The notes under the pieces: model-generated
The model's input: the letters and a program-made list of their open reading frames with translations, nothing else
Database searches by the model: none
What the model was told of the DNA's origin: nothing
In this document: positions 1 through 64,000 of the stretch, piece by piece
How positions within the stretch are numbered: position 1 is the stretch's first letter
Layout: every line of letters begins with the position of its first letter
Source: Siphonodentalium dalli
Lineage: Eukaryota; Mollusca; Scaphopoda; Gadilida; Siphonodentaliidae
Direction of reading: 5' to 3'
Assembly: GCA_032622095.1 (NCBI GenBank)
Contig: CP136062.1
Coordinates: 201,647,459 to 201,711,458 of the forward strand
Length of the DNA stretch: 64,000 nucleotides
Program-made: the position numbers and the translations under genes

Positions 1-186
1 AAAAAAATTCGGCCCAAAATTTTCTGGCCACTAACGAATTTGGGGTCATTTGTCACAATTTCCGATATTTTGCGAATAAGGAATAAGTGACGAAATTCAC
101 GTTGCTAAAACAGTACAGAAATATCGAGATGACGATCGTTCTATTTTTGCATTCCGGCATATCTGCCATCCCTAACATAACTTCGC

Positions 187-366
187 ATTCAGCAGGCTGT
201 CACATAATGGAGAACGGGTCATATTCAGCAGGCTGTCACATAATGGAGAACGGGTCACATTCAGCAGGCTGTCACATAATGGAGAACGGGTCACATTCAG
301 CAGGCTGTCACATAATGGAGAACGGGTCACATTCAGCAGGCTGTCACATAATGGAGAACGGGTTAT
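187..366. repeat. 36-bp tandem repeat, five units
   Basis: The unit begins ATTCAGCAGGCTGTCACATA and repeats five times. Copy 2 has one unit (45,850-45,885), so this is a local expansion in copy 1. Being 36 bp it keeps a plus-strand frame open, which is why a short ORF runs from 87 to 404. Confidence 0.95.
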
Positions 367-444
367 ATCTTATTCTACGAAGCAGAGAATATAGAAACCA
401 ATAAACAAAATTGAGTATAGTACCCCTTTAATCAACGTTGGATT

Positions 445-524
445 GTGACTGTACAGTCATGCAAGTTAGCGAGAATATTGAGAATGTGACTGTACAGTCA
501 TGCAAGTTAGCGAGAATATTGAGA
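445..524. repeat. 41-bp tandem duplication
   Basis: Two units starting GTGACTGTACAGTCATGCAA lie side by side; copy 2 has one unit near 45,966. The unit contains the palindrome TGACTGTACAGTCA. Confidence 0.9.
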
Positions 525-929
525 TTCAAATAGATTGAAATTAACAAACCTTAGAACAATAATTCGAACACATTTAATAATTCCTTTCTGAATGTCATGC
601 ACGATGTGCTTTTAATTGGTCTTAGTACACATGACCTTTTGATATCGCGTTCCCTCGTAACCTGAAATTCACCCGTATCCAACAGCTGACATTGCAATGA
701 TAAAAGCGATAAAAAGATACGTTTCATTAGCTATATGAGTATATATATTATATTACAAGTAGTGAATAAAGACTCAACACAAATATAACGGCAAAAGACA
801 GAATGCATGGTACGAATGCAGTGTAGAGAAAAATACGTATAAAAGATAAGTCGACAAGCTACTATACGGTGACAATTGTTACTTATCCCCAGTTCCTTAT
901 TCCTTATTCGGAAACATTCAAACTTGACC

Positions 930-1136
930 AAATAAACGGTGCGATATATAGGGTGTCCCACCCCAAGTTATGTTAAAAACCCGAAAACCGCACCATTCTA
1001 ACCCATGCGGTTGCCACAAGAGGGTCCAGCTCTGAGGTGGCAAAAAAGGGCACCTATTTCCGTTTCAGTATTTATGAACCGATTTTGCACAAATAAACGG
1101 TGCGGTAGTGTTGCCCACCACACATTATACTATAAC
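930..1136. repeat. Left-end remnant of the large inverted-repeat element
   Basis: Two related segments with GGTGCGATATATAGGGTGTC and GCACCTATTTCCGTTTCAGT match 47,690-47,885, the left end of the 8.6-kb inverted-repeat structure. The matching right end is absent here. Confidence 0.6.
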
Positions 1137-1189
1137 ACCAAAAAACCAGCTGTTGTACTCACACAAGGCAGGCCAAGGTCCACTATATG

Positions 1190-3344
1190 TTAACATGATA
1201 TTGCTGAGTCTGGCCACGAAATATTTTTAGTATATCATCAGTTATAGCTTGATATATAGGACGTTTACTGTAAGCACACATGTATCGCTAGTCCTATATA
1301 ATAACTGCGGAATGTCAGTAATGACTGTGCCAACCGAACTGCAAGAAAAATACCCGATTAGTCAGCTCAGATTTGCGAGGTTGGCGCGGTTTCGAACCCT
1401 GACATCCATGGCGATAATAGGGACTGATTTTCAACCTTGATCTGAGTTGAGTGACATTTCAATGTGCCATTCCGGTCGATACATGAATGGCCATTTCGAT
1501 ACAAGAAATGAAAAATATTTCACGCTCACTGAAGCACAGTTGAAGCTATTAACACATACTGAATCCGTGCCTCCATAGATCTGATATATATGACAAAGTC
1601 CATGGACGTTCAAAATCCGATGCATGCTGTATAATATCGACCCTTCCGTAAATATATATAGTTCTATACTTTGTTATACATGCATGTATATATAACGAAA
1701 GCGCGATACTGCAAATAACCTTCCTTTGCAAATAATAATCACCTTTAAAGAATGTCGATGTAGATTATACAATGCACATGTATAGAAGCGGTGGGCGCGT
1801 GCACGTCTCTCCCTGACAGTGGCTGGATCCGAAGTATATATTATATAAGACGACTACAGGGTCAATATTGATATTCGCTGTGCTAATACTCGTTACTAGT
1901 ATATAAGTAAAAGTAAACTAGAAATCACGCGCACATACCGATTGATCGAGTGGGCACGCAACAACGGAACAATGTCAGACCATGTGTCCGCTAACTATAA
2001 CACAGTCCAGTTAGGTCAAAATAAAATACATGCGTGTTCAGCTAGGGACGTAGCAACAATGTGTATTGGGCGGGGGTTTAACCCCCGTCTACCCCCCCCC
2101 CCAAATATGTCAATAGTTGTAAATTTCATGCCTGACAACACATTAAATGGAAATTTCAGACCAAATATAAGTTGAAATTGTTTTGATATATTGTTTTATT
2201 TTCCAAGGAGAATAGACAATTTTACGGATAGGGAGAATGATGCATCATAGGATGTATCGTATCCAAACATTAACACGTGTGTTGAAGCAGCATGCATGCA
2301 TGCATTATACTATGGGAGATTTAAAGTGGGTCGATAAAACTTATTATAACTTTGTTGTTTTTAACAGTTTTTGCGTGAAATGTTAGACATACATCAGGGA
2401 CATATACTCTTCTCATAATTTTTTTTTGTAACTATATATACTCATCGTGATTTTATTGATTTTATGCGACGAAAATCACAAAATAGCGCAGTTTTGTGAA
2501 TTTTTCGACTAACTATATTCAAATTTTGTGGTGTTAGAAAAATCCCCATAAAAATAGTTTTATTGTGAATTTTTACACCAATTTCTCAGATATTTTAGGG
2601 TACACACACCCTACCCTATCGGGCCATCCTAAATGATTTCCTTTTGTTTGGAATAATTAACTCTCAGACAACTATGTCGTCGCGTCCGACGAAAATGAAA
2701 CTTATCTGTTTGAACGTCCCCTTTTCGGAAATAAAATATATTCTCTTGAAGTAAAATCGTCAACAAACAGATAACTATATATATATATTTATTATTAGTT
2801 CCATTTTAAATAAAAGAATCAGCGGACCTCACGAAATCTTTTCAAATGGATGCATTTTACTTCTGGATTTTTGTACTGGACATCATGCACATGAGTATAA
2901 TATACCCTGGAAATACGTAAGCTTATATTTCCTGACATACTTCAATATCAGGATAGATCGAACCGATGCAAATAGAATTTTGTTTATCCAGAAAATGAAT
3001 AAACGTGCGTGTATGATTATCTGGATCGTCGTGTAGTACCAGAATATGTAATATAGGGAGCAGCATTTATGTGAAAATAAAATAAAATACTTCTATATAC
3101 TCACGTTCCTGGGTTTCGGCGGTCGCTATTGCAACCAGACACTATACACACTGATTGAAATAAGAATTTTCATTGTCTGATTATTATATATATTGGCATC
3201 TTTAAACCACGCAGTTAGACTCCTCATACCATGGAGATGCTTATGTATAAGTTTGGTGGATATCGGCGACTAAACACGTTCTTGTCAAATGTAGTGCCCC
3301 ATATATGATCCAGAGCTATTCTAATATACCGCGTCGTTAAACCA
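1190..3344. other. Anonymous duplicated sequence, no gene seen
   Basis: AT-rich sequence matching 56,417-60,990. It includes an AGGGACGTAGC-type MITE end with a poly-C tract near 2,045-2,105 and the empty TTAA site at 2,657-2,660. Short ORFs here show no recognisable domain. Confidence 0.6.
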
Positions 3345-3424
3345 CACAATTAGATTCCTCATGGAGAATATTCCGGGAGCTGATAATGTACACATATGCA
3401 CCACATGACTTAACTTCACCCCAT

Positions 3425-3887
3425 TCATTTTATTCATTTTTGTTTTGTTTAAACATATTTTATTTGTTCATAAATTAAATTACAAATGTAGTTTATGACA
3501 AAAGGGATTGGAGGACAAGTGCTAAATCACTTAGAATACCCTCCTCTCCCTAGTATAATACACTGACAAATTTTATGACACTAAAGACGAACAAAACACA
3601 AGGTATATTATATACATACATATAATGAACAATATAAGTAAATACACATAATGGCGATTGCGGAGGAGAATCGGAGGTTTGGTGTACAGTGGCGAGATGG
3701 GATGAGTGTGATTATGCTTCATCAACCCGTCGGTGATCATTCCCTTGCAACAAGTAAAAATACGATAGTGCAGGCATATATCAATTATTCAGTGCATAAC
3801 TGGGATATATTGTACATATGAAACAAGGTACAAACATAGAATATTATATTAAAAGTAGATTTGGTGTAGAATGGCATGGTCAAAGTG
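3425..3887 (-). other. LINE A 3' UTR with hairpin
   Basis: Non-coding tail following the stop at 3,888. It holds the GGAGG...CCTCC hairpin at 3,510-3,550 and ends in A-rich sequence with AATAAAATATG on the minus strand. The exact 3' end is not defined. Confidence 0.6.
3510..3550 (-). other. Conserved LINE 3' UTR hairpin, copy A
   Basis: On the minus strand GGAGG and AAGTG pair with CACTT and CCTCC around a short loop. The same structure recurs at 11,389-11,431 (minus) and 41,399-41,438 (plus). Confidence 0.7.
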
Positions 3888-5147
3888 TTAGGTTCTCTCA
3901 AAACGGCCGGAATCTCTAATATACGGGTGTACAACCTTAAAGATATCACTATTCTCAGTATAAGTGAGTTCGGGTTTCCCATAAAGAAGTATGTCTACAG
4001 AGTTAATATTATGATGCATAAGATTATTATTGAGTTTTTGCCGAGATTCGGCATAATGGTTACATTCAAAGAAAAAATTATTAGCATTTTCATCCCGGAA
4101 GCCACACGAGCATGTTGCGGAATCTGAGATATGATTTCGTAATTTATCGGATTGTAGGGCACTACATTTACATCGAAGTTGCGTATGAATAATATTATAA
4201 TAACGACTCCCATTTGTGAAATACAAAGGTGGCTTCAGCCTTGTCCCCGCGTAGTTCATATGTTTCAATTGCTTCACGAATTCATCATGGGCAAGATTGC
4301 GAATAGGTAATTTAATGGAGTTCCATTCCTTTGAACAGGCAGGGATAAAAGTGGATTTTAGCCTTGCAGAGTCACAGCGAATGATAATGAAATCAGAAGC
4401 ATATTTTGATTCTCGATCGGTCCTGTCTCTGAAACGTTCGGGCAGGATTGTGCTTAAATAACGAGGTGCATTATTATTTATTATCTTGTGAAGGGTGAAT
4501 AACCGTTTAACGGTTCTTCTGTCCTCTAGACTATCCCAGCCTACCTCGGTCATTAATCTGACATCTGATACAGAACGAGTGCAACCCGTCACGATTCTGG
4601 CTGCATCTAACTGAATATCATTAAGGTTTTTAAGGAGGTAATTCGGAGCTCCAAACCACACTGGACTTGCATATTCGAGAAGCGGTCTCACGTATGTCAA
4701 GTATATATACATTGTTTCTAAAGTCTTTCTGCTTATTATGCATTTAAGTTTCCTTATTTTGGACAATCTCGCATTAGCACGTTTACACGTGTTGTCAATA
4801 CACATATTCCATTTGAGATCACTCTGCAGGTCAATGCCTAAATGCTTGTGATTTTCGGTGTATTCCAGGACTTCGCCGTTGAATTTAACCACGGGTCTAT
4901 TATTTTCAGGGAAACTTCCAAAAAACATTAGATTGGTTTTTGATGGATTGAATTTCACCATCCATTGCCTCGACCAATTGCTCAGCTTAATCATATCATT
5001 ATTCAGTGAAATTTCAAGTGTGTTTAGGTCAGAACTATTCTTAATTAGACAAGTGTCATCTGCGTAGAGACACGTTTTGGATTCCATACTATCGGCTATA
5101 TCGTTAATGTAGAGCACAAATAGGAGAGGGTCGATAACGGACCCCAT
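3888..5147 (-). pseudogene. LINE A: C-terminal half of reverse transcriptase (YADD)
   Basis: An uninterrupted 419-codon frame. It begins in motif B (GSVIDPLLFVLYINDI) and has the catalytic YADD at residues 28-31 (5,055-5,066). The palm/thumb follows (WMVKFNPSKTNLMFFG, HKHLGIDLQSDLKWN, YVRPLLEYASPVWFG). The C-terminal domain reads CKCSALQSDKL...CSCGF...FFFECNHY, the cysteine-histidine pattern found at the end of many CR1/Jockey-type ORF2 proteins. The rest of the enzyme is broken upstream. Confidence 0.92.
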
Positions 5148-6373
5148 GGGGCACTCCAGAATCTACATGTAAACAATCATAATTTGAGACGCAGGCGTTG
5201 ATCCTAACCCTTTGTTGGCGATCGCTAAGATAACTCTTAAACCATAAAAGAAGTTTTCATTTAATCCCATATTTTTCCATATTGTGTAAAAGTCCGTCAT
5301 GCCAAACTTTATCGAACGCTTTGGACACGTCACAGAAAACCGCACAAGTGTTACATCCTTCATCTAGTGCTTCTGCTATACTATGAACTATTTCAATAAG
5401 CTGATATTCGGTACTATGTTTAGGAAGGAACCCAGACTGATAATCATACAACAAGTTATTTTCTTGTAAATGCTGAAGTAATTTATTATAGATAATTTTT
5501 TCTAATATTTTACCGAGAACGCTCAGAAGTGAAACTGGCCTATAATTATTTGGATCTTTTTGGTCAGCTTTTTTGAATAGAGGTATAACATCCGCTTTTT
5601 TCCATTCATCTGGGAACTGACAAAGGTCTATCGATTTCTGAAATTATATACTAAGTGGTTTGCATACAGTAGCATGTGTTTCTTTAAGCATGCTATTACT
5701 GATATCATCTGACCCATAGGCTTTTTTCGTTGGTAGATCTTTCAAATTTTGAGAAATTTGTGATTCACTGATCGGTATTTCAGTGATAACTTCGTCTGTT
5801 CGTGCAACAAAATTCGGCAGACATTTCGCTTTCATTCCTAATGAACTATTTGCAACAAAAATACTATTTAAAATTTCAACTTTGTCTTTATCATCGCAGA
5901 ACATTTTGTGTTTATATGAGAGAGACGGGATTCCTTGGTTAGAATTGTTACCCATAAATGTTTTAACAACATGCCAAAACTGTTTTGGGTTATTATTCAT
6001 AACAAGAGATTCATCCAAGTGAGTCATATACTCATTTTTTGCGTGTTTCTTTGCATTATTTACTTGATTTCGAGCTTTCAGGTATTTCGACCACGTGAAA
6101 CTCGTATTACATTTTAGAGCTTTTCTTCTATAGCGATCGCGTTGACGGATTAGTCTTCTGACTGCATGTGCTATCACACCATGGTTTATCATTTCTACGT
6201 ACCAGTATATCTCGGCGTGGTATGAAAGATTCGGCCATCTCCAGAAACATGTATCTGAAATGCTCAACAGATTTGTTGATGTTAAAACGGTTTACTTCAT
6301 TATTAAGACAAGCGGACCAGTTAGCTTCTTTTATTACTCTATTTAAACCTATAAAGTCGGCAGAAGAATAGTT
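5148..6373 (-). pseudogene. LINE A: linker and N-terminal half of reverse transcriptase
   Basis: After a TGA at 6374 the frame continues YSSADFIGLNRVIKEANWSA. A frameshift near 6,175 leads to AVRRLIRQRDRYRRK and the linker. RT begins KKAYGSDDISNSML, then a TAA (5644) interrupts before FQKSIDLCQFPDEWKKADVI. Next come NNYRPVSLLSVLGKILEKII, SGFLPKHSTEYQL, and motif A in AVFCDVSKAFDKVWHDGLL. A TGA at 5257 follows GIK, after which LLLWFKSYLSDRQQRV and GVPHG (motif B) are still readable. A one-base frameshift then joins to the next open frame. Confidence 0.88.
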
Positions 6374-7087
6374 TCACACTATTCTTTTGTAGGATTGTGT
6401 CACCCGGGGTGTCGTTTTTAGTTCAACAGACGTGGCATAGTGATCAGAAACTTCAAGGTCAACAGCGGAGGGGTTCATCGCTGTTAACGCTCCAATTTTG
6501 TCATCAAGTAGTTCCCAGAAGTTATTTAAACATTCCCTATCGGACCTATAGGTAACACATAGTAAAAACTTGTCTACAGATCCAACTTCAAACCAAAGGA
6601 TGTCATCATTAAACTGCAAACCTGACATTTCTCTCTATGGAATTTTATCTGAAAAGTATACCATGATTCCACCGCCATACATATTTCGATCTTTACGTAC
6701 TGGGTGTTGGAAACCTGAGATAAGTAAGTTTTCATTTGGATAATTATCGTCAAGATGAGATTCAGTAAAGCATAGAATATCGTAATCATCGATAATATCT
6801 GAAATCTTTTGAATTTTGTTTCTTATGCTTCTTACGTTGCAATGAATAATAGAAATTGAAGTGGTAACCGGGGCGTCTAACTGACCTGGGTTCGGGTGTA
6901 TGTCCCCAGCGAGAGCAAGAAGAGTGGACGCTAGAAATGCTACTATCACATTATGAAAAGCTAGTAAACGCAAACGAATTGGCTTATGTGTAGTATGTTT
7001 ATACATGTTACATCGGCATGTTATGTGTAGATATATGCCTTGAAATATTCCAATTGTTAGCCTATATTGAGCCACACTAACTCCCAT
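6374..7087 (-). pseudogene. LINE A: N-terminus, 2A-like motif and broken endonuclease
   Basis: From Met at 7,087, a hydrophobic segment (about residues 39-60, LLAFHNVIVAFLASTLLALA) leads into GDIHPNPGQ. Next come endonuclease blocks: SIIHCNVRSIRNK (residues 79-91) and ILCFTESHLDDNYP, with the expected catalytic Glu in TES. After a TAG at 6635 the same frame continues through LWFEVGS and LLCVTYRSDR. It then jumps from DDKIGALTAMNPSA straight to VDLEVSDHYATSV. The intervening GDFN-type block and more are missing, while the final SDH motif is kept. The 5' boundary is uncertain. Confidence 0.85.
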
Positions 7088-7090
7088 GAC

Positions 7091-7746
7091 TAGTTGTACA
7101 GAACGTCAGTAAGGCGCATGATAGGCTAACAGTAAAACATAGATGACGTTGGCTGCTCAAGAACTTTGGCCGACGGATGGTGAAGCATATATGTTTATAT
7201 GATTATTTCAGATAAGAGGTGTGAGATATAAACATGAAGAGGTGAAGAAATAACATTAATTGTGTAATGTTAACCATTTTACAATGGAAATTACATAATT
7301 CTGCATAAATAAATAACTTTTATTTAGGATCATGCAATACGTATATAAATGTGCGAGACAACTGCACCCAAGAGCTTCGGCCTGTTAGTTACATGTACGC
7401 GTTATGCATCGAGCTATGCTCAATCTCCTGAATATTGCGGAATTATTAGCGGATTAACAGTTGACCAATACATCGCAGGCGTCGATCGCGACATGAACCG
7501 TGCGGGCACAGCGAAGGTCTCAGCATCATGAGCATTGTCTCGTGTATTGCTTGAATAATTCCGTCTGTTGTGTTCGGAATAGAATCGCGTTGACTGTGGA
7601 CTAATCTGCTCTTATTGGTTGTTCTGGTCAGTGGGTCAACTGACGGGTTATAATACTTCGGGAAGGGTAAACGATGAAAAGTATACGCTCGTGGAAAGCA
7701 AGATAGACGCGTTCGCTAAAATAGGTCAGGTTCATTCGCGCGCATA
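7091..7746. other. Gene-free interval between LINE A and the Helitron array
   Basis: No coding signal or repeat structure was recognised. The short open frame near 7,349-7,531 has no recognisable feature. Confidence 0.5.
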
Positions 7747-8230
7747 TCTCATATATATTTTGAAGACATCTGTTTGTCTGTCTGTGTGCTTGTCTGTATG
7801 TCTGTATGTCATTGATACAAATCTACGATTCTCGACCGATCTGGACGAAACTTGGAACGTGTATGTGGTTTGACCAGGCGGTCGTCAACGTCGTATTGGC
7901 GAGCCCGTGCGGCGCCCGCTTCGCACATGCGCAGACGAGATATCTGAAACGGGTGGAGCTATCGACTTGAAATTTGCTATGTGAATGTATCTTGCCCCGG
8001 ATACGAATTTTATCGGGTCGCCGAGCCCGTGCGACGCCAGCTTCGCGCATGCGCAGACCAGATCTCGGAAACTGGTGGAGCTATCGACTTGAAATTTGGT
8101 ATGTGAATGTATCTTGCCCCGGATACGAATTTTATCTGGTCGCCGAGCCCGTGCGACCAGCTTCGCGCATGCGCAGACCAGATCTCGGAAACGGGTAGAG
8201 CTATCGACTTGAAATTTGGTTTCTGAATAG

Positions 8231-8258
8231 CCCGGACAACGTCGGGCTCATCGGCTAG
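8231..8258 (+). other. Helitron-like 3' terminus, unit 1
   Basis: Hairpin CCCGGACAACGTCGGG at 8,231-8,246, then CTCATCGG and CTAG. The next unit's TC follows directly. Confidence 0.75.
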
Positions 8259-9100
8259 TCTATTATATATTTTTTGGAAGATCTGTGTGTGTGTGTGTGT
8301 GTCTGTCTGTGTGATCGCGATGAACTCGAAAACGGCTGAGCCGATTTCGATGAAACTTGGTATGTGTGGGTATTTTCGGCCGGAAACTGGCATAGGCCTA
8401 TTAATTTGCCCGTGCGACGTGACCTTGACCTTGAAATCGGGTAATTTCAAGGTCAAACGCCAGAATATCACGGGATTTCGATGAAACTTGGTATGTGGGG
8501 TTACCTTCGGCCGGGGAGTGGCATAAACCTATTAATTTGCCCGTGTGACGTGACCTTGTCCTTGAAATCGCGTCATTTCAAGGTCAAACGCCCGAATATC
8601 ACGGGATTTCGATGAAACTTGGTATGTGGGGGTACTTTCGTATGGGGAGTCCCATACGCCTATTCATTTGCCCGTGTGACGTGACCTTGACCCTGAAATC
8701 GGGTCAATTCAATGTCAAATCGCGAATTTTGATTGGATTTCGACGAAATTTGATGCGTAGGGTTACTTTTGTCCACTGAGTGTATTTGACGGGTCGAGTC
8801 GCGACCCCGACCTGACCTTGACCTTCAAAATGATCAATTCGAGGTCAAATCGGGTAAAACCGGATGGATTTCTACGGGTACTTTTGTCCAGGCAGTGTTT
8901 TGGACAGGTCAAATCGTGACCCCACCTGACCTTGACCTTCAAAATTGACAATTCAAGGTCAAATCGCGCAATTCCTCCGAAAAGCAGAGGGGAAACAGCC
9001 CGCAATTCAAGGTCAAATCGCGCAATTCGCAGAAAAGCAGAGGGGAATGGACAATTCAAGGTCAAATCGCGCAATTCGCCGAAAAGCAGAGGGGAAACAG

Positions 9101-9128
9101 CCCGGACGAAGTCGGGTCCACCTTCTAG
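9101..9128 (+). other. Helitron-like 3' terminus, unit 2
   Basis: Hairpin CCCGGACGAAGTCGGG at 9,101-9,116, then a short spacer and CTAG, followed directly by TCTAATATATATTTT. Confidence 0.75.
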
Positions 9129-9396
9129 TCTAATATATATTTTGGGACTTCTGTCTGTTTGTCTGTCTGTCTGTCTGTTTATTAGCAATGGCCGGGAAAA
9201 ATGCCCGACGGATTTCGACGAAAATTTTATACCTAGGGATGCTTTTGTCCGGGGAGTGTTTTGGACGGGTCAAATCGTGACCCCGACCTGACCTTGACCT
9301 TCAAAATGGTCAAATCGGGTCCAATTTCGCATGCGACCATGTCCTTGCTCATATACGCTCATATAGTCATGTTTCTGGCAAAGAAATCCCTAAATG

Positions 9397-9424
9397 CCCG
9401 GACGAAGTCGGGCCCACCAGCTAG
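9397..9424 (+). other. Helitron-like 3' terminus, unit 3
   Basis: Hairpin CCCGGACGAAGTCGGG at 9,397-9,412, then CTAG at 9,421-9,424 and the next unit's TCTCATATATA. Confidence 0.75.
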
Positions 9425-9906
9425 TCTCATATATATTTTTGAAGACCTCTGTCTGTCTGTCTGTCTGTATGTTTGTTTGTCTGTCATTTATACAAATCTA
9501 CGATTCTCGACCGATCGGGACGAAACTTGGTACGTGTGTGTAGTTCGACCAGGCGGTCGACCTTGTCGTATTGGCGAGCCCGTGCGGCGCCCGCTTCGCG
9601 CATGCGCATACGAAATCTCGGAAACGGGTGGAGCTATCGACTTGAAATTTGGTATGTGAATGTATCTTGCTCCGGATACGAATTTTATCGGGTCGCCGAG
9701 CCCGTGCGACACCAGCTTCGCGCATGCGCAGACGAGATCTCGGAAACGGTGGAGCTATCGACTTGAAATTTGGTATGTGAATGTATCTTGCCCTGGATAC
9801 GAATTTTAACGGGTCGCCGAGTCCGTGCGACGCCAGCTTCGCGCATGCACAGACCAGATCTCGGAAACGGGTGTAGCTATCGACTTGAAATTTGGGTTTT
9901 GAATAG

Positions 9907-9934
9907 CCCGGACAACGTCGGGCTCATCGGCTAG
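9907..9934 (+). other. Helitron-like 3' terminus, unit 4 (array end)
   Basis: Hairpin CCCGGACAACGTCGGG at 9,907-9,922 and CTAG at 9,931-9,934, followed by T and unrelated sequence. Confidence 0.75.
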
Positions 9935-10151
9935 TTTGTATATAAAATGGTGTATGTATATCCAACCATCAGCTATTGTGAGGTAGCGTTATGTTCAACG
10001 TGGTGCCCTACACTATGCTATGAATTTGGACAGTCACTTTAAGCTAGTGTTTCGTGTCTATTTTTATTCGCCGACTACTCGTCAGGGACAGGCGATTTAA
10101 TTAGATAAGTCGACAATTTATATGTCTGTTAACATGTATTACATGTGTATA

Positions 10152-10395
10152 TAGTTTGTGCCACGTTGTGTGGAATCGTTGGATTTGCAAAGTTCATGCA
10201 ATCAACCTGTATCTCCGGAATGCATAGGATTCAATATTAGTTTTTGCCACGTTTGTGGTATCGTTGGATTTGCAAATTTCATGCAATCATTCTGTATATC
10301 AGGAATTCATAGGATTCCATATTCGTCTTTGCCACGTTTGTGGTCAATTGGATTTGCAAATTTCATGCAATCATTCTATGTATCCGGAATGCGCG
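10152..10395. repeat. About 86-bp tandem repeat, three units
   Basis: GTTGGATTTGCAAATTTCAT and its flanks recur at about 86-bp spacing, beginning near 10,157, 10,244 and 10,329. The open frame across it is a by-product. Confidence 0.8.
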
Positions 10396-11335
10396 TCCAC
10401 CGCCAATTTCGACTCGACTGAAGATGTGCAGACTCTGTGATCGCTATAAGATAGAAATCTGTTCAGTCCAGTTTAAACTGGTTTGTCTGCCAGGTTCGCC
10501 CATTGTATATCAGTTGTGATAAGCAGCATATATATATCCAACCAGAACTTACGTGTCTAAATGTACATGCACAAAATTGAGAATTGGAAGACTGGATTAA
10601 TAATGTGCATTCTCGGTGAGTTTTAATCAAAAGTTTCGACGTTATTCGCCGTTGTTTACATTACTTTATAAAGCTTCAAACAGGTATCAGTATTTAGCAC
10701 TGCTAAGGACAAATAGAAATCGGTATAAAGATGTATTACTGATTGATGTTTAACATTTCCAGAGAGAAATTGAATTTTATTCCTTAAAGATGAATTATCC
10801 GAACTTTGAAGAAATTTTGTTGTTGTATCTTGATGAAATGGGGACCGTCTGATCAGATTGAGAACCTTTACAGAATATATATGGTGAAAATCGGCGACAA
10901 AAAATGTCAATGATTTTGTTTCCTCTTCCCATTATTCTGTTATACTCCTTTGGAGTCACACAGATCATGCCCCTCGTTAATTTATATAGCAAGACTGACA
11001 GACATTCCCAAATTTGAATATAGATGCATTTCATTTAACTGGATACATCATACTAATTTTCTGAATTCACGGGGTTATCATTCCAGTTAGCAAAAATAAC
11101 AAGGTATTTTTCAAAATAAAATGAAAAATGAAAAACCACATGCCCCAATTTATTTGGATCCGTTACCAGAAACGCATATTCAATGTATTTGTGACTGAGT
11201 AACAGTGTAACGGAACCAAAAACAGATACAACTTCCTATATGAACAAGTGCTAATAAAGTTATAAACACGATTTTCTAGCGTTTTGTACACAACGAATCA
11301 ATAGGTTAGTTTCAACATCTATTTAGTTGTCTGAT
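10396..11335. other. Gene-free interval with a MITE fragment
   Basis: No gene seen. Around 10,775-10,872 there is a degraded piece of the TTAA-flanked MITE family (AAAGATGAATTATCCGAAC at one side, GATTGAGAACCTTTA at the other). Confidence 0.5.
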
Positions 11336-11339
11336 TTTA

Positions 11340-11640
11340 GAACACACGGTATATAACGTACACACAATTTTATACAGGCAATGTGATTGGAGGATAAGTG
11401 TTGTCTCACTTATTGATACCCCTCCTCTCCCATTTGTGATTAAATTGAAAAATAAATAAAGAGTAATGTCAAAGCAAAGAAGCATGACTACCAAAAACAA
11501 GTTTAATATATATACAGATCATCGGTGGCCCATCACCTGAGTCAATCGTGAGATTTGGTTGTTGAAGTAGTTTGCTGGCTTATACATATATTTGTAAAAG
11601 TCAGTCAAAAGATCTTCTTTGCCTCATGGATGAATGACTG
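11340..11640 (-). mobile_element. LINE 3' UTR fragment
   Basis: On the minus strand it aligns with 41,150-41,530 (plus). Both share CTGTACAGTCATTCAT, GAGGCAAA, TTTTGACT, CAGCAAAC, a TTGGTAGTCATG block, the GGAGG/CCTCC hairpin (11,389-11,431 here) and a CTGTATAAA tail. No coding part remains, so both are 5'-truncated copies of one non-LTR family. Confidence 0.72.
11389..11431 (-). other. Conserved LINE 3' UTR hairpin, copy C
   Basis: Same stem as at 3,510-3,550: GGAGG, then AAGTG, loop, CACTT, CCTCC, with different loop and linker bases. Confidence 0.7.
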
Positions 11641-11859
11641 TACAGCTAAGATAATTGTTTCGTTGTCGCAATCACGCAGTGGAGCGGGGCCCAGTTTCGT
11701 GGAAGCAACTTATGACATAGTTGGGATTTCAAACTTCAGTCATAAGTGCGTTTCACGAACAAGGTCCTAACTTAATATGGTCTATCTCCATAATTCCGTT
11801 ACTTAGTTCCCAGTTCCTAGTTCCTAGTTCTCAAAATATAATAATAATCGTTACTAAAT

Positions 11860-14065
11860 CGCCTATGTATGCATAACCACAACAGCTACTGGGCCACCCT
11901 TTTGGATTCTTCTTGTGCCACCACTATATATAGTCCATCTAGAAATCACAAACCAAGTCACATACGCCTACCCAGCGGCTAAAAATTGGGCGTAGGTCAT
12001 GCGTGGGGTCAATATAATGAAAAAGGGTAATTTATCGTTGCTAAATCGCCTGCGTTGGCACGAGGCTATCCTTGTGGGTTATTCTTGTGACACCACTAGT
12101 CCATCTAGAAATCACAAACCTAGTCACATAGGCCCGTCCAGCTGTTCAAAAATTGGGCGAAAGTCGTGCGTGGTGTAAAAATAGGACATGATGCTAAATT
12201 CATTTTATGTATTCATAACCACAACAGCCACGGAGCTATCCTTGTGGATTCTTCTTGTGCCACCACTAGTCCATCTAGAAATCGCAAACCAAGTCATATA
12301 CGCTCGTCCAGCTGTTCAAACATTGTGCGTAAGTCGTGCGTGGGGTCAATATAATGAAAAAGGTAATTTTTCGTTGCCAAATCGCCTGCTTAGGCATAAC
12401 CATAGCAGCGACGAGGCTATCCTTGTGGATTCTTGTTGTGCCACCACTAGTCCAAATAGAAATCACAAACATAGTCACATACGCCCGTCCAGCTGTTAAA
12501 CAATTGGGCGAAATTCGTGCGTGTGGTAAAAATAGGACATTTTTCGCTGCTAAATTCCTAATGTATTCATAACCACAACAGCCACGGGGCTATCCTGGTG
12601 AATTCTTCTTTTGCCACCACTAGTCCATCCAAAAATCGCAAACCAAGTCATATACGCCCGTCCAACTGTTCAAAAATTGGGCGTAAGTCGTGCGTGGGGT
12701 CAATATAATGAAAAAAGGTAATTTTTCGTTGCTAAATCGCCTGCTTATGCATAGCCATAGCAGCCACGCGGCTATCCTTGTGGATTCTTCTTATGCCACC
12801 ACTAGTCCATCTAGAAATCGCAAACCAAGTCACATACGCCCGTCCAACTGTTCAAAAATTGGGCGAAAGTCGTGCGTGGGGTAAAAATAGGACATTTTTC
12901 GTTGCTATATTCCTTATGTATTCATAACCACAACAGCCACGAGGCTATTCTTGTGGATTCTTCTTGGGCCACCACTTGTCCATCTAGAAATCACAAACTA
13001 ACTCACATACGCCCACCCAGCTGTTCAAAAATTGGGCGAAAGTCGTGCGTGGGGTAAAAATATGACATTTTCGTTGCTAAATTCCTTATGTATTCATAAC
13101 CACAACAGCCACGAGCTATCCTTGTGGATTCTTCTTGTGCCACCACTAGTCCATTTCGAAATCACAAATTAGGTCACATACGCCCGTCCAGGTGTTCAAA
13201 AATTCAGCGTAAGTAGTGCGTGGGGTCAATATAATGAAAATAAGGTAATTTTTCGTTGCTAAATCCAGCCTGTTCTCCTGAAAACAATCACAATATTTGC
13301 TTAAAATAACTTATGTTTTAGGTAGATAATCTGCTTAGTATTTCCTCAATTTGAGTTGATAATTTACTGAAAATGATAAATTATAAGCAGATTATGTGCG
13401 GAAAATGGAACATATAAGCTGACCCACGACTTTTCAGGTGTACGCTTATTATATTAACATGTGTTTAGACTGTGGCTCGCGACAACTATATGACTCCATT
13501 ATCTGCTTATTTCAGAATCAAATAATCACTTTAAAATTATAGGTCGATTATGTGCGAGGATATATGTTGCTAATTCGCCTGCGTTGGCATAACCATAGCA
13601 GTCACGAGACTATCCTTGTGGATTAGTGTTATACCGCCACTAATCCATCCGAAAATCACAAAACAGGTCACACAGACCTGTCCAGCTGCTCAAAAATTGG
13701 GCGTAATTTGTGCGTGCGGTAAAATATGTCATTTTTCGTTGCTAAATTCCTTATGTATTCATAACCACAACAGCCATGGGGCTATCCTTGTGGATTCTTC
13801 TTGTGCCACCACTAGTCCATCTAGAAATCGCAAACCAAGTCACATACACCCGCCCAGCTGTTCAAAAAATGGGCGTAAGTCGAGCGTCGGGTCAATATAA
13901 TGAAATTTTTTAATTTTTCGTTGTTAAATCGCCTGCGTGGGCATAACCATAGCAGCGACGAGGCTATCCTTGTGGATTCTTCTTGTGCCACCACTAGTCC
14001 ATCTAGAAATCACAAACAAAGTCACATACGCCCGTCCAGCTGCTCAAAAATTGGGCGAAAGTCGT
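11860..14065. repeat. Satellite of about 175-bp monomers with alternating A and B types
   Basis: The motif CCACTAGTCCATCTAGAAAT recurs near 11,920, 12,092, 12,263, 12,446, 12,618, 12,799, 12,978, 13,143, 13,636, 13,807 and 13,991. Type A monomers carry GTAAAAATAGGACATTTTTC and AAATTCCTTATGTATTCATA. Type B carry GTCAATATAATGAAAAAGG and AAATCGCCTGC. The order is B-A-B-A-B-A-A-B-(insertion)-B-A-B. A unique 297-bp block (13,266-13,562) interrupts it. Open frames inside are artefacts of the repeat. Confidence 0.88.
13266..13562. other. Non-satellite block interrupting the satellite
   Basis: The array breaks after AAATCCAGCC and resumes at TTGCTAATTCGCCTGCG. The insert contains related GCAGATTATGTGCGGA and TCGATTATGTGCGAGG motifs but no clear terminal repeats or ORF. 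Confidence 0.65.
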
Positions 14066-14434
14066 GTATAAGTTGTAAGGTTGATATTAGCAACATTTGT
14101 AGCTGTCACCTTTCCTACTTTGATATGACTGGGTACCATGCATGGGTGTGTTGTGTTGTTACTGTGTGTAAGTGAGAGTACATGATTGTGTGTTTCTAGT
14201 ATTTCCACGATAGTGCACATGGAACTTCGTGGGACACGACAATGCATTCTTCAAGGCATTGTTCTAGGTAATATATTACTTAGTTTGTTATAAAGAAAAA
14301 CTATCCTTGAATTTCTGGAACCAGTATGTACATTGCTGTTCATATAGAGCTATCAGGACTAGTGTTTAGAATATATTTTCATGTAATGGTGTTGAACCCA
14401 GAACATGCATGCGATTTATGCTACTCATTCACAG

Positions 14435-14552
14435 ATGGTATAACGCCGTCGTGGGAGGTACGAGGCAGAAAGATAACTTCAATCAACAGATAGAACCAGA
14501 AGATACAAATGCTATTTTAGGCCGATTCCAGAAACTGCTTCCGAGAATTGAG
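14435..14552 (+). CDS. Orphan DDO-family exon (paralogue or pseudogene fragment)
   Basis: The acceptor ATTCACAG precedes one base plus 39 codons, and the donor is GTAAGG. The product starts WYNAVVGGTRQKDNFNQQIE and continues PEDTNAILGRF. It aligns with exon 8 of the minus-strand DDO gene (GGTRQ, PED, then an amphipathic helix). Length is exactly the same (118 nt), as are the phases, and it lies on the other strand. No matching next exon (VGLRP) or last exon (HNYGHG) was seen downstream on the plus strand up to 25 kb. It could be a gene with exons outside the window, a relic, or a transduced exon. The reading frame and both splice sites are intact. Confidence 0.72.
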
Positions 14553-14575
14553 GTAAGGGTGGTCTATTTAATAAA

Positions 14576-14708
14576 TAGAGCATGGCTTGGAGTGAAATAC
14601 GCCGATATAGTGCATAGTGAGGTTGTGTAGTTCACGACGCGAAGCGGAGTGAACTACACAACCGCACTATGCACTATATCGGCGTATTTCACGACAAGTC
14701 ATGCTCTA
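14576..14708. repeat. 133-bp hairpin, 60-bp arms
   Basis: The left arm begins TAGAGCATGGCTTGGAGTGA and the right arm is its near-perfect reverse complement, around a 13-bp loop (GACGCGAAGCGGA). It starts 24 bp after the donor of the orphan DDO-family exon. Confidence 0.95.
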
Positions 14709-16750
14709 ATTATTATATTGTATCGAACAAATGCAGAAATTTTCAACTTTTACTAAGTTCAGACAATTGATGTTCGCCTTACTGAAGCTTTAATTTGGAT
14801 CAGCGGCGAAATAACAAGTAGTCTCAGAACAAAGTTTGATGTAGTGTTCGTTACTATTTTTAGTAGTCAAAACTACATATGCATAGTGCACGATGGGAGA
14901 GACTTGAAGGCGTAGTATACAACTACGACTAATAGAGTCGAGTAGCCAACCAATCGGAAAGCTTGATTTCAATAACAAAGTCACGTGAGATACAATATAC
15001 ATATATAGATAGAATGGCACAAGCGTGTGAAATGGCAAACGTTATCGTACAAGTTTGTTGTGAAGCTATGTTAAAATGAGAACCGTAGGTTCGATTTTTA
15101 CCTCACGGTGCGACAAACGAGTGCAATAACGTTAAAGGACTGTGTTGTTCTGTGTTCATTGCACCCTATGAGGATTGTAGCTTATATGTCGATATGGTTC
15201 ATTTAATTGAAAAAACTTGTGATTTATGTTAACTGTACCTCATCATTATTTTAGCTGACGTCTTCAGTGACGCGGAATCGGTTTGTATACTGTCCAAGGC
15301 CAAGGCAAATATATTAATGAACTTTTTAAAATATTCTGTATTAGGTTTATTTTGCAACCAAAACAATTGGTGTGTAATAATGGTTTTAATGCATGTTAGA
15401 TTTGCCATTATGTTCCACTGTAGGCAGTCTGTACCGACCGATGCCGATTAACTGCTGGAAAACTTCACGGCATGCCAATATCGGTACGGCAATGACCGGT
15501 ACAGGCTTCCGGCACATTATTACATTCAAGGCAATGCATAAGTGTAAACTATTTAAGACTGTTGAAGTATATAACGTCAAATATGTCACATAATGTTGCA
15601 TCGTGGTGATATACACTGAAATAACATGGGTTTGATTTGTCGACTTTTCGTTTCTTGTCTATATATGGCCGGCACCGACTATCGGCATGACATATTTTTC
15701 CATTATGTTGCCACTATAAGATGTCTGTACCGACCGGTGCAGACTAACTGCTGTCACCGACAAACTGCTGGCATGCCAGTGCCAGCATGTACATGTACCA
15801 GAATGTCTCTCTGGGATTACTTACGAATGACGAAAGTTTGGGTTAGCTTTTTTATGTGTGTCAGACGTAAACACCCCATGCATCCGGATATGCTCGTAGC
15901 GGAAGACATGCTCGTAGCGGAATAACCACATGCCCCGCCATTTGTACATCGTCTTTAGTTGTCGTAAGTTATTTCATAAAAACACGGTTTATTTTAACTT
16001 GATTTTTTTTAAACGTTAACAGCGATAATCGGTCTACAGAAATGAGCGGTTGTGGTTTCCGCAATTTGCATATTACAGAGAATGAGTGGTTCGGGGGGCT
16101 AGCCCGGGATTGTCGGGATTGTCGGAAGGATCGAATGGTCCTCCCCTTAATCCCTATTATCCAGTCCCGGTTCCGTAGTTTTAGTGCTACTGGTCAAAGT
16201 TTTGGAGAAGCATTTCCATATATGGAGCTTTTGAATTATTCATGAGTTCCATGTATATATGGAATGCTACTACAAAACTTTCACCTTAGCACTAAAACCA
16301 CGGAACTGGACCTGTTGGATCCAATATGGCCGCGAGTTAGTGACATGGCGTATTACTATTTATTACATGATCCTACCTTTATTCCATTCAATAAACCCAT
16401 TCTATAAATTGTGATATTAAACGTTCGTTTAATAACAGGAAATAGTGCCAGGTGACCTTTGACTTCCGGTTTGAGGTTTCTTTACATTCCGTACGCTACG
16501 TCTCAAAATACTATGGCTTCCAATATAATTTCAACAAACTATAATGAATGAAGATTTTGAAAAGTTATGTCATTAAATATACGCCATTAAATACGCCAAA
16601 CAGTCTTTATTTATCTGGGACTATTTCTTTGCGCGGGCAAACAACGTAGAGTTGTGAGAAACGTCATCGCATGCCTTATAGAAGTTGATGTTAGTTTCGC
16701 GTCCCATTTGTTGATTTAAGTATGTTTTGTCGAGGTTTTGGATCATGTAA
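14709..16750. other. Gene-free interval
   Basis: No gene recognised. Two related segments near 15,400-15,520 and 15,690-15,790 share TCTGTACCGACCG, CTGCTGG and GGCATGCCA, suggesting an old repeat pair. Confidence 0.45.
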
Positions 16751-16913
16751 TAAATAGAATCTACAACTCGTCCCAAGTTTATAGCGGAATTTACAAAACT
16801 CGTCCAGTAAATTAGGTCTGTACCTCGCCAAAGGCTCGGTCCAGACCTAATTTACTGGACTCGTTTTGTAAATTCCGCTATAAACTGGGGACTCGTTGTA
16901 GATCCTCTATTTA
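16751..16913. repeat. 163-bp hairpin element, family 1
   Basis: Arms of about 75 bp, from TAAATAGAATCTACAACTCG to GTAGATCCTCTATTTA, around a short GC-rich loop. Both ends resemble those of 17,407-17,568. Confidence 0.92.
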
Positions 16914-17406
16914 TCATATGACTCAATCATTATTTACGTTGGAAAGTATGTCATAAATCAATTTCATATGAACTACTAGTTCATATCACCTTCTGATAAT
17001 TTGATTGGTTTGTTAACAAAAAGTGTGTTCTGATTGGCTGAATGGCAGCCTGAGCCGAGCCGCATCTCTAACTAAATGCAGGTCAAATTCGTGCGCGTCA
17101 ATCAACGCGATGCCGAAATTCTCGCAATTATAATCTTGAAATATATAGTTTTGGACATTGTTATACGATAAATATAATATGTAATTCGTATTTATCTAAT
17201 AAACATACGATATAATGTCACAAACTGAGAACAGAATAGCGCACTATATCTTCGCGTGCATATTATTTCTGCTAGTTCACCAGGTGTAATTGGGCTTCCG
17301 GTGCAATGAAGTGACGTCACATTAACCTTTTGCTGCCGATGTCATATAGCTATTTAGTGATTTGTGTGCGTTTTTGACATCATAATCAATTTATAGGTGT
17401 CATATG

Positions 17407-17568
17407 ATAAATAGAATATGTAATTCGTGTTTCTCTCATATGATATTTATGAAACTCGTCACGAATTTTCAGTTTTCTCTCGCCGGAGGCTCGAGAAAAC
17501 TGAAAATTCTTAGACTCGTTTCATAAATATCATATGCGAGAAACACTCATTTCATATCCTCTATGTAT
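17407..17568. repeat. 162-bp hairpin element, family 1
   Basis: Arms run from ATAAATAGAATATGTAATTC to CATATCCTCTATGTAT, with inner arm CGAATTTTCAGTTTTCTC. Terminal sequences match 16,751-16,913 while the stem interior differs. Confidence 0.9.
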
Positions 17569-17630
17569 GGTCCCTATATATATTAGATATGTGTCATCCA
17601 CACTGTCAGTTTATGTATCAGGTTACTTAA

Positions 17631-17896
17631 CCCTTTGAGCGCCAGGTCCGATTTTTGTATCAACCCATATACCCTGTGCCAATGCATTCTCTTATATATG
17701 CGAGTCGACCATAGGTCGCCTCGCATATATAAGAGAAAGCATTGGCCTAACAATTTTTCATCATTTGTTATTATTGTTTACAATTTTAATAAACATTTTT
17801 AAATCTAAAAATGTTTTTAATTTTTTTAGTTTTTTAGGGCCGATTTTACAGACCGTAAATTAGGGCCGAAGAGATCGGCCCCTGACACTGAAAGGG
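17631..17896. mobile_element. piggyBac-type MITE with internal hairpin module
   Basis: Flanked by TTAA on both sides (17,627-17,630 and 17,897-17,900). Ends are CCCTTTGAGCGCCAGG and CCTGACACTGAAAGGG. TTAA target duplication with CCC termini is the piggyBac signature. Inside, 17,671-17,757 is a hairpin (CCAATGCATTCTCTTATATA stem) that also occurs twice at 56,579-56,945. No transposase. Confidence 0.82.
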
Positions 17897-17900
17897 TTAA

Positions 17901-19700
17901 CATGGCAAATACAACGAAATGATATGCATGAACCCTTTCTTTACTAATTATTCATACAACAAACGCTTATTAACTTATTATCTCCGTTGACCGCTAACAG
18001 ATATGGATCCTTATGCACTTATCGCGTCGTCTGCTTTTATTTCATGAACTCCATGTGAATAGTAGGACATTCCAATGTATACAATACCAGGAGTTCAGAA
18101 AAATTATCATATCTAATCCTTGCTGTCTCCATGATCAAGCCATGTATAGTCCGCACTCATTCCTCATAAAGTATACATGTATTTGACCTCTGCAGTGCCT
18201 ATGCGTGCATACACAATAATCAGATACTGTTTAAAGATTCGAATCACGAAGTGCATCCACGCATGGCTTATCTTGTGAACAATCGTGCTTGCCAATGCAG
18301 ACGGACGAGCCGTGGTTATATGGTAAGCAAAGTGTGTTTTGTAATCGCACACTTTGTGTTTAAACAATTGGTTGGTATGAACGCCTTTAACTTGAAACAA
18401 CAGACAGTCTTAGATTGTGAACTATATATAGTTAGGAGTTCACCATCTGAGAATGTCTATTGTTTAAAAAACAGTATTAATTGACATTATTTTGGCAGCA
18501 AGTTGATGGTTTGTGATGCCCATGTCACAGGTCAGACCCACATTGTGTGTCAGTTTGATTCAGGGCTTGGACCACATGGACTTGTATCAATTTTTCCAAA
18601 ACCAGAACAAGTGAACGAATCTCTTAAAACAAATTACTATCCCAATATCAGATATCCTAAACTTCTCGGCCGGATTCGTCATCTCCGGTTTAAACCTCCG
18701 AACCTGGTTTAAACCTACATTGGCGGTCCAGCCAAACCGGGTCTAAGGGGGCGTTTTTGTCATTCAGTTACCAACTAATTGACAACTCGATTTGGTGATA
18801 TGAGCATACAGTCAAATTACCCTCTTACCTATCGGACCAAAAGACAAGCCGATGTAATGGTTATTGACATGTCATAAATCATCGCGAACGCGTGCACGAT
18901 TTATTCATTGAGAAATGAGTATCGCTCATGGACCATTAATCCGATCTCTTTGTGGGTTTAAATCAATTTGACAACACGAGCTTCACGCGCTGTTTATCAC
19001 TTTGTTTGTGATTGATTTTCTACAAGATGCTTTACCCGCAAAGACAAAATATGGTGTATCCACATGTATATATGTATATATTAAAGGATATAGGAGCTGT
19101 ATATATGTTTGTCCGTTAGTCTGTTTGCAACTGTTCTAAAAATGATTTAAAAAATAAGAATAATTTAATTTGAAATAAAATGAAAAAATGTGTTGTTAAA
19201 TTGAGCAAGGAGTTGTATCTAACAAGAAACAATATTTAAAATTTATATTAATATTTGTTTGTTTTCAATATAATAAAAAAAAATGATCAAATGATCAAAA
19301 TGTGCGCAAATGTGACGCAGGCTCCTCTCGCAGGACCCTCTGACGCTGCATGAATAAAGGCTCCATAATCGTGTCAATCCTGGACCAAGAGGTCAGTCAA
19401 GTAAAAGCAATTTGCTTATGAGTACACACCAGAAGCGGCATCTGAACTGTTTAAAGTAGGCAACTATATAGAGTCACAGCATTTAATAAAGAAATATATT
19501 ACATGCGTTGCTTTTTTTCAATGTAAACTTTTTTCCATCATGCAGAAAATCCAAAAGTTCCCAGGTTTTGAACTGGTGGAATATTATGGAAATTTATGAG
19601 CGGAGCCAGAGTAGAGCTTTGTGGCATGATCTACATAAAAATAAGTTATCAAATTTGACTCCTATAGCAATATAAGTTTAGGATGGCAAACTATGTAAAG
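17901..19700. other. Gene-free interval
   Basis: No gene recognised; short ORFs at 18,251-18,712 lack recognisable domains. A GATTCGTCATCTCCGG terminus with GGTTTAAACC lies at 18,672, resembling the element ends at 21,957 and 22,383. Near 19,540-19,640 is a segment repeated at 20,490-20,580 and 44,385-44,450 (TTTTGAACTGGTGGA region). Confidence 0.45.
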
Positions 19701-19791
19701 GATAATGTTCGAAGCAGAGGGAATTCGGTAAAAGAATAGACGAGGGCTTGCCCGAGTCTATTCTTTACCGAATTCCCGACGCTGAGAATAT
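19701..19791. repeat. Hairpin, about 40-bp arms
   Basis: GGGAATTCGGTAAAAGAATA pairs with TATTCTTTACCGAATTCCC around GAGGGCTTGCCCGA. Outer bases GATAATGTTCGAAGC pair imperfectly with GACGCTGAGAATATTATC. Confidence 0.9.
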
Positions 19792-20917
19792 TATCTGACT
19801 TAAAACCCACTCATTGAATTGTCGTTGGAGCCAACTATCAATTGTGTCTGGCCCACAGCTCTGCCTTGATTACCTGAGTACACGCACACAGTTCAGCACG
19901 GACAGTTTGTGATGTCCGTGTTGTCCACGATGAAAAGCAACACATTTCAATTATTATTTAATTCGAATTAGGACTCGCCAGTTGAGGGACATTTCTTCCG
20001 AAGTTTGTCGTTGCGCTTTGGATTCGGACAGTGTATGTGAGCAATATCTTACTATATTTCTTTCTTGATTTAAAGATGCCCCATCTAATTCGACATCAAA
20101 TACGTTAACATTCCATAATAATTTATCAGGCTCCCGTACCCCCGTATATATCATTTCCCATATGTTCAGACCCTGGGAGCCTTTTCTATTATCTTCTGGT
20201 GGGTTTGAAGATTGAACAAACCATGCAGGGAATATATTTCTGTGTTAATACTTGTTCCTTGAATATAAATTCCCCGCTCGAGGTTGCAAGATTTGTGAGC
20301 CAACATCAATGAAATTCCAACTTTCCAAGCGACGCATAGTACAATCGATTAATTAGAGTCCCACAAACCATGCAAACTCGAGTTAGGACCTTTACCTGCT
20401 ATAAAATACAATGTTATTACGGAACAGTTATAACCGAGCATTATGTTAACTGCATTTTTTTTCAATGTTATAAAACTTCCCTGTCAGAGCAACAGAAAGT
20501 TACTATGTTTTGAACTAGTGGAGTATGATATCTTGGCGAAGCCAGAGTAGATATGCATGACATGTCTATACACATGGGTATACGCTATTCTGTTTCAATT
20601 TGATACTGGAAATGTTATATTTTTTCTGTGCTTCCCTATTGTATTAAAAATAACCATGTGAGCACTTTCTCGTTCAATAAGTAACGTATAGTTAAAATCT
20701 GTGTTAAACGGTTTTGTGTTTATTTGACCGACTTAGGGACGTATTTAGATGTTATCTATATGTGTTTTAGCCTGTATGCGGACTTTTCTAAATAGTCCAA
20801 ATAGCTGTTGGTGTTTTTGTATCAAAGTTTGAAGAAATTTTATTTTATTTTTTGGCGTGGCAATATAAAATCAAAATCGCTAAATATTTGTGAGCTTTAA
20901 TTAGCTCAGCAAATTAA

Positions 20918-21361
20918 AGGTACTCAATCCGATTAAGCACCCCTAAATTACTATTTCTGTGACTTCAGGGGTAAACAAAATATTTGATTCGAGTCGAGGA
21001 ACCCATCCATCAAAGCTCAGAGTTATTAGATATTAATTTTTAAAGTTTGCAATTATGCGTACTAATAATTGCCCCTAAGTTTGTAATTTTCTCGAGATGT
21101 ATAATTTTCACAGAAACACTTATTCAAACAGGCGAAGCTGGATAACTCTAAAATCAAGTGTATTAATAACGCAATTTTGACTGAGACCATCCTTTTGACG
21201 GCGTGTTTCTGGGCCAGAAACAATAGAAATAACAAAACTTCAAAAAACAATCTGATCACTATGAGCGTTGATAGATAGGTTACTCGTCTCGAATCAATTA
21301 TTGTTTATCACAGAAGCCAAAGAAATAGTGATGTATAAGGGCCTGATCTGATTGAGTACCT
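20918..21361. mobile_element. TTAA-flanked MITE, AGGTACTCAATCC family
   Basis: TTAA at 20,914-20,917 and 21,362-21,365. Left end AGGTACTCAATCCGATTAAG, right end TCTGATTGAGTACCT. Subterminal arms (GATTCGAGTCGAGGAACCC and CGTCTCGAATCAATT) are also inverted. No ORF of note. Confidence 0.85.
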
Positions 21362-21953
21362 TTAAGTGTTCCGATATTTAATGCAGCTTGCCGACACGCT
21401 ATATTGACTCAACTTACATGATTGGGGGAGGAGCCACTCTATGACGTCCCTCAGTCGATTTAATCCCTCGTGTATTCGTAAAAAATAATGCCGGGCATTC
21501 TTAAAAAATAATGCCCACGGGCATTCTTAAAAAAGAATGACTGTTGGCGTTAAAATAATGTTCATGCGATCAAAACGCTTGAGCGTTCTGTCCGATAAGA
21601 GCCCTGTCCGGACAAAGGGATAACACGCCGGTGGGTTTTAAGTGTATAGCATATCTGGTCATGCAGTAGCATCGTTTTGGTTTCAAAATTAAAACGTTGA
21701 ACCATTCAAATGAATTCGTAGAAAACACCAGTATTTGTGATTGCCACAAGCAAAAAAAAAAACACAAGATAGTTGTAAAATCATATTGAAGGAACGTGTC
21801 AATATCTGAGCAAAGCTCGCATGGGAATGAATCAACTGTGACATGATAACACCAGTCGGCAACCGCCACTTGGACACGCCCTCACTCGAGATAATTTACA
21901 GCTCCACCCTTTGATTGATTGTCTGACAATTCTAAACCGCGATGAAGAAAAGA

Positions 21954-22394
21954 CGGATTCGTCATCTCAAGTTTAGCCTCGAGAAAGCTGGTTTAGCTGG
22001 ACCACCTAATTAGATGGTTTAGTTGCCGGTTTAAGCTTATAAAACGCAAATAAAACATCGAAATTGACAAAAACTTATCCCCACACGCTTTATAGGTGTG
22101 AGTGCTTCTCGCTTATAAATTTCCAATCAAAATATGGTCGCTGTCGAAATTATTGATTTTTGCCATCAATAAAACGAGGCGGTCCGCATTAGGAAAGTAC
22201 GATTAATTTTCTCGAGGATACAGAGACACTACTGCTAAACCACTGGTCTGGCTGGACCAGGTTTAAACCAGAGATGACGAATGCGCCACTTAGACCTGCG
22301 GTCGCGGGTTTAAACCACGGATTTTGCTGACTCACGGCGGTTTAAACCTAGAGGTTTACGTAGACCAGGTTTAAACCTGAGATGACGAATCGGG
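21954..22394. mobile_element. MITE with GATTCGTCATCTC termini
   Basis: Left end CGGATTCGTCATCTCAAGTT, right end AACCTGAGATGACGAATCGGG. An internal inverted copy of the terminus lies at 22,262-22,287. The interior is rich in GGTTTAAACC. Target duplication is not evident. Confidence 0.6.
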
Positions 22395-22536
22395 CCCTCA
22401 AGTTTAGTATATTTGATACTCATTTTTGTTTTCAAATTAATTATTTTCACCATTTCTAGTTTTGGGCCAATTGATACAAGTGCATGTTTTCAAATCCCTG
22501 AACCAAACCGACACATTTGCCACCAAGGTGGGTGGG

Positions 22537-22790
22537 GGGGGGGGGGATCATATGACACACATTCTGAGGACAAATTGGCCGACCCGTTTGGATAATTTTT
22601 GGTGTGTTATTTGACACACCTAGAAAAACGCCTGTGTTGGCCCAAATATGTTATCTGACACACATGTGCACATTCTGAGGACAAACTCGCTGACACGTTT
22701 GGATAATTTTTTCATAATTATATGTGTCAGATGACCTATTTGACCGACACGGGCTTTTCTGCAGGTGTGTCATTTGACCTGGTTATATGA
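22537..22790. repeat. Imperfect tandem segments with poly-G
   Basis: After a run of at least 12 G, two related blocks carry ACACATTCTGAGGACAAA and CGTTTGGATAATTTTT (22,556-22,608 and 22,668-22,712), with repeated TGTGTCATTTGACACACC-like palindromes. Confidence 0.6.
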
Positions 22791-22798
22791 CTATAGAT

Positions 22799-23056
22799 TA
22801 GATATTTCGATATATCACGATACGCTTTCACACGATACTGGTATCGTATCGTGTGAAGTGTATCGCGATACACAAATATAACAATTTTAGGTGTCATCGT
22901 ATGCGAAAATAACCCATATTTACTGTATTTTTTTCAGCAATTTAGGTCGAAAATCCTCGCAAAACATGGTTTTTGCATATCGTGATACGTATCGTATCGT
23001 TGGTCATGTATCGTGATACGTATCGTATTGTGACAAAGTGTATCGTTGCAGCCCTA
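22799..23056. mobile_element. hAT-like MITE rich in GATACG
   Basis: Exact 8-bp duplication CTATAGAT at 22,791-22,798 and 23,057-23,064. The element runs TAGATATTTCGATATATCAC ... GTATCGTTGCAGCCCTA. An 8-bp target duplication and TAG/CTA ends suit the hAT superfamily. The interior is a palindromic mass of ATCGTATCG. Confidence 0.75.
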
Positions 23057-23324
23057 CTATAGATGTGTCAGATGCCCTGGATTCTGATTTTTGTTTTCAG
23101 TATACAATTACCAGGCACTACATGTATCAGCAACCTAAGTTTGAAGTTATCGATCTAAACCTGTCTATTGCCAACCTCTTGGATGCAAAAGAAGAGAAAA
23201 TTCTGCTCGATACATAGACTTTCAAACTAGTTGTTAACGGTTGGAATATTGACATTAAATATTAATAGCCGAAGCTTGATTAAAGTGTCTTACTCTACTT
23301 CTGCTAGTTTCCTTCGACGCAAAG

Positions 23325-23505
23325 CAGGTCGTGATATCGGTTGTTCTTGATTCTGGTCCCCCCCCCCCCCACAGCAAACCGGCTCGTGGTATCCGTCGTT
23401 CTTTATACTGTTTTATAGCCCCCCCCCCCCCCAACAGCTCGTGATATCGGTTTATCTAGATGTTGATTAGGCCCCCACAAACCAGCTCGTGATATCGGTC
23501 GTTCT
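23325..23505. repeat. About 65-bp tandem units with poly-C
   Basis: AGCTCGTGATATCGGTCGTT recurs four times with variation (23,325-23,490). Two units carry runs of 11 or more C. Confidence 0.75.
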
Positions 23506-23886
23506 ATATCGATGCTGGTTTAGTCAACAGTTACTCACAACGGAAAACATCTAGCCACGTCCCTACACAAAGAATAGCCTATTGCGTTCGAATGGGGCTA
23601 ATGTCAACATAAAACGTTTTTATTCAATGATTTTTTTTTTATCACGTATATATATAACAGTGCAACGAGTAAAACGTATATAAATGTATATGCATTATAC
23701 ACAAATTGGGAAATCATGTTCAGTCATCATTGAACATCAGGTATACATATATACACGCATTGTATATATACCAATATAATGATAAACGATATACTTGACT
23801 AGATGTACTATCACACATGCAGGTGTTCATATCTATATAGTCGGGGGTTACAGGAAGACAGCAAATCGTGGTTATGACACTCCTTG

Positions 23887-24701
23887 TTACGCCGAGTTAT
23901 GTAGTAACTGACGAGTTTTGTGGTAGCTCACGAGTTATGTAGTAACAATCGACGAGTTTTGTGGTAGCTCACAAGTTTTGTAGTAAAATCGACGAGTTAT
24001 GTAGTAATTTCAGGTTACGAGTTTTGTAGCAAAATATCGACGAGTTTTGTAGTAAAAAACAAGCTAACGAGTTTTGTAGTAAAATACTCGTCGAGTTGTG
24101 TAGCAACAATGTTTAGTCAGTTTCAAAGGCGCGTTTAATAAAATCTTATATAGTAAATGCAATGTTATTTGTGTAATTGGTTGTGTGGTGGACGTTAATG
24201 ACACTGTAGGTCAACTTGATGTTGGTCCCTCGTCACTGCTGCGCCGTTTCTCGGCAGATCTGAGCCAAACTTCGTACCTAGAAGTACTATGACCATACTA
24301 TTAACTTGGCGATTGCCCCAGACGCCGCGTTCTGGTGTTAATGGCGTTGTAGCTCAATGTGATGTTGATCCCTCGTCACCCCTCCGCCGTTTCTCTGCAG
24401 CTTGGGGCGAAACTTGGTACATAGAAGTGTTGTGGCCACGTTAGTAACTTGGGCCTGGTCGCGATAACATCGGATGTTATGACGTTAATGACATTGCTCA
24501 TCAACTTGACAGACAGACTCGTTAGCTTGTTTTTTACTACAAAACTAGTCGATATTTTACTACAAAACTCGTAACCCAAATTACTACATAACTCGTCGAT
24601 TTTACTACAAAACTCGTGAGCTACCACAAAACTCGTAGATTGTTACTACATAACTCGTGAGCTACCACAAAACTCGTCGGTTACTACATAACTCGGCGTA
24701 A
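23887..24701. mobile_element. 815-bp foldback element with repeat-built arms
   Basis: Left arm 23,887-24,075 and right arm 24,515-24,701 are inverted copies starting TTACGCCGAGTTATGTAGTA. Each arm is a string of variants of CGAGTTTTGTAGTAA. The loop contains two tandem units of about 120 bp (24,192-24,309, 24,335-24,452) and part of a third. No transposase frame. Confidence 0.85.
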
Positions 24702-25192
24702 AACTCCCTAACAATAATTGCACCAGACTTTTGAATTATGACTGATGCTTTGCTGTAATTTAATTATTGTGTGAATAAAACATATAAATCTAGTCTTCAG
24801 CCATAACATAACTCAGAAATCTTGTTTTACACTTAAATTTACATACACTTGTATATATAAATTGTTTATAGCTCACTGCGAATCCCGTCCCCCATATAAA
24901 TATGAAATTTTACATAATATGAGAGTTCAAGTGACTTCGGTCACTAATATTCGAGGTTGTTAAATTTGAACGCCAAAATCTCCTTAAAATAAATCTATTT
25001 GATATACGTTTTTTTTTTCAGTATCCGAGGTGAGTTGTTGGGATAGCTAATCGGTATAATAACTTGCTCCTATCTTTGAAATTGAAAGCGTGACATCATT
25101 CTGGTCGCCGTTTTCGAGCAAGAAGGAGTTGAAGGCACTCAGTTGCGCCAAATCAATGAATGGCTCCAACACGTCTACGTCATTTTGGCGGT
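24702..25192. other. Region downstream of the DDO stop codon
   Basis: Likely holds the DDO 3' UTR on the minus strand. A clear minus-strand AATAAA was not seen close to the stop. No other feature. Confidence 0.4.
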
Positions 25193-25315
25193 TTATAGTT
25201 TGGACTTCATCACGGCCGCATCTTGTATAGTCTCTTCAACGAGACCTGCAGCATAAACTGCTGTTCCCCAACTCAGCGCTATTCCATTTGACCCGTGCCC
25301 GTAATTGTGGACGAC
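25193..25315 (-). CDS. DDO: DDO last exon with peroxisomal SKL
   Basis: 40 codons plus TAA, phase 0, acceptor TTTTCCCCAG. It starts VVHNYGHGSNGIALSWGTAV, the C-terminal FAD-binding block, and ends VMKSKL. A C-terminal Ser-Lys-Leu is the canonical type 1 peroxisomal targeting signal, as expected for this H2O2-producing enzyme. No clear AATAAA was found just downstream on the minus strand. Confidence 0.93.
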   Translation of the reverse strand, partial: VVHNYGHGSNGIALSWGTAVYAAGLVEETIQDAAVMKSKL

Positions 25316-28300
25316 CTGGGGAAAATAAATTCTATATATTAATCAGACCTTGCACCTCTGTATATATAGTCTCAATATGCACTCATAAGTAGGGCTTATA
25401 TATATAAGACACCACACACAATGTTCCCCACCAGCGATCTTCCACAAATACCGATGATGTTGCTTGGCGGGGACGAATACAGATGGGGTAAAGATGCATA
25501 ATCCGAGATTAAACAACCCTAAATTACTATTTATTTGGCTTCGGGGACAAAACATATCTGATTGAGCCGAGAAACACACCCATCAAAGCTCAGAGTTATT
25601 AAATATGGATTTTAGAAATCTATTTTTTTTCAGCACCGGTAATATTTGGCCACCTGGCAATAATCAGCTGACATTTCAGAAATTAGAAGTCGATGAAAAG
25701 TATCGCCATCAACAGGAATGCGATATGTTGTGATAGTTGATGTGGTGATACGTGCATTATACTTATTTATGAATCGGTAATCGTGTTTTATCCATGCAAA
25801 TAGACATGTCATATGGTAACATGCTGGTTACACGTGGAAATAATATGTGTTTGCATTCGTGACGACACTTGTTGGGGAATTCTAATTTGAATTAGGAATC
25901 ACCATATATGGAAGTTGTAAACCGCACTCACTCACATCCAAACTTCCAAGAAAAAACGTTATTGTAGGACCCCGTTATTGTAGGACCCCGTTATTGTAGG
26001 ACCCCGTTATTGTAGGACTTTTACGGCAAATATGATATTGTGATTGGTATTGTTGTGAGTATATATTGGTAATAAACTAATTTGGATAACTAAATCGGCT
26101 TTTGGTGAAATTCATTTGTTGCAAGCAGTACACCAGAACACCCTGCTATGCATGCATGCAAACCAGTAAATAGAACAGTTGTGTACATCGATTAGACCCA
26201 AGCATAAACTATGATAAGTGCTGGCCCCAGCGCGTGGTATTAATGAACTAAACAATCGAGTTACGCTTCTTGAATTTGTGAAGGGAAACAAGAATCCGCA
26301 TATATTAAAAAAAATGCTGGTGATTTGTTCAATGCCTGTGAAGGGAAGAAAATCATACCATACGGATATATACAAGGGGGTCAATTTTTTATAAATCAAC
26401 AGTCAGGTGATGTCCCGAAATATTGAAAAGGGGACTGGGTATTATTAAGCTGGTGTGTGTTCTTGTTAAAACGTTCGGTAGTTGTGAAAATTCAAGATTT
26501 AATTTTGAAACAATATCTTAATGCGTGCTGCCGTTTCACCTAATGGTTCATCGGGCGAGGCTCAAAGACAAAATTGACAATTTGAATAAATCAACCGATC
26601 GCTTATGTTAACACTGTCGCCTATGGGCAAGTACATTTAGTTGGTAATAACATGTGGCTCATGTGATAGTTTAGGTGTCAGTATTGGAACATCAAGATAG
26701 CATCATAATTATCGTATTCCACATATGTGGAGATTCTCAATGCCATGCAATATCTTAAATGATTAATGAGTGAACGTACATGTAATGGTCCATTTGCCAG
26801 ATGCATGGTTTCTTTCTCCACTCGAATATGAGACCGAGCTGGTCTCAATCCTACCCAAACCGTCTGCATTTCATAACCCTTAAAATAAAAAATACAAGCT
26901 ATATCTTAGGATGTGTTCCCAACAAAATCCTTAAGCTTCAAATAGCAGTCTAATGTCAGAAATCTAAACTAATGACTCCAACGCTGACCAAAAAACTATT
27001 TTTTTTAGAGTTTACACATTATACAGACGTGACATCGGTCGACAACAATAGCGCAAAAGCATAAAGAAACCGTTCATTTGCTTTCGACAAGCAATTATGT
27101 CAAAATACCCCCTAATGGGTTTGAACCCTGTATTTTACATTAATGGTAAGAGAGACGGACCTTAATACTCGGCAGGAAATCTCCAACCCGTTTTTCTATG
27201 TCCACTGTGTCTTCGGGATCCACCACAGTAGAAAAGTTATTATCTTGACGCGTTCCACCTATCACAACCGAATCTGAGCTAAAATAAGACAATTATGTAC
27301 GTCAGCATGTGGTGGTTTTCCGCAGTGCCGCTATGTCTAATTATAATGCACACATTTTGGAGGCTAATAAATTGACAAATAAAGTGAGAAGCCTGGCTCA
27401 GGAAGCCTTCCAATGGTAAAACATTACTTTTGAAAGTGACGATAATGCATTAGTTCTCATTTTAAGAGCAATTGTAATGGTAGTTGTAAAGAAAATGACA
27501 AATACTGGTAACGGTAATGGTAATGGATTACTTTTCAAGTTAATGCACCCATCCCTGCTGGATGGGCACAAGTTTTGGTAATAAATGTTTAACATTTTTA
27601 AAAATTCAAATATTTTATATTTTGATCACGCCTACATATATGATCTGTCATTACAGTGATTACCTCTACTGTGTGTTTTACGCATAATTAGATCATCAAA
27701 GCACACGTTCACGCACTGCGTGGGCAGTTTGTCGTGTATATTTATTGCAGGAATTTCGCCATAGAAAGCCATATGGGGCCTCAATATGAAGGCAACATGC
27801 ATTTGTATCAAGCTAACGACATGAGAAGTATTCTTGCGAGATAATTGTATGTTATTTACAGGCAAATTTAGGTAGCATCTCTACAGGCGGAACTATAGAG
27901 TTTTACTTCTTCCGTATAGTTAGCTGTGATACATATGCATTTTATAAGAATTATTGCGTCCACTTTATGGCACATTATGGCTTTCTGTACCAAAATGCCT
28001 GCAAAAAAATTCCAGGCAAATTTGGTGAGTGTGTAATCGTGGCATAAAGAGGTGAAGGAAATATAGATATGCCAGGACTGGTGCAAAGGCGATTTCGTGA
28101 AAAATATTTAGCAAATGCATGATTGTGTGTAAGAAAGGACAACTTACTGAACTTAGTGCTTTGATATTGTGTTAGTTGAGCACCAAGTGTTATAAGGCAA
28201 TCTAAATGTCGTTCACGTCGATCATGGGAAACCAATATATAGGTCAATGGTTAGTTAGCAATATATAGGTCAATGGTTAGTTAGCAATAGATACAAAATG

Positions 28301-31300
28301 AGTTGTCGTTCTCCTTAATGTGGGATATTAGAAGGGCTCAAACATACCATTAACATGCCTGATCACGACAAACTTTCTGAAGAATTTAATTTCTTATCAC
28401 AAATATTCTGAATATATACAACAGACCTGAACAACGGACTTTACAACTAACGGATTTCTTAGTAATACAGCTACTTTGCCCATACCAGACGCCTGAAAGT
28501 TAGTTTGGACAATTGCGCAGTTATACGTGGTGGAAAAGAATACCCCTAAAATATATATGTTGCCAAATGTATGAAATTCCGATTCGAAATCCATCCAATG
28601 AATCTGTGTCCGATAGTTGGTTGGAGAAACAAGTTGAAATTCTGGCCTGAATTCGCATAAATTTATTCCTTCGTACGAAAGTTTCCAATCCGCTGTGAAT
28701 CCTTAAATGGCACGTTTCATATCAGTACGTTCCTGGTAGAAATCTCTACCAGCATCCTCATTGTGACAATATGTACCTTACTATATATAATTAAAACATA
28801 CAGTACAAGAACACCATAGTCAGAAATGGTAACGCGCTCAAGATCATATATTATATACCCATGATTGTAATTACAGAATATAAAATAACAATTGAAATTC
28901 CCAACTACACCTTTTACCGGACTCGGCCTCCGGGTCGCAGTTCGACTTTTAATCCGTCCAAAAACTCCCATTCTATAAATAAAACGCCCATGCGCCCACT
29001 GTAATTAAGAAACAGCGAAACATTATACACGCGGAGCGCGAAACAAGGATCGTCTACGAGAATGCATTCCCGATATTTGCACCTGGAGCAAAATGATATA
29101 CCTCAATGGAAGAAGATCATACATGCACCTGGTATATATTTGTCTCCATGTATTTTCTGAACAGTATATACAATGTATACATGTATATACAGCTTCATGT
29201 GAATAAGACATGCAGGATTGTTACACGCGTGTTTTGAACTCACTTTGGGTAGATATATGTTGACTTGCCATCGTATGAAAAGTACTTGATCCAGGGTGCC
29301 GTCACCTACAATGAGACACACATGCATGTGTTATAAAAACTCCTCGCTCTGTTGTTAATTATAGAAAAGTTCATCCACATATGTGACAGGTGAGCAAGTT
29401 ACAAATCTTATATTGATGCATGAATGCCATCAGGGGTGCGGCTCTATATCGGAGTCAATGTGGTTATCAGGTGTGCATGGGGTTGGAATTCCAAATTGTA
29501 TAAATGCGCCTTATCTAGCTTGGGGCCACACACAGATAGAACATCTCATGTATACAATATGTATCAACTAGAGGCTATTGATTGTCTAATGGATGAAACA
29601 TTTATGGCGCAAAATGGGAAACCGACTAGTTTGATTAGTATATAATTTCCAAAATTTGGCCAACCTTGTCAGATACTTTGAGTGTATTCAAATCTGCGTT
29701 CTTGAAGGTCCACGAATGATGGTGTATCAAGATGTGATCTGGAATAAATGATTCCAACAACCAATACATACAAATAACAGACCGCAAACACTATATATAT
29801 ATATACGACGTCATGCTCATTAGCTTGTTGGAATTCTAAACGATTCTGGTAGAGGACTTACAAATAGGCTTTTTGTCTCATCCATTCCAATCACCCATAA
29901 TCATCCATTATCATTTTGTTAAAATATTCATCTTTTTTGTATTGGGAATAAATATTGTTTACGCCAAATGATTCCAACAAACAGTAGATACCAATAACAG
30001 ACCGCAAACATTATACGACGTCATTCGCTTGTTGATATTCCAACCGGCGCACGTTGTTCAAATTACGCAGTGCTGATATGTCTTGGTAGCCGGCCATCGC
30101 GAACATTAAAGGGTCTGCACGATGTGTATTATATATGACCGAACTGAAAGGGATGGATAACTCACCCTCATAACCTGACCCCTGACAGGGTATACTTTTT
30201 CATCATTCAGTAGTTCTCGACTGCCAATCCCCGAGCAGTTCACCACAATATCATATGTGCCAACTAACTGGAATGTTTTGAACATTGGCATTATTGACAT
30301 TGTTACAATTGTTCACAAGTTTTACAATGTATATATATACATGTCTGCACGTGTCTTGTATCTGACAACATAGTGATGTTGACACGACGCAACGAGAAAG
30401 ACAGACAAGGTCATATTGATCCTTTGCAACCAACGGGTGAAATTAACACTACCGTAACGTATTGTTATGTTATATTCTGCTATAGCCGCAGTTGTATCTC
30501 ATAAATATTTTTGGCGAGCTTTGCCGACATCAACTACAAAGACTGTAGAGAGATTATCGAACCACAAAGGAGCCCACCACTAAGGCCGCTGCACGGAGTG
30601 GACGAGCTATGATTCTCGAGAAAATAAACCAATATAATAGGGAGTAGCTCCATGCAACGCTGGACTATACCAGTATGTGCTGGAATATGGAGCTGGAGCA
30701 CCCTGAGAGGGGAAACAAGTTTGAAGGGAGTTGTATACTAACCTCTTTCATGTCTTCCACCTTCTTATTGACCACGTGACCCCCTTTGGATTTGAATCTA
30801 TAAAATGTCACAATGTTATATAGTCATTTTACCTTGCCCTAATACACACACGCGAAATATAAAATAACTGAAGTTTATGTTGCTGTCTTAATCAGATTTA
30901 TTTCTAACGTGCGCGTATTGTGGCCCGAAGCCGACCTGAGGCATAATTTCTCCAAACAAATTAAAGACATTTTACACAGAACGTTCAGTTTATAACATCT
31001 GGAAATTCAAAAAATTTGAAGCAACTGAACTGCATCCATATAATAAACTAGACATCTTTTCTGCAATTCATAAAAAACTAAAGTGATGCGAAACACTTCG
31101 GTAGGGATATGAAATATAAATGTAGAATACTCTTGCTCAAAGTAGTTATTTTTACGAATGTAAATCAAAATTTACAACACACACCGTCATTCTTATATAT
31201 CAATTAAATTCAACGACTCTCGTTGATGAAATCATTTGCATTGGTTTATCGCCGTCTATTGCGTCCCGAAACGAGAAGTAAATATTTACAATTGCGCGTT

Positions 31301-34300
31301 GTTCAGGCGATGTTTTCTATAGAGTGGTGTAGTCGATTTCGCTGTGATTTTCGGCGGTGTGAGTAGAATTCTACATTCATCCAGTTGGCACAGTGCCTGA
31401 GCACTAACTTATCAGTTTCACGCACACGAATAGTCCATAATATGTCTTTTTAAAGATGCATATTTATTTACGGAAGATTAAATTTTTGAAAACAACATTG
31501 CATGGGTATCAATGCTGAAACCAGCAAAATTTCTGCGTCATTTTGGTTTATCTTTTTTTATATTAATTCCAGGATATAGAATAATGGATATGAATCGAGG
31601 ACAAAGCTTCTATGAAATAATATACATTTTATTTCGTGGAACAGTTTTAGGGGCTATTTTTAGAACCAATTACCAAAAGCGTACCAAGATAGAGCACTCC
31701 ATCTCGTTAGCATCCTCAATCCAAGATAGAGCACTCCATCTCGTTAGCATCCTCAATCCAAGATAGAGCACTCCATCTCGTTAGCATCCTCAATCCAAGA
31801 TAGAGCACTCCATCTCGTTAGCATCCTCAATCCAAGATAGAGCACTCCATCTCGTTAACATCCTCAATCCAAGATAGAGCACTCCATCTCGTTAGCATCC
31901 TCAATCAAGATAGAGCACTCCATCTCGTTAGCATCCTCAATCAAGATAGAGCAATCCATCTCGTTAGCATCCTCAATCCAAGATAGAGCACTCCATCTCG
32001 TTAGCATCCTCAATCCAAGACAGAGCACTCCATCTCGTTAGCATCCTCAATCAAGGAAAGATAGAGCACCCCATCTCGTTAGCATCCTCAATCAAGATAG
32101 AGCACTCCATCTCGTTAGCATCCTCAATCAAGATAGAGCACTCCATCTCGTTAGCATCCTTAATCAGGATAGAGCACTCCATCTCGTTAGCATCCTCAAT
32201 CAAGATAGAGCACTCCATCTCGTTAGCATCCTCAATCCAAGATAGAGCACTCCATCTCGTTAGCATCCTCAATCAAGATAGAGCACTCCATCTCGTTAGC
32301 ATCCTCAATCCAAGACAGAGCACTCCATCTCGTTAGCATCCTCAATCAAGATAGAGCACTCCATATCGTTAGCATCCTCAATCAAGATAGAGCACTCCAT
32401 CTCGTTAGCATCCTCAATCCAAGATAGAGCACTCCATCTCGTTAGCATCCTCAATCCAAGATAGAGCACTCCATCTCGTTAGCATCCTCAATCCAAGATA
32501 GAGCACTCCATCTCGTTAGCATCCTCAATCCAAGATAGAGCACTCCATCTCGTTAGCATCCTCAATCAAGATAGAGCACTCCATCTCGTTAGCATCCTCA
32601 ATCAAGATAGAGCAATCCATCTCGTTAGCATCCTCAATCCAAGATAGAGCACTCCATCTCGTTAGCATCCTCAATCAAGATAGAGCACTCCATCTCGTTA
32701 GCATCCTCAATCAAGATAGAGCACTCCATCTCGTTAGCATCCTCAATCAAGATAGAGCACTCCATCTCGTTAGCATCCTCAATCCAAGATAGAGCACTCC
32801 ATCTCGTTAGCATCCTCAATCAAGATAGAGCACTCCATCTCGTTAGCATCCTCAATCAAGATAGAGCACTCCATCTCGTTAGCATCCTCAATCCAAGACA
32901 GAGCACTCCATCTCGTTAGCATCCTCAATCAAGATAGAGCACTCCATCTCGTTAGCATCCTCAATCCGAGATAGAGCACTCCATCTCGTTAGCATCCTCA
33001 ATCAAGATAGAGCACTCCATCTCGTTAGCATCCTCAATCAAGATAGAGCACTCCATCTCGTTAGCATCCTCAATCAAGATAGAGCACTCCATCTCGTTAG
33101 CATCCTCAATCAAGATAGAGCACCCCATCTCGTTAGCATCCTCAATCCAAGATAGAGCACTCCATCTCGTTAGCATCCTCAATCCAAGATAGAGCACTCC
33201 ATCTCGTTAGCATCCTCAATCAAGATTGAGCACTCCATCTCGTTAGCATCCTCAATCAAGGAAATTGCAGACCAGCTTAGAGATTTACGGCGAATTATGA
33301 TGAAAATAAACTACTTTATTATGCATTTATAGACAAATAATAAACTTTATCTTCAGTTTAATCTCTATATTTCACAAAATAGCTATTTGTAGTCTTGACA
33401 TAGGGATTTATAAAAAAATATGTTGTTGCTGCAATTGTGGCCCGGAAGAGATACCGTAGAACATCTTTAAAAATTTAGAACAAAAAATTAACCTCAGCGC
33501 CACCTTAACTTAACAACATACCTGATCATTAACCACGGGAGATACTTTCGACATTCTGTCAAGCAAGTTGCCATCAGGTACCCGTGTCTGAAAAGTATTG
33601 CATACTATAATATAACATACTGAAATGGCACATCCAGCGTATACCGGTATGTGATCGAGTTAGCGCTTATGTGTAATGTGTAGTGTGTTATGAGGCTCGC
33701 TATTCGTGAGTTTTCAAAAAAAGAAAATCTCAATTTCAAACAATCAATTGAAGGAAAAAATCAATCCTTTATAACCAATGTATTCTATAGTATTATAACA
33801 AACACGAGTTTACCCCCACAAATATGAGAGATATGTTTGAATTTTGTATATAAAAGAAGAAAGAAGAAAAAAAAGCGGTTTAAAAATAAAACAACCATTT
33901 CTTCATATAAGTCGATAGACAGTTGATAGGAACTATTTAAAAACACACTGCATTATCTAGACTATGAACCCATAGAGCTCAGTCTGCCTTCTAAAACCAT
34001 GACTGTCTGCGAAAAAATAAATAAAACATTTTTCATTGCATATTTCTTTTTGTTTTGCAGAACTAAAAATCACAATAAGACTGCATAATGTCTGAAAAGA
34101 TGAATCGGTAATAGTATTGAGTATTTGTATCTATGAGATTATTGAAAACGTGGTCGAATAACAGTTATGTTGTTTTGTGTTGCTTTGGTCCTTTATCCGA
34201 TAAAAAATATTATAGCAAATGGCTGCAAGAAAAAATTAAATATGAAATGAAAAATGTTTAATTTATTTTCTCGCAGACAGTTATGATTTCCGAGTGTAGA

Positions 34301-37300
34301 CTGAACGCATACCCTATAGTTGGGTTCATAATCTAGATAATGCAGTGGGTATTTTTTTTATAGATATTTATCTGTATATTAGTATATCTACCTACACGAA
34401 TTTTTTTTTACATAATTCAAACATATCTCTCATATTGTGAGAGTAAACACATGTTGTTATAATACTATAGCATTACATTGTTTATAAATTATAATTATTT
34501 TTGCCTCCAAATTGATTGTTTGAAATTGAGATATTTTTAAATATGGGCGTCGTTGTATTTTAGTAACAAATGTTGTACATTCTTCCAAAATCCAACTTTC
34601 CAATCATAATCATACACATGGGAAGAAAAATTCTCTAGCGTTGAAAATTAGAAATAAAGAGAGAACATTAAATAGTTTGTGATTTAATTATCATTATTTT
34701 TGTTTTTATTAAATATTTATAGAAGATCTCTTCAACTATATTCCGACGATCTTTTTAGTATCCTTAGTGCTTTCAAATGAAAATAAAATCCTGGTTTAGG
34801 TGGTCATATAATCAAACTTCTTAATTGGTGAGTTATCTTTATTTTGATGAAACCCACACCCAAACCAATTGACATTATATTTATAGTGCACACTCACTTG
34901 CAATTTTGGTTGAATTTTCTCGTCTGTTCTCTCGTTAATTCATGACAACTAAAAATGCAGTCATTCAAAGTCGAGTCCTGGAAGTACAAGGAGCGAGGTC
35001 AGTCGTATGTCCACACTACCCAAACGATTCATGGCCTCTCGGGACAAGTGGGAGCCTCTCTGTGATCTACATATATTCCTTTCAATGCAATTTGGCTTTT
35101 TTTCTGGACGAAATATATAATGGACCTTGCTTTTGTTTTTTGTAATAAGATTTTCAATGAATTGCAGATGGAATTTCTCGGATTTATAATTTGTGTTTAG
35201 TTCTGGAGGATGTAGTTGGAAATGGTACGTCGCGGACATGCACCCCAAATTAACGTAGACACTGTATTGTAACGTCCCTGCGAATACCCTTACACTTAAC
35301 AAAATATGCATGGCAAAAATAATAGCCCTGCTGAAACGAATTCGGACAAACAAACAACGCCTGCTTTAAAATGTGGCGTGTATATACATATGCTGATTTC
35401 GTTACGGTTCAGTTGTGATGTTTTCCTCCGTGATTTCCTGTTAATTGGAACCTTAACACACGAGCAGATATAGCTATATAATAGAACACCGAACTTCCTG
35501 GAAGATGAAATAGTTGCATAAATACCACATCCGAATGCTGAGTTCCACAGTATTATTATAGTTGTTTTCAAAAATGGCAGTCTCATGCCCGGTACATTTC
35601 CCCCGTTTTACTTGTTTAGTTTTACAATATCTGGAGGAGCTGGAGTACTGAATTGGTCTCATTGGAATACCAGGCATGAAAATGAGGGGCTGGAGTACTG
35701 AATTGGTCTCATTAGAATACCAGGCATGAAAATGAGGGGCTGGAGTACTGAATTGGTCTCATTAGAATACCAGGCATGAAAATGAGGGGCTGGAGTACTG
35801 AATTGGTCTCATTAGAATACCAGGCATGAAAATGAGATGCTGGAGTACTGAATTGGTCTCATTAGAATACCAGGCATGAAAATGAGGGGCTGGAGTACTG
35901 AATTGGTCTCATTAGAATACCAGGCATGAAAATGAGGGGCTGGAGTACTGAATTGGTCTCATTAGAATACCAGGCATGAAAATGAGGGGCTGGAGTACTG
36001 AATTGGTCTCATTAGAATACCAGGCATGAAAATGAGATGCTGGAGTACTGAATTGGTCTCATTAGAATACCAGGCATGAAAATGAGATGCTGGAGTACTG
36101 AATTGGTCTCATTAGAATACCAGGCATGAAAATGAGGGGCCGGAGTACTGAATTGGTCTCATTAGAATATCAGACATGAAAATGACAAAATTTATCTTCA
36201 GTTATATAGCTTAATATGTCGACCCAACTTACAATAGGTTCATCACAAAAAACATATCCATGCAGAACGTAACATCCAGATTCCCCGGATTTGTCCGACA
36301 ATGCCAACGCCGAATAGTGTGCGAACGAATCATCTCTCCAGCGACTGAAATGAACACGAAACATGAATGTATTATACAGGGTCATCTTTCCTGCATGAGT
36401 ATATATGTGTAGGTACGGTGTGAATTTCGTCTTCTTTCCCCCGCTTTTAATATAATGGTTCTTGGATGTACTACATATAGACTCTGGAAGTTCCGAATAA
36501 TCGTTTATGTATAGTGTGCTACATAGTGATTCTACGGTAAATGATCAAAATGATAGGGTATGCGCGAAATTGAAATTTGAATCCATTGTAAGATATGGAT
36601 GAATGGCATGTGATTAAGTTGTACATAAATATCGCGAAACTAATGCAAGCGAAAATCAATTTCAACTGTTTGTATGTAGGATTTATATACACGTACAAGT
36701 TGTGTAACGACAAACCCATTGTGGTTAATTTTGGCACTCTTTTGTTGAATAGACTATATATATTGTTGTGGGAGCTAGTTATTAATGGGATGAGTTTCCA
36801 CTATTTCCGAATAAAAGAGGTCACTCTCGTCCAAACCGTGTGATGGGTATATACCCATGGAGGTCTAAAACATGTGGTTGCGTGTATATACACGCGGTAT
36901 AAAACTGTCATCTACTGGTAATTTAGTGTTTTATTGTCTAAACCACAAAACTCACACAAGTTGAATATTCAACTGACTGCAATCATTGTCTGATTGATGA
37001 AATATTCCATGCAGCATGCGTCTAGCCAGCACATTTCCCACACACTGACCTGTATCAACTGTAACGTTCACTGGAGGAAGTTGTCGGGAGCAGTGCACCT
37101 TGTACATGTAGCGCCGAACGCGGGGTAAGCGGTTAATTGGTTTCTGGCTTATTCATGTGCTTTACATCGACGTTCCACCTAATTAAGTGGAGGTCCAAAC
37201 TAATTACAGCACAGACTTCTATCTGAGTGGGAGATCCAGCCTTGTGTATGCAATTATTTAACTAATCTCCACTCTGGCTTACGCCCGTAGAGATCATATT

Positions 37301-40300
37301 TTCCAATTCAAACCTTGAAAACCTGTTGGTGTTCTGGCTGGAAACTTTATAACATTGAACAAACAACGCAGTGAATATATTATATATATCTTTATTGTCC
37401 TCCATAATTGAAGAGTTTAACAAATGGTAAATACATAGTACAGTATCAAAGGTAGCCAAACATTTTGGTCAACATGACATTTAACAAATGATAGTATGTA
37501 CACAGAATGACACAAGTGCCACCAAGACATGGTATACAAGTTGGGTCAAACTAGAGAGTAACCTTACCCACAGGCAGATATACATTCAGACATACAATCG
37601 GACATACCGACACTCGGACATAATATGCAGGCATGCAGACAAACACAGCCACGCAAACATAACTTTCAGTCTAAACATATTTACATTATGCAGATAAAAT
37701 CCGAAAGGTACACAGGATAAATGCTTAGACTTGCATTTTCTAATTTACTGGCGGCAAACAGTTATACTTGGAATGTTATTTAAACGTTAGTATTGTGTCG
37801 ATAACTGCTCATATACAATTGATGTATGGCAAAGCTTAATTACAAGGAGTATAAAGGTGCACACATGAGCGAATGTACGTCGTATATTGTTACATTCACA
37901 CCGGTAACATCATATCCGCATGGGTGAGTGCAGTCTGCTTAAAACCATACCCAAACTCCAACGATCGTTGGAGTCTGAGTATGGTTCCAATCAGACTGGC
38001 TCCTGATATGCCATTGTGGATTTTCGTTAAAACGTTTGGTGATTACTCAGAATGAAGACTTGACAGCATCCTGTGTGATAACCATAATATGTGGGTATGG
38101 TGAACTATAAATGATACGAACAACATAGGGTCATCAATGAAAGAAAATATTTCAGAGGGAAGTTTTGTTAGGTGAATCATAACAAGTTCATCATCGTCAA
38201 GCTCGTCCACCCAAAGATAGAACAGCAATCCAAATGTGTCAATCAATTGGTACCACATGTCATTACGACGAGAGCACAATATATGGTGAGTGCAATAAAT
38301 CATAACGTGTATTACCACGTCGTCATATTCCAAGTGACATAACGCACAAGTACCCTGGTGTTTGGTAGCAGTGGTCGCAATAAGTTGGGCAACGGTCAAA
38401 AATTCTCTCTTCCGCTCTGGATATTGCCGACAGCAACGCCAAAGTATGGACATCTGTAAGTGACTTTGGATTTGATAGAAGCATGCTAGTGTTGGGTCGT
38501 TTTGAACATTTTGCGTCCAGTCGATATATGCGCTTACTGTTGACTTCCGTTTTGATCAGTCGGTTCCACTCCGGGCGGATTGGACACGTACCGACTATTG
38601 CGAATTGCTGAAGATATTGGTTCAAGTTATGAGAAATAAGAATGCGTTCAATGTCAGCAAAGTATGACTGAGGATTAGTATATTGCAGAGAAAGGTGCAT
38701 GTGAAGTCTTGATACAAAAATTTCCTTGCATACCTTGGAAGGCGATATTCGACAAAGGCTACCAAACAAACTGAGTTTTCGTGCATCTATAAAAGATGAA
38801 ATAGGACCAAGGCCCATGAGACCTAGAGCAATATCGGTTCTCGCCCTTACAGGCAGCCCTTGAATGCGTTTCAAGCAAAATCGATGGATTTTCTCGAGCG
38901 AGGTAGTGTCCGACACAGACATGCCACACAGAAATTCTGAACCATATAATCCTTTTGGCAGCACCATCGTTTTGTATATGATGGCAAAACTCGACGGAGT
39001 GATCCCTCCGGCATAAAGTCCAGCATTACTTAAGAGGCAAAAAGTTGACCTGATTTTGTCTACAATGACTTCAACAAATTCTTTGACAAAGCTGTACTTG
39101 TTTACTTGTATGCCCAAATGAGTGATTTCGTCTGTTTCGGACACGGTACTTCCAGCGACAGTCCATCGTCTACTTGTGCTGCAGCTTTGGCGAGACGTTA
39201 CATTTGTTAGGATTATACATGAAGCGCCACTTTTGACTATACGATGTGCATATATCGCATAAACGTTGTAAGCCGTAACTTCAGCTTGTGTTGGAGACGA
39301 GCAGTTGGAGGATAAAAGTCGAAATCCAAAGTTTGAAGCTTCAAGTTCATACAAGAGATCATCTATGTACATCATATAGAACAAAGGGGATAAAATACCC
39401 CCTTGCCTTGCTCCTTGTTTTATTTAAATTGACTTAGACAGAATGTGTGTATGTTTGACTACACACGAAATATTACTCAGAAACTCTCTTAGGAGGAGCC
39501 AAATTTTGCCTTGGAATCCACGAAGGTGTAACTTCAACAATAAGCCATTGATCCATACTGTGTCAAATGCCTTATGTACATCCAAGTAGCATGCGAATAG
39601 TTTAGACTGTTGTTCTTTTGTGAAGTTCACGCGTTCGTGCAATACATATGACGACATTAGACAACTGACATTTTTCTGAAAACCGTTTTGAAGGGGATGA
39701 ACTTTAATTAGATTTGGCGTGTTGCGTTCCATGCGAAACAACATTATTTTTTCTAGTGTCTTATACAGCACTGGTAGAAGAGTAATTGCCCTGTAGCTAT
39801 CGAATTTAGTTTTTGGCTTATCACCACCCTTATACAGAGAAACTACCAGGCCAGATTTTGCCATAGCAGGTAAATGTTGTAACTCTAACATTTTGCTCAT
39901 GACGAACGCTAACCGTTCTTGTAACGACTCGCCTCCATACACAATGTGCTCGTAACAGATCATGTCCGGACCAGGAGCTTTCCCCATATTCATTGACTTG
40001 AGAATTTCATTCAGCTCCTGAATAGAAATAGGATATAGCATATGTTTATCTAGTGGGGTAGAGACACCATGTGTGTGTATGCTAGATCTGCGATGTCTTC
40101 AACTGAACTATTGACATAATCATAATGATGATGATCGAATGCGTCCGACTCAAGTTGGCAATACAATCGTTCATAATAATCAGCCCACGCAGTTGTGATT
40201 TCTTCAGGATTACGGAGCGTAACATTGTCAACCTCGAAAAAGTTATTATTAGTTGCCCTAGTTCTAGATTTGTTTTGATTAAATAACCGAAAAAAGTGCT

Positions 40301-43300
40301 CTTGGTTGATTTCCGCAGCATTGTCAACATGGTCGTTTTGGCTCGATAAGAATTTCAAGTTGCTATGTCGTAGTTCCCTGCGGAACGCACACTTCGCTGC
40401 TTTATACATGTAGTATGAAAGATGAGCCCAACCTCTTGGGCGACCTTCACTGTTCCATATACGTTTGAAGTTACGCATTTGACTATGAAGTTCCTTCAGT
40501 TTTTCATTCCAGTATGGTTTAATGTGGGATTTGTACGATGAAATTCAATCCATGATTGCATGTATGAGACGCAAAGCAAAATCGGCTCAACAATATCACC
40601 TAAATCATGCAATCTCGAGCTGTGACCTTCCCCGACTGTGAAATACAGATAAGGAACGGGTATTATCATATATTACTTGCATCGTTTTTGTGTACCGTGA
40701 GTCGTTATTTGGTGGGAGAATCTGGATTCAGAATCCCAAACCGATTACGGGGCGGGGCTAAATCGAGATTATACACGGATTCTATGTCTAATTTTGAAAT
40801 ATCCGAATATGTTTAATGTTCTCCCAGCGTCAAACATGGCTCATGTATTTTATATAAGTATCATATGTATCTTATATTTATAAAGTTCATGTTTGTTGTG
40901 AAAGTCATGGTTTGCTTCTATGTGTATATATACATGGCACCCAATTAACTGCCAATCCGACTTAATCGCATCTTTTTTCAAGTTAAGGTGTGTTTTTTAT
41001 TGTTGAGTGCAAGCATTTCTAACAGCTCTAGGTCTCCTGAATCAAATTCTGAAGACGTTGTGGAGAACACACGAAACTTGTCAGTTGTACAGGGACGTGG
41101 TGACAGGGGTTGTTTGGGTGTCTCGAACCCCCCCCCCCGAACTTTAGTACAATTTTCTTAGCTGTACAGTCATTCATACGTGAGGCAAATCAGGATTCTT
41201 TTGACTAACTGTTCCAAATAATGATACGTACAAGCCAGCAAACGCAACAAACAAACCCGATTTTAAATAAATACATATACAAACTTATGACTAACTCGGG
41301 GAGGGCTGACCGGTGATATGTATATATGTTCAACTTGTTTTGGTAGTCATGTTGCTTTGCCATTACTAATTATTTATTTTTAAGTGTAATAACCAATTAG
41401 AGAGGGGGTACCCTTAAGTGAATCAGCACTTGTCCTCCAACCCCATTGTCTGTATAAAGAAATGTATGTGTTATATGTCATGTGTTATCTAAATTTGACA
41501 AATATTTTGAAATAAACTTTGGTACATTTCCAGCAGTTGGAAATTTCATGCATGACACAACATTAGTTGGACATTAATTTGACACCATATATAGGTTGGA
41601 ATTGTTCTCATTGTTTGAATGTTTTCAACCAGTAAAAGTTGGTAATTTTCCAATCTTAGGGTGTGCCAGGTTGGATATTTCCAAGGGGGTGCAAATGGAA
41701 TTATGCGAACCTGTGAGATTGATGTTTGGTTCAGGGGGGGGGGGGGGGGGGGGGTGCAGTTGACCGGAAATTTGAGGAAACCTCTAGTCACGTCCCTAGA
41801 ATTTGTACGTGTGGGTACTTCATCAATAAATTGACTGACATTTCCACTATATAGTCCCGAGATCCTAGAATAAGCTTTACATTTGTGTTTGTGCGATTGT
41901 GAGATGCGGTTCACGTGCGAGCACAAGACCACAACATTAGTTTCATGGGCGAAGCATTATTTTCCAACTAAAGTACAGCACGTTGGCAAAAAAATGCCTG
42001 TGTTTCTGCACTATACAGAGATTATTGTCCAAAACGACTGCATTTAATGAAACAAAACATTTAAATATGAAATTGCAATAAGACTATAGATAGTACATAC
42101 GTGTATCTGATAATCCATCGATATCATATAATCCTACTATTCTTGAATAAGAAGGAACATATAATAACGAACAAAGCAGAAGACATATCCATGCAGGTTC
42201 ACGTGAATTCGGTCAATGGTGACGTATCCGCCGAATTTGAAATCGACATGCGTTCGGGCGGTATTTCATGGATGGAATTATGAAAATAACATTATGAAAG
42301 TGACAATGAAATTGACAATGATTTGCTTCAAGTTCGCCATCAACCGAAGTGCTCCCCCAGCGTTACTATCAATAACATAATTATTTGGCTAATTTCAGTA
42401 ATATTATCCCAGTTTACACTCGATAACACAAATTTTTCTCCGCATTTAAAATTCTTTGATATATATCGTCGGAATCAGAATCTGAATCTGGATTACGACG
42501 AAATAACGATTGATTACGATTACGGTCTGTTCGTTTACGGATTCTGGTCTGTTCGTTACCGAACCACGTCGTACCGGGTCTAATCCGTAATCTGAATCCA
42601 GATTATACCACCAAATAACGAATCAGGTCCCATTCCACGTATGGTACGGTAAGACTACTTCGCAGAACTTGTGACCTTGACCGTAAACAGTTCAGTTGGT
42701 GTGGAGCTCCCTCCTGTGGGTGAGGAGCACCCCAATATGTTGGATTACATTAAAAAACTAATTAATGAATAGATGAGTCAAGTTAAAAGTAAAAAATATG
42801 AATATTTAATAATCTTGATAGTATTGGATAAAAGTAGTTCCAGGCACAACATGTATTTACTGTGTACGGTCAAGGTCACAAGTTCTGCGAAGTGTCTTTA
42901 CCGTATGGTACACATAATGCCGACGTCCGAATCAACCATCCGTCGTTTGTCCCACCGTATGTCCGTCCGTCCGTCGGGACGTCCGTCCGTAGACACTTGC
43001 TATTCGTCGCGATAACTTTAGTATTTTTTTTATCGGATCGTGTTCAAATTCCATGTGCATGTTTATGATGACACACCACTCAATTGGTATCGATCGGTTG
43101 ATCGGTTTAGAAATGATTAACACTTTCCATCCATACATGGTCATGTTCTATCCGATACCATAACTCAAGTATTTGTTGTCAGATTGTGTTCATATTTTAT
43201 ATGCAGGTTTATAATGACACATGAGGCGACAAGCCTCACCTGTGTATTTTTTTAGTGTCGATTGGTTGATCAGTTTAGAAATAATTAACCCTTCTACACA

Positions 43301-44658
43301 CATGGCATCCAATGCAATAAGTTACATACTTTTCTTCTGATTTACCTCATATTTCTTACCTAGGTTGTCCTTGGCACACTCTTCATATGTATGGATTTTG
43401 GTTTTGATTAATTAATCCGTATAGTCTTGAACCGGGGTTATTAATGAACACTCTATTTGATAGTAGCAAACCATTAATTAGGTGCGATGTCCAGTTTTGA
43501 AAGTGTGAAGATTTTATTGTAATAGTTGCATGTAATATAATGATATCAATAAATGATCATTCAATACGCAGAGTTGACAGTACATTATACATATAAGTCC
43601 AATGCCACATTAAAAGCAAAACAGTGGAGTGGTGGACAACTCTATTATAAATTGTATAATAACATTCTCTCTTGATGTCATTTCACATGCAAATCATTGA
43701 CAAGTGGTGGATGGAGGCAAAGGCAAACAACATTGGGGATAATTGTTTATCAAATATGTTAGAAAGTGATTAACGGAGCTTGCTGTATTCAGAGATATGT
43801 ACTGCATTGAAGCATCTATCAGAATGTATCTGGGTTGTATGCAGTCTTTGTTTATTTTTAATAAATGTTCACACTACTGTGTTGTATCAAAGAAACATTA
43901 CAACCTGATACAGTCCTATAATGTGTTGTGCTATTAATCTGATGCTCACAACTCACTGTATTGAATAAATGAAAATACTTTAATAGCCAGCTGTTATTTC
44001 CATGGTGTGTGGACAATGGTGGCACCGAATTTATCAACTCCCACATAAGTATCTGGTTTAAAATTTAAAAGCATTAACCATGGTCATCAATGTTATGCTT
44101 TTTATGTGTACCCATACCATAGTATGGCAGACATAATGTCGACGTCTGGAATGACCACTCGTCATTCGTCCGTCCGTCTGTTTGTATGTCCGTCTGTCAG
44201 TAGACAATTTACGTATGGTGCGATAACTCAGACATTTTATATCCTATCAGAACCAAATTTTGTTTATGTGTTTCTCAGCCCAAAATACAGATCAAGTTCG
44301 AATATGGGTTTGATCTAATTTATTTTTAAGGAGAATTAATCTTATGGATCGTTTTAATGTTAAAATTCCACGAGAGAACATCTAAAGTTCTCATGCAGAT
44401 TATGAACTGGTGGATTGTGATTAGAATTTCATGGCATGATCTAGATGTAACAAAGAAGCTCTACCTTGCTCTTTCTCTTGGCACGCCTAAAATATTTTCC
44501 ATATAACATCTGAACACACCAGCGGCCACGTTACTCGTTGTATGGATGTCGAATCGATCAGATATTATCGTGACGTCAGCGCTGGGTATCTTTGTCTGTA
44601 TGTTAGCTGCTGTCGAAAGACCCACAACTCCAGCGCCGATCACAGCAACCCGAACCAT
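25193..44658 (-). CDS. DDO: D-aspartate oxidase-like FAD oxidase, gene span (nine exons found)
   Basis: DDO/DAO enzymes oxidatively deaminate D-amino acids to 2-oxo acids, ammonia and H2O2 using FAD, in peroxisomes. Exons seen on the minus strand: 44658-44465, 36344-36233, 33587-33522, 30797-30743, 30267-30166, 29305-29244, 27278-27161, 26878-26780 and 25315-25193. All use AG/GT borders, and phases agree at every junction except 33522 to 30797, where one exon of length 3n+2 is missing. Found exons give about 309 residues; with a missing exon of about 29 residues the total matches the roughly 340 residues usual for the family. Motifs in order: GAGVVG (dinucleotide-binding), NCSGIGS, TYIYP, GGTRQ, VGLRP, HNYGHGS, C-terminal SKL (PTS1). 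TYIYP, GGTRQ and HGS favour DDO over DAO by family knowledge. Substrate preference is inferred. An in-frame TAA two codons before the ATG supports the start. Confidence 0.88.
25316..26779. other. DDO last intron
   Basis: Contains a partial TTAA-family MITE starting AGATGCATAATCCGAGA at 25,492 and a 17-bp tandem repeat (CGTTATTGTAGGACCCC, four units) at about 25,958-26,020. Nothing else recognised. Confidence 0.55.
26780..26878 (-). CDS. DDO: DDO exon 9 (VGLRP block)
   Basis: 33 codons in phase 0, acceptor TATTTTAAG and donor GTACGT. It reads GYEMQTVWVGLRPARSHIRV and then a short hydrophilic stretch. The Arg in VGLRP is the residue that binds the substrate alpha-carboxylate in this family. 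Confidence 0.9.
27161..27278 (-). CDS. DDO: DDO exon 8 (GGTRQ block)
   Basis: 118 nt: the first base (C) completes an Asn codon from exon 7, then 39 codons beginning SDSVVIGGTRQ and including DPEDTVDIEKRV. The Arg in GGTRQ is a DDO-type feature. The acceptor is TTTTAG; the donor GTCCGT is weak, so the 3' border is less certain. A plus-strand exon at 14435-14552 has the same length and phases. Confidence 0.88.
27279..29243. other. DDO intron 7
   Basis: Apart from a 27-bp duplication (ATATATAGGTCAATGGTTAG, 28,237-28,290), no repeat or exon was recognised. Minus-strand short ORFs show no DDO similarity. Confidence 0.45.
29244..29305 (-). CDS. DDO: DDO exon 7 (active-site Tyr region)
   Basis: 62 nt: 20 codons plus two bases, acceptor TTGTAG and donor GTGAGT. 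It encodes VTAPWIKYFSYDGKSTYIYP. TYIYP matches DDO, where the tyrosine lies at the substrate site. At the place where mammalian DDO usually has FIRDG, this protein has FSYDG, so a substrate-contact Arg appears replaced. That comparison rests on remembered family alignments. Confidence 0.88.
29306..30165. other. DDO intron 6
   Basis: Two related segments (about 29,735-29,845 and 29,965-30,045) share AATGATTCCAACAA, CCAATA, AACAGACCGCAAACA and TACGACGTCAT, an imperfect direct duplication of about 100 bp. No exon accepted here. Confidence 0.5.
30166..30267 (-). CDS. DDO: DDO exon 6 (NCSGIGS block)
   Basis: 34 codons in phase 0 at both ends, acceptor ATTCCAG and donor GTGAGT. It contains YDIVVNCSGIGSRELL and VYPVRGQVMR, the best conserved central block of D-amino-acid and D-aspartate oxidases, which contacts FAD. 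Confidence 0.92.
30743..30797 (-). CDS. DDO: DDO exon 5
   Basis: 55 nt: one base finishing a codon, then 18 codons (FKSKGGHVVNKKVEDMKE), with acceptor TTTATAG and donor GTTAGT. This is the short strand-helix segment, ending in V-E-D, that precedes the second nucleotide-binding block in the family. Its incoming phase requires an upstream exon ending with two extra bases, which exon 3 does not supply; hence an exon 4 is missing. Confidence 0.82.
30798..31683. other. DDO intron sequence where exon 4 was sought
   Basis: Read on the minus strand, no segment resembles the expected YGW/YLPWL block of DDO with splice sites. AT-rich, otherwise featureless. Confidence 0.45.
31684..33262. repeat. 36/37-bp minisatellite, about 43 units
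   Basis: The unit is AAGATAGAGCACTCCATCTC followed by GTTAGCATCCTCAATC, with an optional extra C giving 37 bp. Units are nearly identical, so the array is young or homogenised. 36-bp units keep frame and 37-bp units break it, so the minus-strand EDANEMECSILI frames are short. It lies within the DDO intron from which exon 4 is missing. Confidence 0.97.
33263..33521. other. DDO intron sequence between minisatellite and exon 3
   Basis: No recognisable exon 4 on the minus strand. Confidence 0.45.
33522..33587 (-). CDS. DDO: DDO exon 3
   Basis: A 22-codon exon in phase 0 at both ends, with acceptor TTTTCAG and donor GTATGT. It reads TRVPDGNLLDRMSKVSPVVN onward, where DDO/DAO proteins have the linker before the FG/YG-W block. 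Similarity is weaker than for other exons, but position, phase and splice sites fit. Confidence 0.72.
33724..34538. repeat. Large inverted repeat in DDO intron 2
   Basis: Arms of about 320 bp, 33,724-34,062 and 34,228-34,538, pair imperfectly. Examples are AATTTCAAACAATCAATT, ATGAGAGATATGTTTGAATT, ACTGCATTATCTAGA and ACTGTCTGCGA with their reverse complements. Loop about 165 bp. No ORF. Likely a foldback or MITE; ends are not defined. Confidence 0.82.
34539..35639. other. DDO intron 2, unremarkable part
   Basis: No gene or repeat recognised. Overlapping short minus-strand ORFs (34,961-35,677) have no recognisable domain. Confidence 0.45.
35640..36185. repeat. 50-bp minisatellite, 11 units
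   Basis: The unit starts CTGGAGTACTGAATTGGTCT and ends in GCATGAAAATGAGGGG. Spacing is exactly 50 bp with few changes (GGGG or GATG at the junction). It ends about 48 bp from the donor site of DDO exon 2. Confidence 0.97.
36233..36344 (-). CDS. DDO: DDO exon 2
   Basis: The acceptor follows TTCATTTCAG. One base completes codon 65 (AGT, Ser), followed by 37 codons beginning RWRDDSFAHY and ending at GTAAGT. The SFAHY and LHGY stretches correspond to the family's conserved region after the FAD block. A 50-bp minisatellite ends only about 48 bp beyond the donor, inside intron 2. Confidence 0.88.
36345..38042. other. DDO intron 1, part downstream of LINE B
   Basis: No gene seen. A 44-bp palindrome centred on CCAACGATCGTTGG lies at 37,943-37,986, and a CAGACA/GGACAT-rich stretch at 37,570-37,650. 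Confidence 0.5.
37943..37986. repeat. 44-bp palindrome
   Basis: AACCATAC and GTATGGTT flank ACTCCAACGATCGTTGGAGT, with two mismatched pairs. Confidence 0.85.
38043..39420 (-). pseudogene. LINE B: reverse transcriptase C-terminal half, catalytic box lost
   Basis: The frame continues IKQGARQGGILSPLFYMMYI (motif B). After SSNCSSPTQA, where a (F/Y)ADD box is expected, the sequence reads EVTAYNVYAIYAHR, so the two catalytic Asp are not visible; a deletion is the simplest reading. Downstream are THLGIQVNK, YKTMVLPKGLYGSEF, KIHRFCLKRIQGLP, and after a frameshift near 38,400 GTCALCHLEYDDVVIHVMIY ending in C, a CxxC...H...C zinc-finger-like tail. The last stop is at 38,043. Confidence 0.85.
39424..40545 (-). 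pseudogene. LINE B: linker and reverse transcriptase motifs 1 to A
   Basis: KPYWNEKLKELHSQMRNFKR opens the readable frame, followed by EEITTAWADYYERLY. After a frameshift near 40,050 it continues STPLDKHMLYPISIQELNEI, MGKAPGPDMICYEHI, SYRAITLLPVLYKTLEKIML, NGFQKNVSCLMSSYVL and motif A, FACYLDVHKAFDTVWINGL. An in-frame TAA at 39,424 interrupts before motif B. These are standard RT blocks; the linker pattern resembles other invertebrate APE-type LINEs. Confidence 0.88.
41150..41530 (+). mobile_element. LINE 3' UTR fragment with hairpin
   Basis: Aligns with the reverse complement of 11,340-11,640 over most of its length, including the hairpin at 41,399-41,438 and the CTGTATAAA tail ending in AATAAAC. 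No coding part. Confidence 0.72.
41399..41438 (+). other. Conserved LINE 3' UTR hairpin, copy B
   Basis: AAGTG/CACTT inner stem and G-rich/CCTCC outer stem, as at 3,510 and 11,389 but with different linkers. Confidence 0.65.
42640..42911. repeat. Inverted repeat, about 50-bp arms
   Basis: The left arm (42,640-42,690) contains CTTCGCAGAACTTGTGACCT and the right arm (42,860-42,911) its reverse complement. The loop is about 170 bp. It adjoins the GTCCGTCCGTCC microsatellite region. Confidence 0.8.
42905..43330. repeat. Degenerate tandem repeats after a GTCCGTCC microsatellite
   Basis: Segments near 43,010, 43,155 and 43,316 share ATAACTTTAGTATTT-like and TCGATCGGTTGATCGGTTTAG-like blocks at roughly 130-150-bp spacing. 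A related start (CGACGTCTGG...GTCCGTCCGTCTG...GCGATAACT) recurs at 44,130-44,230. Probably a Helitron-like element, but no terminus was seen. Confidence 0.5.
44106..44335. repeat. Second copy of the GTCCGTCCG-associated element
   Basis: CCATAGTATGGCAGACATAA, a GTCCGTCCGTCTG run and GGTGCGATAACTCAGACATT parallel 42,900-43,030. Confidence 0.55.
44465..44658 (-). CDS. DDO: DDO exon 1 (start codon, FAD-binding motif)
   Basis: It encodes residues 1-64 plus two bases of codon 65. Residues 8-13 are GAGVVG, the Rossmann GxGxxG that binds the ADP part of FAD. HTTSNVAAG further on matches the second conserved block of the family. The ATG has A at -3 and G at +4, and an in-frame TAA lies two codons upstream. 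The donor reads GTAGAG. The next exon is about 8 kb away; intron 1 contains LINE B and several MITEs. Confidence 0.9.
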
Positions 44659-44739
44659 CGTTTACATCCAGTGTCGAGCCTGCAATCTTTGAAGTAAGCA
44701 ACGTAACTAAATCAATTGCAATCCATTATGTACAATGCA

Positions 44740-45740
44740 TCGAAAACTGTTTGGGTCGAGTTCGTAAAAGTGGTCCGAAAAAGTATCCAACCTGTGCTCG
44801 GTCCGATTTTTTTGGGAAAATGTGGCAAATGACAACGGGAACATACTCAGTAAAAAAATTAAAAACATTTGGGCCGAAAGAAATTTGGGTCGAAAAGTCC
44901 GAAATTAATTAATTAATTAATTTTCCTCAAAAATCGGACCAAGCACAGGTTGGACTGGACTAGACACTGGCTCTATGACGCTCCGACGCTCTGCTCTGTT
45001 CGCCGTCATAACGGCGTGCATAGTGTAACGACGTAGCCTCATAGAGCCAGCGCCTAGTCCAAGGTTGGACACTTTTTCGGACCATTTTACGAACTCGACC
45101 CAAAACATTTTCGGCCCAAAATGTTCCGCCCAGCTGGCCACTTGAGAATTTGGACTCATTTGGGGCCATTTTCCCTTCATTTTTGTTTACTTTTCGAGGA
45201 AGTTCGGACTTTTCGACCCAAATTTATTTTGGCCCAATTTTTTGTTATTTTTAATTGAGTATGTTCCCATGGTCATTTGCCACATTTTCCCAAAACAATC
45301 GGACCGAGCACAGGTTGGACACTTTTTCTGCCACTTGAGAATTTGGACTCATTGGGGCAATTTTCCCTTTATTTTGTTTTTACTTTTCGAGGCATTTCTG
45401 ACTTTTCGACCCAAATTTATTTCGGCCCAAATTTTTTATATTTTTTACTGAGTAGTTGTCATTTTCCCCAAAAAAATCGGACCGAGCACAGGTTGGACAC
45501 TTTTACGAACTGCACCCAAAAACATTCGGCCCAAAATTTCTCGCTAGCTGGCCACTTGCGAATTTTTGGTCATTTGCCACATTTTCCCAAAAAAATTGGA
45601 CCGAGCACAGGTTCGACACTTTTTCGGACCATTTTTACGAACTCGACCCAAAACATTTTCGGACCAAAATGTTCCGCCCACCTGGTCACTTACGAATTTG
45701 GGGTCATTTGCCACAATTTCCAATATTTTGCGAATAAGGA
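44740..45740. repeat. Repeats around GGACCGAGCACAGGTTGGAC
   Basis: Direct copies of GACCGAGCACAGGTTGGACA and nearby CGACCCAAAACATTTTCGG blocks occur at about 45,301, 45,479 and 45,599. An inverted copy lies at 44,747-44,925. Window positions 1-60 begin inside the same repeat. Confidence 0.75.
44956..45061. mobile_element. 106-bp MITE with 9-bp target duplication
   Basis: Exact AGGTTGGAC at 44,947-44,955 and 45,062-45,070. Ends are TGGACTAGACACTGGCTCTA and TAGAGCCAGCGCCTAGTCCA. A 9-bp duplication suggests the Mutator superfamily, though a hAT-type 8-bp reading cannot be excluded. Confidence 0.78.
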
Positions 45741-46530
45741 ATAAGGAATGTGACGAAATTCACGTTGCTAAAACAGTACAGAAATATCGAGATGACGATC
45801 GTTCTATTTTTGCATTCCGGCATATCTGCCATCCCTAACATAACTTCGCATTCAGCAGACTGTCACATAATGGAGAACGGGTCATATTTTATTCTACGCG
45901 AAGCAGAGAATATAGAAACCAAGAACAAAATTTGAGTATAGTACCCCTTTAATGAACGTTGGAAAGTGACTGTACAGTCATGCAAGTTAGCGAGAATATT
46001 GAGATTCAAATAGATTGAAATTAACAAACCTTAGAACAATAATTCGAACAAACTTAATAATTCCTTTCTGAATGTCATGCACGATGTGCTTTTAATTGGT
46101 CTCAGTACACATGACCGTTTGAGATCGCGTTCCCTTGTAACCTGAAATTCACCCGTATCCAACAGATGACACTGCAATGATAAAAGCGATAAATAGATGC
46201 ATTTCATTCGCTATATGAGTACACAGCGACATGACATATTTCTCGCTTATGACAAAATTGTATGGTGATGCCTCTATATATGCGCATAATATATAGGGGC
46301 GCAGTTGCGGATCACTTCATACAGCCAGGGACGTGGTGACATGGAGTATGTCAACTCAAATTTGGTCAAAATGTACAAAAGTTAGTAGTTTCATGCCAGA
46401 ACAGGGGGTGGTATAAAAACATGCAGGAGGATAATATTATGCTGTTTTTTTTTTGGCATCTGACATTTTCGGGGCCCCACCACCCCAAAACCTGCAAAAA
46501 CAATATATATTTTTACTCCCAATTGTTTAA

Positions 46531-47010
46531 AGGTACTCAATCCGAACAGAGGGTCCCCATCTCAACAGATTCCAACAACAACAATCCGATCAGAGAGTCC
46601 TATATTACTATTTCTTTGGCTTTGGGGGTACAAAATATTTGATTCGAGTCGAGGAACCCATCAAACAAAGCTCAGAGTTATTAGATATTGATTTTTGAAA
46701 TTTGTTATTTACTCGAGATGAGTACTAATAATTGCCTTCAACTGCCGTAATCTGCTCTGGGTGTGTACTCCAAAATCTATTCAAACAGACAAGGATGGAT
46801 AACTCTAAAATCAAGTGGTAATAACAGCGCAATTTTGACTGAGTTCTGGGCCAGATAATATTCCCGATAATGAAAAATAATAGATTTATAAAATCGTTAT
46901 CTAACAAATCTGAGCTTTGATGGGTGACTTCCTCGACTCGAATCACATATTTTTGACTCCCGAAGCCATTGAAATAGTAATTGAGAGGAGTTTTATCGGA
47001 TTGAGTACCT
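46531..47010. mobile_element. TTAA-flanked MITE, AGGTACTCAATCC family
   Basis: TTAA at 46,527-46,530 and 47,011-47,014. Ends AGGTACTCAATCCGAACAG and CGGATTGAGTACCT. Subterminal arms with GATTCGAGTCGAGGAA are inverted. It is the reverse-orientation sister of 58,271-58,739. Confidence 0.88.
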
Positions 47011-48013
47011 TTAAGACCCACCCCCAAATTTGACTGGTATTGGTCTGAAACTGCATACAACCCAATACATTTTTCGCCCATTACACTCTGTGACACTGGG
47101 AAATTACTCATTTAGTCCAAATGACAGTTTAACCAGTTTTGTTATGTTTCAGCTATGTTTTAATTGAAAAGTGAAATTTTGCAAACTGGCTCATACGTAT
47201 TTGGCTACCAAATACATGCATTCGAGATTCCAGGTCGATGGGTGATGAGATTATGCTATAGGTCAACATGGGTGGTCAAATTCCATACTGCTAAATGGAA
47301 ATTCTAATGCATCGACGTATAGTGGACAAATACAGTAACCCATCATAATCTGATAGCTGCATGCGCATACCAGCACTAATGTACACGGAAATAATTCGAT
47401 ACGTCCTACGATTTTAAATTAAACTGATAATGTGACGTACAAACTCAAAAAGCGCGAAATACGCATAATATATATATACGAAAACAAGTGCATGGTGATT
47501 TTTCAGTTTTATTATATTACAAGTAGTGAATAAAGACTCAACACAGATATAACGGCAAAAGACAGAATGCATGGTACGAATGCAGTGTATAAAAGATAAG
47601 TCGACCAGCTACTATACGGTGACAATTGTTACTTATCCCCAGTTCCTTATTCCTTATTCGGAAACATTCAAACTTGACCAAATAAACGGTGCGATATATA
47701 GGGTGTCCCACCCCAAGTTATGTTAAAAAAACGAAAACCGCACCATTCTAACCCGTGCGGTTGCCACAAGGGGGTCCAGCTCTGGTGTGGCAAAAAAGGG
47801 CACCCATTTCCGTTTCAGTATTTATGAACCGATTTTGAACAAACGGTGCGGTAGTGTGGCCCACTACAAATTATACTATAATACCAAAAAAAACAGCACC
47901 CCTCTAGCCCGTTCGGTTACCACAACATGTATGTGGTGGGAAAAGGGCACCCATTGCGTTTCGGTATTTCTGGGCCGATTTTGACCAAAATAAACGGTGC
48001 GATATGGTGGCCT

Positions 48014-48629
48014 AAATTACATGAAATAAAAGTTAATGGTGGTTTGTGAAAACAATAGTCTCTATTTTCAAACCAATAGTCGTTCTTGGATTCAATAAGA
48101 GACAGTTCCGTTTCAATAGCCATATTTTATTAATCAACGGCAATCTATTTCAAACCAATGGACTCTATTTCCAAACCAATAATCGTTTTTGGATTCAATA
48201 AGAGACAGTTCCGTTTTAATAGATATAGATTCATAATCAATGTTGACCGATGCAAAATTAATGTTCTATTTTAAGTTATTAGTATTCACTGTTCAACTAA
48301 TATATAATAACAAACAATTATAGTAAGGTTCGCACATATTCAATAAACGTACATTCCGTTTCAATAGCCAAATTTTTTAATCAATAAACATATTTCAAAC
48401 CAATAGACGATTTCCCACGAGCAATGATTATCGTTATCAAACTAATAGACCTTATTGTCATTCTTATATTTAAAAGATATAAATTATCACCAATGCAAAA
48501 TTAATGACGTTCTTTCAATTCAATTGGTTTCGTATTCCAACCAATATCTAATTGCGCAATCTACTATTTCCGGTCAAACCAATGATTAGGAATTCTAAAT
48601 CAATGATTAAAACGCGAACTAACGCTAGG
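48014..48629. repeat. Inner arm, left
   Basis: Reverse complement of 55,447-56,016. Holds two near copies of TTGGATTCAATAAGAGACAG. Confidence 0.85.
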
Positions 48630-49582
48630 GGTCTCTGATGGCATTGTTTGAAGAAACTTTATTCTAATGCTGTATATAATAGTTTGAGAATAAAATATTA
48701 TCTTATCTTCATGTGACGTCAGAAATATATAAATAAACATGGGAATTCCCAATGTCATGTCGGTGTGACGAATTGCAGTAGTTCACTCGGTGCAAATCAA
48801 ACGACGATAAATATTCACTATGGTCCACTATAACACAATGGAGTAGATTAAATGCAAATTTCAAGACAATTATTAAAATTGTCTGACTAAAGCATGAAAC
48901 TTTGCACATATGTACATATTTACATACGTATTGGTATTAGATATGGAGCCACGCTGGAATTTCACTATAACCCCTCTTTTAAGGGGTTTTCCAATTTAAA
49001 GAGTGTTTCGTGGTTATATAATTTACTAAATGTCGCAAGTAATCTTACCATGAAATATACGATTTAAAATTAGGCATATTCAGTACGCATGACTCTGAGA
49101 TATATAATGCCACATTTTTAGGGTAAAATTTGAACTCCCCGCCCAAGATGGTCGTCAAAATGACAGCTGAAAGAGGGAATTTGAGGTTTTTTCGCTAATA
49201 TCTTCTAGATCAGGTTCTGCTGTATGGAACTGGTTCGGAAATGTGACTTCATTTTGTATTGCTCATGTTAAGAGATAATTGGAGCAATGAATGTATGTCA
49301 TTCGTATGATCCAAGTCCCTCCCGATCCCTCAATAATTCGATTATACATAACTCGGTTTGAAATTTAACCAAATATCACCGTTATGAATCTAGTCATATT
49401 TTAACAAGAATTTGACAGAACTTTGCAAATTATGACATACAATTACTTATGAATTTCTGCGCTTAAGTGCAAATAATTTACGATTAATCACAAATCATTT
49501 GCGCTTAAGTGCAAATAGAAAATAATGCATTGATCTCCCTGAATTAATTTTAAATGGCATAGGCCTAACACATCACTCAAGC
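48630..49582. other. Interior of the inverted-repeat element, gene-free
   Basis: No gene. Two GCGCTTAAGTGCAAAT palindromic words lie at 49,458-49,515. Confidence 0.5.
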
Positions 49583-50035
49583 AAGCCTGCAAATAGCGTG
49601 TCTGTCATTTGCAGAATGAGGTCCCCAGAGGGTGAATTTAGTGATGCTACCCTGCATAGTGGGCTAGCATAACTAAATTCACCCTCTGAGGACCTCATTC
49701 TGCTTAGGCCTCATCTCTGGGAAGTAACTATGGTATCAAATTAACATTGTTTTTAGTTAAGTTTTCCCATCTGGGAAGTTTCTATATCGCCTAATTTGCA
49801 GAAGATAAAATCCATAATCGAGGCTCCCAGTGGGTGAACATCACCAACTTCAACTGGGGAACTTCAATCTGATCCTAGGTCTGCCATAGCAGTTGAGGGC
49901 CTAAGCAGAATGAGGTCCCCAGATGGTGAATTTAGTGATGCTAGCCCAATATGCGGGGTAGCGTCACTAAATTCACCCTCTGGGGATCTCATTCTGCAAA
50001 TGACAGACACGCTATTTGCAGGCTTGCACTCAAGT
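49583..50035. repeat. Inverted pair of hairpins
   Basis: Two hairpins, 49,613-49,704 and 49,908-50,000, each use arms of AGAATGAGGTCCCCAGAGGG plus TGAATTTAGTGATGCTA and its complement. Beyond them, GCAAATAGCGTGTCTGTCAT at 49,591 is repeated in reverse at about 50,005-50,024, so the whole block is also an inverted repeat. Confidence 0.85.
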
Positions 50036-50051
50036 CTATATAGGCCCATCA

Positions 50052-50400
50052 TATGAGGGAAGCAATCCCCAGTGAACCCTAGATACCTTTTTATGACCAT
50101 GGATATGGTATAGATCTGTACAGGATATGTCTCTTTTATAAAATGTACTAGATCTCTGGGATGGAGACACAAATTCTTAGGGACAGGGATGCTGATAATA
50201 TGAAAATATGTTTTCCCCCTATTTCTATTCAATAAGTACACCACAAGGGAAGCAATCCCCCAGTAACCCCTAATTCCCCTGCTATGACCATGGAAATGGT
50301 ATATATTTGTGCAGGAGATGTCCCTTTAATAAAATATACTAGAGCTCTGGGAGTGAGGCACCAATTTTTGGGACACCAGAGACAGAGATGCTTTTGATTT
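50052..50400. repeat. About 190-bp direct duplication
   Basis: AGGGAAGCAATCCCC, TATGACCATGGA and a downstream CTCTGGGA block occur in two diverged units, starting near 50,055 and 50,247. Confidence 0.8.
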
Positions 50401-50427
50401 TTCAACTTTCGAGTCTGTATGGGCTAC

Positions 50428-50710
50428 TACTATGGGCCCATAATATTATACTATGAGATGGACTCCATCATTCACAATCAGAGGGAAGTACGGGAATGTT
50501 AGGTATTTGCGCTTAAGCGCAAATCATTTACACTTAAGTGCAAATGATTTTCGCTTAAGCGCAAACAAATTGATAGATACATATTTGTGCTTAAGCGCAA
50601 ATGACATTCGCTTAAGCCCAAATGATTTATGCTTAAGCGCAAATATTTTCGCTTAATATTTGTGCTTGAGCGCAAATAAATAATAAATGTGAAAAGGGCC
50701 TCCCATAGTA
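50428..50710. mobile_element. TACTATGGG-ended element with GCGCTTAAGCGC palindromes
   Basis: Ends TACTATGGGCCC and GGGCCTCCCATAGTA. The interior (50,506-50,680) has about eight variants of TTTGCGCTTAAGCGCAAAT. Same terminus style as 58,959-59,819, whose interior has ATTACGCTTAAGCGTAAT words. Confidence 0.65.
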
Positions 50711-51254
50711 AGAGGGGACTCTAAATTTCTTTAACATCGAAATTCCCTTTGTTTGAGAATGTGTACATGTTTATATTGAATATTCTCAGTAAATAATTAT
50801 TCTGTGTGTTTCAAAAGAAATCAGAATAAATTGTTATTGTTTTTAAGTATTGGTTATAGATAACAGTTAAATAGATTGACTCCCCTATTCCCAGATGCAT
50901 CCTTACTGCGGAAGACCGATCGCCCGGCGATTCACCCATGTCTGTTGGATGGCTCAAACGACTTTTCCTACTATGGCCAGTTTGTACCCTTGATTTGAAT
51001 GACACATTTAATTGTTTCGTACCATGTTTTTTGTCATTTCACACCATGTATTGGTATGTTTCGTTGATTCCCAAAAATGATGATTGGTCATTCGTAAGTG
51101 GAAATTATTTTAATCGTGTTAACTTAATGAAAGCGAAGATGTTCATGATTTAACGTTCGTGATGATGACAACCCGACATTTACATGTTAACATATTTCTT
51201 TCTTTTTTTTTGCGAAACAAAATGAACAAATTGAAATTGTCGCGACAAAGTTAA

Positions 51255-52193
51255 AGATGCATAATCCGAATTAACGCTTGAATATTACTATTTCCTTGGC
51301 TTCGGGGTAAAACATATTTGATTTGAGTTCAGGAACCCACCCATCAAAGCTGAGAGTGATCAGATATCGATTTTTGAAATCTATTATTTTTCACCATCGA
51401 TAATAAAAAGTCGAAAGAGGACGGATGAAGATGGATAACTCTAAAAGCAAGTGGCTTTTTTGTGTCAGATATTTGACAAACCCGCAAACCCGCAAAAGTT
51501 TTGGGCAATTGTACAGGGGGGGGGGGGTCGGAAAAAAATTACAGGATACAAGGACCGGGTGGGTGGGTGTCCCCGAGACCGGAATGCAGATTTTTTCTGA
51601 TGTCATGCAATTTTTTTCCAAAATCATTTCTAAGACAAATTACAGCTTCAAAATGAATTGAAACAATCAGATTCATATAGTAGTGCATGTTATAGCCTTA
51701 TACAAGTGAGGGGGGCTCTATATTTTAATTTGTTGTCCACAAATTCTCCCTTTAACAATTGAAACCATGGAGTGGGTCCGGTTTTGGTCTCAGTTCCGGT
51801 GCAGACACAATGAGAGACCCTTACCCTGCCAACAACACATTATTTAGTAGAATTTACAAGATTTTCATCAATTTTGAGGGTGGGTGTCCCATACCTGGGT
51901 GGAAAAAACTTACGGTCCCGGGTGGGTGTCACAAACCTGGGTGGAAAAAACTTACGCTCCCGGGGTGGTGGGTCCCCAAAACTGAAAAACACAAAATTTC
52001 CACCTTGTATCCGTGATTTTTTTCCTGACCCCCCCCCCCTGAATAATTGTATACTATATTTGACTGGTTAGCATTAATTTTGGGGCATTAATCGATTCTG
52101 GTAAACGAAGTGGCATTTCAAAAAATGGTGTTGTTGTTGTTGTTGTTGTTGAAATATGATGATATGGGAACCATCGAATCAGACTGAGTACCT
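51255..52193. mobile_element. TTAA-flanked MITE with nested element
   Basis: TTAA at 51,251-51,254 and 52,194-52,197. Ends AGATGCATAATCCGAATTAA and CAGACTGAGTACCT. The internal sequence matches 59,100-59,485 except that 51,514-52,041 is inserted. Confidence 0.8.
51514..52041. mobile_element. Nested element with poly-G termini
   Basis: Ends CAGGGGGGGGGG then TCGGAAAAAAATTACAGGAT, and the inverted CACCTTGTATCCGTGATTTT then poly-C ending CTG. Inside, CCTGGGTGGAAAAAACTTAC is tandemly duplicated. Target duplication is unclear. Confidence 0.7.
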
Positions 52194-52197
52194 TTAA

Positions 52198-55100
52198 TGT
52201 CATTTTTTTTTTTAATAATACCGGTATACTCAAAGGTACGAATTGTCGAAATGATACAGGAACTGGTATGAAATGTCCAGAACCCTGGTGCGAAACATCT
52301 CTATGTCAAACTTCCATGTTATGAAATGCCAGCAACCGATTGGCTATTCATTCCATTGCACATTATAATTTATTTCCAATGGGCATGGATAGAGAGTCTC
52401 CCATTGGGGAGGGGGGTCCACCTTGATACATGTATGTTCGACAGCACCCCCTTGGAAGGAAGTTTCCTACAGATGGCTACAGGGTACATGTATATCGGTC
52501 CAAATTTTTTTAGATATGACATTTTTGCACGGTATGGCTTGTTATCAACTCCATTTAGGTGAATATCACTTCAATTTGCCCTAAATCGAGTAATATCATT
52601 TTACGACATCACTAATTAAGAGTAATACATGTATGATTTTATGACATCACGATCTGAGTAATACACGGTATGGCTTTATGACATGGTGTAATTCTATTTC
52701 ACTGTTAATAAGGCAGAGATACCAGTTTTTTGTGATGTCACTCATTTGAAAGAGTTGTCAATATTACACTGTTACTAAGAGGCGAACTACCGTAATTAAT
52801 AGATAGGGTTGGTTTGATATTATAGGCCTGTTTTCAGCCCTCAGTAGCCTCATGTCAGCATTCGACGTCAGTCTGATTGTGATATGAGGTTACCTCAGGG
52901 TGATATAGGGCCTAATATCAAACCAACGATGTTGGAGCTGCTAGTCTACAGGGTCACTGTCTGGTTGTTCCCCTTGCCGAGGAGATATAAATGGGTACAG
53001 GACGTTTTGTATCGTCTTAAGTCATTTCGTATCACATTTTTCAGGCAATTCTTCAAGGATTGTCCACTTATAAATGGACAATCGGTACCTAAAATGGTCA
53101 TTAATAAATGGACAATCCAACCACGCGTGGCACGCGAGCTTGGGATTGTCCACCAAATGAAGACATGGTTTGCTAATCCTGCATGTTAGCTCAGGCGTTA
53201 GCTTCATATTTAATATGAAGGGCAATAACTCTATAAATAATATTAATTTGCTAAATAACGGTGATTTGTATGAGAAGTGTTTTTGACGAAATAACGGAGA
53301 TATTTGAAGAAGAGTTGTTGACGAAATAACGGAAATATTCGAAGAAGTGTTTTTAAAGAGCGTACCCCAAACCCAAATGGTTGTGTTTAAGAAGTCGTCG
53401 TCGCAATGTACAGTGCTAGTACGCAGTAGATCGAACGATTATCTTACGGTGTTAGAGATGTTGTTGTTGTTGTTGTTGTTGACATAATCATATTCATACT
53501 GCTGTTGTTGTTAGTACTTGTCACACACATCCTAAGTTCTCCACCGGATTTTGACAGACAATCCCTGCAACACTGGCAACAGTGACAATCACAGTAATAC
53601 TGACAGTGAATGAGTTATAGATACTGACAGTGATACATCAACATCATAGGGTGGATACACACATGCATGTCATCTCTGTAAATGTCGTGTATTTGTCATT
53701 TTACATGGATCATACAGACCATGTAATATGTGTCCGCTGACAACCCAATCATTGTGGCTATGTTTGACCACAGTGAGCCAAGCTCTGAACGTGCATAGAG
53801 CCGTTAACTGAACGAAGTCGTCAGGCCGCTTAAAATAATTGTTCGCGCGATAACCCAAATGTTGGACTTTCTGTTTAAATAATTGTCAGCCTTCTCTTGT
53901 TTTTAAACAGTTTTTTATACCAGTGATGGCCCCATGATTTCACCAACGCAGTGGCTATGATCCCCAAATATTGTAGTTGACAGTCCTTTCAGCAATTTAT
54001 GCTATTCACATGATCATGACCATAGTATTACAGGTTTAAAGTTGAGAGTACAGAAGGTGGTGTTTATGTTTGTCTTCATTCGGTTAAAAGGGTCGTCTAG
54101 CTCTACGAGTTCTCAACTACGTCACCTTTGCTCTATTGTGTTATATTTATGTATACGCAAAATTTACAACTATGGAATATTTAAGTTAAACATATTGTAC
54201 ATTCATGCCCAGATAATCCAGGCTGATACATTCAACTAAATCCCTTGGTTATTCGAAGCTTTCGAGAACCAACCCCTCCCCAACTTGTTCAATCTTTGGT
54301 TTGAGAAACATATACTGTTATGTAAATTCTGGGTGAAAAATGGGGGGGGGGGGGGTCACTCATTTTACGTTCAACGCTGTAGCTTCATTATTTTTTTGGC
54401 GCTGTAATGAATATTTGCATGGAAATCCCAATTGAATGTTATCACATGAGCTCGCTCTGAAACTATCCGAGGAATCTCAACGAACCGGTATTGTCGGTCT
54501 TAATTTTCCAATGCCTGTTGTTCAAGGCATGAGAGCACCATATCGGATTGTTAATGGGACATTAAACACTCGAGTATCACAATCGCCCTATAAAAGAGCT
54601 TCAAATTCTGCACATTTTATTTTTATTTTGGATGACTCTGAAATGACGAGAAACAAATCAAGTATAAAATCGACGGACTCAAATCCACTTTTCGAAATGA
54701 ATTAAAACTCGTGAAAAAACAGCAACTGATATCAAACAGGATTTATTCATTTCGGCATCCACGAAATAATTTATGACTGGCCTGAAATTTCTTGATAGAA
54801 GTTAGTTTGATATTTGATAATGGCTTATAACTGCTCACTTGTCTCGCCTGTTGAAATTGTCCGATCGCCCGCAGGCGACTAATGCTATCAATGATTGGTG
54901 TGACCATGTAAAATACATGGATTTTACATACAGAAATGACATGCATGTGTGTATCCACCCTATGGGATACAGTCCTCAAATTCGGTTGCTTAATTTTCCT
55001 TAGGTTTTCTTAGAATTTTTTTTTTAGAATTATATATAGATTCTTCATTTGTAGAATAAGTTGAATAACAATCAGTTATTATGACAATCGTCGTCAACAA

Positions 55101-55446
55101 TGAATGCCATTGATAATTTGATAGTTGTCTGGTTGTATAATTTGATCGATTCAATGATTGCTGGCACTGAGTTTCTGTCTCGCTGGCCTCGCGACTATCT
55201 TCATATCTTCGTCGTCATTCTGGGTCAATATTTAAAAACAAGCTCTCAAATGCATCTTCGGTATCTGCCACAGGTACAGGATATAGTCCACAGTCCGTGT
55301 ATCATCGCAGTGTTCATGTTCAGGGTCACTTTCTGACGCGAAAATGATCGAGAACATGCATTTTTTTTTTGCTCGCGGGGATATCCCATGTTGACGTCAC
55401 GGATTTTGCGGTTAGGTGACTCCAGCAAAATTGGTGGCCAGCGCCA
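52198..55446. other. Interior of the inverted-repeat element, no gene accepted
   Basis: Short direct repeats near 52,580-52,690 (GAGTAATA...TTTATGACATCA) and 53,240-53,345 (GACGAAATAACGGA). GTT microsatellite at 53,460-53,480. A plus-strand open frame at 54,436-54,705 (89 codons) has no recognised domain. Confidence 0.5.
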
Positions 55447-56016
55447 CTAGCGTTAATTCAAGAATTAACTGTTAATTCAAGAATTGTTCATTGGTTTTTA
55501 AACGGAAGCTATTAATTATGTAGACTCGTCCATTAATTCTGCATTTTTAGTCATTGGTTTCACCGGAAATAGTTGATTCCGCTATTAGATATTGATTCGA
55601 ATACGAAACCTATTGAATTTAAATAGAACGTTATTAATTGTGCATTGGTGATAATTTATATCTATTAAATATAAGAATGGCAATAAGGTATATTAGTTTT
55701 ATAACGATAATCATTGCTAGTGGGAAATCGTCTATTGGTTTGAACTATCTTTATTGATTAAGAAAATATGGCCATTGAAACGGAATGTACGTTTATTGAA
55801 TATGCGCGAATCTTACTAATTGTGTGTTATTAGATATTAGTTGAACAATGACTACTATTAAATTAAACTAGAACATTAATTTTGCATCGGTCAACATTGA
55901 TTATGAATCTATATCTATTAAAACGGAACTGTCTCTTATTGAATCCAAGAATATTGGTTTGAAAATAGAGACTATTGTTTTCACAAACCACTATTAACTT
56001 TTATTTCATGTAATTT
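55447..56016. repeat. Inner arm, right
   Basis: Reverse complement of the left arm; shorter by about 46 bp because of small indels. Confidence 0.85.
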
Positions 56017-56528
56017 CCGACCGAATGGCCGCCCATACTATACCCTACCACAAACTATACTAGCTTGGTCAAAATCAGTGCAATCAATACCTAACGGCAA
56101 TACATGCCATTTTTGCCTGTGGCAACCGCACGGACTAGAAGGGTTGGTTTTCGGTTTTTTCTTAAATAACTTGGGGTGGGCCATCCTATCGCACCTTTTA
56201 TTTTGTCAAAATCGGTCCATACATACCGAAACGGCCATGTGTCCCTTTTTGCCACCTCCTGTGGCAACCGCGCAGGGTTAGAAGGGTGTGATTTTCGGTT
56301 TTCTAACATAACTAGGGGTGGGCAACTGTCACCCTACCAAAACGACCGCTCTAAAGTAAATGCATGCATGGTTGTGCTGTTGTATACTCGCACTATAGGC
56401 CAAATTCATCTATAGATTAACATGATGATGTGAAATTGCTGGCGACGAAATATGTTTGGTATATCATCAGCTAGCTTGATATATATAGGACACATATTTA
56501 TAAGCATACATGCATCCTTAGTCATATA

Positions 56529-56987
56529 TGTGACCCGCCATATCAAATCCAGTCGTATATAGTCGGGATTTTTTGTTACCCTGTGCCAATGCATTCTCTT
56601 ATATATGCGAGTATAGGTCGCCTCGCATATATAAGAGAATGCATTGGCCTAACAATTTTTTACAATTTTAATAATTTGTTCTTGTATTCTTTAACAATTT
56701 TATTATTTCACCCCTACAGAGCCCCAGACAAACATGAGCAGACGACACACTTCTATATGCTTCTATATATGTGTGGGGCTCCCTGCAGGGTAATGGATTA
56801 TTTTTATTTTATGTCCTAAAAATTGTAAGAAACATTTATTTAAAAAAAATGATTAAAAATTGTTAGGCCAATGCATTCTCTTATATATGCGAGGCGACCT
56901 ATGGTCGACTCGCATATATAAGAGAATGTATTGGCACAGGGTAAAAAAAATCCCGACTTACGACTGGATTTGATATAGCGGGTCACA
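56529..56987. mobile_element. TGTGACCCGC MITE with two hairpin modules
   Basis: Terminal inverted repeats of about 80 bp begin TGTGACCCGCCATATCAAAT and end in GCGGGTCACA. Each arm carries the CCAATGCATTCTCTTATATA hairpin also found in the piggyBac-type MITE at 17,631. A 28-bp flank (ATTTATAAGCATACATGCAT onward) is repeated at 56,496-56,523 and 56,989-57,016, while copy 1 has this flank once near 1,270-1,297. Confidence 0.8.
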
Positions 56988-58270
56988 CATTTATAAGCAT
57001 ACATGCATCCTTAGTCCTATATACTAACTGCGCTCGGAATGTTAATAATGATTGTGCCAACCGAACTGCAAGAAAATTACGCGAATAGTCAGCTCAGATG
57101 TGCGAGGTTGGCGCGGGATGGAAACCTGACATCCATGGCGATAATAGGGACTGATTTTCAAGATTGATCCGAGTTGAGTGACAATGTGCCATTCTGGTCC
57201 ATACATGGCCATTTCGATACAAGAAATGAAAAAAAATTCACGCTCACTGAAGCAAGCACATTTGAAGCAATGAACACATACTGAATCCGTGCCTCCATAT
57301 AGATCTGATATATATGACAAAATCCATGGACGACCAAAATCCGCTGCATGCTGTATAGTATCGACGGTCGACCCTTCCGTAAATATATAGTTATACATGC
57401 ATGCAAAACGAAAGCGCGATACTGCAAATAACCTTCCTTTGCAAATAATACTCACCTTCAAAGAATGTCGATATAGATGCTATAATGCACATGTATACAT
57501 AAGCGGTGGATGGGCGCGCTCACGTCTAACTCTGGCAGTGGCCGGGTCCCAAGTACAGATTGAGCCAGTGTGCGCGCAACAACAGAACAATGTTAGACCA
57601 TGTGTCCGCTAACTATCTATAACACAGTACAGTTAGGTGAAAATAAAATACATGCGTATTTAGCTATAGGGACGTAGCGACAGGGGGTATTGGGCGGGGG
57701 TTGGATCTACCCCCCCCCCCCAATCTGTCAATAGTTGTAAATGTAATGCCTGACAACACATTAGATGGAAATTTCATACCAAATATAAGTTGAAATTGTT
57801 TTGATATATTGTTTTATTTTCCAACCAGAGTAGACAATTTTCGGATAGGGAGAATAATGCATCATATGATGTATCGTATCCAAACATTAACACGTGTGTG
57901 GAAACAGCATGCATGCATGCATTATACTATGGGAGATTTAAAGTGGGTCGATAAAACTTATTATAACTTTGTTGTTTTTAATAGATTTTGCGTGAAATGT
58001 TATTCATATATCAGGGACATATATACTCTTCTCATAATTTTATTTTTTTTACTATACACATCGTTATTTTGTTGATTTTATGCCGCAAAAATCACAAAAT
58101 AGCGCAGTTTTGAGAATTTTTCGACTAACTATATTCAAATTGTGTGATATAAGAAAAAGCCTGATAAATATAGTTTTATTTGGGAATTTTTACACCAATT
58201 TCTCAGATAATATAGGGTACACACACCCTACCCTATCGGTCTATCCTTTCCTTGTGTTTGGGATAATTAA

Positions 58271-58739
58271 AGGTACTCAATCCGATAAAACTCCTCTCAA
58301 TTACTATTTCAATGGCTTCGGGGGTCAAAAATATTTGATTCGAGTCGAGGAAGTCACCCAACAAAGCTCAGATTTGTTAGATATCGATTTTAGAAATCTA
58401 TTATTTTTCATTATCGGGAATACTATCTGGCCCAGAACTCAGTCAAAATTGCGTTAAAATTACCACTTGATTTTAGAGTTATCCATCCTTGTCTGTTTGA
58501 ATAGATTTGGAGTACACATCTAGAGCAGATTACGGCAGTTATTAATACTCATCTCGAGTTAATAACAAATTTCAAAAATCAATATCTAATAACTCTGAGC
58601 TTTGTTTGATGGGTTCCTCGACTCGAATCAAATATTTTTTACCCCCAAAGCCAAAGAAATAGTAATATAGGACCCTCTGATCGGATTGTTGTTGTTGGAA
58701 TCTGTTGAGATGGGGACCCTCTTTACGGATTGAGTACCT
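58271..58739. mobile_element. TTAA-flanked MITE with empty site in copy 1
   Basis: TTAA at 58,267-58,270 and 58,740-58,743. Ends AGGTACTCAATCCGATAAAA and CGGATTGAGTACCT. Copy 1 at 2,651-2,668 reads GAATAATTAACTCTCAGA with a single TTAA. Confidence 0.93.
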
Positions 58740-58958
58740 TTAACTCTCATACAACGGTGAATGATGATAATAAATTAACCCTTCGCATCTATGTCGTCGC
58801 GTCCGACGAAAATGAAACTTATCTGTTTGAACGTCCCCTTTTCGGAAATAAAATATATTCCCTTGAAGGAAAATCGTTAACAAACAGATTTCTATATATA
58901 TTTATTAGTTCCATTTTAGATAAAAGAATCAAAGGACCTCATGAAATCTGTTTAAATG

Positions 58959-59819
58959 TATGGGAGGCCAAATTCAGATTTAATAGCCAATTACGCTTAA
59001 GTGTGATGCATTACGCTTAACCTTAGGTGTCTTTCAGATTTCCATTACGCTTGTAAAAGCTTAATGCTATTACACTTAAGCGTATTCCATTACGCTTAAA
59101 GATTCATAATCAGATTAAGCGCCCCTCAATTATTATTTATTTGGATTCGGGGGTAAAAAAAATATTTGATTCGAGTCGAGGAACCCACCTATCAAAGGTC
59201 AGAGTTATTAATAGATTTCACCATCGATAATTATTAGTGGCCCAAATTATGGATGAAGATGGATAACTCTAAAATCAAGAGGCTTTTTGTTGATAATAAG
59301 GCCAAATTTCTTCGAACAACATGTTGATAAATAACACGTTTCGGGCAATATTATACTATAGTTGCCAGTGGTTATCATTATTTTTGGGCAATTAATCCAT
59401 TCTAATAACCGAAGAGGCATTTCTAAAGATGTTTTTGTTGTTGGAATCTGATGATATGGGGACCATCGAATCTGATTGAGTACCTTTAAACGTAATGCCA
59501 TGAGGATAATGATGATGATAATGAGCACCTTTAAGCGTAATGACATTACGCTTAAGCGTACTGGAATTTGTGATAAGCGTAATTCAAATTCCTTATCTCA
59601 AAACTCCCCCGGAGCTTAAATGGATGCAACCAAATACTGATGCTTTAGTAACTTTTAACATATTTTTACCTTAGATGACAGCTCTAGGTGATAACATTAT
59701 ATATATATGGTATTAAGGCTATGAAAACCTGTTACGCTTGAGCGTAATGGCATGACTCTTAAGCCTATAATGGAGTTGTGAGTGTGATTAGCTATTAAAG
59801 GTGAATATGGCCTCCAATA
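58959..59819. mobile_element. TATGGGAGGCC element with ATTACGCTTAAGCGTAAT palindromes
   Basis: Ends TATGGGAGGCCAAATTCAG and GAATATGGCCTCCAATA. The interior holds several ATTACGCTTAAGCG words (58,990-59,100, 59,485-59,590, 59,730-59,770). A TTAA MITE is nested at 59,100-59,485. The whole block is absent from copy 1 near 2,845-2,850. Confidence 0.78.
59100..59485. mobile_element. TTAA-flanked MITE nested in a palindrome
   Basis: TTAA at 59,096-59,099 and 59,486-59,489. Ends AGATTCATAATCAGATTAAG and TCTGATTGAGTACCT. Removing it restores ATTACGCTTAAACGTAAT, so the target was the central TTAA of one palindrome. Confidence 0.88.
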
Positions 59820-60134
59820 GAAATAGATGCTTTTTACTTCTGGATTATTTTCTGGACATCACATGAGTATATACCCTGGAAATACGTAAGACTATACTTC
59901 CCGACATACTTCAATATCGGGATAGATCGAACCCAGGCAAATAGATATTTTTTTTCTGCAGAAAATGAATAAACATGCGTGTACGATTATCTGGATCGGC
60001 ATATAGTAACAGAATATGTAATATAAAATAAAATACTTCTATATACTCACGTTCCTTGGTTTCGTCGGTCGTTATTGCAACCAAACACTATACACAATGA
60101 TTACAATAAGAATTGTCATTGTCTGATTATTTTC

Positions 60135-60830
60135 TAACCTGCCTATACATATATAGCAGACAGTGGCGGCACGTTTACTCAAATTGACAATAATATCTCT
60201 ACATGTTGCTTTCTGCATGCAGGTAAGTTTAATACTTCAATTTGCGGGCATGCACGCAGCTGCTTTATATGTGCAAGATCTCAGACTCAACGATAGTTAT
60301 GTTGATGATGATGCTGTTGATGGCGATGAAGACGAATATGATGCGGGCGCTGATGGTGGTGGTAGCGATGATGTTAATGGTAGTTGTGATAACGATGACG
60401 ACGAGGATGTTGCTGTTTATGACGACCACGATAATTATGGGGATGATGGTGATGATGCAGATGGAGGTGGCTGTGTAGTTTTTTATTATAATTATTATGA
60501 TATCGGACCAAAATGCGATGAAAATGGATAATTCTAAAATCAAGTGGCATTTGTGTGTCAGTTATTTGAAAAACCGGCCAAAGTTCGTTGAACAAAATGT
60601 TGATATATAACAGGTTTTGGGAAATTTGACTGTGGTTAGCATTATTTTTGGGCAATTTAACGATTCTGATAACTGAAGCGGCATTTCAAAAAATATTGTT
60701 TTTGTAATCTGATGATATGGGAACCATCCAATCGGATTGAGTACCTTTAAGGTTTTAATATGTTTCAATTTGGTGGAAATCAGCATACAAAAATGTTTGA
60801 TCAATTTTTGGTGCCCTTCCACTCACATAT
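60135..60830. other. Copy 2-specific block: GAT-rich tract plus half MITE
   Basis: 60,298-60,472 is an imperfect GAT/GATGAT tract; its open frame encodes a D/G-rich low-complexity peptide with no sign of a gene. 60,500-60,746 is the right half of the TTAA-family MITE (GGATTGAGTACCT then TTAA at 60,747). Absent from copy 1. Confidence 0.7.
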
Positions 60831-60962
60831 ATCCTTTGGCATATTTAAACCACGCAATTAAACTCCTCATATCATATCATGCAGATGCTTATGTATACGT
60901 TTGGTGGGTATCGGCGAATAAACACGTTCTTATCAGATTTAGTGTCCCACGTACCCCCATCT

Positions 60963-63900
60963 ATGATCCAGAACGACACCAATACCGCGCCTTTAAACCA
61001 CCAGAACTACACCTATACCGCATCTTTAAACCACCAGAACGACACCAATACCGCGTCTTTAAACCACCAGAACTACAACTATACCGCGTCGTTAAACCAC
61101 CAGAACTACACCTATACCGCGTCTTTAAACCACCAGAACTACACCTATACCGCGTCGTTAAACCACCAGAACTACACCTATACCGCGTCGTTAAACCACC
61201 GGAACTACACCTATACCGCGTCGTTAAACCACCAGAACTACACCTATACCGCGTCGTTAAACCACCAGAACTACACCTATACCGCGTCTTTAAACCACCA
61301 GAACTACACCTATACCGCGTCTTTAAACCACCAGAACTACACCTATACCGCGTCTTTAAACCACCAGAACTACACCTATACCGCGTCTTTAAACCACCAG
61401 AACTACACCTATACCGCGTCTTTAAACCACCAGAACTACACCTATACCGCGTCGTTAAACCACCAGAACGACACATATACCGCGTCTTTAAACCACCAGA
61501 ACGACACATATACCGCGTCTTTAAACCACCAGAACTACACATATACCGCGTCGTTAAACCACCAGAACTACACATATACCGCGTCGTTAAACCACCAGCA
61601 CTACACCTATACCGCGTCGTTAAACCACCAGAACTACACCTATACCGCGTCTTTAAACCACCAGAACTACACCTATACCGCGTCTTTAAACCACCAGAAC
61701 TACATCTATACCGCGTCTTTAAACCACCAGAACTACACCTATACCGCGTCTTTAAACCACCAGAACGACACATATACCGCGTCTTTAAACCACCAGAACT
61801 ACACATATACCGCGTCGTTAAACCACCAGAACTACACATATACCGCGTCGTTAAACCACCAGAACTACACCTATACCGCGTCTTTAAACCACCAGAACTA
61901 CACATATACCGCGTCTTTAAACCACCAGAAATACACCTATACCGCGTCTTTAAACCACCAGAACGACACATATACCGCGTCTTTAAACCACCAGAACGAC
62001 ACATATACCGCGTCTTTAAACCACCAGAACTACACATATACCGCGTCGTTAAACCACCAGAACTACACCTATACCGCGTCTTTAAACCACCAGAACTACA
62101 CATATACCGCGTCGTTAAACCACCAGAACTACACATATACCGCGTCTTTAAACCACCAGAACTACACCTATACCGCGTCGTTAAACCACCAGAACTACAC
62201 CTATACCGCGTCTTTAAACCACCAGAACTACACATATACCGCGTCGTTAAACCACCAGAACTACACCTATACCGCGTCTTTAAACCACCAGAACTACACA
62301 TATACCGCGTCGTTAAACCACCAGAACTACACCTATACCGCGTCGTTAAACCACCAGAACTACACCTATACCGCGTTTTTAAACCACCAGAACTACACAT
62401 ATACCGCGTCGTTAAACCACCAGAACTACACCTATACCGCGTCGTTAAACCACCAGAACTACGCCTATACCGCGTCTTTAAACCACCAGAACTACACATA
62501 TACCGCGTCGTTAAACCACCAGAACTACACCTATACCGCGTCTTTAAACCACCAGAACTACACCTATACCGCGTCGTTAAACCACCAGAACTACACCTAT
62601 ACCGCGTCGTTAAACCACCAGAACTACACCTATACCGCGTCTTTAAACCACCAGAACTACACCTATACCGCGTCGTTAAACCACCAGAACTACACCTATA
62701 CCGCGTCGTTAAACCACCAGAACTACACCTATACCGCGTCGTTACACCACCAGAACGACATCTATACCGCGTCTTTAAACCACCAGAACTACATCTATAC
62801 CGCGTCTTTAAACCACCAGAACGACATCTATACCGCGTCTTTAAACCATCAGAACTACACCAATACCGCGTCTTTAAACCACCAGAACTACACCAATACC
62901 GCGTCGTTAAACCACCAGAACTACACCTATACCGCGTCGTTAAACCACCAGAACTACACCTATACCGCGTCGTTAAACCACCAGAACTACACCGATACAG
63001 CGTCGTTAAACCACCAGAACTACACCTATACCGCGTCTTTAAACCACCAGAACTACAGCTATACCGCGTCTTTAAACCACCAGAACTACACCTATACCGC
63101 GTCGTTAAACCACCAGAACTACATCTATACCGCGTCTTTAAACCACCAGAACTACATCTATACCGCGTCTTTAAACCACCAGAACTACACCTATACCGCG
63201 TCGTTAAACCACCAGAACTACATCTATACCGCGTCTTTAAACCACCAGAACTACATCTATACCGCGTCGTTAAACCACCAGCACTACAACTATACCGCGT
63301 CGTTAAACCACCAGAACTACACCTAAACCGCGTCGTTAAACCACCAGAACTACATCTATACCGCGTCTTTAAACCACCAGAACTACATCTATACCGCGTC
63401 TTTAAACCACCAGAACTACATCTATACCGCGTCGTTAAACCACCAGAACTACACCTATACCGCGTCTTTAAACCACCAGAACTACACCAATACCGCGTCG
63501 TTAAACCACCAGAACTACACCTATACCGCGTCGTTAAACCACCAGAACTACACCTATACCGCGTCTTTAAACCACCAGAACTACACCAATACCGCGTCGT
63601 TAAACCACCAGAACTACACCTATACCGCGTCGTTAAACCACCAGAACTACACCTATACCGCGTCTTTAAACCACCAGAACTACACCTATACCGCGTCTTT
63701 AAACCACCAGAACTACACCTATACCGCGTCTTTAAACCACCAGAACTACATCTATACCGCGTCGTTAAACCACCAGAACTACACCTATACCGCGTCGTTA
63801 AACCACCAGAACTACACCTATACCGCGTCGTTAAACCACCAGAACTACATCTATACCGCGTCTTTAAACCACCAGAACTACATCTATACCGCGTCTTTAA

Positions 63901-64000
63901 ACCACCAGAACTACATCTATACCGCGTCGTTAAACCACCAGAACTACACCTATACCGCGTCTTTAAACCACGAGAACTACACAAATACCGCGTCGTTAAA
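60963..64000. repeat. 33-bp satellite, about 92 units, running off the window
   Basis: The unit is AAACCACCAGAACTACACCT followed by ATACCGCGTCTTT, 33 bp. Common variants are TCT/TCG in GTCKTTAAA, ACC/ACA, ACC/ATC and TAC/GAC. Because 33 is a multiple of three and the unit lacks stops, both strands are open for hundreds of codons (plus 60,879-63,326, period 11 residues; minus 63,984-60,961). Copy 1 has about one unit at 3,305-3,345. The true end lies beyond 64,000. Confidence 0.97.

Follow-up and report, generated by a model that had tools for sequence, protein, structure and literature searches.

Can two collinear copies of one segment be read as natural filled and empty sites, so that each block present in only one of them is dated relative to the duplication? 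The question is raised by the window, i.e., the whole 64-kb stretch of DNA that was analysed (C2:201647459-201711458 in a 2.23-Gb genome of 9 contigs), in which the first-pass annotation had described two such copies, here called copy 1 and copy 2. The window was studied together with 140 kb upstream and 80 kb downstream of it (284 kb), and negative coordinates denote bases upstream of the window start. The polarity of the gaps cannot come from two copies, and copy 1 serves badly as an empty site. It is probable that copy 1 arose as the hybrid junction when a tandem array with a ~46-kb unit was last duplicated, that it was later eroded, and that copy 2 gained insertions.

Alignment of copies 1 and 2

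The gapped alignment confirmed that the copies are collinear and lie in the same orientation, with copy 2 longer by ~12 kb; they align in eight plus-strand blocks (1-3,345 against 45,682-61,001; Table 1). The E-values of the collinear pieces of at least 100 bases range from 2e-12 (1149-1299) down to 0, which is beyond chance. The counts of tandem-repeat units reported earlier were likewise reproduced, being 4.9 (186-363) in copy 1 versus 1 in copy 2 for the 36-bp unit, 2.0 versus 1 for the 41-bp unit and ~1 versus 91.9 for the 33-bp unit.

Table 1. Coordinates of the copies, aligned blocks and other features. The entries 0=1, 1=2 and 0=2 give the numbers of sites uniting the respective copies.
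Feature	Position	Strand	Remarks
Copy 0	-57,377 to -38,581		third copy, ~57 kb upstream
Copy 1	1..3345	+	left of ~970 closest to copy 2, right of ~970 to copy 0
Copy 2	45682..61001	+	gapped alignment
Aligned block	24-741 / 45682-46221	+	substitution identity 96.4%
Aligned block	746-1145 / 47510-47891	+	substitution identity 96.3%
Aligned block	1149-1299 / 56376-56529	+	substitution identity 86.2%
Aligned block	1250-1842 / 56971-57561	+	substitution identity 90.6%
Aligned block	1936-2660 / 57554-58270	+	substitution identity 91.7%
Aligned block	2652-2852 / 58769-58962	+	substitution identity 91.7%
Aligned block	2844-3185 / 59821-60131	+	substitution identity 91.0%
Aligned block	3186-3345 / 60827-61001	+	substitution identity 88.0%
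Switch in closest relative	957..1035		best estimate 964-981
Sites	756-1144		0=1: 7, 1=2: 11, 0=2: 7
Sites	1150-1285		0=1: 34, 1=2: 3, 0=2: 2
Sites	1287-1845		0=1: 41, 1=2: 6, 0=2: 12
Sites	2020-2665		0=1: 34, 1=2: 22, 0=2: 10; modest 0-1 signal
Sites	2672-2846		0=1: 10, 1=2: 4, 0=2: 1
Sites	2852-3160		0=1: 12, 1=2: 13, 0=2: 20; 0-1 sister signal absent
36-bp unit x5, copy 1	186..363	+	within ~183-bp dispersed element carrying one unit elsewhere
41-bp unit x2, copy 1	444..524	+	one in copy 2; copy 0 without the region
Deletion junction in copy 1 opposite 46222-47509	741..746		4 filler bases
Dispersed element with ~143-bp repeats, left end	861..1145	+	rest deleted in copy 1
Deletion junction in copy 1	1145..1149		1-2 bp microhomology, by eye
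33-bp array remnant, copy 1	3302..3345	+	right border common to copy-0 array
7.3-kb block with reverse-transcriptase frame	3439..10772	-	imperfect direct repeat of ~13 bp; absent downstream of copy 0
4,138-bp block with reverse-transcriptase frame	36454..40591		AATAT repeats at bounds; absent from other unit
Short TTAA-flanked element, 480 bp, copy 2	46531..47010		copy 0 empty there, with one TTAA
8.0-kb element with inverted ends of ~570 bp	48013..56018		between the arms in copy 2; absent there in copy 0
Palindromic GTGACCCGC-type element, copy 2	56530..56993		absent from copies 0 and 1; flank duplication ~37 bp
Short TTAA-flanked element, copy 2	58268..58743		single TTAA in copies 0 and 1
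858-bp inverted-repeat element, copy 2	58963..59820		absent from copies 0 and 1; 8-bp duplication
704-bp block, copy 2	60132..60835		copy 0 deleted there
33-bp array, copy 2	60968..64000	+	at least 91-92 units, runs into N at 64001

The tandem array and its copies

The window is enclosed by a tandem array with a unit of ~46 kb. The collinear copies described in the first-pass annotation are confirmed, but their number is not two: three of them lie in the array, and the middle one, copy 1, appears to be a hybrid. Its homology continues upstream past base 1, beyond the window. The DNA between copies 0 and 1 and the DNA between copies 1 and 2 are collinear with each other over 54 chained pieces, with 94.0% substitution identity at 19,792 aligned sites. 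The copies thus share orientation and neighbours, as in a tandem segmental duplication, and this layout is observed directly. Older, more broken units occupy the stretches near -127 to -112 kb and -75 to -58 kb, with 88-96% identity to the two 46-kb units in seven chosen segments.

The only run of N in the 284 kb (64001-66500, 2,500 bases) begins directly past the window end. Beyond it, the stretch 66501-66659 matches the continuation of the unit (84%), and ~2.3 kb beyond the run 68799-68954 resembles the sequence at which the 33-bp array begins on its left (identity 74% with copy 2; 81% with copy 1 for 68797-68909). These matches suggest that a further, badly broken copy possibly lies downstream. 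The remaining matches there are mostly pieces of dispersed elements, one of them 790 bp long at 96%.

Genome searches were performed with two parts of the segment. The search with 1286-3200 (40 of 4,276 candidates scored) gave 45 matches, seven of them at copies 0, 1 and 2; the 38 others all fall within query positions 923-1445, an old dispersed repeat (~2208-2730), so that among these candidates 1286-2207 and 2731-3200 match the three copies only. With 45740-46490 (40 of 1,284 candidates scored), 43 matches were obtained, four at copies 1 and 2 and 39 elsewhere that cover only a ~183-bp element (~45770-45955). As far as the scored candidates show, the segment is present in three copies. That the collinear copies are simply two inserts of one dispersed repeat is highly improbable: the two pieces just named are indeed dispersed (38 and 39 other matches), but outside them the scored candidates lie at this locus only, and the homology spans tens of kb with the same neighbours.

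Mosaic structure of copy 1

The distance between copies 1 and 2 rises from 2.8% (21/752) to 9.0% (190/2121) at a change-point located at 979/980 (2-log interval 949-1119), and none of 1000 permutations gave a step as large. A second step inside the left or the right part was not supported (57/500 and 490/500 permutations as large, respectively). As the divergence takes two values, it gives no single date.

Among the 197 informative sites joining copy 1 to copy 0 or copy 2 (the 52 sites joining copies 0 and 2 were excluded from the switch count), all seven up to position 964 group it with copy 2, and beyond 964 it is grouped with copy 0 by 138 of 190 and with copy 2 by 52. Only 4 of 2000 permutations gave a switch as good. 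The number of sites on the left is this small because copy 0 is without a counterpart of copy 1's 1-741. Copy 2 aligns badly in 1150-1285 (~70%); when this block is left out, the switch stays at 964-981 (7/7 versus 104/153, 6/2000 permutations), and it also stays there when 2852-3160 is removed as well (6/2000 permutations).

The relationships of longer differences were also analysed. Right of 1150, 16 of the 23 indels of at least 3 bp join copies 0 and 1, four join copies 1 and 2 and three join copies 0 and 2; without four rows at cut edges (n = 19), the numbers are 13, 3 and 3. Left of the copies, in seven chosen segments spread over ~14 kb (2,729 sites), 151 sites unite the two 46-kb units, versus 55 and 54 uniting either of them with an older unit; one of the seven older-unit segments has a near-zero signal (19 versus 16 and 13). 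The junction copy combines parts of both outer copies, changing from one to the other at a single point, and these mosaic relationships are read directly from the alignment. The informative sites are mixed in 964-1144. The signal uniting copies 0 and 1 is modest in 2020-2665 and disappears in 2852-3160, which points to further exchange or uneven change. Contrary to the mosaic pattern, a 14-bp stretch at 823 is common to copies 0 and 1, explicable as a loss in copy 2.

Unequal crossing-over, also termed non-allelic homologous recombination, can be expected to leave a hybrid copy at the junction of a tandem duplication. The locus resembles such duplications in its tandem copies, hybrid junction copy, doubled intervening DNA and exchange point within a repeat; it differs in that no gene was found in the unit, retroelement parts aside, and in that the hybrid copy is eroded by deletions and so mimics an empty site. 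The sites, the indels, the sisterhood of the left segments and the doubled DNA are all accounted for by a single ectopic exchange in which copies 0 and 2 were the partners. An older pair, copies 0 and 2, would have existed together with degraded units upstream. The exchange would have taken place at ~970, inside an arm of a repeat-armed element, copy 2 supplying the left part of copy 1 and copy 0 the right part, and would have doubled the DNA lying between them. Later, copy 1 would have lost the rest of the repeat-armed element and a second stretch of ~0.8-1.3 kb, both by end-joining deletion, as well as nearly all of the 33-bp array, and would have gained four 36-bp units, with at least five transposon-like insertions entering copy 2. 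This neutral account, in which tandem duplication by exchange is followed by insertions, end-joining deletions and array turnover, is the most likely one. Nothing about this kind of event is out of the ordinary, but at this locus its traces are exceptionally clear. Our literature search found no paper joining tandem segmental duplication, unequal crossing-over, a transposable element and a chimeric copy, and none on related empty sites together with segmental duplication and a transposable element.

A serious rival, though on balance an unlikely one, is false haplotypic duplication, in which the assembly has set two alleles, the 46-kb units, one after the other, with copy 1 as an artificial join between copy 2 of one haplotype and copy 0 of the other. 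Contigs of two haplotypes joined by mistake would show exactly this mosaic, and a difference of ~6% with many insertions is thinkable between alleles of a very heterozygous species. False duplications placed beside the original are described in excerpts of PMC9516828, and the adjacent near-copies on one sequence are similar to them; however, a primary sign named there is a gap separating the members of a pair duplicated on the same scaffold, and here no gap lies between the pair, the sole N run of the 284 kb being downstream of copy 2. Moreover, the switch (~970, interval to 1035) differs from the structural junction at 1145/1149, and the older units (88-96%, seven segments) imply that the array existed before this pair.

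Gene conversion after a plain tandem duplication into three copies, in which copy 1 was overwritten on the left by copy 2 or on the right by copy 0, seems quite unlikely to us. A conversion tract also yields a mosaic, and patchy exchange is suggested by the mixed sites within 964-1144 and by the lack of signal in 2852-3160, but left of the switch the sister relation is seen in segments spread over ~14 kb and the 46-kb units on both sides form one pair. Conversion would require very long tracts, where one exchange suffices.

Insertions and deletions

As copy 1 appears to be a hybrid, it is not readable simply as an empty site; the presence or absence of blocks in copy 0 was observed directly. 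The filled/empty interpretation stands for 56530-56993, 58268-58743 and 58963-59820, which we take to be insertions into copy 2, empty in copies 0 and 1. For 46222-47509 and 47892-56375 it fails, since copy 1 lost flanking DNA and the better empty sites are found in copy 0. The locus is thus a worked case of a paralogous pair that cannot be read as filled and empty.

Opposite the copy-1 junction 741/746, copy 0 keeps ~540 bp of 46222-47509, together with the single-TTAA site, which argues for a gain of the 480-bp element by copy 2 and for a deletion of the DNA around this site from copy 1. The block 47892-56375 involves the repeat-armed element, whose start at ~861 is indicated by the flanks of four other genomic places, all diverging left of that point. 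This family occurs at dozens of places in the genome, some copies having inverted arms. Both arms are retained in copies 0 and 2, the switch in copy 1 falls inside the left arm, and in copy 0 the two arms adjoin at -56,868/-56,865. As they adjoin there without the 8.0-kb element, 48013-56018 appears to be an insertion into copy 2, in which no target duplication could be made out, and copy 1 appears to have lost the remainder of the arms. Through the third copy, two apparent insertions, 46222-47509 and 47892-56375, have become what we read as composites of an insertion into copy 2 and a deletion in copy 1. None of the 11 reading frames tried in the 8.0-kb element has a Pfam match above the cut-off. 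It is very doubtful that the repeat-armed family is a recurrent exchange point through ectopic pairing of its arms, with hybrid-junction tandem duplications enriched at its copies genome-wide. The right arm in copy 0 carries a private insert of ~14.8 kb (-56671 to -41900).

At 56485-57020, a direct repeat of ~37 bp lies on both sides of the GTGACCCGC-type element, and copies 0 and 1 hold it once. We considered whether this is a target duplication of unusual length, but another member of the family (-68849) seemingly has only a short one, so that a small prior tandem duplication is equally likely. Near the same site, copy 0 has its own 457-bp insert with a 7-bp duplication. The 8-bp duplication of the 858-bp element corresponds to AAATGGAT in copies 0 and 1, with one mismatch per flank. 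The stretch 1837-1935 of copy 1 is partly common to copy 0 and absent from copy 2.

The short TTAA-flanked elements have TTAA on both sides at the four copies compared, and a single TTAA at the empty site for three of the four. Their ends are of the 5'-RR and YY-3' type, unlike piggyBac (AGGTACTCAATCCG...). According to excerpts of PMC9587614, Kolobok elements have TTAA and 5'-RR/YY-3' ends; 46531-47010 and 58268-58743, with TTAA duplication and 5'-AG...CT-3' ends, resemble them, although no transposase was seen in these short, non-autonomous elements and their assignment is by ends only. The four elements are mutually 94.8-98.9% identical, compared with 94.0% for the unit, which suggests that they moved roughly when the unit was doubled, or later. 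Should reads confirm it, the locus would place a number of small transposon families in time against a duplication and would show an exchange point inside a transposon arm.

Tandem-repeat units

The opposite local expansions claimed for the two copies were upheld in one part only. One aligned relative of the 183-bp element has a single 36-bp unit, and the alignment spans of the 38 other matches fit one unit; an expansion in copy 1 follows from these relatives. The 33-bp contrast of 1 versus 92, on the other hand, mainly reflects a loss in copy 1, as the array is also present in copy 0 (23 units, against 91 used for copy 2). The two arrays share four variable positions and four of the seven unit types of copy 0, and the right border of the copy-0 array (ACAATTAGATTCC...) is the sequence following the single 33-bp unit of copy 1. 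Shared variants, unit types and border indicate that the array is probably ancestral, predating copy 1, and contracted there. Thus, with the third copy, an apparent satellite expansion becomes a likely contraction. Independent growth of the arrays followed by exchange is possible and requires more steps.

Coding content

The Pfam analysis of 26 frames revealed reverse transcriptase in two and an endonuclease below threshold in a third, all within two retroelement-like blocks. No gene besides retroelement parts was found in these frames, a scan that multi-exon genes with short exons could escape; the other Pfam hits were below the cut-off, and the Rfam and tRNA scans of the 64-kb window gave no result. 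An 825-aa frame of the 33-bp array matched PCC_BT with 33.9 bits over the whole frame (cut-off 23.5), and no single stretch of it passes. We take this as a repeat artefact, because the array has one stop-free frame per strand and a third with one stop. The stop-to-stop frames conserved between the two 46-kb units gave no clear coding signature, their changes being mostly non-synonymous; a few short frames are exceptions, among them 44464-44661 (four synonymous to one) and 40981-41157 (five to three).

Differences between the 46-kb units

A total of 53 gaps separate the two units, of which 27 are one-sided (at most 20 bp on one side versus at least 50 bp on the other). After the row of the 36-bp unit was left out, 26 of the 27 were compared with the older units, which polarised 12 of them, as five insertions and seven deletions; 14 are unpolarised. 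The rows at -21929 (insertion), -32311 and 35174 (deletions) are weak, with a match below 77% on an edge or spanning match. Among the unpolarised ones are -708, whose edges match different places, and 36454, with one edge matched. At the deletion 29451-29505, a 10-bp direct repeat marks the two ends and would look like a target duplication if only two copies were compared.

Two of the blocks carry reverse-transcriptase frames (Table 1). The block 3439-10772 also has an endonuclease match below threshold. The left part of 36454-40591 is common to an older unit, so that this insertion-like block may instead be a deletion in the other unit.

Several repeats were also noted within the unit. Two minisatellites, at 31685-33260 (36-bp unit x43) and 35634-36185 (50-bp unit x11), have counterparts at the corresponding position upstream of copy 1, the 50-bp one in an older unit as well. 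A degenerate tandem array at 44741-45721 adjoins copy 2 on the left, two of its blocks being absent left of copy 1. The stretch 42902-44334 belongs to a dispersed repeat family present, in long matches of 75-83% identity, at 38 other places among the 40 candidates scored.
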